A stretch of DNA of 48,243 nt from Nodularia spumigena CCY9414 (GTDB lineage Bacteria; Cyanobacteriota; Cyanobacteriia; Cyanobacteriales; Nostocaceae), in contig NZ_CP007203.1 of assembly GCF_000340565.2 (NCBI RefSeq), positions 1,306,029 to 1,354,271 of the forward strand, read 5' to 3'. Position 1 is the stretch's first letter, and each line of letters opens with the position of its first letter. Under the pieces are notes generated by a model. That model was not told the origin of the DNA, ran no database searches, and was given only the letters and a program-made list of their open reading frames with translations. Below, in pieces: positions 1-48,243 of the stretch. Made by a program: the position numbers and the translations under genes.

Positions 1-575
1 ACTTTCTCAAAGTCTAATTCTACTTTTATTTCTTCAACTGAATAAATAAACTCAGCATAGAAACATCCATTGCGAGGACAAATCCGAATCTCTTTTAGAT
101 CAGAATATTTTAAGTTTGACGGCATCGGTAAATAGAAGGCATCTATTCCGAACCATGCTTTAACTTTAGTGCCTAGAGGAAAGCGTAATTGCCCATTCTT
201 CAATTTGACATCTGCGCGAGGGAAAGTAACTAACTTGAGAGCGTTTTTCTTATACCCTGGTAATTTTGGACGCTGCTCAACAGTTCCACCTTTAACGCCT
301 TTGAGCAATCCAATAAACGACCGAAATGACTCAAATACAGTTGTTAAAGTTTGCTGTGCTACGTGGGAATAAAGAGCCTGAAAATGAGCGTTAGATTTCA
401 ATAGCCGATGCAACTCAGCTTTGCTCGGTATCTTGCCAGTTTTAAAGAATAACTGGCGAGAATAATATAGTCCACAGTTAGCAAGTTTGTTTGACTGTTC
501 GCAAACAAACTCTAAGATGGCTCTCAATTCTTTGTCTGGACTGATTAAAACTTGTTGGCAACCATAATTAGACAT
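1..575 (-). CDS. tnpB: TnpB, RNA-guided endonuclease of an IS200/IS605 element (partial, N-terminal part)
   Basis: From ATG at 575 the minus strand stays open to the window edge, giving about 191 residues that begin MSNYGCQQVLISPDKE. The segment has the N-terminal layout of TnpB/OrfB proteins: an opening helix, a stretch ending QRPKLPGYKKNALKLV, and then the beta-rich part that precedes the RuvC domain. The catalytic RuvC and zinc-ribbon parts lie off the left edge, so activity cannot be judged. The start overlaps the tnpA stop by 8 bases, which supports ATG 575 and translational coupling. TnpB proteins are known to be RNA-guided DNA nucleases that use a guide RNA from the element's right end; that end is not visible here. 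Confidence 0.85.
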   Translation of the reverse strand, partial: MSNYGCQQVLISPDKELRAILEFVCEQSNKLANCGLYYSRQLFFKTGKIPSKAELHRLLKSNAHFQALYSHVAQQTLTTVFESFRSFIGLLKGVKGGTVEQRPKLPGYKKNALKLVTFPRADVKLKNGQLRFPLGTKVKAWFGIDAFYLPMPSNLKYSDLKEIRICPRNGCFYAEFIYSVEEIKVELDFEK

Positions 576-966
576 TTTTTTGATTTTCGATGTATTGCTT
601 AATAACTGAAATCGGCGCACCCCCAACAGTTGAAACAAAATAGCTATTTGTCCAAAGTGTTGGTAGCCGACTTTTTAGCCAAGGAAACTCTTGTCTCAAA
701 AACCGAGATGAACGTCCTTTCATATATCGAATTAATTTTGCAATTCCAAATTGAGGATCTACCTCGACTAATATGTGTACATGATCTGGCATTACTTCCA
801 TCTCGATAAGTTCGCTCTTGAACTCTGTAGCTACTTCCTGCAAAATAGCTTTAAGGCGAACATCTACACCTTGAACTAAAACTTTCCTCCGATATTTGGG
901 ACACCAGACAACATGGTATTTACAAGAGTAGGTAATATTGTTGTTTGATTTGTATTTTTGGATCAT
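568..966 (-). CDS. tnpA: TnpA, Y1 HUH transposase of IS200/IS605 family
   Basis: This is a small single-domain transposase that cuts and rejoins single-stranded DNA. The HUH metal-binding motif is DHVH in MPDHVHILVEV, and a conserved tyrosine lies near the C-terminus in IKQYIENQ. The N-terminus has the family pattern YSCKYHVVWCPKYRRKV. An ATG at 999 in the same frame would add 11 residues; I prefer ATG 966 (MIQKYKSNNN) because family members normally begin a few residues before this strand, giving 132 residues. All key residues are present, so the protein looks functional. tnpB follows with a short overlap. The palindromic left end lies just upstream, at about 1041-1090. Confidence 0.9.
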   Translation of the reverse strand: MIQKYKSNNNITYSCKYHVVWCPKYRRKVLVQGVDVRLKAILQEVATEFKSELIEMEVMPDHVHILVEVDPQFGIAKLIRYMKGRSSRFLRQEFPWLKSRLPTLWTNSYFVSTVGGAPISVIKQYIENQKNV

Positions 967-1270
967 TCCGTAATTATACAGCTTTGAGCTAAATAACAAT
1001 TTAAAGATTATATGAAGCTGGTTCTATATATCTTTTTAATGCGGCTAAAGCCGCACCCGACTTATCCCCATGTCTGAAGCCAGGGGCTTGCGTCTCGTTT
1101 TTCGGTCAAAAAAATCATATTTCTACTGTGCAGAATGCCTGATAGCCATTGGAAATTTTACGGGTAGATATAGTTACATTTGATACTCTATATGCTCCTC
1201 ACATTCCTCCTACAGCACTTTGCTATAAAATCCATAAATTAGCTCATTTTGGCATAATATCGGCAATTAT

Positions 1271-1306
1271 TCCCAAAAATAAACCACTTCCCTCTGCGGA
1301 AGTGGT
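1271..1306 (-). terminator. Rho-independent terminator after the STAS gene
   Basis: A 9-bp perfect stem, ACCACTTCC/GGAAGTGGT (1283-1291 and 1298-1306), has a 6-base loop. On the minus strand it is followed by a T-rich run (TTATTTTTGG). It lies about 85 bases past the stop of the 1390-1740 gene. Confidence 0.7.
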
Positions 1307-1389
1307 CAGTTCTGGCAAACTTTAGTAGCAATCTCAGATTTTTACTTGGTGCTTGTTAGGTAGCAATTGATTATCTGGAAATTAGTAAA

Positions 1390-1740
1390 TTAGCTTGCTA
1401 GGGCTAAATTTTTCTCATTGGTGTGGGTGAAAATATCCTCGTAAGTACCGAAGATTTCAAACACTGAGTCCAGTTGTGTGAGTTCCAAAATTAATCTTAC
1501 CGGAGCTTGCACGTTGCACAAAACTAGACGACAACCACATTCACGAGCAGATGTTAGTCCATTGATTAACGGGACTAATCCTGAACTGTCCATGAAATCA
1601 ACTTCTGACAGATCAATAACCCAGAGTTGATCAGGCTTGGGTGTCACCTCAAGCATCTGTTCGCTAAAAGTCATTCCACCCTGCAAGTCTATACTGCCCA
1701 GAGGCTTGAATAAAATCACTTTATCTTGTGAGATAGTCAT
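1390..1740 (-). CDS. STAS-domain anti-sigma-factor antagonist-like protein
   Basis: This 116-residue protein is a single STAS domain. Residues 51-55 read DSSGL, the signature around the serine that is phosphorylated in SpoIIAA-type anti-anti-sigma factors; the second serine (residue 53) is the likely site. The flanking strand VIDLSEVDFM and the helix after the motif fit the fold. Proteins of this family bind a partner kinase or anti-sigma factor when unphosphorylated. No cognate HPK/RsbW-type kinase gene is adjacent, so the partner is unknown. The gene stands alone with its own terminator downstream. The start at 1740 (MTISQDKV) gives the usual family length. Confidence 0.85.
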   Translation of the reverse strand: MTISQDKVILFKPLGSIDLQGGMTFSEQMLEVTPKPDQLWVIDLSEVDFMDSSGLVPLINGLTSARECGCRLVLCNVQAPVRLILELTQLDSVFEIFGTYEDIFTHTNEKNLALAS

Positions 1741-2077
1741 AATTTAACTAAATATTTGGAACACGTAACAGAACAGAAAATTGGCATCAATACTGATTCA
1801 GTGTCAACGGCAAAATTACTGTTTAATTTTGAGATTTAAGAATTTACAGCCCTGGGGTTGAGACAATTGACTCCAGTAATTATGTCGTATAGTTTATGTT
1901 AACTTTCCTAAATATAGGCATAATGCCTTGACAATTTCGGTATCAATCGTATCTTTTATCAGAATTTTTATATTTAACCAGGATTTTCATAAATTTTTTA
2001 TAAAAAATACTTGCTCAAGTGGCATCAAATATGCATTTGTGGTAATGACCAATGACTAACGAGAAGAGGCAGGGGGA
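1741..2077. other. Intergenic, AT-rich, no gene seen
   Basis: This stretch lies upstream of the STAS gene and presumably holds its promoter. It is AT-rich, and I see no convincing coding frame, repeat or RNA gene before the tandem repeats that begin at 2078. An isolated CCAATGA unit occurs at 2049-2055. Confidence 0.5.
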
Positions 2078-2149
2078 GTGTGGGGAGTGTGGGGAGTGTG
2101 GGAGGTGTGGGGAGTGTGGGGAGTGTGGGGAGTGTGGGAGGTGTGGGGA
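2078..2149. repeat. Nonamer tandem repeat, 8 units
   Basis: Eight back-to-back 9-base units are present: GTGTGGGGA six times and the variant GTGTGGGAG twice. A short spacer (GAAGACCGTAACTTCC) joins it to the heptamer array at 2165. A long open frame across both arrays is a product of the repeats and is not a gene. Confidence 0.9.
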
Positions 2150-2164
2150 GAAGACCGTAACTTC

Positions 2165-2269
2165 CCAATGACTAATGACCAATGACCAATGACCAATGAC
2201 TAATGACCAATGACCAATGACCAATGACCAATGACCAATGACCAATGACCAATGACCAATGACCAATGA
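2165..2269. repeat. Short tandem repeat (CCAATGA), 15 units
   Basis: Fifteen heptamer units are present: CCAATGA with two CTAATGA variants. This is the STRR type of repeat known from filamentous cyanobacteria. A second array of 20 units lies at 34536-34675 and is preceded by nearly the same spacer. Confidence 0.95.
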
Positions 2270-2303
2270 CACGTAGCGGATTCATTGACAGCCCAGCCAT
2301 AGA

Positions 2304-2600
2304 AGAGCAAGTCCTAAGTTGACAATTTCATAAACAAAACTATACTTATATTGACAAAAATCAATATATATTTTAGGAAAAAATCAACTACTTGATATAT
2401 AATACGGTGATATCAAGTATTGAATTGAGACTATTGCCGACGCGAAAACCAAGCAATGATGGTGGTAGTCTTTTTCAGAAACTTAATTGGAACACAATCG
2501 CGTCTGGCTAAGGCGTGAAAGTCTACTGAGGGATAACTGCTCCCATGCTCCCGTTGAAGTAGAAAGTAAAGTCTAGTTTTGTCTAGGTTTTATATAGCAG
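2304..2600 (-). mobile_element. ~293-bp non-coding mobile element, copy 1
   Basis: This 297-base stretch matches 47096-47392 in inverse orientation at 296 of 297 positions; the single difference is TAAACAAAAC here against TAGACAAAAC there. No open frame of note runs through it. It ends 45 bases before the dedA start, so it may supply or displace dedA upstream sequence. The strand is given as minus because copy 2, read on the plus strand, corresponds to the minus strand here. The core is about 291-293 bases; the outer CT bases are shared target sequence. Confidence 0.85.
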
Positions 2601-2645
2601 CCAAGATATATGAAAGGTAAAAAATTGTAAAGGCGGCGGTGCGGG

Positions 2646-3275
2646 ATGTCTCTTGAGCTGATTTCACTAGAAAACATCCAGGAATTTGCCCACCAGTATG
2701 GTTACTGGGCAATTTTTTTGGGAATTTTACTAGAAAATTTGGGTATTCCCCTTCCTGGTGAAACCGTGACCTTGGTCGGCGGATTTCTGGCTGGGAGTGA
2801 GGAACTAAACTATTGGTTAGTTCTCAGTGATGCCGTTGCAGGTGCTGTAATTGGTGGTGCTTGCGGTTATTGGATTGGTAAAATTGGCGGTTGGCCTTTC
2901 CTGGTACAAATAGGTAAACTCTTTCGGATTTCCGATGAGCGGTTGTTGAATATTAAAAATCAATTTAGTGAAAATGCTACTAAAGCTGTATTTTTTGGGC
3001 GATTTTTCGCATTATTGCGAATTTTTGCAGCGCCACTAGCTGGTATAGCTGAAATGCCTTTCAGAAAATTCTTTTTGTACAACTTAGCAGGAGCAACCAC
3101 TTGGGCTAGTGTGATGGTAACGTTAGCTTTCTTTGCTGGCAAAGTTGTCTCCCTAGAACAACTAGTTGCTTGGGTGAGTCAATTTGCGATCGCCGCTTTA
3201 CTTATCCTTGTGGCCTTGATTGCTATACCCATCTGGTTAGAGTCCCGCCAAGTCAAACGAGCCGCAGGAGAGTAG
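2646..3275 (+). CDS. DedA/VTT-domain inner-membrane protein
   Basis: This 209-residue multi-pass membrane protein belongs to the DedA (SNARE-associated/VTT) family. Near the N-terminus it has the motif ENLGIPLPGE. The central FFGRFFALLRIF segment, followed by PLAGIAEM, is the family's re-entrant F-x-x-R/G region. Hydrophobic segments lie at about residues 18-50, 58-80, 135-165 and 172-198. Family members are known or proposed to flip undecaprenyl phosphate or phospholipids. Which lipid this one handles cannot be read from the sequence. It stands alone on the plus strand, with the mobile element at 2304-2600 immediately upstream. No strong ribosome-binding site is visible before ATG 2646. Confidence 0.85.
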   Translation: MSLELISLENIQEFAHQYGYWAIFLGILLENLGIPLPGETVTLVGGFLAGSEELNYWLVLSDAVAGAVIGGACGYWIGKIGGWPFLVQIGKLFRISDERLLNIKNQFSENATKAVFFGRFFALLRIFAAPLAGIAEMPFRKFFLYNLAGATTWASVMVTLAFFAGKVVSLEQLVAWVSQFAIAALLILVALIAIPIWLESRQVKRAAGE

Positions 3276-3278
3276 GAA

Positions 3279-3412
3279 GAAGCAGGGGAGCAGGGTGCAG
3301 GGTGCAGGGGAGAAGAAGCAGGGGAGCAGGGTGCAGGGGAGAAGTTTTTTCCCAATCCCTACTCCCTATTCTCCACTCCCTACTCTCCACTCCCTACTCT
3401 CCACTCCCTACT
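3279..3412. repeat. Purine/pyrimidine-rich low-complexity repeats
   Basis: The first half repeats GGGGAGCAGGGTGCAGGG-type units. The second half repeats CTCCACTCCCTACT-type units. The purine-rich part recurs near 34470-34520 and, in inverse orientation, at 35279-35319 inside rimM. Confidence 0.85.
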
Positions 3413-3414
3413 CC

Positions 3415-4617
3415 CTAACTTCTACCTTGCTGCGCCCAAATGCGAGTGGGTAAACCCCAAACGTAAATAAAGCCTTCAGCAGCTTTGTGGTCAAATTGGT
3501 CTTCAGAACCATAAGTTGCCAAATCTGGGCTATAGAGAGAATGGTCACTCCAACGCCCAACCACAGTAGCGTTACCTTTAAAAAGTTTTACTCGGACAGT
3601 TCCCAAAACACGTTCTTGTGTCTTTTGAATAAAAGCATCTAGTGCGCTTTTGAGTGGACTGTACCACAGACCGTTATAAACAATTTGGGTGTAAGTCTCT
3701 TCAATACCTCGTTTGTAGTGACTAACATCTGCTGTCAAAGTCAGGCTTTCTAAATCTCGGTGTGCCTGAATTAGCACTAACATAGCGGGTGATTCGTAGA
3801 TTTCCCTAGATTTTATCCCTACTAAGCGGTTTTCAATCATGTCGATCCGCCCAATCCCGTGATTTCCCACCACCTGATTGAGTTGTTCAATTAGCTCCAC
3901 GGGGTTTTTAGGTGTACCGTTGAGGGTGGTAGGAATACCGCGTGTAAAACCAATTTCAATGTACTCTGGTTCATTAGGCGTATCAGCGATCGCCTTAGTC
4001 ATTTCATAGATTTCTTCTAGTGGCTCAACGGCTGGATCTTCCAGTACACCAGCTTCAATACTACGACCAAGTAAATTTTTATCAATACTGTAGGGAGAAG
4101 ATTTTTTCACTGGGGAAGGGATACCACATTGCTCACCATAAGCGATAGTTTCCTCACGACTCATCCCCCATTCTCTCGCCGGTGCAAGTATCTTCAAATT
4201 GGGATTAAGAGCAGCACAAGCCACATCAAAGCGAACCTGATCATTACCCTTACCTGTGCAACCGTGAGCGATCGCATCAGCACCATATTTATCAGCAGCT
4301 TCTACTAATATCTTAGCAATTAACGGACGAGCCAAAGCTGTCCCCAAAGGATAGCGATTTTCATAAAGAGCATTTGCTTGAATCGCCGCAAAAGCATAAT
4401 CTTTCACAAAACTGTCTTTAACGTCAACCACTAAAGACTCACTCGCACCCGATTTCAGCGCTTTTTCTCGGATTGGCTCTAATTCATCTCCCTGACCTAA
4501 ATCTGCTGCGAGGGTAATCACCTCTTCTACACCCCACTCATTTTTCAGGTAGGGAATACAAACAGAGGTATCCACCCCCCCAGAATATGCCAAGACAACC
4601 TTTTTAGCGCGACCCAT
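3415..4617 (-). CDS. argG: Argininosuccinate synthase
   Basis: The enzyme joins citrulline and aspartate using ATP in arginine synthesis in the cytoplasm. The 400-residue length is typical. The N-type ATP-pyrophosphatase loop SGGVDTS is at residues 12-18. Further conserved stretches include [13 protein letters not shown] and [16 protein letters not shown] 4617 ([14 protein letters not shown]) is the only sensible start. The gene stands alone; its 3' end abuts the CTCCACTCCC repeats, and no clear terminator hairpin was seen there. Confidence 0.98.
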
Positions 4618-4683
4618 TGGTTTCTCCAGTTAGAAAAACAAAGAATGAGTCATCATTATAAGATATGTAGGTTGAAAACCATC

Positions 4684-7035
4684 TCAAAAATTACCCCTCA
4701 AAAACACAGTAAATATATTCTCGTTAATTTTCAATTCATTATCAGCCCTATCTCTACCATAGTCGTACTCATTATTTCTCCAAGATAGGTTGAGTGTAGG
4801 ACTATTTTGATTTTTGCCCAGTCTCAATCGCGCTCCAGCACCATAGACAGAACGAGCAGCATTTTCATTAATCAGATTATAGTATCCTGATAATGAAAAA
4901 CTCTTGCTAAATTGAATACCAACACTTGTTACCAGAGTATTCTTAATTGCATCGGGTAAAACATCCCCAAAATAGTTAGTTAAACCAAACCAAACATTAC
5001 CTAAATTTGCTCTAGCTCTGACTGTAATTGAGTTCACAAAGTCATTAGGGCGAGTTTCTCTATCCAAAGCATAATTAACTCCAGTGGATAGCACTAAATT
5101 ACTATTCCCACTCAAAGATATCCGTTTACCAACACTACCTGTTACTTGACTGTAATAATCAACATCTGGATTAACATAGCCAATCACACCTCCAGAAAAA
5201 GTCCATCCATTGGCAGTATTTTTCGTAAAATCTACGCCACCATAAGCTTTAATTTCTTCTGCACCTATCACACCTGTATAATATCTCAAAGCTTCCTGCG
5301 TCCCTGTGATATTTCCTGTAAAACTCAGATGTGGAGCATATTCGGTTTCTTCTCTATATCTGTTAGATGTAACATTATTTACTTCTTGATTGAGAATTGT
5401 AACGTAAACCTGAGTGTAATAATCTTGTAAATTAGCTGTAGAAAAAATTTCATTATTAATATTAGAAACAAAACTCAAATTAGATGCAAATCCCCCTTCT
5501 TCACCCCCAGAAGATAAAACTGTCTGAGGGCTAACTTCTTCAAAACGAGTAATAAGATTAGACCTGCGTTTAATAATAGGTGATGCACCCAACCAAATAC
5601 TATTGAATGTCGCAGCAGGTACTTGTTTCAAATTTGTCGCTTTTGGCGGGACACTCTGCGCTCTAGCAACTCCCCCATGATAAGCAGTTAAACTATTAGC
5701 AGGAAGTCTGACATTATTAGCAGCTAAAAACAAATTGTTGTTGACATTTGGGTTGACTCGATTTTCTGAACTAGAAATATTAGGTAAAATATCAGGTAAC
5801 AAAGTATATCCCAGTTGCAAAGCTGTATTTAGTAAAGTATTATCATCATTTAAAATGAAGCTAAACCCCCGGACTGTCCTACCCATTACAGCTTCACGGT
5901 CATTCACCTTCACAATCTGTCTAATTCTAGAATAAATAGCTGTGGGTGTATTTTCTATCTCTTCTCTTCTGGTAATAGAAAGTTGATCTCCCGTGCTATT
6001 CCCAACAAATGAACCTGTATTGGGTAAAAACAAGTCTATACCAATTTCTTGACCATTCGCCCCAGATTGAAAACCCGGTTGGCGAATTGCTGCTAGTGTT
6101 TCTGGTTCTACCACATCACCTACATTTGCAGTTTGCAAAATCCGATTTGGTGTCTGGGTATCAGGGTTGATATCAGCAGATTTTAACCCAGGAGTATATG
6201 TGCATATTTGATTGGGGTTAGCACCAGGTAATATACATGAAGCTGTAATACTTAATTGGAGTTCTGTACCCAATACAGTCCGGGGTTCTTTGAGATTTAC
6301 AGTAATTTCTCTCTTTTGTCTCACCGTTTGCAGTTGCAAATATTCTCCTGTTTGCTCTACAGTGAAAATATTATTGGTTGTCAAATTCTCTTGGACTTGT
6401 CCGTTAAGCTTGACCAGTCCGTTAATATCAAAAGTAGTATTTTGGTTATTACCAAATCTGGAACCTACACTAAGTTCTCTTTGAGTCAAATGATTAATTA
6501 ACACACCATTCATGGGGATGGTAGTTGTGCGGGGATGAATTTTTTTCTCATCAGCAACTCTAGGGGTAATAATATATTCTTGTTCAGCTTCGGGTGGTTT
6601 TTTTGTTGGTGATTTTTGGTCAATTTCCAATTCATCAACTCTAGGTTGTGGAACTGGTGGAGGGTCTTGTGGATCTAGTTCTTGGCGATTAGAATTAGAT
6701 TCTGCTTGACTCATCCTATTGGGAGGACAAGATTTAACTGGAAAATTAGTGTTTGCTAAATCTGTGACTTTGGTGAATTCTGTTTGTCCAGCATTGGGGG
6801 GAGGACAAGATGGAAACTGGGAATTAGTGTTTGCTAAATCTGTTACTTGTGGTAATTGCTTCTGGGAACCTGACACAAGCCTCAAATATTCCAAATTAGT
6901 AATTAATACAGAAGCATCTTCTGAGGTTGCAGATATCTCAGCACCAGCCGTTTTACCAAAGAATATTGTGATTGAACTAAATAATAATACAAATACCAGT
7001 TTGGAGCTTTTTTGCAACGAAATCATCATAAACAT
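4684..7035 (-). CDS. Predicted secreted outer-membrane beta-barrel protein of unknown function
   Basis: This 783-residue protein starts with a signal peptide (about residues 1-32, hydrophobic core LVFVLLFSSITIFF, likely cut after the AGA at 30-32). It continues with a proline-rich linker (about 122-150) and ends with alternating hydrophobic strands whose last residue is phenylalanine (FLRGNF). A terminal aromatic residue is the usual signal for outer-membrane barrel assembly. A short internal duplication is visible: VTDLANTN at 64-71 and 90-97, each followed by SCPP. The middle and C-terminal parts resemble cyanobacterial outer-membrane proteins, but I do not recognise a named family. It may serve in envelope structure or transport, but no substrate is suggested by the neighbours. 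Confidence 0.75.
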   Translation of the reverse strand: MFMMISLQKSSKLVFVLLFSSITIFFGKTAGAEISATSEDASVLITNLEYLRLVSGSQKQLPQVTDLANTNSQFPSCPPPNAGQTEFTKVTDLANTNFPVKSCPPNRMSQAESNSNRQELDPQDPPPVPQPRVDELEIDQKSPTKKPPEAEQEYIITPRVADEKKIHPRTTTIPMNGVLINHLTQRELSVGSRFGNNQNTTFDINGLVKLNGQVQENLTTNNIFTVEQTGEYLQLQTVRQKREITVNLKEPRTVLGTELQLSITASCILPGANPNQICTYTPGLKSADINPDTQTPNRILQTANVGDVVEPETLAAIRQPGFQSGANGQEIGIDLFLPNTGSFVGNSTGDQLSITRREEIENTPTAIYSRIRQIVKVNDREAVMGRTVRGFSFILNDDNTLLNTALQLGYTLLPDILPNISSSENRVNPNVNNNLFLAANNVRLPANSLTAYHGGVARAQSVPPKATNLKQVPAATFNSIWLGASPIIKRRSNLITRFEEVSPQTVLSSGGEEGGFASNLSFVSNINNEIFSTANLQDYYTQVYVTILNQEVNNVTSNRYREETEYAPHLSFTGNITGTQEALRYYTGVIGAEEIKAYGGVDFTKNTANGWTFSGGVIGYVNPDVDYYSQVTGSVGKRISLSGNSNLVLSTGVNYALDRETRPNDFVNSITVRARANLGNVWFGLTNYFGDVLPDAIKNTLVTSVGIQFSKSFSLSGYYNLINENAARSVYGAGARLRLGKNQNSPTLNLSWRNNEYDYGRDRADNELKINENIFTVFLRGNF

Positions 7036-7316
7036 TTATAACAGACCAGCAATTAATACCTGGCAAAATCTGATTTTTGCGGTAATTCGATAAAATTAGA
7101 CTATAATATTGAATGGGTAAAAATTCAAAATGGTGCTATTTTAGCAGTGATTTAATTCGCTGATATAATGAGCTAGAGACATAAGGTAATCATGTCTCTA
7201 ACAGATAATCACAACAGATATAGGGTTGAAAGAATTTAAGAACACTATCAGTCTGACTCCTGATATTGATTCTTCTTAATTCTTGATATCCTATTTTTTT
7301 GTAGTTGTTAGGGATG

Positions 7317-7456
7317 CTATAGGACTCCTATTTGATTTCTGTTGGCGTAGTCTGCGCTTTGCGCTGACAACTCAAAAAGCTGTTTCCCACGGACTACTCC
7401 CTACAGACCACTCCCCACCTACGCAAGCTATCAAAAATCAAAGCGGATTACTATAG
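7317..7456. repeat. MITE-like element with imperfect 22-bp terminal inverted repeats
   Basis: The left end CTATAGGACTCCTATTTGAT and the inverted right end CTATAGTAATCCGCTTTGAT match at 16 of these 20 positions. The interior is non-coding. The gene-free stretch 7036-7517 otherwise shows only AT-rich sequence that should contain the promoter of the 4684-7035 gene. Confidence 0.6.
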
Positions 7457-7517
7457 ATAACTGACCTTAACACTACTTGGATAGAGTGTGAGTGAGAGCA
7501 ACAAGACTAGAAATCAA

Positions 7518-7940
7518 CTAAAACCCAGTTTCAATAGATCCGATGGGGGTTTCAGTGAAGGTAGCAATAGAGTTAGCTTGGTTATTTTCTAAAGCAGTGT
7601 CTGTACCACCTTCGATAGTGACGTTGTTGTAAACTTCTTCCTCAGAAAAATCACCCTCTGAGAAGGAATAAAATCCGTTATCGCTGAGTAGTTGGATGAC
7701 ACCAGCGCTTCCCAAGGCGGAAGCTGAGATTACACCAAAGTTAGCGGTAGCTACAGCAGCAGCATCATTTTTACCAACAGCGCCAGCAGCAACCATTTCA
7801 ATTACCAACCCATCAGCGTCAAGTGTAGCTGCTACAGCGCCAGCAGCACCGCCTTCACCGGCAGAAGCTACAGCACCGAAGCCAAATACACTAGTGGAAA
7901 CTGTAACTAAGGCGATCGCTACTTTTTTGTTGAATTTCAT
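7518..7940 (-). CDS. Small secreted Ala/Gly-rich protein, unknown function
   Basis: The 140-residue product has a clear signal peptide: MKFNKK, a hydrophobic core, and likely cleavage after ASA near residue 27. A strongly alanine- and glycine-rich first half follows, then an acidic second half containing SEGDFSEEEVYNN. No cysteines or known domain are visible. I do not recognise the family. Two Pho-box-like sites lie in the long upstream region, at 8131-8149 and 8252-8281. Two phosphatase genes lie a few kilobases away. A role in phosphate stress is therefore a reasonable guess, but it is only an inference. Confidence 0.65.
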   Translation of the reverse strand: MKFNKKVAIALVTVSTSVFGFGAVASAGEGGAAGAVAATLDADGLVIEMVAAGAVGKNDAAAVATANFGVISASALGSAGVIQLLSDNGFYSFSEGDFSEEEVYNNVTIEGGTDTALENNQANSIATFTETPIGSIETGF

Positions 7941-8130
7941 GGATTTTTATTCCTGTTATTGAAACTTCAATGTCCTGACTATCTACGCATCTTAACATCT
8001 GTGCTGTGGTCATTTTCACTATTTCATTTACTGTGAGCGCCAGTAATTTTTTCAACAGAATATGTTGATTTTAAGGTGTGCTTACTCTTTAGTATCTGAA
8101 GTAATAAAACATGATATTACAGCATGATTT

Positions 8131-8149
8131 AGGTTAACTTTAGGTTAAA
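8131..8149 (-). promoter_or_regulatory. Pho-box-like direct repeat
   Basis: Read on the minus strand, two octamers TTTAACCT and GTTAACCT are separated by 3 bases (AAA). This is the 11-base period of cyanobacterial SphR/PhoB boxes, whose octamers resemble CTTAACCT. It lies about 190 bases upstream of the 7518-7940 gene and in its orientation. Confidence 0.5.
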
Positions 8150-8251
8150 AATGCAATACGTAAATTTTATCACAGATTTATATTACTTAAAAAGAATTAC
8201 TTAGTCAAGTAGTTAAAATCAATTTTCTAGTTATTACTGATTTCAGCAATC

Positions 8252-8281
8252 TTTTAACTAAATTTAACCTGATCTTAAAAC
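8252..8281 (+). promoter_or_regulatory. Second Pho-box-like triple repeat
   Basis: TTTTAACT, TTTAACCT and CTTAAAAC are each separated by 3 bases, an exact 8-3-8-3-8 layout. The orientation is plus, opposite to the gene it could serve (7518-7940). The local AT richness makes chance matches more likely than at the first site. Confidence 0.4.
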
Positions 8282-8565
8282 AAATACAAAGTAATTACTT
8301 ATTGTTTTTGCCATTAAAAAGCCAACAGTTGCTATTAATATAAAAGCATTTGTTCAATGTCAGCATAAATAAACAGAGCATTCAAAATCAAAAGCCAAAA
8401 GTCAAAAACCTTGTTCCGTGCGCTTTTCATTCACTTGAGATGTAGGTCTATTTACGTTGTGCTGTACTGGTTTTATTTAATTAATTTAATGCTGAGAGCG
8501 AAATATCAAATTTCGGTTTTTAAACCCTCAAAATCAACTACTGCTATCTATAGCGGTTATCTAAT

Positions 8566-8673
8566 AGGACTTACGCACACTCTACATTTTCTTGGCGTTC
8601 TACAGCCCTTGCGGGCATCGCTGCGCGCGGGCGGCTTGGAATCAAGATTTTTGGCAATTATTGCGTAAGTCCT
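8566..8673. mobile_element. MITE, AGGACTTACGC family, copy 1 (108 bp)
   Basis: The ends are AGGACTTACGCA and TGCGTAAGTCCT. The flanking sequence TCTAAT occurs at 8560-8565 and again at 8675-8680, so a target duplication is visible, with one extra base on the right. Two relatives lie at 15594-15684 and 23716-23857. The interior of this copy differs from the other two. Apart from this element and the Pho-like boxes, the long gap 7941-9081 shows no convincing gene. Confidence 0.8.
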
Positions 8674-8917
8674 GTCTAATTAGAGAAAGTACTTTTAAAT
8701 GCCTCAATTTATTGGCAGAGATAGAGAATATATTTATTAGTTTGTTATAGACCAATATGATATCAAAGCATATCCTAATACCTTAACCCTTCATACTAAT
8801 GATTTAAATTAAGTTAAGATTAACAAAAATTAAAGGTTAAGTTTTTATTTATTGCTACTACCAATAATAATTTTAATCAACCCGCCCCTACTGGCTTTAT
8901 ACTCAGCACTTTGTAAT

Positions 8918-8953
8918 ACCATAAAATAGGGTGCATTAATTAAAACGCACCCT
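8918..8953 (-). terminator. Probable terminator of the 9082-9528 gene
   Basis: The stem AGGGTGC/GCACCCT (8928-8934 and 8947-8953) is followed on the minus strand by ATTTTATGG. It lies about 130 bases past the stop of the 9082-9528 gene. Confidence 0.5.
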
Positions 8954-9081
8954 CATATTTCAAATTAATTCAATTAATTTCAGTTTGTGCGATCGCTACC
9001 CTCTAATTACATTCCCCAACGGCTTGTAAACAGGGGAACAGCAGCTTACAGGCGGGTAGAAGTCGTGGATATTTAGGTTCT

Positions 9082-9528
9082 TTAGTAATCGATTTCCTTG
9101 AGGTTGTGTTCCTCATCCATTGCCACATCTAAGAATGTACCGGTTTTGCCATGAACCTCAGTTCTAAAGCTGTACTCTTTTTTGTCGTAAGGCAACTTCA
9201 CCTTGAGGAGATAGTCAGCCTCTGGTAAGTTCTTGAACCAGAAGTTACCATGTTCATCAGTACGAGTACTTTGGGGTGGCAAGGTATTGATGGTAACTTT
9301 GGCATTTTCTACCAAATCTTCTGCTGGGAGACCGTTCCAGCGATGAGTATCAGCGAGTTGACCGTAAATTATGCTGTCGCCTTGGGGTGGGTTCCACAAA
9401 CCCATAGCAGGTTGCTGAATGGCGATCGCGGCGATCGCAGTAGCCATGACTAACAAGCCACTCACGAATCGTCGCAGTTGTTTGGCGCGGAAGCTCCAAA
9501 AATTCGGCTGAAGTTTCATTTTCAACAT
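9082..9528 (-). CDS. Small secreted protein with carboxypeptidase-regulatory-like (prealbumin-like) domain
   Basis: The 148-residue product has an N-terminal basic region and one hydrophobic segment (about residues 22-40, ending PAMG), so it is probably exported. The mature part reads like a small beta-sandwich of the carboxypeptidase regulatory type: an IYGQLAD strand, then TDEHGNFWFKNLPEADYLLKV-type strands, typical of surface or periplasmic add-on domains. No catalytic residues are apparent. It lies 180 bases downstream of the alkaline phosphatase gene on the same strand, with a palindromic repeat between them, so co-transcription is possible but unproven. A second in-frame ATG three codons in could be the true start. 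Confidence 0.6.
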   Translation of the reverse strand: MLKMKLQPNFWSFRAKQLRRFVSGLLVMATAIAAIAIQQPAMGLWNPPQGDSIIYGQLADTHRWNGLPAEDLVENAKVTINTLPPQSTRTDEHGNFWFKNLPEADYLLKVKLPYDKKEYSFRTEVHGKTGTFLDVAMDEEHNLKEIDY

Positions 9529-9562
9529 ATCTTACACCTACTAGTGAATAATTACTAATTCG

Positions 9563-9620
9563 TCATGCTCCCTTTGGGAGAGCTACGCTCTAAGCGCAGC
9601 TATGCCGCAGGCTTTACGTA
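9563..9620. repeat. Dispersed palindromic repeat
   Basis: The stretch contains CTCCCTTTGGGAG and AGCTACGCTCT arms of the kind scattered through Nostoc intergenic regions. Related arms occur at 23751-23822 and 28524-28555. Confidence 0.6.
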
Positions 9621-9709
9621 ATTCGTAGTTAAGTTATATGTAATCAGTGGGAGTTGGAACTCGCCACTGATTGCAATTGATGAATTAACGATTACGAATC
9701 TTTTTGAGA

Positions 9710-11827
9710 TTAGCGAAATGGACGCACTGGACGCACTGGAGGTTCAGGACGAACTGGACGCTGTGGACGTTGGGGATCTGGTCTGGTTTCGGTCAACAAC
9801 TGAGATAAGGCGTTGCGATCGCGTACACCAGAAATCGCGGCCGCCATGCGTTGGAATACTTGAATGTTATCAATCGTACCGTTGAATAAGGTGCTACCTG
9901 GCCCTTCAGCTGCGATCGCTACGTCATCAGCAGTGTGGTTAGCAACTGTAGTCGCACGTTGCAAGTCAGCAGTTAACAGCAGTCCTTCTGGATCACGGGC
10001 TGGATTGACTTGAGTCCCATCACCACCTACAGCTGGCGCTCGGTTAATGTCATCAGTTAAAAAGTCAGTACGGAAGACTGGGCGAGCCGAAACACCGATG
10101 GCTAATTTTCTAGAAGGAGTTGCATCATCGGGGAAACCATTACGATCAGCATCAACGTAATTGGTAAAGCCAGCACCACCGAAGGAACGCATAGCATCTC
10201 TGAGATCAATTCGACCTTCACGGATACCAACGCTGTCTACAGTACCACCAATGGTTTGACCTTGGGCATGGTCAGAGGTGACGATTAACAGAGTGTTACC
10301 TGAGCGTTGAGCATATTCGCGTCCGCCTTTAACTGCTTTATCAAGTGCCAAGACTTCATATATTGTCCGGTCAGTATCCAGAGGATGAGCTAACTTGTCA
10401 CTTTGAGAAGATTCTACCAGTAAGATCCAACCTTCAGGATGCAGTTGATCTAAAACTGCGATCGCCTTTTGGTGCATTTCTGCCAATGTGGGAATGCTGG
10501 CAAATTCTGAAGGAATAGGAGGATTAAGTTCATTAGCTCCGCGTCCTTCAATTTTGGCTAAACCTCTAGAGATTAATAGGTCTAGTTCTGAAGGAATATT
10601 TGAAGCTCCTAAAGCTGAACCTTCACGGAAGTCTCCTAAAAATAGGCCTAACATCGGACGGTTGTTAGGAGCGCTGTTTAACTCGTTTAAGTTTTTAACA
10701 ATGCTGTAGCCTAGTTCTGATGCGACTTCAGTTAAATCTTTGCCATCAGGACGAGATGCAGTGTCTTTAAATTCATCCCTCCGGCTTTGGGGTACATAGT
10801 TCCGTGCGCCAGGTCCTAAAATCACATCAACTGGTTGGGCTAATTTCTTCCAACCTTGGTAGCCAGTGGCGGGTAGAACATAGCCATCATCACTAAAAAA
10901 GTCGAAATAAGACTGTGCGATCGCGGGATTTTGACCACGGTTAACAATATTAGTCCCAAATGATCCCGGTGTTGCATCGGTAGTGAACGCAGTGGTAACT
11001 AAACCAATACCCCAGTTAAATTTCCGCTTCATGTACTGAGGTAGAGTTTCAACGCGAGGATTGTCGAAGGGATTACTCGGAGTGTTGTCTGGGACAGCGT
11101 TCATGGCGTTGTTAATGGTTTTAACGCCAGAAGCCCAAGCCGCAGCAGTGTTAGCAGAGTCAGGAATAATGCTATCCAATGAATGGGTAGACATTAAACC
11201 CAATTCTGGCATTTGCTCAATTTGCATATAGCCAGCAGGTTGACCATCTTTTACACCATATTCCATAATGCGGGCCGCAGTCCGCAGGGGAACCCCCATA
11301 CCATCACCGACGTAGAAAATAATCCGACTGAGGTCGCCGGAGCGTTGGAAACGCTGTACTTTGTAGGTATTGCGAGCAAAAACGCTTCTACCACCAATGT
11401 TGACTGTGGCTTCTACGGTGTAAGTACCAGGATTTTCAAATGAATAGTTCCGCAGTGTTTGACCAAATAGTCCTGCATTGGTTGGCTTACCAATTTCCAG
11501 TTCACCACCGGGTAGTTGCAACTGTTCGTTAATACCTTCTCTAAAAGTATTGGTAAAGTCTACTCCATTGATTCTCAGAGAAGTTAAGGTAGGTTCCTGA
11601 CCAGATTCGGCAGGGAATGTGCTTTCTACCCGTAAATCAAAACGTTGGTCTACCAAGAGAGTGGAATTATTGGTAGGCCAAATTCTCACTTCGTCTTGCA
11701 GATTATTAAAGGGTTGGGCGTAAGCTGGAACTGTTGTTCCTAACCAGCAAGATAGCACCAATACCAGTACCATTCCTGCTGCTTGCAATCGAGTCCTAAC
11801 AGACCCGAATCCGGAAATATCTTTCAT
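9710..11827 (-). CDS. phoA: Alkaline phosphatase, PhoA type, secreted
   Basis: This 705-residue exported enzyme releases phosphate from organic esters. A signal peptide (hydrophobic core around residues 19-34, AYA cleavage site near 37) is followed by a beta-rich N-terminal domain (about 45-160). The alkaline phosphatase domain starts at IIFYVGDGMG, where D175 is the first metal ligand. PDSANTAAAW carries the nucleophile S224. TTDATPGS, LVESSQSDKLAH and TSDHAQG carry further metal ligands. The C-terminus is a proline/arginine-rich tail (repeated RPxRP). The N-terminal domain makes it longer than E. coli PhoA, which fits large cyanobacterial versions. PhoX lies about 1.5 kb upstream on the same strand, so this is a phosphate-scavenging block. 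The symbol reflects the family, not a checked orthologue. Confidence 0.9.
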   Translation of the reverse strand: MKDISGFGSVRTRLQAAGMVLVLVLSCWLGTTVPAYAQPFNNLQDEVRIWPTNNSTLLVDQRFDLRVESTFPAESGQEPTLTSLRINGVDFTNTFREGINEQLQLPGGELEIGKPTNAGLFGQTLRNYSFENPGTYTVEATVNIGGRSVFARNTYKVQRFQRSGDLSRIIFYVGDGMGVPLRTAARIMEYGVKDGQPAGYMQIEQMPELGLMSTHSLDSIIPDSANTAAAWASGVKTINNAMNAVPDNTPSNPFDNPRVETLPQYMKRKFNWGIGLVTTAFTTDATPGSFGTNIVNRGQNPAIAQSYFDFFSDDGYVLPATGYQGWKKLAQPVDVILGPGARNYVPQSRRDEFKDTASRPDGKDLTEVASELGYSIVKNLNELNSAPNNRPMLGLFLGDFREGSALGASNIPSELDLLISRGLAKIEGRGANELNPPIPSEFASIPTLAEMHQKAIAVLDQLHPEGWILLVESSQSDKLAHPLDTDRTIYEVLALDKAVKGGREYAQRSGNTLLIVTSDHAQGQTIGGTVDSVGIREGRIDLRDAMRSFGGAGFTNYVDADRNGFPDDATPSRKLAIGVSARPVFRTDFLTDDINRAPAVGGDGTQVNPARDPEGLLLTADLQRATTVANHTADDVAIAAEGPGSTLFNGTIDNIQVFQRMAAAISGVRDRNALSQLLTETRPDPQRPQRPVRPEPPVRPVRPFR

Positions 11828-11948
11828 CGATTAAAAGACCTCATAGTAGGTAGTAACCAATTGATAAATTGGTGATCATATGCTTTGACTGGTTAAAAAA
11901 CAGGGTAAGCATCATGTTTAACATCGAATTTAAAGGGAAAATTTATAT

Positions 11949-12968
11949 TTAATTAGATTTATTAGCCGCTAACATCAGTGATAAATCTTGGTTAAACAAC
12001 GGATGTAGGGGAAGTTTTGCCGACTTTGGTGGGCTAGTTAATTGCAAAGTTGTTTCCGCAATTTTAAAATTTTCTTGGAGGTGAATTTGCAATTTATTGA
12101 TGAGGCGATCGCGCTCTTGATTTGTGGCACATTCTACAATTACGTTGGCACACAGCATGACTTTATTACTGCTAATTGTCCAAATATGTAGTTTTTCTAC
12201 TTGCACAACGCCGGCAAAAGATTTGATTAATTTTTCCACTTCCACAGGGTCAATAGATTTAGGTGCATATTCCAAAAAAATCTTGATGCTTTCTTGGACT
12301 AAAGGCAATGCACTCACACCCGTGAAAGTTGCCACTACCAAACTAATCGCCACATCAGCCCACCACCAATCCCACAAATGAATCATCACAGCCGCAATAA
12401 TTACTCCCACAGAACTAGCAGTATCAGCGATAATATGTAACAACGCTCCCTGCAAATTCAAATCATTATGAGAGTGGGGATGTAACAAGCTGATATTAAG
12501 CAAATTGACAATTAAACCCATGACGGCAACTACCAACATTGGTAAGCCTAAAATCACCCCTGGGTGTTGCCAGCGTTGAATTGCCTCCCAAGTTATAAAA
12601 GTAGCGATCGCTAGCAAACTTAAGCCATTTAACAAAGCAGCTAAAACTTCAACGCGTTGATTTCCAAATGTTGCCTTACCTTTGGCTGGTTGCTGTGCTA
12701 AATAAGTAGAAAATAAAGATATTACCAAAGCGGCAATATCAGAAAACATATGTCCAGCATCAGCCTGTAAAGATAAACTTTGACTCCACAAACCCACAGT
12801 CCATTCAACCACAAAAAAACAAGTAAGTAAGCCTGCTGCTAACCATAAAATCTTGGTTTTTTGCTGACTTTGCAGTATTATTTCTGGATCATCTGTACAG
12901 TCACATTCACACCATTGAAGTGAAAACATTCTCCAAAACCTTATTAGTATCAGCCTAAAGTTGCTCAC
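11949..12968 (-). CDS. Cation diffusion facilitator (CDF), CzcD/ZnT-like metal exporter
   Basis: This 339-residue membrane protein probably exports Zn(II) or a related divalent ion. Six membrane segments lie between about residues 40 and 220. TM2 carries the metal-site pattern DAGHMFSD (residues 70-77), and TM5 carries LHIIADTASS. A histidine-rich stretch, HPHSHND, sits in the loop between TM4 and TM5. The C-terminal cytoplasmic domain (about 225-320) has the VEKLHIWTISS pattern of CDF dimerisation domains. An N-terminal CECDC motif (residues 20-24) could bind metal as well. It lies between the two phosphatases on the same strand. Both phosphatases use metals, but a functional link is only a guess. 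Confidence 0.88.
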   Translation of the reverse strand: MSNFRLILIRFWRMFSLQWCECDCTDDPEIILQSQQKTKILWLAAGLLTCFFVVEWTVGLWSQSLSLQADAGHMFSDIAALVISLFSTYLAQQPAKGKATFGNQRVEVLAALLNGLSLLAIATFITWEAIQRWQHPGVILGLPMLVVAVMGLIVNLLNISLLHPHSHNDLNLQGALLHIIADTASSVGVIIAAVMIHLWDWWWADVAISLVVATFTGVSALPLVQESIKIFLEYAPKSIDPVEVEKLIKSFAGVVQVEKLHIWTISSNKVMLCANVIVECATNQERDRLINKLQIHLQENFKIAETTLQLTSPPKSAKLPLHPLFNQDLSLMLAANKSN

Positions 12969-13301
12969 TAGCAGAATATTTCCATAGAGGATGGAAATAC
13001 TGCGGTTAAAAGCTTATCTTTAATACAGCGATGGGTAAAATATGCTATCCCACACTTTTTGATCAACTGACCCACAAATTTTTCCGTAAATACTTGATTC
13101 TCAATATCAGAATGCTTGAACAGCAGTACACATACAATAATATGATAAAACCCCTCTTTGTTAATTTAAGAAAAGGTAAAATTAAGAATAAGATATCGAA
13201 AAAAGTGAAAGAATAAAAGAAAAAAGATCCCCGACTTCTTCAATAAGTCGGGGATCTGAAATCCAAAGTTATTAGTTTTTAACTAATACAGCATCAAAGA
13301 T
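12969..13301. other. Intergenic, no convincing gene
   Basis: The region between phoX and the CDF gene holds the phoX terminator hairpin (13225-13257) and AT-rich sequence. A 61-codon open frame on the plus strand (13031-13216) is very Lys/Asn-rich and has no recognisable features, so I do not call it. Confidence 0.5.
13212..13257 (-). terminator. Strong terminator of phoX
   Basis: A 13-bp perfect stem AGATCCCCGACTT/AAGTCGGGGATCT has a 7-base loop. On the minus strand a T-rich run (TTTTTCTTTTATT) follows it. The same hairpin family recurs at 24609-24641. Confidence 0.9.
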
Positions 13302-15533
13302 TTATTCACCAATAATGCCACCGTCATCACGGGTAATGACCACAGTTGCCGAACGGGGGCGACCTTGGGGGCCATAACCTTGGCTGTGTGGCCAGTTACT
13401 TCTGCTGGTGGGATTAGCAACACTTCCGCGAGAACCTGGATGCTGAATGTTGATGAACATGGTTTTGTGATCAGGTGTAGTAATCACACCAGTTACTTCA
13501 CAGTCTGTGGGGCTGCTGAGGAAAAGTTTAATTTCTCTAGGATCATTAGGGTTGGCACAAACCATCGAGTTACTGCCAATGTTTCTTAAAGTACCTGTAC
13601 CAGTACCTGATTGGTCAGTTTGAATCCAGAGACGACCGTAGTAGTCGAACCAAAGACCATCTGGTGCAACGAAGTCGTGGTCGCCATTGATGTTGCCTTT
13701 ACGATTCGGGTCGTTGTCTTGTCTGTCGCCACACAAAACATAAATATCCCAACTGAAGGTGGTAGATGCAACGCTGCGTCCCGTTTCACGCCAACGAATG
13801 ATGTGACCGTAAATGTTGCTTTCTCTGGGGTTAGCAGCATCAACTGGAGGACGTGAACTACCTCCAGGGGTTGTACCATCTGGGTTATTAACGGAGGACG
13901 GAGTTGTTCCGCGACGAGAGTTGTTGGTCAACGCACAGTAAACTTCAACTTCATTGAATCCACCAATGCGGGGACGTTCAGCAATCCACTCTGGGCGGTC
14001 CATCATGGTTGCGCCAACTCTATCGGCAGCTTGTCTGGTTTTAATCAGAACTTCAGCTTGGCTATTAAATCCGTTAGCTGGAGTTAGTCCGCCCTGACCG
14101 TAGACTAAAGGAAGCCAATTGCCAGTACCATCATCGTTGAATTTAGCAACGTACAGCGTACCGTGGTCAAGCAGGTCACGGTTGGCACTACGAACATTGG
14201 GATTATATTGTCTAGAGCAAACGAACTTATAGATATACTCGTTTACGTTGTCGTCACCTGTATAGTAAGCCAGACGGTTGTTATCATCGACAACATATTG
14301 AGCGCTCTCGTGTCTGATGCGACCTAGAGAAGTACGCTTGACTGGTTTGCTGTTGGGATCATAAGGGTCAATTTCGACCATCCAACCAAACAAATGAGGT
14401 TCTAGGGGATTGTCAAAAGCATCAAAGCGTGGATCAACCACAGGCCAGCGATAACCGGATGATGTGGGGATACCGTAGCGTCTTTGTCCATTGACGATAT
14501 CAGCCTTTTTCCCTTCCAGACCTAGATTTGCCAGGACATCGTTATTTACATCGTCAGCTTGGTCGTTACTAAATGTCCGGTTGGCAAAATAACCTTGGAA
14601 GTTTTCTTCAGCAGTCAGGTAAGTACCCCAAGGTGTTATGCCGTGGGCGCAATTGTTTAACGTACCATAAGCTGTGTAGCCATCGTTGATACCAATTTCA
14701 AATGATCCATTAGGTTGAATGGAGAATTTCTTGGATTTCATCAACGCATCACCCGCAGCTGGCCCAGAAACTCGCATCTCTGTGTTACCAGTGATCCGGC
14801 GACCATAACGAGAATTGCGGTCAACACTCCAGCTCTTACCAGATCTGTCTATTGAAAATAATCCGCTCCACCCGAATTTGGATATCTCTACAACAGATAC
14901 ACCATGAGCAGCTTGAGTTTTCCTGGCTTTCTCAATTGTCATTTCGGCATCACTTGTGTTCCCAGTGGGATGAAGGAAGATTTCTTGGGTATATTCGTGG
15001 TTAACGCACAGCAGCCCCCGATTGTTATATGCGCGTCCTTCTACAGGTACTGGCAAACCTTTTGTCCGGTTGAGATAGCCGCTTCCTGGTAAAGGGAAGA
15101 AGTGCATCCCATCAGTATTCATCCCAAATTGCTTTTCTTGTGCCGCCGCATCCTGAGAAGCATCTGGTAACCAGTCTGGCGCACCAGGCATAATCGGATC
15201 ACCCCAAGCAACTAAGACTCTGGCTGTGTAACCTTTGGGAACGGTGACAAGATCCTTCTCTAATAGTCCTGTTGCTTCGTTGAGCAGATTTGGCTGAATG
15301 CTCTCGAAACCAATACCACCAAAACCAAGTCCGGCTGGAACTGGTGCTGCTTCTACAGTTTGGAGAAAACCACTGATGGCAATATCACTAAACACAGTTG
15401 CCGCAGTAGCTGCCGCCGTTGTCGTGATGAAACGTCTGCGCTTCATGCTGACGCGTCCAATCACGTCAAGGATTGACTCGTTACCGGATGGGTTAATAGT
15501 TACGTTATTTTTGGGGTGAAGATGACCTTTCAT
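13302..15533 (-). CDS. phoX: PhoX-type alkaline phosphatase, Tat-exported
   Basis: This 743-residue phosphatase belongs to the PhoX (DUF839) family, whose members use iron and calcium instead of zinc. The N-terminus carries a Tat signal: MKRRRFITTTAAATAATVF around residues 30-48, preceded by a 29-residue extension. Cleavage is likely after VEA near 62. Family landmarks include LLCVNHEYT, NNCAHGITPWGTYLTAEENF (with the conserved Cys and Glu ligands) and DGLWFDYYGRLWIQTD. Length and layout fit the family. Upstream at 15594 a MITE sits within the promoter region. A loose Pho-box-like sequence is seen near 15840-15866 on the minus strand. The start at 15533 follows the longest frame; M30 is possible but would leave a very short n-region. 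Confidence 0.9.
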   Translation of the reverse strand: MKGHLHPKNNVTINPSGNESILDVIGRVSMKRRRFITTTAAATAATVFSDIAISGFLQTVEAAPVPAGLGFGGIGFESIQPNLLNEATGLLEKDLVTVPKGYTARVLVAWGDPIMPGAPDWLPDASQDAAAQEKQFGMNTDGMHFFPLPGSGYLNRTKGLPVPVEGRAYNNRGLLCVNHEYTQEIFLHPTGNTSDAEMTIEKARKTQAAHGVSVVEISKFGWSGLFSIDRSGKSWSVDRNSRYGRRITGNTEMRVSGPAAGDALMKSKKFSIQPNGSFEIGINDGYTAYGTLNNCAHGITPWGTYLTAEENFQGYFANRTFSNDQADDVNNDVLANLGLEGKKADIVNGQRRYGIPTSSGYRWPVVDPRFDAFDNPLEPHLFGWMVEIDPYDPNSKPVKRTSLGRIRHESAQYVVDDNNRLAYYTGDDNVNEYIYKFVCSRQYNPNVRSANRDLLDHGTLYVAKFNDDGTGNWLPLVYGQGGLTPANGFNSQAEVLIKTRQAADRVGATMMDRPEWIAERPRIGGFNEVEVYCALTNNSRRGTTPSSVNNPDGTTPGGSSRPPVDAANPRESNIYGHIIRWRETGRSVASTTFSWDIYVLCGDRQDNDPNRKGNINGDHDFVAPDGLWFDYYGRLWIQTDQSGTGTGTLRNIGSNSMVCANPNDPREIKLFLSSPTDCEVTGVITTPDHKTMFINIQHPGSRGSVANPTSRSNWPHSQGYGPQGRPRSATVVITRDDGGIIGE

Positions 15534-15593
15534 TGTGTGTTCTCCATTTTTAAGTTCAGAAAGTTGCTATTCAATTAATTTCTTTATTGCAAC

Positions 15594-15684
15594 AGGACTT
15601 ACGCAAAATTATGAAAAAACGAACCACGAAGGACACAAAGGACACGAAGTCAAGAGGGTTTCAGAGAGTTCTTGCGTAAGTCCT
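15594..15684. mobile_element. MITE, AGGACTTACGC family, copy 2 (91 bp)
   Basis: The ends AGGACTTACGCAA and TTGCGTAAGTCCT are perfect inverted repeats. Flanks TGCAAC (15588-15593) and TGCAAG (15686-15691) match in 5 of 6 bases. The interior shares AACGAACCACG and TTTCAGAGAGTTC with the copy inside vapC. It lies about 60 bases upstream of phoX and could alter its expression. Confidence 0.85.
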
Positions 15685-15998
15685 ATGCAAGTGGAATCTG
15701 GTAAACAAAAAATCTACATATTGAGAGAAAAATCTGAGATATGCCTGGAAAATCGGGGTCTCTTTTTTTCCCGCAATAAACAATAAAATTGCTTTTGTAC
15801 TGCTGATGTCTACAACATTGATGCAGTTGCTTTCAATTTAGGTAATCAGCATTAACATCAGGTTATGTATTGTTTAATTTGAATTTATAAACAAGCTTTT
15901 TTTGCCAAAAATATTGTGTTTTAGATAACATTCACCTGTTTTCTCAGGAATGATAGAGAAAGGAACAGTGTTCAGTACTCTGCTGTCCTATCCTGGAG
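15685..15998. other. Intergenic, upstream of phoX and the glycosyltransferase
   Basis: The region is AT-rich. On the minus strand near 15840-15866, three TAACCT/TTAATG/TTACCT-like blocks lie 10-11 bases apart. This could be a degenerate Pho box for phoX, but the match is weak. No gene was seen. Confidence 0.35.
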
Positions 15999-16973
15999 AT
16001 GTGTAATACTGTTGTGGGTGAGACTGTGTTTTTTAGCGTTGTTATACCGACTTATAATCGCCAGCCGATTTTAGAAAAGTGCCTCCGCGCGTTGGAGGTG
16101 CAGGAATTGAGTCGATCAAGTTCCGTAACTGATTACGAAATTGTCTTGGTAGATGATGGTTCTACTGATGGCACATTAGAATGGTTAGCAGCACACAAAG
16201 CAGAATTTCCCCATGTGCGTTGTTTTGAGCAAGACCACGCCGGGCCGGCTGCGGCTCGTAATTTGGGGGTGGAAAAGGCACTGGGAGACACAATTATCTT
16301 TATTGATAGTGATTTGGTGGTGCTGAAGAACTTTCTGCAAGCTCATGCAGATGCGCTGGTGCAGGGAGGGGAAAAATTAGGGAGCGATCGCTTTTTTACT
16401 TACGGTGCAGTAATTAATACTTGTAATTTCGCGCAACCCACCGCCGAACCCTATAAAATTACGGATTTTTCCGCAGCTTTCTTTGCCACGGGTAACGTAG
16501 CCATTCCCAAACATTGGTTAGAGAAAGCTGGACTTTTTGATAATAGCTTTCAACTCTATGGTTGGGAAGATTTAGAATTAGGTGTCAGACTCAAAAAACT
16601 GGGACTACAACTGATTAAATGTCCAGCAGCAGTTGGCTATCACTGGCATCCACCATTTAATTTAGAGCAAATTCCCCGTTTGATTGACCAAGAAATTCAA
16701 CGCGGACGCATGGGAGTTTTATTTTATCAAAAGCATTCCACTTGGGAAGTGCGAATGATGATTCAAATGACTTGGTTTCATCGTTTACTTTGGGGCATTC
16801 TCTCACTCAATGGCACACTGAACGAGCGAACAATGGCTCCCTTTTTGCGATGGCTAATTAAGTTAGGTAAACCCCAGTTAGCGTTAGAAGTTGCCCGAAT
16901 TTTTCTCAACTGGTACAACGTCAAGGGAGTTTATGCAGCTTATGCGGAAGCTAATAAATATCAACAAACTTAA
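15999..16973 (+). CDS. Family 2 glycosyltransferase (GT-A fold)
   Basis: This 324-residue cytoplasmic enzyme probably transfers a sugar to a cell-surface polysaccharide or glycolipid. The GT-A start is VVIPTYNR. The nucleotide-binding VDDGSTDG is at residues 51-58 and the metal-binding DSD at 103-105. GWEDLELGVRLKKLG (near 188) is the acceptor-side motif of galactosyltransferase-like C-terminal domains. The C-terminal 80 residues are amphipathic and tryptophan-rich and may attach to the membrane. The gene stands alone; acceptor and donor cannot be told. A start a few codons later is possible because the first ten residues are weakly conserved in character. Confidence 0.85.
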   Translation: MCNTVVGETVFFSVVIPTYNRQPILEKCLRALEVQELSRSSSVTDYEIVLVDDGSTDGTLEWLAAHKAEFPHVRCFEQDHAGPAAARNLGVEKALGDTIIFIDSDLVVLKNFLQAHADALVQGGEKLGSDRFFTYGAVINTCNFAQPTAEPYKITDFSAAFFATGNVAIPKHWLEKAGLFDNSFQLYGWEDLELGVRLKKLGLQLIKCPAAVGYHWHPPFNLEQIPRLIDQEIQRGRMGVLFYQKHSTWEVRMMIQMTWFHRLLWGILSLNGTLNERTMAPFLRWLIKLGKPQLALEVARIFLNWYNVKGVYAAYAEANKYQQT

Positions 16974-16980
16974 GATTTCA

Positions 16981-17106
16981 TCAAATATAGGCAGCTAAAG
17001 CAGTCAAATCATCGAATGCCTGTTCAGAGTCGGTATCAAGAATGTTGTAGTTTAGAAGCGCATTGAGTCTATCTTGCTCATTTTGCGGTATTGGTGAGTG
17101 TTGCAT
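16981..17106 (-). pseudogene. Remnant of a GAF-domain sensor gene (N-terminal 41 residues)
   Basis: The minus strand encodes 41 residues with the core RLNALLNYNILDTD and AFDDLTALAAYI. This is the characteristic start of many cyanobacterial GAF-domain histidine kinases and cyclases (x-RL-x-AL-x-Y-x-ILDT, then FDDLT-x-LA). The frame stops right where homologues normally continue into the GAF domain (usually YIC followed by TPIAL). I read it as a truncated remnant. A short functional peptide cannot be excluded. Confidence 0.55.
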
Positions 17107-17228
17107 TGATGGTAATTAATACTTATATATTTTTTAGGATATATCAGTATATATACGATGAAATATCATGATGTTAGTTGCTAACTGGAAAAAAATTTAA
17201 AAAACTTAAAGTTAAAACAATAGTTTAG

Positions 17229-17257
17229 TTATGATAGCCAATTGGTTGTGATATAGT
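17229..17257 (+). promoter_or_regulatory. Putative rpsB promoter
   Basis: The -10 hexamer TATAGT (17252-17257) is preceded by TGA, an extended -10. A weak -35 (TTATGA) lies 17 bases upstream. It is well placed for a transcript starting near 17264, which would include the folded leader. Confidence 0.5.
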
Positions 17258-17288
17258 AGGAGGGTTGTCTAATCTCGCACATCCAGTA

Positions 17289-17346
17289 ATTCGGGTGTTT
17301 CCTGATGGGGAAATACAACTGGGTGGAGGTTTAACCCGAATAGGAG
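17289..17346 (+). promoter_or_regulatory. Structured rpsB leader next to the ribosome-binding site
   Basis: ATTCGGGT (17289-17296) pairs perfectly with ACCCGAAT (17334-17341), enclosing a smaller hairpin TTTCC/GGAAA (17298-17302 and 17309-17313). The 3' arm ends directly before the ribosome-binding site AGGAG (17342-17346), which precedes ATG 17357. The layout suits translational autoregulation by S2, which is known for rpsB-tsf in other bacteria. Whether this fold is used here is inferred. Confidence 0.5.
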
Positions 17347-17356
17347 TTCAAAAAAT

Positions 17357-18148
17357 ATGCCAGTAGTTTCATTGGCTCAAATGATGGAGTCAGGGGTACA
17401 TTTCGGGCATCAAACCCGACGTTGGAACCCAAAAATGTCTCCGTACATTTATACTTCCCGCAATGGCGTACACATCATCGACTTGGTGCAGACTGCTCAG
17501 TTGATGGATAATGCGTATAACTATATGCGATCGCAGTCGGAGCAAGGGAAAAAATTCCTCTTCGTTGGTACTAAGCGCCAAGCAGCCGGAATTATTGCCC
17601 AAGAAGCGGCTCGTTGTGGCTCTCACTACATTAACCAACGTTGGTTGGGTGGAATGCTCACCAACTGGGCAACCATCAAAACCAGAGCCGACCGTCTCAA
17701 AGATTTGGAACGCCGCGAAGAAAACGGCGCACTAGATTTATTACCCAAAAAAGAAGCTTCAATGTTGCGTCGAGAGATGACGAAGCTGCAAAAATACCTG
17801 GGTGGTATTAAGAATATGCGGAAAGTCCCCGATGTAGTGGTGATTGTAGACCAACGGCGCGAATATAATGCAGTTCAAGAATGCCAAAAACTGGGATTGC
17901 CAATTGTGTCTATGCTAGATACAAACTGTGATCCAGATGTAGTAGATATCCCCATTCCAGCTAACGATGATGCGATCAGATCAATTAAGTTGATCGTGGG
18001 CAAATTGGCGGATGCGATTTATGAAGGTCGTGGCGGTACCCTCGAAGGTGAAGACGATTACGAAGACTATGATGGTTCTGAGTATGACGACGACTACGAC
18101 GAAAGCGAATACGCCCAAGGGTCTAGTGATGAGTCTTCTGATGAATAA
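17357..18148 (+). CDS. rpsB: Small-subunit ribosomal protein S2
   Basis: The 263-residue protein has the S2 signatures [19 protein letters not shown] at the N-terminus, [12 protein letters not shown], and [20 protein letters not shown]2 binds the small subunit and docks S1. The last 40 residues form a very acidic Asp/Glu/Tyr/Ser tail ([15 protein letters not shown]). This tail is absent from E. coli S2 but of a sort seen in cyanobacterial versions. tsf follows 186 bases downstream on the same strand, the classic rpsB-tsf order. An AGGAG ribosome-binding site supports ATG 17357. Confidence 0.98.
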
Positions 18149-18334
18149 GCGAAAGCATAAGCAGAATAAGTAGCGGAACAATTGAGTATGGAGACTAAAA
18201 ACAGCTCACGCTTCATACTAAATTATTCACAGTTCATACTTCATCGCTTTTTCTTCACCAGCCCTGAGTAAGATAGAAATACTCAACACCCGTGAGCGAT
18301 AACAACTCAAGGTCAAGTTAGGAATTGAGGCAAC

Positions 18335-19279
18335 ATGGCGGAAATATCTGCAAAACTCGTCCAAGAGCTACGCCAAAAAACTGGTGCAGGCATGATGGAC
18401 TGCAAAAAAGCGCTGAAAGAAAATGACGGCGACATCGAAAAAGCTATAGAATGGCTACGACAAAAGGGGATTGCTTCGGCAGGTAAAAAAAGCGATCGCA
18501 TTGCGGCAGAAGGTCTAGTAGACACCTACATTCAACCGGGTGGTCGAGTGGGTGTGCTAATAGAAGTTAACTGCCAAACCGATTTTGTTGCCCGTAACGA
18601 AGCTTTTAAAGCTCTAGTTAAGAATCTAGCCCAGCAAGCCACTACGGCTGATAGTGTTGAGTCTTTGTTGGCTCAACCCTATATTGAAGAAACAAGCGTA
18701 ACTGTAGACCAGTTCATCAAGCAAACCATTGCCCAGCTTGGTGAAAATATTCAGGTGCGTCGCTTTATCAACTTTGCCCTCCCAGAAGGCCAACAAGGTG
18801 TTGTAGACAGCTACATTCACACTGGTGGTCGCGTTGGTGTTTTGGTGGAACTTAACGCCCAAACTGAGACAGCTGCTCAGAATGAAGAGTTTCAAACTCT
18901 GGCTAAGAATGCAGCGATGCAAGTTGCAGCTTGTCCCAATGTGGAGTATGTCAGCGTAGACGAAATTCCAGCCGAGTTTGCCCAAAAAGAAACCGAAATT
19001 GAAATGGGTCGGGATGATTTGGGTAACAAACCACAGAATATAAAAGAAAAAATTGTTCAGGGACGGATTGAAAAACGCCTCAAAGAATTAACTTTGTTGG
19101 ATCAGCCTTTCATCCGTGATCAAAGCATTTCTGTGGAAGACTTGGTAAAACAAGTTAAAACCAAAGTCGGCGAAGATATCAAAGTTAATCGCTTTGTGCG
19201 CTATATCCTGGGTGAAGGCATTGAGAAGCAAGAAATTAGTTTTGCTGAAGAAGTTGCTGCACAAATGGGTAGTAAGTAA
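18335..19279 (+). CDS. tsf: Translation elongation factor Ts
   Basis: The 314-residue factor exchanges GDP on EF-Tu. The N-terminal UBA-like domain (residues 1-55) contains [16 protein letters not shown]. The EF-Tu-contacting TDFVARN is at 82-88. The core contains two related halves, visible as [16 protein letters not shown] and [16 protein letters not shown]. The length is typical. It forms the usual pair with rpsB. A terminator hairpin lies at 19330-19363. Confidence 0.98.
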
Positions 19280-19329
19280 CTTTAGTTAGAAGTTAGGAGT
19301 TGCCTGTGTAACTCATCACTTGTATAATC

Positions 19330-19363
19330 GCAGGTCAGTCATAATTAACTGGCCTGTGTTTTA
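19330..19363 (+). terminator. Terminator after tsf
   Basis: The stem CAGGTCAGT/ACTGGCCTG (19331-19339 and 19348-19356, one G-U pair) has an 8-base loop and is followed by TGTTTTATT. Confidence 0.75.
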
Positions 19364-19378
19364 TTAATTAGGAGTGCG

Positions 19379-19447
19379 GAACCTCACCCCCAAGCCCTCT
19401 GGTTACTAAGGAGAGGGGAGATTTTGAGCAAAATCAAAGGCAGGTTA
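19379..19447. repeat. Decayed copy of the AACCTCACCCC palindromic element
   Basis: It shares AACCTCACCCC, CTAAGGAGAGGGGAGA and AATCAAAGGC with the intact copy at 25620-25692 but lacks the right terminal arm. The rest of 19280-19586 shows only the tsf terminator and ACAGATAAACACAGATAAA repeats. Confidence 0.65.
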
Positions 19448-19586
19448 TTGGATTGACATTTGTGAGTGAGTATTGTAGTGGGTAGAAAGAAGTTAGGAAC
19501 CACAGATAAACACAGATAAATAAAATAATAGGTACGTTTGTACCATAATAAGGTATGGATCAGATTGGCAAGTAATAAGAGAAGAT

Positions 19587-20510
19587 ATGGCTAGAGCAAT
19601 TGAGCTAATTGAACGGGATATTGCAGCATTGCAAGCAGCGATCCGAGCGATCGCCACAGAACTCTATAATGCTTATGCCAGTTATTTAACTACCTTGGGG
19701 CAAGCTTTACGAAAACAGTTGATTCTAGCAAGTTACCATCTATGCACCCAAGGGTATCCCGAAAACTTTCTCAAGTTATCTCTAAATCAGCGCCAACAAT
19801 TGCAGCAAGCTATCCGCAATTTGGGTCAAGAGGCGGCTGAGTTATTACTTTCTTATCTCCAGAGTCAGGAAAATGAGGAAGATGAGAGCGATGAGGAAGA
19901 TGAGGAAGATGAAAGCGATGAGGAAGGTGAGAGCGATGAGGAAGGTGAGAGCGATGAGGAAGATGGGGGATTTGATATAGATGAGGTAGTAACATATATG
20001 TTATCTGAATCATCTGCTTTGCCGGTGATCACTTCAACCCTGAAAAGTTTCAACCCTGATCTCACCAACCCCATAGAACTAGCAAAATGGCAACACAACC
20101 TGGAAAATTTAATTCAACAGACGTTAAAAAAGGTTTCCCACGACGCGAATCTTTTATTACAAAAGGCTAGTATTTTACCCAAGAAATTACCAGAACCCAT
20201 TTTAGAAGCGGCGGCTGCTGTCTCAGAAGCATCTTCTGAGGTGATGCCAGGGCCACCCAATCTTTTAAACTTGGTGGTGGAAATCCAAAATGAACAAGAG
20301 CCAGAAGACTCCAGACTCACACAGATTATGGCGATTAACCTACGATTGGGGGACATTGAATTTGCCGACACAAAGCTCTCCTCTGAGCGCAGGCAAATTC
20401 GCCATATATTAGTTCAGCTAAACAAAATAGGGCGAGATTATCAAAAAAAGCAACGGGAACGCTCCGTTGCTGAAGCTGAATCTGCATGGCGTGCGAGTTG
20501 GTTTGAATAG
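19587..20510 (+). CDS. Hypothetical protein with acidic repeat segment
   Basis: I do not recognise a family for this 307-residue protein. Residues 1-90 are helical and hydrophobic/charged (IERDIAALQAAIRAIATEL). Residues 93-128 are a run of Glu/Asp/Ser repeats (DEEDEEDESDEEG type) encoded by a tandem DNA repeat at about 19869-19970. The rest is helical with a basic C-terminus (KKQRERS). No signal peptide or membrane segment is seen, so it should be cytoplasmic. It lies upstream of recG on the same strand, with a repeat-rich 115-base gap. Base and codon use look like its neighbours, so it is probably a genuine cyanobacterial gene. Confidence 0.65.
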   Translation: MARAIELIERDIAALQAAIRAIATELYNAYASYLTTLGQALRKQLILASYHLCTQGYPENFLKLSLNQRQQLQQAIRNLGQEAAELLLSYLQSQENEEDESDEEDEEDESDEEGESDEEGESDEEDGGFDIDEVVTYMLSESSALPVITSTLKSFNPDLTNPIELAKWQHNLENLIQQTLKKVSHDANLLLQKASILPKKLPEPILEAAAAVSEASSEVMPGPPNLLNLVVEIQNEQEPEDSRLTQIMAINLRLGDIEFADTKLSSERRQIRHILVQLNKIGRDYQKKQRERSVAEAESAWRASWFE

Positions 20511-20545
20511 ACTAGGGAGTGGGGAGTCGGGAGTCGTCCGTAAAG

Positions 20546-20616
20546 AATTTTGGATTTTGGATTTGCGATTTTAGATTGCAGTCTAATCCAAAATCTAAAA
20601 TCTAAAATCTAAAATT
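20546..20616. repeat. Imperfect inverted repeat of ATTTTAGATT units upstream of recG
   Basis: TTTTGGATTTTGGATT on the left and repeated AAAATCT units on the right can fold back on each other. TGACTAA heptamers follow (20620-20634), within which the recG ATG lies. Confidence 0.6.
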
Positions 20617-20625
20617 GATTGACTA

Positions 20626-23097
20626 ATGACTAATGACACACCAGATTGGGTAAGATTGCAGAAAGCCTTGGCAATAGAAGCTGACAAAGGCTTTACAGAC
20701 TTAATCGGCAAACAATACCGCTTCAGTGAATTTCTCTGCTTGACTTTTGGGAAATTCCCCACAGCTTTGCCCTCAGTAGAACGTGGCCGTTGGCAAGAAC
20801 TAGCGGCGAAATTTGCTAACTATCCCCATCTGGAAGAGTCAGAAAGACAGCATTTAGTCGCTGAAACTCGGAGGTATCTTTACCAACTACAGCAAGAACC
20901 AAAAGAAAGTAGCACAGAGAAATCACAAATATACCAACGCCAAAATTCTCAACCGAAATCGCCCATTGTGGCGGAAGTGAGTCGGAGGTTAGCGCCAAAG
21001 ATTGATCAAAAACTCAGCGATTTACCAGAAATCGGCCCTCGTCAGGCTGATAAATTAGCGGCGCTGAATTTGCTTACTGTGCGTGATTTGCTTTACTACT
21101 ATCCCCGTGATCATATTGACTATGCGCGTCAGGTGAATATTGGGGAATTGCAGGGGGGTGAAACGGTGACAATCATTGCTAATGTCAAGCGTTGTAACTG
21201 TTTTACTAGCCCCAAAAATAAGAAATTATCGATTTTAGAATTAGTTCTCAAAGATAATACTGGTGAAATTAAAATTACCCGTTTTTCTGCGGGGGCGCGT
21301 TTTGCTAGTCGCGGTTGGCAAGAAGGTTTAAAACGCCGTTACCCTGTGGGTAGTATTTTGGCAGCTTGTGGGTTGGTGAAAGAAAGTAAATATGGCTTGA
21401 CTCTGGATAACCCGGAACTTGAGGTTTTAGCACATCCAGGAGATGCTATTGATTCTTTGACTATTGGTCGGGTTGTGCCAATTTATGCTCTAACTGAGGG
21501 TGTAATGGCAACTATGGTGAGACAGGCGATAACGGCGGCTTTACCAGCTACGGTTCACCTCAAAGATCCTTTGCCGAAAGGGTTAAGGACAAAGTATAAT
21601 TTGATGGAATTGAAGGATGCGATCGCTAACATCCATTTTCCAGACGAAAGCGCCACGTTACAAGCTGCTCGTCGTCGCCTAGTCTTTGATGAATTCTTTT
21701 ACCTGCAACTCGGCTTATTACAACGTCAGCACCAAGCCCGCCAAATCCAAACCAGCGCTATTCTCGCCCCTAAAGGTCAGCTAGTCGAAAAATTCTCCGA
21801 AATTCTGCCTTTTGAACTGACCGGCGCACAGCAACGAGTCCTCAACGATATTCTCACAGACTTGGAAAAATCCACCCCAATGAATCGGCTGATACAGGGC
21901 GATGTGGGTTCGGGTAAAACTGTGGTGGCTGTAATTGCGATCCTCGCCGCCATTCAATCTGGATATCAAGCAGCGTTAATGGCTCCCACCGAAGTTTTAG
22001 CAGAACAGCATTACCGCAAGTTAGTGAGTTGGTTTAACCTGTTGCATTTACCCGTGGAATTACTGACAGGTTCTACCAAAGTTGCTAAACGGCGAGAAAT
22101 ACATTCTCAGCTAGTCACAGGTGAATTACCTTTATTAGTGGGAACTCATGCTTTAATTCAAGACACTGTTAACTTTAACCAATTGGGGTTAGTGGTAATT
22201 GATGAACAACATCGTTTTGGGGTGAAACAAAGGGCGCTATTACAGCAAAAAGGCGACCAACCTCATGTATTAACTATGACCGCCACCCCCATTCCTCGGA
22301 CGTTAGCATTAACAATACATGGGGATATGAATGTTAGCCAGATTGATGAGTTACCACCAGGACGGCAAAAAATTCAGACCACTATGTTAACAGGTAAACA
22401 ACGCACTGAAGCTTACGACTTAATGCGCCGGGAAATTGCCCAAGGAAGGCAAGTTTATATAGTTTTACCTCTGGTGGAAGAATCGGAAAAATTGGACTTG
22501 CGGTCAGCCGTAGAGGAGCATCAGAAGTTACAAGAAAGTATTTTCCCTGACTTTCAAGTGGGATTGTTACACGGTCGCATGAGTTCCGCAGATAAGGATG
22601 AAGCGATTACCAAATTCCGTGATAATCACACGCAAATATTAGTTTCTACTACCGTTGTAGAAGTGGGTGTGGATGTTCCCAATGCAACGGTGATGCTGAT
22701 TGAAAATGCTGAAAGATTTGGCTTATCACAACTGCATCAATTGCGTGGGCGTGTTGGTCGTGGTGCGGCTCAGTCTTACTGTTTATTAATGAGTAGTTCT
22801 AAGAGTGCTGATGCTCAACAACGGCTGAAGGTATTGGAACAATCCCAGGATGGCTTTTTTATCTCCGAAATGGATATGCGGTTTCGAGGCCCTGGGGAAG
22901 TGCTGGGAACTCGTCAATCAGGTGTAGCTGATTTTACTTTAGCCAGTTTGGTGGAAGATGAGGAAATTTTGCTGTTAGCCCGACAAGTTGCGGAGAAGGT
23001 GATCGAGATGGATGCAACTTTGGAACGTTGGGTTTTGATGAAAGCTGAGTTGAAGTATCGCTATGAACGGTTAATGGGTGGCGCGATTTTGACTTAA
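20626..23097 (+). CDS. recG: ATP-dependent DNA helicase RecG
   Basis: This 823-residue helicase rescues stalled replication forks by branch migration. An N-terminal extension of about 130 residues precedes the wedge domain, whose helix-hairpin-like start is LPEIGPRQADKLAAL. Walker A GDVGSGKT is at 425-432 and the DEQH box at 526-529. Further motifs are TATPIPRTLAL, VLPLVEESEKLDL, STTVVEVGVDVPNA and the QLRGRVGRG box. The C-terminal RecG-specific part follows. The N-terminal extension is typical of cyanobacterial and plant-type RecG. The ATG at 20626 sits inside a TGACTAA heptamer repeat and has no evident ribosome-binding site, so the exact start is less certain than the rest. Confidence 0.96.
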   Translation: MTNDTPDWVRLQKALAIEADKGFTDLIGKQYRFSEFLCLTFGKFPTALPSVERGRWQELAAKFANYPHLEESERQHLVAETRRYLYQLQQEPKESSTEKSQIYQRQNSQPKSPIVAEVSRRLAPKIDQKLSDLPEIGPRQADKLAALNLLTVRDLLYYYPRDHIDYARQVNIGELQGGETVTIIANVKRCNCFTSPKNKKLSILELVLKDNTGEIKITRFSAGARFASRGWQEGLKRRYPVGSILAACGLVKESKYGLTLDNPELEVLAHPGDAIDSLTIGRVVPIYALTEGVMATMVRQAITAALPATVHLKDPLPKGLRTKYNLMELKDAIANIHFPDESATLQAARRRLVFDEFFYLQLGLLQRQHQARQIQTSAILAPKGQLVEKFSEILPFELTGAQQRVLNDILTDLEKSTPMNRLIQGDVGSGKTVVAVIAILAAIQSGYQAALMAPTEVLAEQHYRKLVSWFNLLHLPVELLTGSTKVAKRREIHSQLVTGELPLLVGTHALIQDTVNFNQLGLVVIDEQHRFGVKQRALLQQKGDQPHVLTMTATPIPRTLALTIHGDMNVSQIDELPPGRQKIQTTMLTGKQRTEAYDLMRREIAQGRQVYIVLPLVEESEKLDLRSAVEEHQKLQESIFPDFQVGLLHGRMSSADKDEAITKFRDNHTQILVSTTVVEVGVDVPNATVMLIENAERFGLSQLHQLRGRVGRGAAQSYCLLMSSSKSADAQQRLKVLEQSQDGFFISEMDMRFRGPGEVLGTRQSGVADFTLASLVEDEEILLLARQVAEKVIEMDATLERWVLMKAELKYRYERLMGGAILT

Positions 23098-23110
23098 TTC
23101 ATTTTCTCTA

Positions 23111-23232
23111 CAATACCTTAGCCAAATTGAAAAAAGCCTTAATTCGTAGGTTGGGTTGAAGCATGAAACCCAACAAATGCGTTGGGTTGCGCTGTCGCTT
23201 AACCCCTACGACAAAAAATGGCTAAGGTATTG
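23111..23232. mobile_element. MITE with 14-bp inverted ends and 5-bp target duplication (122 bp)
   Basis: The ends CAATACCTTAGCCA and TGGCTAAGGTATTG are perfect inverted repeats. The flanks are CTCTA on both sides (23106-23110 and 23233-23237). Inside is the common GTAGGTTGGGTTGAA...AAACCCAACA repeat, also found at 46843-46940, so one repeat seems to be nested in another. Confidence 0.8.
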
Positions 23233-23285
23233 CTCTAGGAAAATGTTAAACTTGTCATACAAGCTGAGGACAAATTTTCATAACT

Positions 23286-23540
23286 ATGCGAATCAATGCC
23301 CGTTTAGATGAAGAAGATGCTCATAAACTAAGTTACATTCAACAACAGACTCATCAAACAGTAACCGATGCAATTAGGACTGCTATTGACTTGTACTTCC
23401 AGCAACTTCAGCAGCAAAAACCCCTAGATTTGCTCACACAAAATGGTTTTATTGGCTGTGGTGAAGCAGAACCTGATTTGTCTCTAAACTACAAGTCAAT
23501 TTTGCAAAATGGCTTAAAAGGTAAATATGGTGATTGTTGA
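23286..23540 (+). CDS. Ribbon-helix-helix antitoxin, VapB-like
   Basis: The 84-residue protein starts with a ribbon-helix-helix DNA-binding motif (MRINARLDEEDAHKLSYI, then TVTDAIRTAIDLYF, residues 1-37). A C-terminal tail of the kind that wraps a PIN toxin follows. It overlaps the following vapC by 14 bases, the usual arrangement of VapBC modules, in which the antitoxin represses its own operon and neutralises the toxin ribonuclease. Here the toxin gene is broken by a MITE while this gene remains intact. It may therefore be an orphan antitoxin that still acts as a repressor or protects against a related toxin elsewhere. Confidence 0.8.
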   Translation: MRINARLDEEDAHKLSYIQQQTHQTVTDAIRTAIDLYFQQLQQQKPLDLLTQNGFIGCGEAEPDLSLNYKSILQNGLKGKYGDC

Positions 23541-24098
23541 TACGGGCTTTTGGTTAGCCTTGGCAAATCTAAATGACTCCTATCATACTCAAGCAATAGC
23601 GGTACTTGCGAATCTTAACGAACCTCTGATTACAACTTGGGCTGTTGTCACAGAAACTTGCTATCTACTTCTCACAAGGATGGGGAACCATGCCCAAATC
23701 AGTTTTATTAATAACAGGACTTACGCAAAATTATGGAAAAACGAACCACGTTCGCGAAGCGTCTCCCCTTGGGAGAAGGACACGAAGGACACGTTGGCGC
23801 TAGCCTCTCCCTTTGGGAGAAGTTAAGAAGGTTTCAGAGAGTTCTTGCGTAAGTCCTAAATAACTTATTTTTAGGAGGATTTACAGTTTTTGATTTGGAA
23901 CTGCATCATGGTAAACGCATTTGTGAACTGATGGAAAAATATGCAGACTTACCAATGGATTTTGCTGATGCTTCTCTCGTAGTTTTGGCGGAAAACTTGG
24001 GACATGGACGAATTTTGTCGATAGATTTCCGCGATTTTAATGCTTACCGTTGGAAAAATCAGTATCCTTTTGAAAATTTGATGCTTGGGGATGGTTGA
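23527..24098 (+). pseudogene. VapC-like PIN-domain toxin, disrupted by a MITE
   Basis: The first 63 codons (MVIVDTGFWLALANLNDSYH) hold the first PIN acidic residue (D5) and a VTETCYLL segment with a conserved Glu. The frame is then broken at 23715 by a 142-base MITE plus duplicated target. Removing 23716-23864 (element, one spacer base and one target copy; 149 bases) rejoins FINN directly to LFLGGFTVFDLELHH. This restores a continuous frame of 140 codons that contains the later acidic residues (PMDFADASLVVLAE; RILSIDFRDF). The intact ancestor was therefore a full-length PIN ribonuclease. The present coding pieces are 23527-23826, whose tail is MITE sequence, and the remainder down to 24098. 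Confidence 0.9.
23716..23857. mobile_element. MITE, AGGACTTACGC family, copy 3 (142 bp), inside vapC
   Basis: The perfect ends are AGGACTTACGCAA and TTGCGTAAGTCCT. The target duplication AATAAC lies at 23710-23715 and 23859-23864, with one extra base on the right. The interior resembles copy 2 but is longer by GCGAAGCGTCTCC...GGGAGAAG palindromic repeats, which look inserted into it. Confidence 0.9.
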
Positions 24099-24157
24099 AT
24101 GATTAAAGATTAAGAAATGGTTAAAGAAGTGGGCGATCGCATCTGTATCACCTTGCT

Positions 24158-24352
24158 TTATACGTATCGATATTTTACTACTGGAGTATAATACGGACTA
24201 TCAGGCTCTCTACGAATAGAAGAATCAACAACTTCACCTGTTGTTATAATCCAATTGCGACTGGCTCCGGCTCTTGACATCTGACAGATAGCATTGATAA
24301 CCACGTATAATAAAAAAATTGAGAATACTAATGAGAAAACATAACTTAACAT
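24158..24352 (-). pseudogene. Truncated DUF3592-like membrane protein
   Basis: This 64-codon frame starts with one membrane segment (LSYVFSLVFSIFLLYVVINAI) followed by the DUF3592-like TTGEVVDSSIRRE and YYTPVVKYRYV. Complete members continue with a further beta-strand (YTV-x-G-x-x-Y type) and often a second membrane helix. Here the frame ends immediately after the VKYRY strand. I read it as a 3'-truncated gene. A short functional form is possible. Confidence 0.5.
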
Positions 24353-24817
24353 ATATGAACTCCTGAAAATTTCTTTACCCTCACCGTGCCGTTGCGAAAT
24401 ATTTTAACACTTCTAGATAGTGGTAAAATCCAATTAGTCCCTGAAAAAATTACCCAAACTAATCTTTTGTTTGCTTTATATCGCTAAATCTAGAGGCGGA
24501 TAAACTGATAAATTCAGTCTATTTTTACCTATCATTTGTGTTGCATTTTGAATATAAAAACAATCATCTAATCATCTGGTTCTAAACCTACCCCCTAGTG
24601 ATAGGCTCAGATCCCCGACTTCTTGAAGAAGTCGGGGATCTTTGGTTTTGGGGAATTTGAGTTTCTGATATCAGAGGGTGTAACATCTGACACACTAGAA
24701 TAGCAATCATCAGCTATTCCTCACCTCACCATCAGCAAAATGAATGTGGGGATCGCTTGCTCTATTCTTCACAGTTTGTTACAAAAGTATAAAGAACTTC
24801 TAGAGATCCAAAACTTC
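24353..24817. other. Intergenic; terminator-like hairpin only
   Basis: The stretch is AT-rich. It contains the 24609-24641 hairpin and probably the promoter of the DUF2993 gene. An in-frame ATG at 24740 would extend that gene by 26 residues; I did not use it. Confidence 0.4.
24609..24641 (+). terminator. Terminator-like dispersed hairpin
   Basis: GATCCCCGACTTCTT and AAGAAGTCGGGGATC form a perfect 15-bp palindrome around one base, followed by TTTGGTTTT. The sequence is nearly the same as the phoX terminator at 13225-13257. No plus-strand gene ends directly upstream, so it may be a mobile or duplicated hairpin. Confidence 0.55.
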
Positions 24818-25612
24818 ATGTTCGGCGGACTTACTGGTTTAAAAGATTCTCAAGGCACAGATTGGGGAGAGCGAATGCTAAACACAGTCGCCAGCCAAAC
24901 GATTCGCCACTTGTTTACCCAAAGCGAGTCAGTAGAAGTCTTTGTGCGCTGCTATCCCTCCAGCAAACTGTTGCAAGGCAGCATTGATAGCTTTAAGATG
25001 AGCGGTACTGGGTTGGTGATTCGTAAAGATTTTTTGGTCGAGGAAATGTCCTTTGAAACCGATGCGGTTGCTATTGACTTCGGTGGGGTTATGAGTGGTA
25101 AGCTCAACCTCAAGCAACCCACCCAAGCGATCGCTAATGTCATCTTATCCGAAGCGGGCATTAACCAAGCCTTCAATGCCAAACTGGTGACACAGCACCT
25201 GGTTAACCTCACAGTACCTTCCTTGACTGCAATATCCGGGGGTACACCAGTTTCCTTTACCGATATTCAAGTAGAACTTTTAGCAGCAAATCACCTGCGG
25301 ATTTTAGCGAAAGCAGATTTAAATAATGGCGAAATCATCCCACTGAGCATAGTCATGAGTGTAGCTGTAGAACGACGGCGACGGATTTCCTTTAAAAACC
25401 CCCAAATTGAGCTTGACTCAATACCAGAAGCACAACGGGAAACCTCCCAAACATTGAGTATGGCGCTGGCGGAAATTTTAGATAATATGGTTGACTTGGA
25501 TCGCTTTGACCTTGATGGTGTGAAATTGCGACTGAATCGTTTAGAAACTGAAGGAAAAAATTTAATTTTCAGTGGTTATGCGGAAATAGAGCGTATCCCT
25601 CGTAACGCTTAA
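24818..25612 (+). CDS. DUF2993 (LmeA-like) protein
   Basis: The 264-residue product begins MFGGLTGLKDSQGTDWGERM. It contains the VRCYPSSKLLQGSIDSFKMSG segment typical of cyanobacterial DUF2993 proteins, and the family's alternating-strand region around QVELLAANHLRILAKADL. DUF2993 is related to mycobacterial LmeA, a phospholipid-binding envelope protein; the cyanobacterial role is not established. I chose ATG 24818 because the frame upstream to 24740 (26 residues) lacks family character. There is no clear signal peptide. The gene stands alone on the plus strand and converges with ugd; the palindromic element at 25620-25692 lies between them and could end both transcripts. Confidence 0.8.
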   Translation: MFGGLTGLKDSQGTDWGERMLNTVASQTIRHLFTQSESVEVFVRCYPSSKLLQGSIDSFKMSGTGLVIRKDFLVEEMSFETDAVAIDFGGVMSGKLNLKQPTQAIANVILSEAGINQAFNAKLVTQHLVNLTVPSLTAISGGTPVSFTDIQVELLAANHLRILAKADLNNGEIIPLSIVMSVAVERRRRISFKNPQIELDSIPEAQRETSQTLSMALAEILDNMVDLDRFDLDGVKLRLNRLETEGKNLIFSGYAEIERIPRNA

Positions 25613-25619
25613 ATCACAG

Positions 25620-25692
25620 AACCTCACCCCCTACCCCTCTCCTTAGTAAGGAGAGGGGAGACTTTGACGCAAGTCAAAGGCGGGGTGAGGTT
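25620..25692. repeat. Palindromic element AACCTCACCCC...GGGGTGAGGTT (73 bp)
   Basis: The 11-bp terminal arms are perfect. Inside are two more perfect hairpins, CTCTCCTTA/TAAGGAGAG and CTTTGAC/GTCAAAG. It lies between the converging DUF2993 and ugd genes and is well placed as a two-way terminator. A longer, diverged relative lies at 28488-28591 and a decayed one at 19379-19447. Confidence 0.8.
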
Positions 25693-25695
25693 TTT

Positions 25696-27087
25696 CTATC
25701 GTCCCACACCGACATATTGGAAACCAGCCCTAACCATAGTTTCAGGTTCCAGGAAGTTACGACCATCGATCATTACCGGATGGTTCATTAATTTTGCCAT
25801 CTTAGTGTAATCTAGACTGCTAAACTGCTGCCATTCGGTGACTAATACCAAAGCGTCGCAACCATCAGCTAGCCTTTCCGCGTCTGTTTCCACTAACACG
25901 CCTGTCAGACCATGACGTAAACCTGTTTGGGAAACAATGGGGTCATAGGCTTTGACTTTCGCTCCTAGTCGGTTTAGCTGCTCAATCAAGTTGAGTGCTG
26001 GCGCATCCCGCATATCATCTGTATCTGGCTTGAAGGTTAAACCCAGAAGTCCGACAGTTTTACCTTTGAGAATTTTGAGAACTTGCTGGAGTTTTTCCAA
26101 AGCAATTAAACGTTGGCGTTCGTTGACACTCACAGCAGCTTTCATTATCTGGGCTTCATAGCCATAGTCTTCAGCTGTGTGAATCAGTGCGGAGACATCT
26201 TTGGGGAAGCAGGAACCACCCCAACCAATACCAGCGTTTAAAAATTTGTTACCAATGCGGGAATCTAAACCAATACCTTTTGCTACTTGGGTTACGTCCG
26301 CACCAACGCGATCGCAAATATTCGCAACTTCGTTAATAAAGCTAATTTTAGTGGCTAAAAAGGCATTAGCAGCATATTTGATCATTTCTGCGGAACTGAG
26401 GTCTGTAGCTAATACAGGCACTGCTGGTAAAGATTTATCAACCGCATACTGGCGTTCCACAATGGGCGTATACAGTTCTTTCATTAAGGCGATCGCTCTA
26501 GGACTATTGCCGCCTAAAACGATACGATCCGGGTTAAAAGTATCATACACCGCCGAACCTTCCCGCAAAAACTCTGGATTGCTGACCACATCAAATTGGG
26601 CTAAATCTTCAGGTGATTTTTCACCACTCGCTACTCCACCTGCGGGGACAAGTGTTTTCTGACGTTCCACAATCCCATCTAAAACAATCATCCGTACCCA
26701 GTCGCCAGAACCAATGGGGACTGTAGATTTATTGACAATTACCTTATAACCACCGTTGAGATTTTCGCCGATACCACGAGCGACAGCTTCCACATAACGG
26801 GTATCACTTTCGCCAGTAGGTAAAGGTGGTGTTCCCACAGCAATAAATAGAACTTCCCCGTGAGCAACTCCGGCAGCTATATCTGTAGTAAAATGAATTT
26901 TTTCTGTTTTAATCGCAGACTGCATAATGTCCGAGAGTCCCGGCTCAAAAATCGGGGACTGTCCAGACTTCATTAATTTAACTTTTTCTTCATTATTATC
27001 GACGCAAATGACATCATGGCCGATATGAGCTAAACAAGCACCTGTAACCAAACCAACGTAACCAGTACCAATTACGCAAACACGCAT
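25696..27087 (-). CDS. ugd: UDP-glucose 6-dehydrogenase
   Basis: This cytoplasmic enzyme oxidises UDP-glucose twice with NAD to give UDP-glucuronate. The 463 residues show the N-terminal NAD-binding loop VIGTGYVGLVTG, the substrate-binding segment VSNPEFLREGSAV, the hinge helix at about 230-250, and the catalytic cysteine C293 in GIGWGGSCFPKD. The C-terminal UDP-binding domain carries GLTFKPDTDDMRDAP. It is downstream of uxs on the same strand (161-base gap). Together they form a UDP-glucose to UDP-glucuronate to UDP-xylose route for surface polysaccharide or glycolipid. A possible alternative symbol is udg. Confidence 0.95.
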   Translation of the reverse strand: MRVCVIGTGYVGLVTGACLAHIGHDVICVDNNEEKVKLMKSGQSPIFEPGLSDIMQSAIKTEKIHFTTDIAAGVAHGEVLFIAVGTPPLPTGESDTRYVEAVARGIGENLNGGYKVIVNKSTVPIGSGDWVRMIVLDGIVERQKTLVPAGGVASGEKSPEDLAQFDVVSNPEFLREGSAVYDTFNPDRIVLGGNSPRAIALMKELYTPIVERQYAVDKSLPAVPVLATDLSSAEMIKYAANAFLATKISFINEVANICDRVGADVTQVAKGIGLDSRIGNKFLNAGIGWGGSCFPKDVSALIHTAEDYGYEAQIMKAAVSVNERQRLIALEKLQQVLKILKGKTVGLLGLTFKPDTDDMRDAPALNLIEQLNRLGAKVKAYDPIVSQTGLRHGLTGVLVETDAERLADGCDALVLVTEWQQFSSLDYTKMAKLMNHPVMIDGRNFLEPETMVRAGFQYVGVGR

Positions 27088-27248
27088 TTACTTTAACTCC
27101 TCACTTTTTTGGGGTTAGCCTTGAAAAAATTGTCAAATATGACACTTTTATCCACTGGTAAAACCAGTAACTGAAGTACAGGCTACTGAGAAGATGAGCC
27201 TGCACAAAGATTGAGAGCGGCGTGAAGCGCTACCCCCAAATCTAAATA

Positions 27249-28184
27249 CTAGGTATCGCTTGTCATCCGCTTACGGAAATCTTCTACTGTCAGTTTTAAC
27301 CCTTCTTGTAGCCCAATGGTAGGTTCCCAATTTAACAAGGTTTTAGCTTTAGTAATATCAGGCTGACGACGACGCGGATCATCAGATGGTAATGACTCGT
27401 ACTTAATTTTTGCGTCCGGGTTCACCATGTTTTGTACAGCTTGCGCCAATTCCAAAATTGTGTATTCCCCAGGATTTCCCAAATTCACTGGGCCAACATA
27501 GTCGCCATTCATTAGGCGTATAAACCCTTCTACCAAGTCAGAAACGTAACAGAAACTGCGAGTTTGCGAACCATCACCATAAACAGTTAAAGGATTACCC
27601 TGTAACGCTTGAACGATGAAATTACTCACTACCCGACCATCGTTTTCTAACATTCTCGGTCCGTAGGTATTGAAAATCCGCGCCACCCGAATTTCGACTT
27701 TATTTTGTCTGTAGTAATCAAAAGCCAAAGTTTCCGCAATGCGTTTGCCTTCGTCATAACATGAACGGATGCCGATAGGATTAACACTACCCCGATACTC
27801 TTCTGGTTGGGGATGAACTTCAGGATCACCATAAACTTCGCTGGTTGAGGCTAAAAAGAACCTCGCCTTAACGCGTTTAGCTAGTCCCAACATATTCATT
27901 GTCCCCATAACGTTAGTTTTAACGGTTTTAACGGGGTTGTACTGGTAATGTACAGGAGAAGCTGGACAGGCTAGATGATAAATTTGATCTACTTCTAAGC
28001 GAATTGGTTCTGTGATGTCATGGCGGATGAGTTCAAAGTTGGGATTATTCATCCATTTGAGGATATTGCGTTTATGACCTGTGTAAAAGTTATCTAAGCA
28101 AATTACCTCATGTCCTGCTGGTATTAATCTGTCAATCAGATGGGAACCAATGAACCCAGCACCGCCCGTTACCAAAATTCTCAT
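27249..28184 (-). CDS. uxs: UDP-glucuronate decarboxylase (UDP-xylose synthase)
   Basis: This 311-residue short-chain dehydrogenase/reductase-type enzyme decarboxylates UDP-glucuronate to UDP-xylose. NAD binding is at [10 protein letters not shown] (residues 7-16). Active-site features are STSEVYGDP and the Y143-x3-K147 pair in SCYDEGKR. The UDP-glucuronate decarboxylase hallmarks [13 protein letters not shown] and [10 protein letters not shown] separate it from UDP-glucose epimerases. The UDP-glucose dehydrogenase gene follows on the same strand and supplies its substrate. Confidence 0.93.
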
Positions 28185-28487
28185 AATTTCCGAATTATTT
28201 TATTAATACTTATCGTTGATTTCTCACGATAATTTAGATTACCCAGTTTTCATGCAAAAATAATATATAACGAACAGACCTAATTTGAAAGAAACAATTT
28301 AATGCAGTATATACTTAATTTTGTGAAGTTTAAACTCAATTTTTTAGACTAATCATATACCAAAGTATCAAACATTCCCTGCTCATTGTCTTGTTTGGCT
28401 AAAAATTCATCAAATCTTTAATCCTCTCAACTTTTTTCAATATTTTACCGTGAGATTATCTGAGCCTAATTATAATTATTCAACCGG

Positions 28488-28591
28488 AACCTCACCCTAG
28501 TTTTTACCCAAAACCTTTCCCTGTCCTTCTCCCAAAGGGAGACGCTACGCGAAGGTAAGCAAAGGGATGTCGGTGAGAAAAAAGTGAGGTT
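28488..28591. repeat. Palindromic element with AACCTCAC ends and nested repeat
   Basis: The ends AACCTCAC and GTGAGGTT are inverted. Inside, at 28524-28555, is the CTTCTCCCAAAGGGAGACGC repeat also found within the vapC MITE. The rest of 28185-28676 is AT-rich and probably contains the uxs promoter; no gene was seen. Confidence 0.6.
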
Positions 28592-28676
28592 GGGCAAAAT
28601 TTTGGGGTAATGCGATGACTTGTTTCTACACTGTAGCCAATGTGAAAAGATGCGAAAAAAGCAGATTTTTCCTGGC

Positions 28677-30812
28677 TTAAATAGCAGCTGTAGGGTGGGA
28701 AATCTCTAGTATTGACATTTTACTTTGAGTGTGCTGTGGTTCTCCCAGCATGACTATAGAGCAGGTAAGTTGTCCAGCTAACTGGGTTGTGACATCGCTA
28801 ATAGCTAACCCACCAGGATTTGTCCGATTTCGGATAAAAGGCAACACTACTAAATCATATAATCTTGCAGCCTGTAAAATTGCTTGGGCAGCATTTTGAT
28901 GAGCGATAATTTGAATTTCTGGGGGATGAGGTACAGCTAATTGAGACATTAATTCGGCGAGGTGCGTTCGCTTGGTAGCGATTTTCTGGGAACCACGAGC
29001 TTCATTCATGCACACATGGAGTACAGTAACCTGGGCTTGATTAGCCTCAGCCAGCATCTGGGCAAATTGTACAGGTTGCAATGATGATGCTGTTAAATTT
29101 TCTAAGGGTACTAAGATGCGTTGAATTTTTTTGGGTGAGTCCATCAGACGCGTCACCGCTACTGGACAATGAGATGCCCAAAGTACATTATCAATTACAT
29201 TGCCAAATAAACGCGCTCTTAACCCATGACGTTTACCCCAACCCATGATAATTAAACTCGCCTGTTGTTCGCGAGCTGCTCTACTAATACCTAGAGCAAA
29301 AGCATCATCAATTCGCAGCAATGGTTCTGCTTCTACTCCCAATAATCGACTTTGTGCTGTGGCTTTTGCTAGTAACCATTCACTGCGACGCAGAGAAGCT
29401 TCTAACTCTGGTGCATCCATTTGAGCCGCAGCAGTGGCGATCGCCAATGGTATAATTTTACCTTTAGCTTGATTTGCCAATAATGCCGCCATTTCCAGCA
29501 AATACTGCTGCGTTTGAGGATTATACACAGGGACAACTATGGTCAAAGGACTGTGTTTTGCTTCTGTCTTCTCCTCAGATAAACTGGTAGTAGGTACTTC
29601 GGGAACTGCGGTGGAAACCAAAGCCACAGCTGTGTGATTGGTCATCCATAGCCCTAAGAGTGAGGTAACAACCATTAACACAACCACACTATTTAACACT
29701 GCCTCTGGTAACAACCCAGACCGATAACCCACTACAGTAGCTGCTAAAGTTGTCCCCATCTGAGGTATTGATAGCGACCACATAGTCAGTATTTCCCCCC
29801 AGTTGTAGCGGTAAAGCAGTTTTGTGAATAAAGCGGCGATGAATTTGCTGCTAATTAAACCGACGATCATCAAAAGCGTTAATTGCAGGGTGCTAATGCT
29901 GGTCATCAAAGCAGGTAAATCGATCATTAAGCCAAAACTAACCAAGAAAATGGGAATAAATAGGACACTGCCAATAAATACCACCTTTTCCCTAACTGGC
30001 CCTTCACCTACGGTTTCATTTACCGCCAAACCTGCTAAAAAGGCTCCGACAATTGTTTCTACGCCAATGAATTGAGCGCCTACCCCAGCCAGAAACACGG
30101 TAAGTAACACAAACAAAAACTTATTACCCTCGTTGTCTCCACATCGCCGGAAAAATTCTTTGCCAGCCCAATCAAATCCCACCAAAATGATCATGGTGTA
30201 AACACTCAACCACATCAATAGAGGAAGTAGTTGATCTAAGCTGAATAGGCCAGTGTCAGTAGTAGCTATACAAACTGCTAAGATCAGCACAGCGCTAAGA
30301 TTGGTAAAAACCGTGGCTCCCATTGCGACAGTTACAGCTTCATTCTTGACCACCCCCAGACGACTGATAATGGGATATGCCAAAAGGGTATAAGAAGCCA
30401 ACAAAGAACCCATTAAAATCGCAGCATTCCAGCCCAAATTAAATATCTGTCCGATTAAGGTTCCCATGACTAGGGGGAAACTCAAGGTAAGGATGCCAAA
30501 TCCCAAGGAACGTTTTTTGCGGCGGCGGAAATGCTTGATTTCTACTTCTAAACCTGCGACAAACATCAAATAAAGTAAGCCAATATTTGAGAACAGGCTG
30601 ATAATGGGTGATTCTGTGTGGAAGAAATTCCAGCCTGATGGTCCCAGTACTACCCCAGAGAAGACTAAGCCGATTAATCCTGGTAATCTCAGTCTCTCAA
30701 AGAGGATGGGTATAACTAAAATGACCACTACCAAAACAGCAAAGGTAACAATTGGTTCCTCGCCCAGAACTTGATAAGTTGGTTCGGTGAGAACTTGTAA
30801 GATTAATTCCAT
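28677..30812 (-). CDS. CPA2-family cation:proton antiporter with C-terminal universal-stress domains
   Basis: The 711-residue protein has about 12 membrane segments in residues 15-405: GLIGLVFSGVVLGPSG near the start, and the GAFLAGLAVNE signature of Na+/H+ or K+/H+ exchangers. Residues about 425-560 and 565-690 form a tandem pair of universal-stress-protein-like domains. The first has the nucleotide-binding GWGKRHGLRARLFGNVID pattern; the second begins ILVPLENL. Such fusions are common in cyanobacteria and are thought to let nucleotides control transport. The transported ion cannot be told. The gene stands alone on the minus strand. Confidence 0.9.
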   Translation of the reverse strand: MELILQVLTEPTYQVLGEEPIVTFAVLVVVILVIPILFERLRLPGLIGLVFSGVVLGPSGWNFFHTESPIISLFSNIGLLYLMFVAGLEVEIKHFRRRKKRSLGFGILTLSFPLVMGTLIGQIFNLGWNAAILMGSLLASYTLLAYPIISRLGVVKNEAVTVAMGATVFTNLSAVLILAVCIATTDTGLFSLDQLLPLLMWLSVYTMIILVGFDWAGKEFFRRCGDNEGNKFLFVLLTVFLAGVGAQFIGVETIVGAFLAGLAVNETVGEGPVREKVVFIGSVLFIPIFLVSFGLMIDLPALMTSISTLQLTLLMIVGLISSKFIAALFTKLLYRYNWGEILTMWSLSIPQMGTTLAATVVGYRSGLLPEAVLNSVVVLMVVTSLLGLWMTNHTAVALVSTAVPEVPTTSLSEEKTEAKHSPLTIVVPVYNPQTQQYLLEMAALLANQAKGKIIPLAIATAAAQMDAPELEASLRRSEWLLAKATAQSRLLGVEAEPLLRIDDAFALGISRAAREQQASLIIMGWGKRHGLRARLFGNVIDNVLWASHCPVAVTRLMDSPKKIQRILVPLENLTASSLQPVQFAQMLAEANQAQVTVLHVCMNEARGSQKIATKRTHLAELMSQLAVPHPPEIQIIAHQNAAQAILQAARLYDLVVLPFIRNRTNPGGLAISDVTTQLAGQLTCSIVMLGEPQHTQSKMSILEISHPTAAI

Positions 30813-30946
30813 AGATTGGACTGTAAGGAGCGACGTGAATTGAGGATTATTTAGAAGGAGTTTGACTTAATATAAAAGCCACACTGGCGAAAAATTTAAC
30901 AAAACTTCATTTAAACTACATAAGTAGTTGTCTAATAATTAACTAC

Positions 30947-31603
30947 CTATGGATGGATTTGACTTAAAATAAACCGTAGGCGATCGTAGTCATCTTTTAA
31001 TAAAACGCTCAGAGTCCGTCCAGCTTTAATTAGCCATTGTCGGTCAGTTTTGCGTAACTGGTAAACATGGCGAATAGCTGCTGCTGTTAATGCTTCTACT
31101 GGCGCATTAGTTATAGTCAGTAATGTCCGCAAAAAATCTAGTTCCTCAGTGAATTTAATGATGGCTTCTGGTTCACAGAGATAAACAGCTTGGTGAATTT
31201 GCGGAGGACGAGGTGGTAAGTACTGATATATCCCTTGGTTTGTCCCTAAAGAGTGGGAGGAATGCCGAAACCCCACAATCGCTGCTCGAAATTCAGTTTT
31301 GAGCATGGCAAAAATTTGGGGTTGTTCCTCGCGTAAATCCTGCAATGACAACCCCAAAGCTACAGCCCGATGTACAGAATCTATGGGCATGGTTGTAGCG
31401 TGATACAACACAGCATAAATTTGATTGCCTGACTCTTCATCCACAGCACAAACCCAACTACCAAACGGCGGGATGGGGGGAAAACTTAAGTCTTCTGGTT
31501 CCAAACACTGTGAGAGAAATTCGGTAGAAGTAGTTTCGATCACCTCCGCAATGTGGTTGGGGTGGCGATCGCCTGTGGTAAACTGTGGTAAAGGTAGACG
31601 CAT
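30947..31603 (-). CDS. HAS-barrel-like conserved cyanobacterial protein
   Basis: This 218-residue soluble protein begins MRLPLPQFTTGDRHPNHIAEVI. An N-terminal beta-rich part contains PPFGSWVCAVDEESGNQIYAV, and a helical C-terminal half follows. The first part resembles the HAS-barrel found in HerA-type ATPases and ATP synthases, and I recall such proteins as conserved in cyanobacteria. No ATPase motif is present, so it may be a stand-alone partner. ndhS lies 95 bases upstream... on the same strand in reverse order: ndhS is downstream of this gene's stop by coordinates only in the opposite sense, since both read leftward and ndhS (31698-31892) comes first. The gap holds ATGACTAATCACTGATCACT repeats. 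Function is unknown. Confidence 0.6.
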   Translation of the reverse strand: MRLPLPQFTTGDRHPNHIAEVIETTSTEFLSQCLEPEDLSFPPIPPFGSWVCAVDEESGNQIYAVLYHATTMPIDSVHRAVALGLSLQDLREEQPQIFAMLKTEFRAAIVGFRHSSHSLGTNQGIYQYLPPRPPQIHQAVYLCEPEAIIKFTEELDFLRTLLTITNAPVEALTAAAIRHVYQLRKTDRQWLIKAGRTLSVLLKDDYDRLRFILSQIHP

Positions 31604-31697
31604 ATTAATTATTAGTCCTTGGCCATTAGTCTGTAGTGATTAGTCACCAGTGTTTTAATGACTCATGACTAATCACTGATCACTCATGACTATGAAT

Positions 31698-31892
31698 CTA
31701 TTTCCCTTTTCGTCCGGCTGTCAGTTCTACGAGTTCTAATTCTGATAGGCGAAAGGTAATTAATTTATCCCAGTTGCCACCTTCAAATAGTACAGCGACT
31801 TTGCCATCACTGACACGTTGTACAAGTCCTTCGTAGCGATAATAGGTGTCGGCGGGATTCTTAACGCGAACTGTTGATCCTGGCAGAATCAT
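31698..31892 (-). CDS. ndhS: NAD(P)H dehydrogenase-like complex subunit NdhS
   Basis: The 64-residue SH3-like protein reads [20 protein letters not shown], then [19 protein letters not shown]. This closely fits cyanobacterial NdhS, the small stromal-side subunit of the photosynthetic NDH-1 complex that helps bind ferredoxin for cyclic electron flow. The length is as expected and no targeting signal is present. The start at 31892 (MILPGS) is preceded by TAAACATCATG and lacks a strong ribosome-binding site. It is upstream of the HAS-barrel-like gene with a 95-base repeat-containing gap, so the two may share a transcript. Confidence 0.85.
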
Positions 31893-32261
31893 GATGTTTA
31901 CCCTCGCTGGTTTACTGTTAATAGCTTAATAGTTCCAAAAAGCATAGACAAATATCTCATGCCATTTGTTTGCCGGGAATAACCCCGACAGGGCTAACTA
32001 CAACGCCCCCTATCCCTAGACTAAACGCTGTCGGGACTACTTTACGTCAAATCTTCAAACTACCATTGATATCAGCGTAAATGAGTTAACCATTAATCAT
32101 AACATTTTTTGCTCCTTGTGTCAAGAGTCAATAGTTCCTTGCATCAGCTTCAATTGGGAAATATTGTGGAAATTATTTAGCCAAGGCAAATAGCATTTTT
32201 GCCAAAATTCTTAACTGTCAGGGAGAATATCATATAGAGTAATACTTCATAAATTTTAATA
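31893..32261. other. Intergenic, divergent promoter region
   Basis: It separates ndhS (minus) from the hydrolase gene (plus) and should hold both promoters. CCCCGACAG (31982-31990) can pair with CTGTCGGGA (32027-32035) in a long-loop hairpin. I see no gene. Confidence 0.4.
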
Positions 32262-33155
32262 ATGACCGGAACTACACAGCAGCTACCTTTAGCAACCTTA
32301 GAAAAACTGGTTTGGACTTGGCAAGGTTACAAAATTCAATATACCGTCATGGGTACAGGTCGCCCCTTGGTACTGGTTCACGGCTTTGGTGCTTCTATTG
32401 GACACTGGCGGAAAAATATCCCTGTTTTAGCCAACGCAGGCTATCGGGTTTTTGCTTTGGATCTTTTGGGGTTCGGTGGTTCAGATAAAGCAGCAATTGA
32501 TTATACTGTAGAAGTCTGGGTAGAACTGCTGAAAGATTTTTGGGCAGAACACATCCAAGAACCTGCGGTATTTATCGGTAATTCCATTGGTGCGCTTTTA
32601 AGCTTGATGGTGCTGGCTGAACATCCAGAAATTACGGCTGGTGGTGTTTTAATTAACTCGGCTGGTGGTTTGAGTCATCGTCCCCATGAGTTAAACCCAC
32701 CTTTACGGATGGTGATGGGAGCTTTTAACAGATTTGTGCGATCGCCTATTACAGGTAAATTTGTTTATAATCGCATTCGTCAAAAATCCCAAATTCGTCG
32801 CACCCTATACCAAGTTTATCGCAACCGTGAAGCCGTCACAGATGAACTAATCGATATTCTTTATACTCCATCTTGTGACCCCGGAGCGCAGCAAGTCTTC
32901 GCCTCCATCCTCACAGCCCCTCCTGGCCCTACTCCAGAGGAACTATTGCCCAAAATCCAACGTCCTTTATTAGTAATATGGGGTGCTGATGATCCTTGGA
33001 CACCAATTACCGGAGCCAAGATTTATGAACAGGCGTGTGATCATGGCAAAGATATCAAGATTGTTCCCATTCCTAACGCGGGTCATTGTCCCCACGATGA
33101 AGTTCCAGAGGTTGTTAACGCCCAAATTGTTGCTTGGTTGGGGCAGAATTCATAA
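32262..33155 (+). CDS. Alpha/beta-fold hydrolase
   Basis: This 297-residue cytoplasmic hydrolase shows a complete catalytic triad by motif: oxyanion segment LVLVHGFGASIGHWR, nucleophile serine in GNSIGA, acid in WGADDPWTP, and histidine in NAGHCPHDE. It resembles the cyanobacterial/plastid group that includes pheophytinase-like and other esterases, but the substrate cannot be told from the sequence. ATG 32262 fits the family length. The gene stands alone on the plus strand. Confidence 0.85.
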   Translation: MTGTTQQLPLATLEKLVWTWQGYKIQYTVMGTGRPLVLVHGFGASIGHWRKNIPVLANAGYRVFALDLLGFGGSDKAAIDYTVEVWVELLKDFWAEHIQEPAVFIGNSIGALLSLMVLAEHPEITAGGVLINSAGGLSHRPHELNPPLRMVMGAFNRFVRSPITGKFVYNRIRQKSQIRRTLYQVYRNREAVTDELIDILYTPSCDPGAQQVFASILTAPPGPTPEELLPKIQRPLLVIWGADDPWTPITGAKIYEQACDHGKDIKIVPIPNAGHCPHDEVPEVVNAQIVAWLGQNS

Positions 33156-33452
33156 TTGAGCATACAAGGGTTGTTAAACTGGGTGACTACCTCTTAATTT
33201 TTTAACAGTTATCAGTGAACAGTTTCATTCGCAGCCTTTAGGGACTTCCCCATCAAAAATATTCCCTACATCCTCTGAACATAGGTCTGATATAGCAAAA
33301 GTCAAAAGTCAAAAGTCAAAAGTCAAAAGTCAAAGACTCGCTGTGACTGGATTTTAGGTTTTTGTCATGTCCTAACAACCTTGGCGGTTGCGATAACTGT
33401 TTACTGATAACTGTTCACTGATTTAATTGCACCTTGACAAAATCAAACTCAA
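33156..33452. repeat. Intergenic with GTCAAAA heptamer repeat
   Basis: Five GTCAAAA-type units lie at 33301-33334, a short tandem heptamer. The flanks contain AACTGTTTACTGATAACTGTTCACTGA, typical degenerate repeat sequence, here broken by spacing. No gene was seen. Confidence 0.6.
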
Positions 33453-34466
33453 ATGGTAAGTTTAATGGAGCTTGATGTAGATAATCGAGAGCCAATTAGC
33501 CTAAGTCATTATCCTAATTTTTCTGAGCTAGGCTATCAAGTTATTAGAGAACTAGGACGCAACCAGGTAGAAGGGCGTATTACTTACTTGGCTAAGGTTT
33601 GTAAATCTCATCAACAGGTAGTCATTAAAGAGTTCAATTTTGCTAGTACGAGTGCTGACTGGTCGGGTTTGAAAACTTATGAACGTGAAATTCAAATCTT
33701 GCAACAACTTGATCATCCTCGTATCCCTCGCTACATAGACTCTTTTGAAACGCCAAATAATTTTTATCTAGTACAGGAGTATAAAAACGCTCCATCGCTG
33801 GGGTTAAGTCACAGCTTTAACCCGGAAGAAATCAAACAAATAGCGGTATCAATTTTAGAGATTTTAGTTTATCTGCAACAACGCACCGACCCAATTATTC
33901 ACCGGGATATTAAGCCAGAAAACATCTTAGTTGATGAACAGCTAAATGCTTACTTGGTTGATTTTGACTTAGCTAGGTTACAGGGAGTGAAAATGGCTCT
34001 GAGCAGTTTAGCTTCTGGAACTCCCGGTTTTATGCCACCAGAGGAACAACTTGGTCATACCCTCACCCAAGCTTCGGACTTGTATAGTTTAGGGGTGACA
34101 CTGATTTGCTTACTTACTGATACCAGTTCTATTGATATTTGTAAGTTAATAGATCATAAGTATTGCTTTAATTTCCAGAAACTATTTCCCCAACTTAATC
34201 CGCGTTTTAAATCGTGGTTGATGAAATTGGTGAAATGTCAGAGTAAATACCGCTATGCTAATGCATCTTTGGCTTTAAAAGCACTTCAGCCAATTCAAGT
34301 TAATTGTACTGATAATAACATGGATACTTCAGTTGCGGCAATAAAATTCAGACATAAAACAGTTCTGCTATGCCTAGCCATGATGGGCATCATAGCAGCA
34401 GCAACTACAACTTTGATACTTTCCGCGCCCGGAGGCATAGCCAAGCAGATGGAAATTAGGAAGTAG
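33453..34466 (+). CDS. Serine/threonine protein kinase with C-terminal membrane anchor
   Basis: The 337-residue Hanks-type kinase has VIKEF (catalytic Lys59), a C-helix Glu in YEREIQIL, catalytic loop HRDIKPEN (residues 150-157), and DFD in place of DFG (170-172). The activation segment is followed by PPEE in place of APE. The glycine-rich loop is degenerate (ELGRNQVEGRITYL). A membrane segment lies at about 304-324, followed by a short outside tail (GGIAKQMEIRK) that ends just where a purine-rich repeat begins. Many cyanobacterial relatives carry a longer outside domain. The C-terminus may therefore have been shortened by repeat insertion; this is an inference. Confidence 0.85.
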   Translation: MVSLMELDVDNREPISLSHYPNFSELGYQVIRELGRNQVEGRITYLAKVCKSHQQVVIKEFNFASTSADWSGLKTYEREIQILQQLDHPRIPRYIDSFETPNNFYLVQEYKNAPSLGLSHSFNPEEIKQIAVSILEILVYLQQRTDPIIHRDIKPENILVDEQLNAYLVDFDLARLQGVKMALSSLASGTPGFMPPEEQLGHTLTQASDLYSLGVTLICLLTDTSSIDICKLIDHKYCFNFQKLFPQLNPRFKSWLMKLVKCQSKYRYANASLALKALQPIQVNCTDNNMDTSVAAIKFRHKTVLLCLAMMGIIAAATTTLILSAPGGIAKQMEIRK

Positions 34467-34530
34467 GAAGTGGGGAGAAGAGGCAGGGGAGCAGGGCGCA
34501 GGGTGCAGGGGGAGAAGACGGTAACTTCCC
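34466..34530. repeat. Purine-rich repeat preceding the heptamer array
   Basis: GGGGAGCAGGGCGCAGGGTGCAGG-type units, here written broken as GGGGAGCAGGG and CGCAGGGTGCAGG, are followed by GAGAAGACGGTAACTTCCCC. Nearly the same order (purine-rich repeat, GAGAAGACCGTAACTTCCC, heptamers) occurs at 2057-2269. Confidence 0.85.
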
Positions 34531-34535
34531 CATGA

Positions 34536-34675
34536 CCAATGACCAATGACCAATGACCAATGACCAATGACCAATGACCAATGACCAATGACCAATGACC
34601 AATGACCAATGACCAATGACCAATGACCAATGACCAATGACCAATGACCAATGACCAATGACCAATGACCAATGA
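34536..34675. repeat. Short tandem repeat (CCAATGA), exactly 20 units
   Basis: There are 140 bases of uninterrupted CCAATGA units with no variants, ending three bases before the rimM stop codon. Perfect uniformity suggests recent expansion. Open frames reading VIGHWSL repeats here are artefacts. Confidence 0.95.
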
Positions 34676-34678
34676 CTA

Positions 34679-35362
34679 TTACCCAATGGCTAGTTCTAGC
34701 AACCCAGGGGGGGGAGTAATTTCAATGCGACGGGATGGTAAATCTACCACAGGGGCGATCGCCTTAACAAAAGGTATCAAAAGTTTCTTCGGTGATTGCG
34801 GCTGTAATGTTTCTGACTCGACATCGGGAATTTGCTGATGCAATTTGACTTCCAATAAAAAATTACCAGCCGGAATGACATCTACCACCTCCCCCACAAG
34901 TTCCCCAGATTCCTGCATAAATACCAACATCCCGATCAAATCGGTGACATGATATTCATCTTCGCCTAATTGGGGGCGATCGCTTGCGGGAACCATCAAC
35001 TTATAATCGCGCAAAGCCTCAGCATCATTGCGATTTCTCACACCAGCCAAAGAAATTATACAAAGATTTTTCCCCTCCACATAACGTCCTGACAACAACT
35101 CCACAGGTTGTGGTTCCCTATCACCAGGATGCCATAACCAACGAGTTCCCGGAACCTCAAACCGCTCCGGAAAATCCGACTCCGGATAAACCCGCAACTC
35201 CCCAGACAAACCTTGAGGAGCGACAATCTTCCCAATTTCCAACCATTCATCAAGATTCGGGACTGGGTTGAGAAACTTCCCCCCTGCTCCCTGCGCCCTG
35301 CTCCCCTGCTTCTTCTTGGCGACCTTTGCGCCTTGGCGGTTCGTTTTCATAATCTTAAGCAC
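34679..35362 (-). CDS. rimM: Ribosome maturation factor RimM
   Basis: RimM helps mature the 16S rRNA head region by binding S19. The N-terminal RimM domain begins [22 protein letters not shown], and the PRC-barrel part contains [14 protein letters not shown] and [16 protein letters not shown]. The first 36 residues are unusual. [24 protein letters not shown] is encoded by a GAACCGCCAAGGCGCAAAGG-type repeat and the purine-rich GGGGAGCAGGG repeat, both found elsewhere between genes. No later start codon precedes the conserved domain, so the repeat-coded tail seems to be translated. Starts at 35362 or at M5 are possible. The start overlaps the avtA stop by 8 bases, suggesting avtA-rimM co-transcription. 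Confidence 0.93.
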
Positions 35363-36638
35363 TCACAACAGCACGCTGATAAACTCGTTCAGCCACTTGT
35401 GCCAAAAGTTGCATACCCGTGACAATTTCCGCATCACTACCAGTCAGACTAATGCGTAAACACTGATGCTTGTGCGGCCATTCTTCCCGCAAACCAGGGA
35501 AAAAGCTACTACCAGGAACAACAATCACACCCACTTGCTTTAATTCTTGGTAGAATTCCCAATCAGTGATGGGTAAATCCTGGAGCCACAACCAAGCAAA
35601 AATAGCACCTTCACCGCGATGGAGGAACCAAGGTAAATCCTTGGGCATTGCTGTATCTAAAGTATCTTCTAGCACAGCAAATTTTTTCTGGTAGAAGGGA
35701 CGAATCACTTCTTCAGCGATTTTAGCTAAAGCACCAGAATTAATAGCACTAGCGGCGATCGCTTGTCCATAGCGTGAAGGATGAATACACAAATTTGTCT
35801 GAAAGGACTCCAATGCTTGGATAATGCCTTCATCACCAATAGCGACACCGATACGTTCACCGGGTAATCCGGCTTTGGATAAACTCAGGCAGTGTAAAAT
35901 ATTCTCACCGAACACTGGTGTCATTTCTGTGAAATTCAAAGCTGGGAAAGGCGGCGCATAAGCCGAGTCAATCAACACAGGTACATCATGAGGTGCAGCC
36001 AAAGCCGCAATTTTTTTCACTTCATCGTCGCTGAGAACATTACCTGTGGGGTTACAGGGACGAGAGAAAAGGACACAACCCGTGCTTTCTGTAATTGATA
36101 GTTGGCTGAAGTCTGGACGATATTTAAACCTGTGAGCCGCAGCATCAATATCCAAAGTTGGTTTATAGGCTTTTAAGGCTTCTTGCTCTAAACAGACACC
36201 GCCATAACCCGTATAGTCGGGACTGAGAGGTAAAACGATTTGTTTGAGTTCACCGTTATTTGTGTATCCACCGAAGGCATTGGCAGCGTAGAAGTAAAGG
36301 CTTTGACTACCGGGTGTAATTAAGATATTGCGATCGCTCAAGTTTAAACCATAGCGCTTGTTGAAGTCATTGGCGATCGCCTCAATTAACGGAGCATAAC
36401 CCTGACTGGAACCGTAACGACAAACCACCTCACCGTATTCCGAACTAGCCAATAACTCCGCCGTACAGTCGCGCCATAACTGTTCCACCTCCGGCAAAAT
36501 CAACGGGTTCCCAGCGCTCAAATTCATAAATTCTTGCCCCGCCCCAGCTTTTAACGTTTCTACAATGTCCTTCATAATCGCTCTTACACCAGTCAGGTTA
36601 GACATTTGAGCGCCAATTTTCGTTAGGGCAGGGTTCAT
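35355..36638 (-). CDS. avtA: Valine-pyruvate aminotransferase (class I/II PLP enzyme)
   Basis: This PLP-dependent aminotransferase probably exchanges the amino group between valine or alanine and the keto acids. From ATG 36638 ([21 protein letters not shown]) the product is 427 residues. Landmarks are [27 protein letters not shown], the [12 protein letters not shown] motif, the D-x-AY cofactor aspartate region [11 protein letters not shown], the PLP lysine in [13 protein letters not shown], and the C-terminal arginine in LRISLTG. I moved the start 60 bases downstream of the longest frame because the extra 20 residues (MISSRQNFANFD) lack family character. rimM overlaps its 3' end. Confidence 0.88.
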
Positions 36639-37018
36639 AAGCTTTGTAACAATAAAGATAAGATCAAAGTTAGCAAAATTCTGGCGGCTTGATATCATTG
36701 TCCAGGTTTGCCGCCTGTAACTAATGTACCAATATCATCGGCAAAAGCAATTGGGCAATTTTCCTGGACGCAAGACCCCATACAAAATGTAGTGCAGTTT
36801 GGGGAATGAGCGATCGCAGTACTTTATCTACTCAAATTTGACTAATTCATCTATTGCAATTTATTTGTAGAGTTGAGCAACTGTTCGGTTTGCACCTACC
36901 AAGCTACCCAACTCAGTTTTATTTTCGGATATCGTCACCGACATCACAGGAACAGGTCTGGACTCTTCTTCGGCACGCTCGACGCATTCCCATACGCCGA
37001 CTCTGGCACAGAAGAGCG
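36639..37018. other. Intergenic between avtA and the DGR template
   Basis: It holds the presumed avtA promoter. On the minus strand, 36847-37018 lies downstream of the template repeat and stays open for about 55 codons in one frame without recognisable similarity. I do not call a gene. Confidence 0.4.
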
Positions 37019-37143
37019 CTCGCGGCGGAAACTACAACCCGAAAACCGATGTTGTTGTTCCTATTGTCCGGGTCGTTGTTGTTACGATACGCAGAACGGC
37101 AATTCCTCGGATTGTTGTTCCAGGAACCACCGCGCAGCAGCCG
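37019..37143 (-). other. DGR template repeat (TR)
   Basis: This 125-base repeat matches the variable repeat at 38739-38863 except at 12 positions. Every one of the 12 is an A in the template read on the minus strand. The template would encode a variable-site frame rich in AAC/AAT codons (SWNNNPRNC, then [13 protein letters not shown]), the usual trick that lets adenine changes reach many residues without stop codons. It begins 18 bases past the reverse transcriptase stop. Of 30 template adenines, 12 have changed; of the other 95 bases, none has. Confidence 0.97.
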
Positions 37144-37161
37144 GAAGTGCCTGCCCCTTCT

Positions 37162-38220
37162 TCACTCTCTCGTAAATACAAGAGATGCGAATATCTGTTG
37201 ACGTAATCGCCAAGTGTCCCCGTATGTAATGTGGGCTACCCAGCTTTCAATTGAACTATGTACGTCTTTAAACTCAATCTTACCTTGACTGTAGTCACTT
37301 TGCAGCTGTTTTAATCTTTGCCGTCCCCTTCGCAGATTCTCAGTTCGCACTCGGATTGTATCTGGTAGAATGCGAAATCCTAGAAAACTTGCTCCATGTC
37401 GAGTTTCAAATAATTGACTTTTTACTGGATGCAGTTTTAGCCTCAGATTGATCAAGTGTTCTTCTATGGCTAATTTTGCTGCTGCTAAAAATCCATAGTC
37501 ATCTGAAAACAAGGCAAAATCATCAACATAGCGGACATAATTCTGGGCTTTTATTTGCTCCTTGACAAAATGATCTAAATTATTCAGATAAACATTGGCG
37601 AAAAATTGACTGGTGAGATTGCCAATAGGTAATCCCTTGCGTCCTTGTAAGGGCGAAAGTAAATCATCCCCAGGAAAATAGTCAATTACAGATTCTTGAG
37701 GATTACTGCTATTAATAATAGTTTCTGCCAACCACAGAGTGTCTTGACATTTTAGTTTGCGGTGTAGCAGAGATTTGAGAATTTCGTGGTTAATACTGGG
37801 AAAATATTTTTTAATGTCGCACTGCAAAACATAGCGGTGAGAACGAGCAAAGGTAGTGAAGCGACGTAAAGCGCGGTGAGTCCCAAAACCCAACCGATTG
37901 GCATAAGAATCAGTAATAAAAGTTGGCTCGAAAATTGGCACTATAATATTGCATAGGGCATGATGCACTACTCTATCTCGGTAGGGTGCGGCAGAGATTA
38001 AACGATGCTTGGGTTCACAAATCTCAAAAGTTTTGTAGCGTCCTGGTTGATAAGTTTTTGACTCTAACTGAGTTTTAATTTTTGCCAGTTCAGCTTCCAA
38101 ATTATAGTTAAATTTTAAAATATTTTCTCGAAACCGCTTTCCTTTTTGTGCCTGACGTGCCGCTAATATTAAATTACTAAAATCTGTGATTTGAGGATAA
38201 AGATTGTTATATCGTTTCAT
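37162..38220 (-). CDS. DGR reverse transcriptase
   Basis: This 352-residue reverse transcriptase copies the template RNA with adenine-specific errors. Motif 3 is [11 protein letters not shown] (D135) and the catalytic YVDD is at 231-234. The motif-4 segment LPIGNLTSQ (197-205) has the I/L/V-G-x3-SQ form typical of DGR enzymes in place of the QG seen in most other reverse transcriptases. The thumb follows from about residue 260 ([15 protein letters not shown]). No maturase or endonuclease domain is present, which fits a DGR and not a group II intron. The ATG overlaps the avd stop (ATGA), so the two are co-translated. The template repeat lies just downstream. Confidence 0.96.
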
Positions 38221-38564
38221 TTCTTGGCCTTTTGGCGCTGTTGTTTAATCCAGCCCCCTAATTCATTGCCGATTTCATTTAGCAGTTGACCAACATATTC
38301 ATATCGTCGCTGATCAAATTCCCGAAAATCAAATAATAATCTGGTTTGATGACGCAGGATGTCTAATTTAGCATTTAATAGTTCTAGCTGAGTTAACTTT
38401 TCTTGGGCGTATCGTGCTAAAATAAGACCTTCGAGGAAGTCGTACAATCCTATGATCATCCTGTCCCCTAAAGTAAATTTATGTTTTTTGGGTAGACGAT
38501 TCAAAATTGGGACATACCATTTAATCAGGTCGTAGGTTTTTTGGACAATTGGTAAATCTGGCAT
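38217..38564 (-). CDS. avd: DGR accessory variability determinant (Avd)
   Basis: This 115-residue helical, basic protein has the Avd pattern: [19 protein letters not shown], then [18 protein letters not shown]. Avd forms a barrel-like pentamer of four-helix bundles, binds the reverse transcriptase and the template RNA, and is needed for mutagenic homing in the studied phage DGR. It lies between the target gene and the reverse transcriptase and overlaps the latter by 4 bases. The C-terminus is strongly basic (KQQRQKAKK). Confidence 0.92.
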
Positions 38565-38649
38565 TGGGTCAATGATAAATTTTTAGGCTACGAAAACATC
38601 TTGACAAAATTTACCACTTCTTGCATACTATAGATAGTCGTGCTAAATA

Positions 38650-38677
38650 TAAAAAAAATATCGGCCGCCTTCGGCGG
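38650..38677 (-). terminator. Terminator after the DGR target gene
   Basis: The GC-rich hairpin CCGCC-TTC-GGCGG (38665-38677) is followed on the minus strand by a T-rich run (ATATTTTTTTATATTT). It separates the target gene from avd and the reverse transcriptase, which then need their own promoter or read-through. Confidence 0.7.
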
Positions 38678-38703
38678 GGGGTTAGGGAAAAAGAAAAAGC
38701 GGA

Positions 38704-38741
38704 GAGGACTCAAGAGCAAGAGTGTAAAGAATTAAGTCCTC
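38704..38741 (-). other. Inverted repeat overlapping the 3' edge of the variable repeat
   Basis: GAGGACT (38704-38710) and AGTCCTC (38735-38741) are perfect inverted arms with a 24-base spacer. In the well-studied phage DGR a hairpin just past the variable repeat helps target recognition. The position fits, but the spacer is longer than in that case, so the role is uncertain. Confidence 0.4.
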
Positions 38742-40225
38742 GCGGCGGAAACTACAACCCGAAAACCGATGCCGTTGCTCCTATGGTCCGGGTCGAGGTT
38801 GAGACGATACGCAGAACGGCAATACCCCGGATTGAAGTTCCAGGAACCACCGCGCAGCAGCCGCGATTGATTATCATTATCATTATTCTTGGTTAGCCAA
38901 GCACTACCATTATTGGGTGCGCCTTTATAATTTTCATGCCAATGATCATAACACCATTCCCAAACATTACCGTGCATATCATATAATCCAAAGGCATTGG
39001 CTACATAGCTGCCTACTGGACTTGTCTGACCTACGGATTTACCTTTTGGCTCATCACCATAGGTAGTTTCAGCACTGTAATTTGCTAAATCCGATGTAAT
39101 AGTTTCGCCAAAGTGGAATGGAGTTGTCGTGCCTGCTCTACAAGCGTATTCCCATTCAGCCTCACTAGGCAATCGGTAGTCTTTTTTGGTGTGTGCTTTT
39201 AGTCTATCACAAAACTCCACCGCTTCATACCAAGAAATTTGTTCTACTGGTAAATTGTCACCTTTAAAATTCGATGGGTCAGGCTTCAGTTCCCTATTTA
39301 CTTGCGGGAGAGCGGCTACAGCCCGCCATTGTGCTTGAGTGATGGGGTATTTACCCATAAAGAATGGCGGAACTGTGACTTCATGCTGAGGTCTTTCGTC
39401 ATCATAACTTTGAGCTTCATTTTTTGGTGAACCCATGAAGAATTGACCACCGGGAATAGACACCATTTCTAAAGTGACATTATTCGGCAGGTGTTCGCTG
39501 AAATATTGGGCGGTTTTGGTTTCTGTCTTAATAATTTCTCCGCGACGGTTCACTGTAGGCGTTTGATATTCAAACACCATTGGACGAGGTGGAGGAATTT
39601 CACCTTTGAGCAACCTGCCAACTTCTTCAGCAAGTTCTCTTAATGAGTCATACTGACTTAACTGGGGTTGAAACTCTGTAATCAGACGCTGTAACCGGGC
39701 TAATTCTGCTTGTCCATTTTTTCCACCTTCAACTAATGCTTGTAACGCATTTCTTATTTCCTCTTCAGCTTGAGTGCGCTGTTCATCTAAATAAACCATT
39801 GCAGCCCATTGTTGCGCTTGCAATTGGTCTGGTTTATGGGGGTGAGTTCGCATTAAATAAGTTACATAGTCCAGCAATAATTGGGCTATAGACTTGAGAC
39901 GATTTCTGCCAAATTTATCCTGAAAAGGTTCTTGTGTAAATTTTGCTAATAAATTTGACCTGACAACCGGAGTCATGGCGTACAATTCATAACCCACTGG
40001 ACGACACAAATCCGACAACAGTAAATCTGCTTCTGCTATCCAAGGAACTTCTTCGTTGAGTAAAAATTGCACTCGGATATAATTGACCAATTCAGGAGTC
40101 AAGACCAAAGGTAAGGCGCAGTGAGCAGCTAAATATTCATAGGATGGCTCAAATCGTCCCACAAAGCGGTTAATTTGCTGCTCGGCTATTTCTTGAATTA
40201 ATTCATCAGATAAGGGAGTATTCAT
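38732..40225 (-). CDS. DGR target: FGE/sulfatase-modifying-type (C-type-lectin fold) protein with variable C-terminus
   Basis: In this 497-residue protein, residues 1-130 form a helical module (EIAEQQINRFVGRFEPSYEYLA) that I recall from cyanobacterial FGE-fold proteins. Residues 140-205 look coiled-coil. Residues about 250-495 form the formylglycine-generating-enzyme-like fold: VSIPGGQFFMGS, DERPQHEVTV, YRLPSEAEWEYACRAG, FGLYDMHGNVWEWCYD. The end, residues 455-496, is the variable repeat. Compared with the template, the changed residues are 464, 467, 468, 475, 477, 481, 483 and 485; six of these are Asn in the template frame turned into Phe, Leu, Leu, His, Ser and Gly, one is Arg to Gly, and one is Asn to Tyr. 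Such folds display variable residues on a ligand-binding face. An enzyme role is unlikely. No signal peptide is seen, so it should be cytoplasmic. Confidence 0.93.
   Translation of the reverse strand: MNTPLSDELIQEIAEQQINRFVGRFEPSYEYLAAHCALPLVLTPELVNYIRVQFLLNEEVPWIAEADLLLSDLCRPVGYELYAMTPVVRSNLLAKFTQEPFQDKFGRNRLKSIAQLLLDYVTYLMRTHPHKPDQLQAQQWAAMVYLDEQRTQAEEEIRNALQALVEGGKNGQAELARLQRLITEFQPQLSQYDSLRELAEEVGRLLKGEIPPPRPMVFEYQTPTVNRRGEIIKTETKTAQYFSEHLPNNVTLEMVSIPGGQFFMGSPKNEAQSYDDERPQHEVTVPPFFMGKYPITQAQWRAVAALPQVNRELKPDPSNFKGDNLPVEQISWYEAVEFCDRLKAHTKKDYRLPSEAEWEYACRAGTTTPFHFGETITSDLANYSAETTYGDEPKGKSVGQTSPVGSYVANAFGLYDMHGNVWEWCYDHWHENYKGAPNNGSAWLTKNNDNDNQSRLLRGGSWNFNPGYCRSAYRLNLDPDHRSNGIGFRVVVSAART
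38739..38863 (-). other. DGR variable repeat (VR)
   Basis: It is the 3' end of the target gene. In coding orientation it differs from the template as A to G (4), A to C (3) and A to T (5); all 12 changes sit at template adenines. The last ~35 bases, a GC-rich stretch ending CCGCCGCGAG, are unchanged, as expected for the initiation-of-homing part. Confidence 0.97.
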
Positions 40226-40319
40226 AGTTCGCCAAGATTGCCAGTACCAAAATCTTTAATTTTACCATCTGATTATCTATAATATAATTGAATTGTCGAT
40301 TGCTCTAATTATTGGCAAA

Positions 40320-40586
40320 ATGACCATGACGACTGTAACAAAGACTCAAAAAATATACGATGAGTTTATTGATTTTATCGCTCAAGGAACTAGCTCAGAA
40401 AGAGTGACCAAGTTTCAATTTTCTGAGGCGACGAAAGAACAGATAGTAGATTTAGTTGAACGCGCCAAAATAGGAGATTTATCTTCGTCTGAAAAAACTG
40501 AACTTGAGCAGTTTTTAGTGATAGAGCATCTGATCCGATTGGCAAAAGCTAAAGCTCATCAATACCTTAAATCAGTTTCTGACTAG
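40320..40586 (+). CDS. Small conserved cyanobacterial protein, unknown function
   Basis: The product is about 88 residues from ATG 40320 (a TTG at 40293 would add 9). It contains TQKIYDEFIDFIAQGTSSE and a KIGDLSSSEKTELEQFLVIEHL helix pair. It is all-helical and soluble, and I recall similar small proteins being common in cyanobacteria, sometimes next to toxin genes. No toxin follows here. It is divergent from the DGR target (starts about 95 bases apart), so the two could share a control region. Confidence 0.65.
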   Translation: MTMTTVTKTQKIYDEFIDFIAQGTSSERVTKFQFSEATKEQIVDLVERAKIGDLSSSEKTELEQFLVIEHLIRLAKAKAHQYLKSVSD

Positions 40587-41154
40587 AGAGATTAATTATG
40601 CTTTAAATAGGTAGGCGGAAAAATTTCAAGGTATGTCATTGCGAACGGAGCGTAGCGGAGTGAAGCAATCGCAAGGGTTTTGAGGTTTTTACTTTTAGTT
40701 ACATAGTTTTTATTTGTGCCTACCTACTTACAGTTTAATAATAGCGATCGCCTCATATCAAGTCCGCTTAATCACTTACGATATGTCATTGCGTTCGCGG
40801 AGCGTGGCGTTAGCCATGTGCAACGAAGTGAAACGAAGCAATCGCCTGGACTCTGCGATTACTTCACTTCGCTATCGCTACGTTCGTAATGACAAGTAAT
40901 TTGCCGGAAATGATATCATAGAAAGACAATTATTAATTGATGTCAATAGATACCCTTCACCTGAAGCTTTAAGAGACCTCCACAAAAAGAAATGCCCAAT
41001 TGTCATTGCGAATGGAGCGAAGCGAAATGAAGCAACCGCAAAATCTTGGGATTGCTTCGCTACACTCCGTTTCGCTCACAATGACAGCTTTTGGATCAAT
41101 CATTCTGTGGAGTTCTCTAAAACGAATGAAATGATGGTTGAGAAAATATCCTTT
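40587..41154. repeat. Intergenic with three TGTCATTGCG palindromic repeats
   Basis: Copies lie at 40634-40677 (half element), 40784-40894 and 41001-41086. The latter two are bounded by TGTCATTGCG and inverted AATGACA ends and can fold into long hairpins. Open frames through them are artefacts of repeated GCGAAGC/GAAGCAATCGC units. They separate the vWA operon from the small plus-strand gene. Confidence 0.75.
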
Positions 41155-42210
41155 TTAACGAATCTCGGCGATCGCCTGATTTAAGCCATGAGGATCAAGG
41201 GGATACATTGGTAATAAATTGGCGATAAATTGGGCTGTAGTTCCGCGCCAGCGTTCTGGGGGTATGGGATTTAACCAAGCGATTAACTTGGTATGTTGTT
41301 TAATTTGCCACAAAACTTCCGCCGTAGCTGAAAATCTTTGGGAACGGCGATCGCCTCTTGCTGCTCCCCCATCACTGACAATTAATATACTGGTATTGCC
41401 GTCACCAGCTGCTAAAGTTGACTCCAATAGAACTTTCTCTGTTAAATAGGGATCTCGATAGATATATTTTGCCGGTACATTGTGAAAATAACCAACCCGT
41501 ACCTGCTGGATATTACTTTCGTATTGGGCAGTTTGAACCAAATCCCGTGTAAAGTGGTGAAAAGGGGTCATTGAGCCTTCTTGATCGATTAATAACAGCA
41601 AATCAACGTGATTTCGTTCTCTGCGGCCATATTTTGGTGCTAAGAAAAATCCCTGTTCGCAGACTTGAGCGATGGTTGCGGCGACATCTAAAATATCCTC
41701 TCTACCATCCCCTACCATTCGCCGTAAATACCGCCAGCTATAGACCATATACCTGCGCGAAATGGGAGCATAAGTTTGGAAATCCCGATCCTCTGTTTGC
41801 TGTTCTAATAAACTAATGGGGGATTTGACGGGAAGTAAGGAAAACTCCGGTGTGGGAGTGGGAAAACTGTCTACAGTCGGATGTTGTTCTTCAGAGGATG
41901 GAGGGGAAGGATTGGAAGATGGAGTTGATTCTGAGGATGAATCTGGGTTATTTTCCCTTAATTCTTCCTTTTTTGGGGCTGCTTCAGCACTGATAGACCG
42001 AAAAACCACTTCTAACTGGTCTTGTTGTGCGAGAGAATGACACCAGAGGGATTTTAAAAGTTTTTTCAGTGCATTTGCATCTTCAGTTCCCCACCCGCCA
42101 TCAATAGCTTTTAGCGTCACTAAATATTCACTGACACCCAAAGCAAATCCATCCCGCCGCAAGCGGTAGAATAGGCGATCTAACAGAGGATAGGGGTTAA
42201 AGTCACTCAT
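41155..42210 (-). CDS. vWA-domain protein, partner of MoxR-type ATPase
   Basis: The 351-residue protein has an N-terminal helical part (residues 1-75, NPYPLLDRLFYRLRRDGFAL), a long Ser/Pro/Glu-rich linker (about 85-125), and a C-terminal von Willebrand A domain of CoxE-like type. The metal-ion site reads LLLIDQEGSM (D209, S213) with a later SDGGAARG loop. vWA proteins of this sort work with MoxR AAA+ ATPases to remodel or load partners. Its start overlaps the MoxR stop by 4 bases, so the two are made together. It is the last gene of the operon that starts at 45412. Confidence 0.85.
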   Translation of the reverse strand: MSDFNPYPLLDRLFYRLRRDGFALGVSEYLVTLKAIDGGWGTEDANALKKLLKSLWCHSLAQQDQLEVVFRSISAEAAPKKEELRENNPDSSSESTPSSNPSPPSSEEQHPTVDSFPTPTPEFSLLPVKSPISLLEQQTEDRDFQTYAPISRRYMVYSWRYLRRMVGDGREDILDVAATIAQVCEQGFFLAPKYGRRERNHVDLLLLIDQEGSMTPFHHFTRDLVQTAQYESNIQQVRVGYFHNVPAKYIYRDPYLTEKVLLESTLAAGDGNTSILIVSDGGAARGDRRSQRFSATAEVLWQIKQHTKLIAWLNPIPPERWRGTTAQFIANLLPMYPLDPHGLNQAIAEIR

Positions 42211-43172
42211 ACTGAGGGATAATTGGGATTTTGCCAGTCTTGTCGTAATTTAAAGAGTAAGTCTCGATAGGGAATTGTCTTTTCTTGCTGGAGTTGAGTT
42301 ACAGGATAGGGTTTTGGGGTAAAATGGTCTAAGGCAGCCAGCCAATCTAGAAATTCACTTGTACCAGGGAGCTTAAACAGGTTTTTATCTTCACGTATCT
42401 TTAAAAATTTGGCGATCGCTTCCTTGACTAAATCTGCTTTAGGTATGGTAGTTTTATCTACTTTCTGTTTTTGTGTATAGTGAGCATTAACAATCTTTTG
42501 TAACTCTTCTGGTTGATTCGGAAACCTGACATAATGATATAAACAGCGTCGTAAAAAGGGAGTGGGTAAGCTACCTTTTTCTTTATTACTGGTAATAATA
42601 ATAATTGGTAATTTTTCTGGATTAGCTTGGATTTCTTCTCCAGTTTCTCGAATAAAGAATTTCCAAGGCTTTTCTAATATTGAAAGTAAATCATTGGGAA
42701 AATCCACATCAGCCTTATCAATTTCATCAATCAACAAAACCGCCGGACATTCATGGGATTGAAAGGCTTTACCCAGAGAACCTAATTCGCGGTAATCTTT
42801 AGGTTCTTGAGGATTTCGAGGTTTTTTAGTTTGGGGATTAATTGATGGACTTAAATTTTGGGTTTGGACATCATGGAGGCGCAAAATTGCATCATATTCA
42901 TATAATCCCTCTTGAACTTTCGTAGTTGAGCGAATATCCCAGCGATAAAAGGGTAATCCTAATTCATAAGCGATGGCTACAGCTAATCGAGTTTTACCAC
43001 ATCCGGCTTCTCCTTCTATTAAAAGTGGTCTTTGTAGAAATATTGCTAAATTTACGGCTTCAATTAATGCGCTATCTGCAATATATGGTTCTAATTCTGT
43101 GGGGGAATCAGGATGAGGGTTTTTAGGTCGTGCTTTAGGGTCGCATTTGAAGGTGTATGGAGGAGGATTCAT
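42207..43172 (-). CDS. MoxR-type AAA+ ATPase
   Basis: The 321-residue ATPase has Walker A GEAGCGKT (residues 54-61), Walker B AVLLIDEIDKAD (144-155), sensor-1 segment IIIITSNKEKG, and an arginine-finger-like FLRRCLYHYVRFP. MoxR proteins act as chaperones for vWA partners. It overlaps the vWA gene and lies 3 bases after the STAND-like gene. In the published MoxR-vWA conflict systems the ATPase is proposed to license or restrain the effectors; here that is inferred from context. Confidence 0.92.
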   Translation of the reverse strand: MNPPPYTFKCDPKARPKNPHPDSPTELEPYIADSALIEAVNLAIFLQRPLLIEGEAGCGKTRLAVAIAYELGLPFYRWDIRSTTKVQEGLYEYDAILRLHDVQTQNLSPSINPQTKKPRNPQEPKDYRELGSLGKAFQSHECPAVLLIDEIDKADVDFPNDLLSILEKPWKFFIRETGEEIQANPEKLPIIIITSNKEKGSLPTPFLRRCLYHYVRFPNQPEELQKIVNAHYTQKQKVDKTTIPKADLVKEAIAKFLKIREDKNLFKLPGTSEFLDWLAALDHFTPKPYPVTQLQQEKTIPYRDLLFKLRQDWQNPNYPSV

Positions 43173-43175
43173 TAA

Positions 43176-44192
43176 TTATGCCTCTAGCAATTTATGTAAA
43201 TATTTTTCTAAATTTGAACAAACTGTAACGGGAATACCAGTATTAGATAATTTATAAATCCTTTTAGCTAGCTCTTCACTTTTGTTTATAGATAATCCAT
43301 ATACTTCTTGCAGCCAATCATCAATATTACCTTCAGTCCAGTTGTGCAACGGTAACTTTAGGATTTTTAGACTATCAAAATCCTCTGAATTATAACAATA
43401 ACTCAGATGACCATAAGATTCAGAAGCCATTGAACCTAGAGAAATAAACAAAATAAATTTCACGCAAGCATAATTCTTGGAAATCTCTTGATGTTTTTTG
43501 TTTAAGGGATGCCAAAAATACTGAATAAACCAAGATAAAAGTTTATCGTCATTTTCTAGAAGAGAATCCCAGTTGGTAAAATCAAAAAAAACAATACTGT
43601 TTCCCTGTACACTGGCACTGATTTGATCAATAATATTCTGAACGTATTTTTGGTCATTAGGATGGGATTCAACTGGCTTAAAATAATCCGCGATCGCATT
43701 TAGCAAGCTTCGCTCATCAGAAATATCCTTTCTTAATAAGGGGTCGATAGGACAATACTTAAATTTACCATAACTTTTGCTACTAAGAGAGTATTGAATC
43801 TCTGCGACGCATAAATCTCCTCGCATCAAGGAAGTATTTTGCAGTAGAAATAAAGCCGTTCCTCCTTGTTTACCCAAACGGTTTTCTAGTATATCATTGA
43901 CAGTTTTTTTGGGTTCACAAAAGTTAATTTTAGATAAATTTTGCGTAATAAGCTGTTGTTGATTTGGTATAACAGATAAATTACTTTGACTTTTTAATAA
44001 CTCAATTTCGTTGTCTACTTTTTTTAGGCGTTGTAAATATTCGTTAAATTGCCTATCTAAATTGCCCTTGTCAACCCAATTTGAACTGTAATTGTATTGT
44101 TTACAGATTGCTTCAATATCCTCTTCAATTACTTTTTTCCTTTCTTGCAGAAATTTTAGTTTAGTTTGAATAGAATCTGTCATTTTAATCAT
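43176..44192 (-). CDS. Predicted EAD-inactive-STAND-like protein
   Basis: In this 338-residue protein, residues about 13-66 (KFLQERKKVIEEDIEAICKQ, ending LKKVDNEIE) form a helical hairpin that closely matches the C-terminus of the neighbouring protease: 20 identical of 53 aligned residues. Such shared effector-associated domains (EADs) couple partners by like-with-like binding. The rest (about 95-338) looks like a P-loop STAND fold in which the nucleotide loop is degenerate (FLLQNTSLMRGDL at about 115-127, no GxxxxGKT). A later strand reads NSIVFFDF. This resembles the described inactive-STAND domains, but I cannot confirm the assignment without profile searches. It sits between the protease and MoxR genes with gaps of 9 and 3 bases. 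Confidence 0.65.
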   Translation of the reverse strand: MIKMTDSIQTKLKFLQERKKVIEEDIEAICKQYNYSSNWVDKGNLDRQFNEYLQRLKKVDNEIELLKSQSNLSVIPNQQQLITQNLSKINFCEPKKTVNDILENRLGKQGGTALFLLQNTSLMRGDLCVAEIQYSLSSKSYGKFKYCPIDPLLRKDISDERSLLNAIADYFKPVESHPNDQKYVQNIIDQISASVQGNSIVFFDFTNWDSLLENDDKLLSWFIQYFWHPLNKKHQEISKNYACVKFILFISLGSMASESYGHLSYCYNSEDFDSLKILKLPLHNWTEGNIDDWLQEVYGLSINKSEELAKRIYKLSNTGIPVTVCSNLEKYLHKLLEA

Positions 44193-44201
44193 TATATTTA
44201 T

Positions 44202-45068
44202 CTAAAAATCAGAAAGTTCTCGTTCAATCTTTTCAAGTTCTTCAAAATAGAAAGTAATTTGTCTTTCCAAATTCAAATAATTAGATAAATTGGGATCAAA
44301 ACTCATCTGCTTACTCACCGCTTCAATATTTTCCTCCAATTGTTGCTTCCGTTGTTCTAGAAACCTTCTCTTGGCTGGTAACAAAGCTGGCTTAACTGAC
44401 TTCTCTATGGGCTTACTTGTAATAACAACTGACTTCAAATATTGCCAAGCCTTGACTAAAGTTTGATTGGGAATCATAAAAGAGGCTCTTGCAGCTTCTC
44501 GCCTAGTATCTGCTGCAACTACCATCCCAACTACTCCCTGTAATTGTTCATCCCAAACCGGAGAACCACTAAATCCTTTAGCAATAGCGTATCCAGTCAC
44601 CTTAGTATCTTCCAGTTGTACCCATTGTTTAGCATTTTGATCTGATAATACCCCAGTTGCCCAAACTCCAAAAGCAACACCCTGGGGACAACCAAAAACT
44701 TTAAATGGATGCTTTGAGAGATTTTCTGATAAAATTAACTTAGTTACTTGGGCTTGAGAAGGTAAGTGTTCCAGCTTTAAAACAGCAATATCTTCAATTA
44801 ATACATCCGAATTTAAGTCAGATGTAGGATGCCAACAAACAACCGTCGCCTTAATTTTCTCAGTAGAATTAGCTAAGGGAAAATCAACCTGAATTTCTCC
44901 ATCAGGTATATTTGCTATCGAGCTAGAAATTAATAATGCCTCTCCCACGACATGAGCGCAAGTCAAAGCATACTTTTCTGCCACCAGAAAGCCAATACCA
45001 ACCACATCTTTCTGATAAAATATCCGAATAATTGAATTTTTATGACTATTAAAATCAATAGCATTCAT
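44202..45068 (-). CDS. Trypsin-like serine protease with C-terminal effector-associated helical domain
   Basis: The 288-residue cytoplasmic protease (no signal peptide) has catalytic His39 in ALTCAHVV, Asp93 in EDIAVLKL and Ser167 in KGFSGSPVW, so the triad is complete. Residues 235-288 (RFLEQRKQQLEENIEAVSKQ, ending LEKIERELSDF) form a helical hairpin shared with the next protein's N-terminus. In EAD-linked systems such proteases are proposed effectors or processing enzymes switched on by assembly. It starts one base into the Trypco1 stop (TAATG), so translation is coupled. Confidence 0.85.
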   Translation of the reverse strand: MNAIDFNSHKNSIIRIFYQKDVVGIGFLVAEKYALTCAHVVGEALLISSSIANIPDGEIQVDFPLANSTEKIKATVVCWHPTSDLNSDVLIEDIAVLKLEHLPSQAQVTKLILSENLSKHPFKVFGCPQGVAFGVWATGVLSDQNAKQWVQLEDTKVTGYAIAKGFSGSPVWDEQLQGVVGMVVAADTRREAARASFMIPNQTLVKAWQYLKSVVITSKPIEKSVKPALLPAKRRFLEQRKQQLEENIEAVSKQMSFDPNLSNYLNLERQITFYFEELEKIERELSDF

Positions 45069-45412
45069 TAACCATTACCCTGTCCTTTACTACTCCATTT
45101 CAAAGTAATTTCATAGCTAACTTCGCCCCCAACAGACGCAAAAATAGCTCCAGCATCCGCCGTTAACTTCAGACCAAATTTAACCTCTACCTCATCGGCG
45201 GGTTGGTTGAGGTCGCGTAATTTAGAGATAATAGTAGAAGCCACGGGTTTAATGTTCTCTAAGGCTTCTTCAAATGTCTGCTGCGCCTTGAGGACTTGTC
45301 TTCCTGATGGGAGAGCAACTCGCTCAATTCCACGACCTTCTGGTTCATCAACTTCCACCAGGAATTTAGTTCCATCTGCTAGGGAAAACTCAGCTATTTT
45401 TTTTTCTTTCAT
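45068..45412 (-). CDS. Trypsin-co-occurring domain protein (Trypco1/CU044_2847-like)
   Basis: The 114-residue protein has an N-terminal beta part (IAEFSLADGTKFLVEVDEPE), a helix (TFEEALENIKPVASTIISKLRDL) and a C-terminal strand pair (VEVKFGLKLTADAGAIFASVGG). This is the pattern of the CU044_2847 family, described as a trypsin-co-occurring domain because it is encoded next to trypsin-like proteases. It is the first gene of the five-gene operon. Its biochemical role is unknown; it may be a substrate, inhibitor or sensor for the protease. Confidence 0.75.
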   Translation of the reverse strand: MKEKKIAEFSLADGTKFLVEVDEPEGRGIERVALPSGRQVLKAQQTFEEALENIKPVASTIISKLRDLNQPADEVEVKFGLKLTADAGAIFASVGGEVSYEITLKWSSKGQGNG

Positions 45413-45726
45413 CGTTTATGTATTAATGTGCATAATGGTTAGTCTAGGTAGTGCCTATACAAAGCTACAAATGTACAGAACATCATTCCAGACTTATATT
45501 ATCAGTAAAATTACGAAATTTATTACGCTTAAGAAAATCTAAACTTTGGCTAAATCTTGCTGTATCCTCTCGCCTGCGCGGACTAACATAAAATTAAGGT
45601 TTTCAACCCGCGTAGGTGGGTTTCGCCTGTGTAGCCGCGACTTATAGTCGCCTGGTGCAAGATATGAATTTATAGCCTTCCCTAATATACACTCATAACA
45701 GCCCATAACAAAATTTTTATAACATA
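45413..45726. other. Intergenic, divergent promoter region with hairpin repeat
   Basis: It lies between the conflict operon (minus) and adhC (plus) and should hold both promoters. The repeat AACCC-gcgtaggt-GGGTT (45605-45622) and the perfect hairpin GCGACT-TAT-AGTCGC (45637-45651) are of a kind scattered in Nostoc genomes. No gene was seen. Confidence 0.5.
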
Positions 45727-46836
45727 ATGCAAGTTAAAGCAGCAGTTGCTTACGGCGCGGGTAAGCCGTTAACTATTGAAACCGTGGAACTATCGCCACC
45801 ACGAGCCGGGGAAGTTTTAATTGAGATTAAAGCCTCTGGGGTTTGCCATACCGATGCTTACACCCTTTCCGGTAATGATCCTGAAGGTTTATTTCCCGCA
45901 ATTTTGGGACATGAAGGCGCGGGTGTGGTGGTAGAAGTTGGTGCTGGTGTCACAAGCCTCAAACCAGGAGATCATGTCATTCCCCTATATACCCCAGAAT
46001 GCCGACAGTGTGAATATTGTCTAAGCATGAAAACTAATCTTTGTCAAGCAATTCGCGTTACCCAAGGGCGCGGTGTCATGCCTGATGGTACGAGTCGCTT
46101 TAGTATTGGTGGAGAAATGCTACATCATTATATGGGAACATCTACCTTTGCTAATTACACAGTTTTACCAGAAATCGCCGTCGCCAAAATTCGCCCAGAT
46201 GCTCCCTTTGATAAAGTTTGTTATATTGGCTGCGGTGTAACTACTGGTGTGGGTGCTGTAATTAATACAGCAAAACTGGAAGCAGGCGCAAATGTTGTAG
46301 TTTTCGGCTTAGGCGGTATTGGCTTAAATGTCATCCAAGGGGCGCGGATGGTAGGAGCAAATATGATTGTCGGGGTAGATATTAATCCCAGCAAACGCCC
46401 TTTAGCAGAAAAGTTTGGGATGACGCACTTTGTTAATCCCCAAGAAGTTGAGGGTGATTTAGTGCCTTATTTGGTTGATTTAACCAAAGGCGGTGCTGAT
46501 TATACTTTTGAATGTATTGGCAATGTGAATGTGATGCGTCAAGCCTTAGAATGCTGTCATAAAGGTTGGGGCGTGAGTGTCGTTATTGGTGTGGCTGGTG
46601 CTGGACAAGAAATCAGAACGCGTCCATTTCAATTAGTAACTGGACGCGTTTGGAAAGGTTCGGCATTTGGTGGCGCTAGGGGGCGTACAGATGTGCCAAA
46701 AATTGTCGATTGGTATATGGATGGTAAAATAAATATTGATGATTTAATTACTCATGTCATGCCTATTGAGGAGATTAATACAGCTTTTGATTTAATGCAC
46801 AAAGGTGAATCAATTCGCAGTGTAGTCACATTTTAA
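45727..46836 (+). CDS. adhC: S-(hydroxymethyl)glutathione dehydrogenase / class III alcohol dehydrogenase
   Basis: The enzyme detoxifies formaldehyde by oxidising S-hydroxymethylglutathione with NAD. The 369-residue zinc dehydrogenase has catalytic-zinc ligands C40 and H62 ([14 protein letters not shown]) and structural-zinc cysteines C92, C95, C98 and C106 ([10 protein letters not shown]...C). The NAD loop is [27 protein letters not shown] and the [16 protein letters not shown] segment are class III hallmarks. The next step, S-formylglutathione hydrolase, would be provided by the gene just downstream, which is broken in this genome. frmA is an equivalent symbol. Confidence 0.95.
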
Positions 46837-46842
46837 AAAAAT

Positions 46843-46940
46843 TGTAGGTTGGGTAGAACGAAGTGAAACCCAACAAATTCGCGTAAATGTTGGGTTTCGT
46901 TCCATTGCTCCGCAACGCTGACGCGAACAACACAACCTAC
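46843..46940. repeat. Dispersed GTAGGTTGGGT palindromic repeat
   Basis: TGTAGGTTG at the left end and CAACCTAC at the right are inverted. The interior contains AACGAAGTGAAACCCAACA and its inverted relative TGTTGGGTTTCGTT. A related sequence sits inside the MITE at 23111-23232. Confidence 0.7.
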
Positions 46941-46942
46941 CT

Positions 46943-47044
46943 AGACGGGGTGAAAAGACCTTTAGTCGTTATACCATAGAACAAATTCTCAGCGATCGCT
47001 TTTATCCAGAACAACCGGCAAATGATGATTTGATTCATGACTAA
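46943..47044 (+). pseudogene. Possible remnant of a small gene coupled to fghA
   Basis: An open frame reading GEKTFSRYTIEQILSDRF and then YPEQPANDDLIHD ends at TAA 47042-47044, overlapping the fghA start (ATG 47037) by 8 bases, a typical operon junction. Upstream it runs straight into the dispersed repeat at 46843-46940 without a start codon. I read it as the C-terminal end of a gene whose 5' part was replaced. The family was not recognised, and chance cannot be excluded. Confidence 0.35.
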
Positions 47045-47866
47045 TCTGAACCTGATCTCAGAATATCAAAGCTTTGGTGGCAAACTCGGCTTTTACTGCT
47101 ATATAAAACCTAGACAAAACTAGACTTTACTTTCTACTTCAACGGGAGCATGGGAGCAGTTATCCCTCAGTAGACTTTCACGCCTTAGCCAGACGCGATT
47201 GTGTTCCAATTAAGTTTCTGAAAAAGACTACCACCATCATTGCTTGGTTTTCGCGTCGGCAATAGTCTCAATTCAATACTTGATATCACCGTATTATATA
47301 TCAAGTAGTTGATTTTTTCCTAAAATATATATTGATTTTTGTCAATATAAGTATAGTTTTGTCTATGAAATTGTCAACTTAGGACTTGCTCTCACCTTTC
47401 CTCCACCTGTAACGGTGAAATGCGCTTCGCCGTCTATCAACCACCACAAGCCACTCAACAGCCAGCACCTGTCCTCTATTTCCTTTCTGGCTTGACTTGT
47501 ACAGAAGAAAATTTTATGCTCAAGGCTGGGGCGCAACGCTACGCAGCTGAGTACGGCTTGATATTAGTCGCACCAGATACTAGCCCCCGCAACACAGGTA
47601 TTGTCGGTGAAGATGACGAATGGGATTTTGGTACAGGTGCGGGCTTTTATGTAGATGCTACCGAGAAACCTTGGCATCAGCATTACCAAATGTATAGTTA
47701 TATAGTCCAGGAATTACCTGCTCTAATTGCCGCAAAATTCCCCATACAACCGGATAAACAAGGTATTTTTGGTCATTCAATGGGCGGACATGGGGCGTTA
47801 GTATGTGCCATACGAAACCCGCAACTATATAAATCAGTCTTTGCATTTAATCTCATAAAATTGTAG
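47037..47866 (+). pseudogene. fghA: S-formylglutathione hydrolase, disrupted twice
   Basis: The true N-terminus lies at 47037: MTNLNLISEYQSFGGKLGFY. It is then cut by the ~293-bp element. Removing 293 bases (47098-47390 or an equivalent placement) rejoins FY directly to [19 protein letters not shown] and restores the frame. The following part holds [13 protein letters not shown] and the nucleophile serine in [10 protein letters not shown]. After LYKSVFAF (about 47848) the match ends and five foreign residues (NLIKL) precede a stop, where the IscB element begins. The catalytic Asp and His expected in the missing C-terminal ~130 residues are lost, so no active hydrolase can be made from this locus. 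Another start at ATG 47420 gives a 148-residue fragment only. Confidence 0.93.
47096..47392 (+). mobile_element. ~293-bp non-coding mobile element, copy 2, inside fghA
   Basis: It is identical to 2304-2600 (inverted) except at one base. TAGACAAAACTA (47111-47122) and TAGTTTTGTCTA (47354-47365) are perfect 12-bp subterminal inverted repeats. Hairpins lie at 47277-47307 (10-bp stem) and 47328-47349 (8-bp stem). Two interleaved pairings, GACGCGA/TCGCGTC (47192-47198 with 47251-47257) and AGACTA/TAGTCT (47225-47230 with 47263-47268), could form a pseudoknot. Both insertion sites read CTCT after removal. Either no target duplication or a 2-base CT duplication fits. Confidence 0.9.
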
Positions 47867-47876
47867 TTGTCCGTAG

Positions 47877-48243
47877 TCAAACGTAGCTATACCCGTCACT
47901 ACAATGAACCTTAGTAATATCTTTCATTGTTGAAAATTCAACTCTAAAACCATTGATAACAATCTCACATCCGTTTTTTGTGGGAGTTTTAACACGACTT
48001 ACATACTTTCCAGAAGTTATGTTTTTACGATCTTTGTGCAAAGTAGCCTTAACAAAATCTCCTGTAGAAACATGAGTGAATATTTTTTTAGGCTCAGTGC
48101 AAGGAAAACCAAATTTATTGATCCTACAGAATCTTCTGCAACTATGCCCCGTGCTTTTTACTGTTAAAATTTTTGTTGTCAGTATTTTGAGAGTTTCAAC
48201 TTTTCCTACACAAGCAGCATCAATCCAATGAGTTTTAGGCAAT
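47877..48243 (-). CDS. iscB: IscB-type RNA-guided HNH endonuclease, C-terminal part (partial)
   Basis: The frame is open from the right edge down to TGA 47877, about 121 residues. LPKTHWIDAACVG is the RuvC-III segment with its catalytic histidine/aspartate. GHSCRRFCRINKFGFP and VSTGDFVKATLHK are the following parts, typical of IscB C-termini (P1-interaction and TAM-interaction region). The codon at the edge that could look like a start (TTG) is internal. The RuvC-I/II and HNH parts and the guide RNA upstream of the gene lie outside the window. The element's right end must lie between 47849 and 47876, where it joins the fghA fragment. Confidence 0.85.
   Translation of the reverse strand, partial: LPKTHWIDAACVGKVETLKILTTKILTVKSTGHSCRRFCRINKFGFPCTEPKKIFTHVSTGDFVKATLHKDRKNITSGKYVSRVKTPTKNGCEIVINGFRVEFSTMKDITKVHCSDGYSYV

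Follow-up and report, generated by a model that had tools for sequence, protein, structure and literature searches.

For the diversity-generating retroelement (DGR) designated DGR2 in Nodularia spumigena CCY9414 (RT gene nsp13150), the passages of Voss et al. (2013, PMC3610870) that concern it name only the reverse transcriptase (RT). Kaur et al. (2020, PMC7159879; 2021, PMC8195603) found DGRs linked to about 80% of the VMAP systems of cyanobacteria and gammaproteobacteria, with no such figure in the passages on iSTAND systems considered here, in a minority of which the linker and the effector form a separate gene beside the vWA gene. An antigen-sensor role has been proposed for the DGRs of clade 5E (Dore et al. 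2024, PMC10907252), adenine mutation has been seen in culture in the DGR of N. punctiforme (mBio 2025, PMC12691664), and RT-less DGR fragments of Nanoarchaeota have been read as traces of past DGR activity, either fossils or remotely diversified (Paul et al. 2015, PMC4372165).

The DNA analysed in the present study is a 48,243-nt stretch of the CCY9414 genome, referred to below as the window, which carries a complete DGR (Table 1). We infer that this element is DGR2, since the count of DGR RTs in the genome and the 70–71% identity between them agree with the published account. Compared with what the text on DGR2 provides, the template repeat (TR), variable repeat (VR), target, operon, RNA element and a trans target are described here in addition.

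Table 1. Features of the DGR and of the adjoining genes (positions in the window)
Feature	Position	Strand	Remarks
150-nt structured RNA element	36870..37019	-	first base is the last base of the TR
TR (template repeat)	37019..37143	-	125 bp, 30 A
DGR-type reverse transcriptase, 352 aa	37162..38220	-	RVT_1, E 9.1e-22; YVDD at 231, IGNLTSQ at 199
Avd accessory protein, 115 aa	38217..38564	-	Pfam bAvd, E 4.9e-18
GC-rich hairpin, 62 nt beyond VR	38665..38677	-	cruciform-like element or terminator
Target, 497 aa: helical N-terminal part and FGE/C-type-lectin-type domain	38732..40225	-	FGE-sulfatase, E 7.1e-60
GACT immediately beyond VR (beyond TR: CGCT)	38735..38738	-	candidate VR/TR discrimination mark
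VR (variable repeat)	38739..38863	-	3' end of target gene
vWA protein (VWA_CoxE)	41155..42210	-	DQEGS instead of DxSxS pattern
MoxR-like AAA ATPase	42207..43172	-	Pfam AAA, AAA_5; Walker A GEAGCGKT, Walker B VLLIDE
EAD9 and inactive STAND (iSTAND)	43176..44192	-	EAD9 at 8-65, iSTAND at 89-250
Trypsin-like peptidase and EAD9	44202..45068	-	Pfam
Trypco1 protein	45068..45412	-	Pfam

The 125-bp TR and VR were recovered by a repeat search at 90% identity. Comparison on the coding (minus) strand gave 12 mismatches in 125 positions, each of them at a template adenine (12 of 30 adenines, 0 of 95 other bases; hypergeometric probability 4.9e-9), so that the adenine-only record claimed in the original prediction proved exact to the base. 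This is the arrangement of near-repeats, differing at template adenines, by which DGRs are recognised. The adenines were changed to T (5), G (4) and C (3), at the first (7) or second (5) position of codons and never at the third. As predicted, eight residues near the C terminus of the target are altered (464, 467, 468, 475, 477, 481, 483 and 485), within a VR that spans codons 455–495. At +48 to +88 past the VR, a GC-rich stem of 5–7 bp with a 3–4-nt loop was found for 27 of 36 VRs; it was absent from the other nine, including both trans VRs of the window TR. Because of these nine, and because a terminator looks alike, the hairpin was dropped as proof of a target-site cruciform.

The motif [IVL]GxxxSQ is typical of DGR-type RTs, and the RT of the window carries it together with YVDD and a Pfam RVT_1 match. 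Avd scored 66 bits against the bAvd model (cut-off 40), and the target, a member of the FGE family, combines the VR at the 3' end of its gene with a C-type-lectin-type fold; a structure search (Foldseek) matched it to PvdO and TvpA (2y3c). All three genes are open frames with Pfam matches, which bears out the claim that they are intact. The gene at 35355–36698, considered as FGE-like, was assigned by Pfam to the aminotransferases. With PADLOC, the RT was hit by generic models of RTs and DRTs, and the trypsin gene matched LmuA (E 2.3e-10); a PADLOC-based system assignment was rejected, as the RT and LmuA-type matches define no system.

It had also been predicted that variation in related strains would be confined to template adenines, and this was the outcome, at the protein level, for one strain. 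Of the 497 residues of the target, 10 are different in N. spumigena CS-584, each of them encoded by a VR codon that contains a template adenine. More precisely, these 10 fall within the 17 VR codons whose first or second base is an adenine (P 8e-17 under an even spread), and all 41 VR codons can be reached from the window TR by adenine changes alone. In 32 TR/VR pairs from 26 loci of relatives, 499 mismatches were located at adenines and 48 elsewhere, flanks included. Since the target of the sister strain differs only at codons with a template adenine, rewriting appears to have continued, and together with the adenine-only record of the complete DGR this pattern makes it very probable that the template has gone on being copied, with random adenine changes, into the lectin-like C-terminal tip of the adjacent target. 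The view that the system is probably active thus stands for the recent history of the lineage, in which rewriting is well supported by CS-584 and the TR/VR record; activity today is predicted from it.

The events may be envisaged as follows. A template RNA composed of the TR and the folded 150-nt element would be bound by the RT and Avd; the fold is indicated by covariation, and transcription, binding and priming are modelled on phage BPP-1. Adenines would be randomised during reverse transcription, a step shown by its outcome, and the cDNA would replace the VR, with the tetranucleotide past the repeat as a candidate mark distinguishing VR from TR. Following published proposals, the target would use its variable tip to bind invader molecules and would signal via MoxR-vWA to the EAD9-linked protease. 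A TIR-FGE gene located 868 kb away has probably also been rewritten from the same TR. The outcome expected of adenine-specific mutagenic retrohoming is seen in the strain and in paralogs, and its dependence on the RT is predicted.

The VR of this TIR-FGE gene fits the window TR: the core differences number 12, and all 12 are at adenines. The closest relatives of this gene product are P0122 (N. spumigena) and P0121, in which 12 and 13 of 40 VR codons differ, and every residue is reachable from the window TR. The TIR/SEFIR-FGE gene at C1:5414219 was counted separately: it shows 15 mismatches to the window TR at adenines and five elsewhere (two at each alignment end and one at a gap), and a 5-nt deletion causes a frameshift. 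The VR-like gene at C1:1768854 was rejected as a target of this TR (17 mismatches at adenines, 18 elsewhere) and fits other TRs no better (adenines and elsewhere: 18 and 38 for the orphan TR, 8 and 7 for the left half of the DGR1 TR). RT-less cassettes of target and TR are also present in the genome. In two near-identical RT-less copies, all 21 VR differences are at template adenines, and only two bases and one indel differ in about 1.2 kb outside the VR, which favours remote diversification. Among the matches listed in our search of the literature on orphan or multiple-template DGRs, none described RT-less cassettes in cyanobacteria. The TR of DGR1 in this genome is interrupted by an insert, and it is most likely this inserted repeat that was published as a DGR1 ncRNA with 70 copies.

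By their content, the genes adjoining the target constitute an iSTAND ternary conflict system. The MoxR and vWA genes overlap by 4 bases, and the third component is an inactive STAND protein with an N-terminal EAD, in which the P-loop pattern G....GK[ST] is absent. The vWA protein is devoid of the canonical MIDAS pattern, and its separate neighbour, the target, joins a helical N-terminal part, a candidate counterpart of the published linker, to an FGE domain; the 929-bp gap between these two genes holds a plus-strand ORF and repeats. A VMAP system was rejected, as no VMAP family was found among the Pfam matches of 10 proteins. When proteins of the window were compared with the 26 relatives having at least 6 kb above the RT, a MoxR match was found in 11 and a vWA match in only four, and the link between the RT and the ternary system is therefore not fixed. 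A defence role of the system, as predicted in published papers, may apply here too.

Two other explanations of the adenine record have to be weighed against ongoing rewriting. The locus might be a relic: a single past rewriting of the target would have been followed by silence, and RT and TR would have been retained by chance. DGR loss is indeed common in Nodularia, since no full DGR RT was found in the other searched genomes (G040, G080, G103 and G117) and G080 retains an RT fragment; moreover, the DGR1 TR of this very genome is cut, and present activity is deduced from past outcomes. Nevertheless, we consider a relic unlikely: RT, Avd, TR, VR and the RNA element are all intact, no mismatch between TR and VR lies off an adenine, the CS-584 target differs from that of CCY9414 in the VR only, and the paired RT-less copies have diverged at 21 template-adenine sites and hardly elsewhere. 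Deamination of bases, gene conversion among paralogs or ordinary point mutations under diversifying selection could in principle be involved, as the genome holds several related FGE genes that could recombine, and P0221 and P0222, which have one common VR, are unlike at 13 residues outside it, a pattern that recombination could produce. Such processes are hardly credible here, however, since deamination would yield a single transition and not changes to three bases, the non-adenine positions of TR and VR are identical, and RT and Avd adjoin the repeats.

Further alternatives concern parts of the proposed system. The truncated Avd-like frame that follows the TIR-FGE gene suggests that this gene may once have had its own DGR and been rewritten by its own former TR; given that its VR fits the present window TR, and that a genome search gave no TR nearer to it, we regard this as rather improbable, and the window TR probably also rewrote this distant gene. 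The 150-nt element might be a mere terminator or 3' UTR outside the template RNA: the template transcript is predicted, and 51 of the 105 strong matches to the element found in 145 genomes lack a DGR RT within 2.5 kb. This, too, appears unlikely, as 49 of 51 RT hits of at least 300 aa are accompanied by the element, in most cases about 150 nt below. The element also abuts the TR and shows changes on both sides in 31 of 41 pairs in an alignment of 29 (0 of 500 shuffles). Furthermore, the folded spacer of BPP-1 is described in the same position relative to its own TR. More weight is due to the idea that the target is the effector of the ternary system or a regulator, and not a sensor. In the VMAP and iSTAND systems of Kaur et al., it is the FGS domain that occupies the effector position, and Vallota-Eastman et al. 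propose regulatory tuning; we consider this quite possible, although a randomised tip on a conserved scaffold would suit recognition better than a fixed action.

Beyond the single locus, we lean towards the view that the DGR of Nodularia forms a genome-wide writing network, in which one or two RTs serve several templates, a portable 150-nt folded tail marks each template RNA, and RT-less modules of target, template and tail are spreading and undergo diversification in trans. Receptors of the TIR, kinase and ternary-system types would all be written in this way. Several data count against it. Of 20 tail loci examined, seven had target, TR and tail, seven had a target abutting the tail without a separate TR, four had neither arrangement, one had an RT fragment without a target and one was a degenerate copy belonging to this genome. 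The seven target-TR-tail loci showed 88 mismatches at adenines and 51 elsewhere, flanks included, and several of these pairs are therefore partly decayed. Finally, 28 genomes, some of them draft assemblies, had a strong tail with no nearby RT and no RT of at least 300 aa among the matches listed. If the network exists, the immune-type sensors of every strain would form a distributed repertoire under continual rewriting.

These results turn a one-line published annotation into a testable system and probably correct the published 70-copy DGR RNA claim. With the trans target and the RT-less cassettes it can be tested directly whether the tail of the template RNA suffices to recruit a distant RT, a point that the 2015 discussion of RT-less fragments left open. 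The differences between strains suggest that several sensor-like proteins of a bloom-forming cyanobacterium are rewritten over the time in which strains diverge, a point of interest for adaptive-type immunity in multicellular bacteria.

Compared with known systems, the window has MoxR, CoxE-type vWA, EAD-iSTAND, EAD-trypsin and an FGS effector in common with the iSTAND ternary system as described by Kaur et al., but the effector-type protein is here written by a DGR. Clade 5E cyanobacterial DGRs are likewise combined with MoxR, peptidase, adapter and vWA-type genes; in the window, in contrast, the vWA and the target are separate genes. The RNA element matches Rfam RT-14 (RF02921) over its full length, yet below the gathering score (45.8 versus 48.1 bits; E 6.7e-5). 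The element of a second locus (L042) gave a similar full-length match below this score (E 1.6e-4), that of a third (L054) gave none up to E 1, and the gathering score was passed by 0 of 8 loci; among the matches listed in a search of the literature on DGRs with Rfam, covariation and template RNA, none linked RT-14 to DGRs. In the DGR of N. punctiforme, as described in mBio 2025, MoxR and vWA genes lie beside the targets, as here; adenine mutation was seen there in culture, whereas the present study draws on strains, paralogs and a trans target. Set against the RT-less fragments reported from Nanoarchaeota, the near-identical RT-less copy pair described here differs in the VR at template adenines only.

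The template repeat (TR) and variable repeat (VR) of the diversity-generating retroelement (DGR) in the window were analyzed by a repeat search and base-by-base comparison. As read from the sequence, every mismatch (12 of 125 positions) lies at one of the 30 template adenines; five A residues are replaced by T, four by G and three by C, and the altered bases occupy only codon positions 1 and 2. The same changed residues were found in the target as had been listed from the sequence, and the reverse transcriptase (RT), Avd and FGE target, described there as intact, are all open frames with family matches. The best match to the target was a protein of N. spumigena CS-584, which differs at 10 of 497 residues, all within the VR and all in codons containing a template A. 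None of its 41 VR residues is unreachable, i.e. unobtainable from the window TR by changes at A. The expectation that relatives vary only at template-A sites is borne out by all 10 differing residues in this one strain, at the protein level. Recent activity of the window DGR is well supported.

Voss et al. 2013 (PMC3610870) reported two DGRs in N. spumigena CCY9414, whose RTs are 70% identical: DGR1 (RT nsp38130, target nsp38150) and DGR2 (RT nsp13150). The assembly, a single contig (C1) of 5,462,271 bases, encodes two full DGR RTs (71% identical), and the order in which the genes are numbered leads us to infer that the window DGR is DGR2.

The window TR matched nine places in the genome, its own site included. 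A TIR-FGE gene 868 kb away carries a VR whose 12 core differences from this TR are all at A, with two further mismatches just beyond the repeat. The closest relatives of its product, P0122 (N. spumigena) and P0121, are changed in 12 and 13 of the 40 VR codons, respectively, and elsewhere at 20 and 23 of 415 positions (P0122 also shows 11 gap columns); every one of their VR residues is within reach of the window TR. The more distant P0123, P0124 and P0131 contain 3, 3 and 8 unreachable VR residues. An Avd-like frame after the gene matches the profile over positions 1 to 73 of 107 only; the gene may therefore have possessed a DGR of its own at one time. A TIR/SEFIR-FGE match at C1:5414219 differs from the window TR at 15 A positions and 5 others, and a 5-nt deletion has shifted its frame. 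A gene for a zinc-ribbon-like FGE protein was also observed, whose 3' end resembles a VR and fits no TR among those compared; its template may have been lost.

Positions of the features in the window, in the contig (C1) and in fetched loci (L numbers)
Feature	Position	Strand	Remark
Window TR	37019-37143	-	125 bp
Window VR	38739-38863	-	125 bp
RNA element	36870-37019	-	150 nt
Multi-copy element, window copy	47131-47390	-	near window end, 260-base core 100%
TIR-FGE gene with trans VR	C1:474922-476289		TIR_2 and FGE by Pfam
RT-less target and TR cassettes	L014:8825-10245 and L013:7545-9790		two, near-identical
DGR1 TR, interrupted	L015:8506-8801		genome C1:3867005-3867300
Zinc-ribbon-like FGE gene	L012:9824-10912	-	VR-like 3' end
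Part of vWA-target gap	40293-41086		ORF and repeats
Alkaline phosphatase genes	9710-11827 and 13302-15533	-	Alk_phosphatase, PhoX

At 5.05 and 5.39 Mb of C1, a target is accompanied by its own TR without an RT. The two copies have approximately 1,276 bp in common, within which 21 VR sites differ, all 21 at a template A; outside these sites there are two substitutions and one indel. The 5.05 Mb TR differs from the VR of either copy at 14 adenines, plus 2 positions beyond the repeat. The 5.39 Mb cassette forms a fusion with a protein kinase; it has no RNA element, and the end of its TR is cut short. The assembly at the 5.05 Mb copy should be treated with care, because a run of 60 N immediately precedes it. 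Ten related database proteins were compared, of which P0231 ends before the VR; P0229 has six unreachable residues and the other eight have none. Between P0221 and the kinase-FGE protein, 11 of the 38 VR codons differ, as does one of the 605 others, every change being reachable. Pairwise comparison of P0224 to P0228 gives 8 to 12 VR residue differences, with 0 or 1 elsewhere, in nine of the ten pairs, and identical VRs in the remaining pair. These database proteins agree with the pattern of VR rewriting seen in the RT-less copies. P0221 and P0222 have identical VRs but 13 differing residues close to the N-terminus, for which rewriting alone does not account.

Of the 44 fetched loci, 37 were screened for TR/VR pairs (the distant or partial L079 to L085 were excluded), paralogous gene stretches and local repeats being removed by eye; pairs were found in 26 loci and none in the other 11. 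Across the 32 TR/VR pairs, with flanks counted, 499 mismatches lie at A and 48 at other positions. Just beyond the repeat, VR rows carry G at +1 (30/34) and A at +2 (34/34), and TR rows carry C, T or A at +1 (32/34) and CT at +3 and +4 (34/34). The window TR enters this count three times and certain loci enter it twice, so the rows are not independent; one of the three L066 VRs was excluded. A difference between IMH and IMH* is known in BPP-1, and the marks past the repeat are a candidate counterpart of it.

Immediately below the window TR lies a conserved stretch of approximately 150 nt. A sequence-only alignment of 29 elements (window, DGR1 and the 5.05 Mb copy, together with the 26 loci that yielded TR/VR pairs) gave an RNAalifold structure of 41 pairs, 31 of them changed on both sides, with 96.6% of cells paired; none of 500 shuffles attained any of five measures, and sliding by 1 to 3 columns left at most 45.1% paired. 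Derivation of the fold from the same sequences biases these statistics in its favour. The nearest Rfam family, RT-14, matched the window and L042 at full length under threshold; no match was found for L054, and none of eight DGR loci passed the threshold. Within this genome, the RNA model detected full elements at three sites (window, DGR1, 5.05 Mb) and one degenerate element; it also gave matches in 81 of 145 genomes of the family. The 105 matches of at least 100 bits come from 67 genomes; an RT of at least 300 aa precedes 49 of them, a shorter RT precedes 5, and 51 have no DGR RT within 2.5 kb. Conversely, 49 of 51 RTs of at least 300 aa have the element. The fold is kept at nineteen loci without a full RT beside it (20 matches counted, 93.5% paired, in an alignment fitted to the model). 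At seven loci (L121, L127, L130, L132, L134, L135, L138) the 3' end of an FGE gene abuts the element and no separate TR is present, as would result from a deletion that fused VR and TR. In BPP-1 the spacer below the TR reportedly folds, recruits RT-Avd and primes cDNA synthesis (PMC12875486), and by analogy the element described here would do the same. What most deserves specialist attention is the trans target, together with the RT-less cassettes and the common RNA element.

The DGR1 TR is interrupted by a multi-copy element, which spans GAGCAAGTCC to TATATAGCAG in eight loci read out and the window copy. Its 260-base core occurs at 100% identity in at least 40 places (40 of 128 candidates scored); GAG precedes each copy read out, and no target duplication was seen in these copies. 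Against the DGR1 VR, the two halves of the TR mismatch at 12 and 6 adenines and at 2 and 2 other positions (at the ends). Voss et al. 2013 (PMC3610870) described a strong start site 199 nt downstream of the DGR1 RT and "70 copies of the DGR1 ncRNA". When the distance is measured from the stop of the RT, this site falls within the insert, and both observations therefore most likely reflect the inserted element, not a spreading DGR RNA.

An AlphaFold model of the target (pLDDT 83.9, pTM 0.57, 49 sequences) predicts a helical N-terminal part followed by an FGE-type domain, with residues 463-486 modelled as coil with one short helix and one short strand. In Foldseek the top rank went to PvdO (5hha) and the third to TvpA (2y3c), a variable protein of a DGR, in agreement with the sequence search.

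Upstream of the target, on its strand, lie genes for Trypco1, trypsin-EAD9, iSTAND-EAD9, MoxR and vWA, spaced by -4 to 9 bases. The 929-bp gap between vWA and the target contains a 97-aa plus-strand ORF without a Pfam match, and repeated, partly inverted sequences. Elsewhere in the window are two nearby alkaline phosphatase genes of different families. Among the 26 of 37 loci with at least 6 kb above the RT, matched to the window proteins, Avd and the FGE target were present in all 26, MoxR in 11, vWA in 4, and trypsin and Trypco1 in one each; the conflict genes are more variable than the DGR core. The gene set most like that of the window was found in L048 (Nostoc linckia). Kaur et al. 2020 (PMC7159879) describe iSTAND systems with CoxE-type vWA and EADs on iSTAND, in which FGS is the commonest effector (about 22%), and Kaur et al. 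2021 (PMC8195603) a minority with a separate linker and effector gene beside vWA. For clade 5E DGRs of cyanobacteria, Dore et al. 2024 (PMC10907252) report accompanying genes for MoxR, a peptidase, an adapter and vWA, and propose antigen sensing; for an N. punctiforme DGR (PMC12691664) adenine mutation in culture and co-expression of a target with MoxR and vWA are described. The window element is a DGR sited, by gene content, in an iSTAND ternary system, a member of an already known kind that is documented here in more detail.
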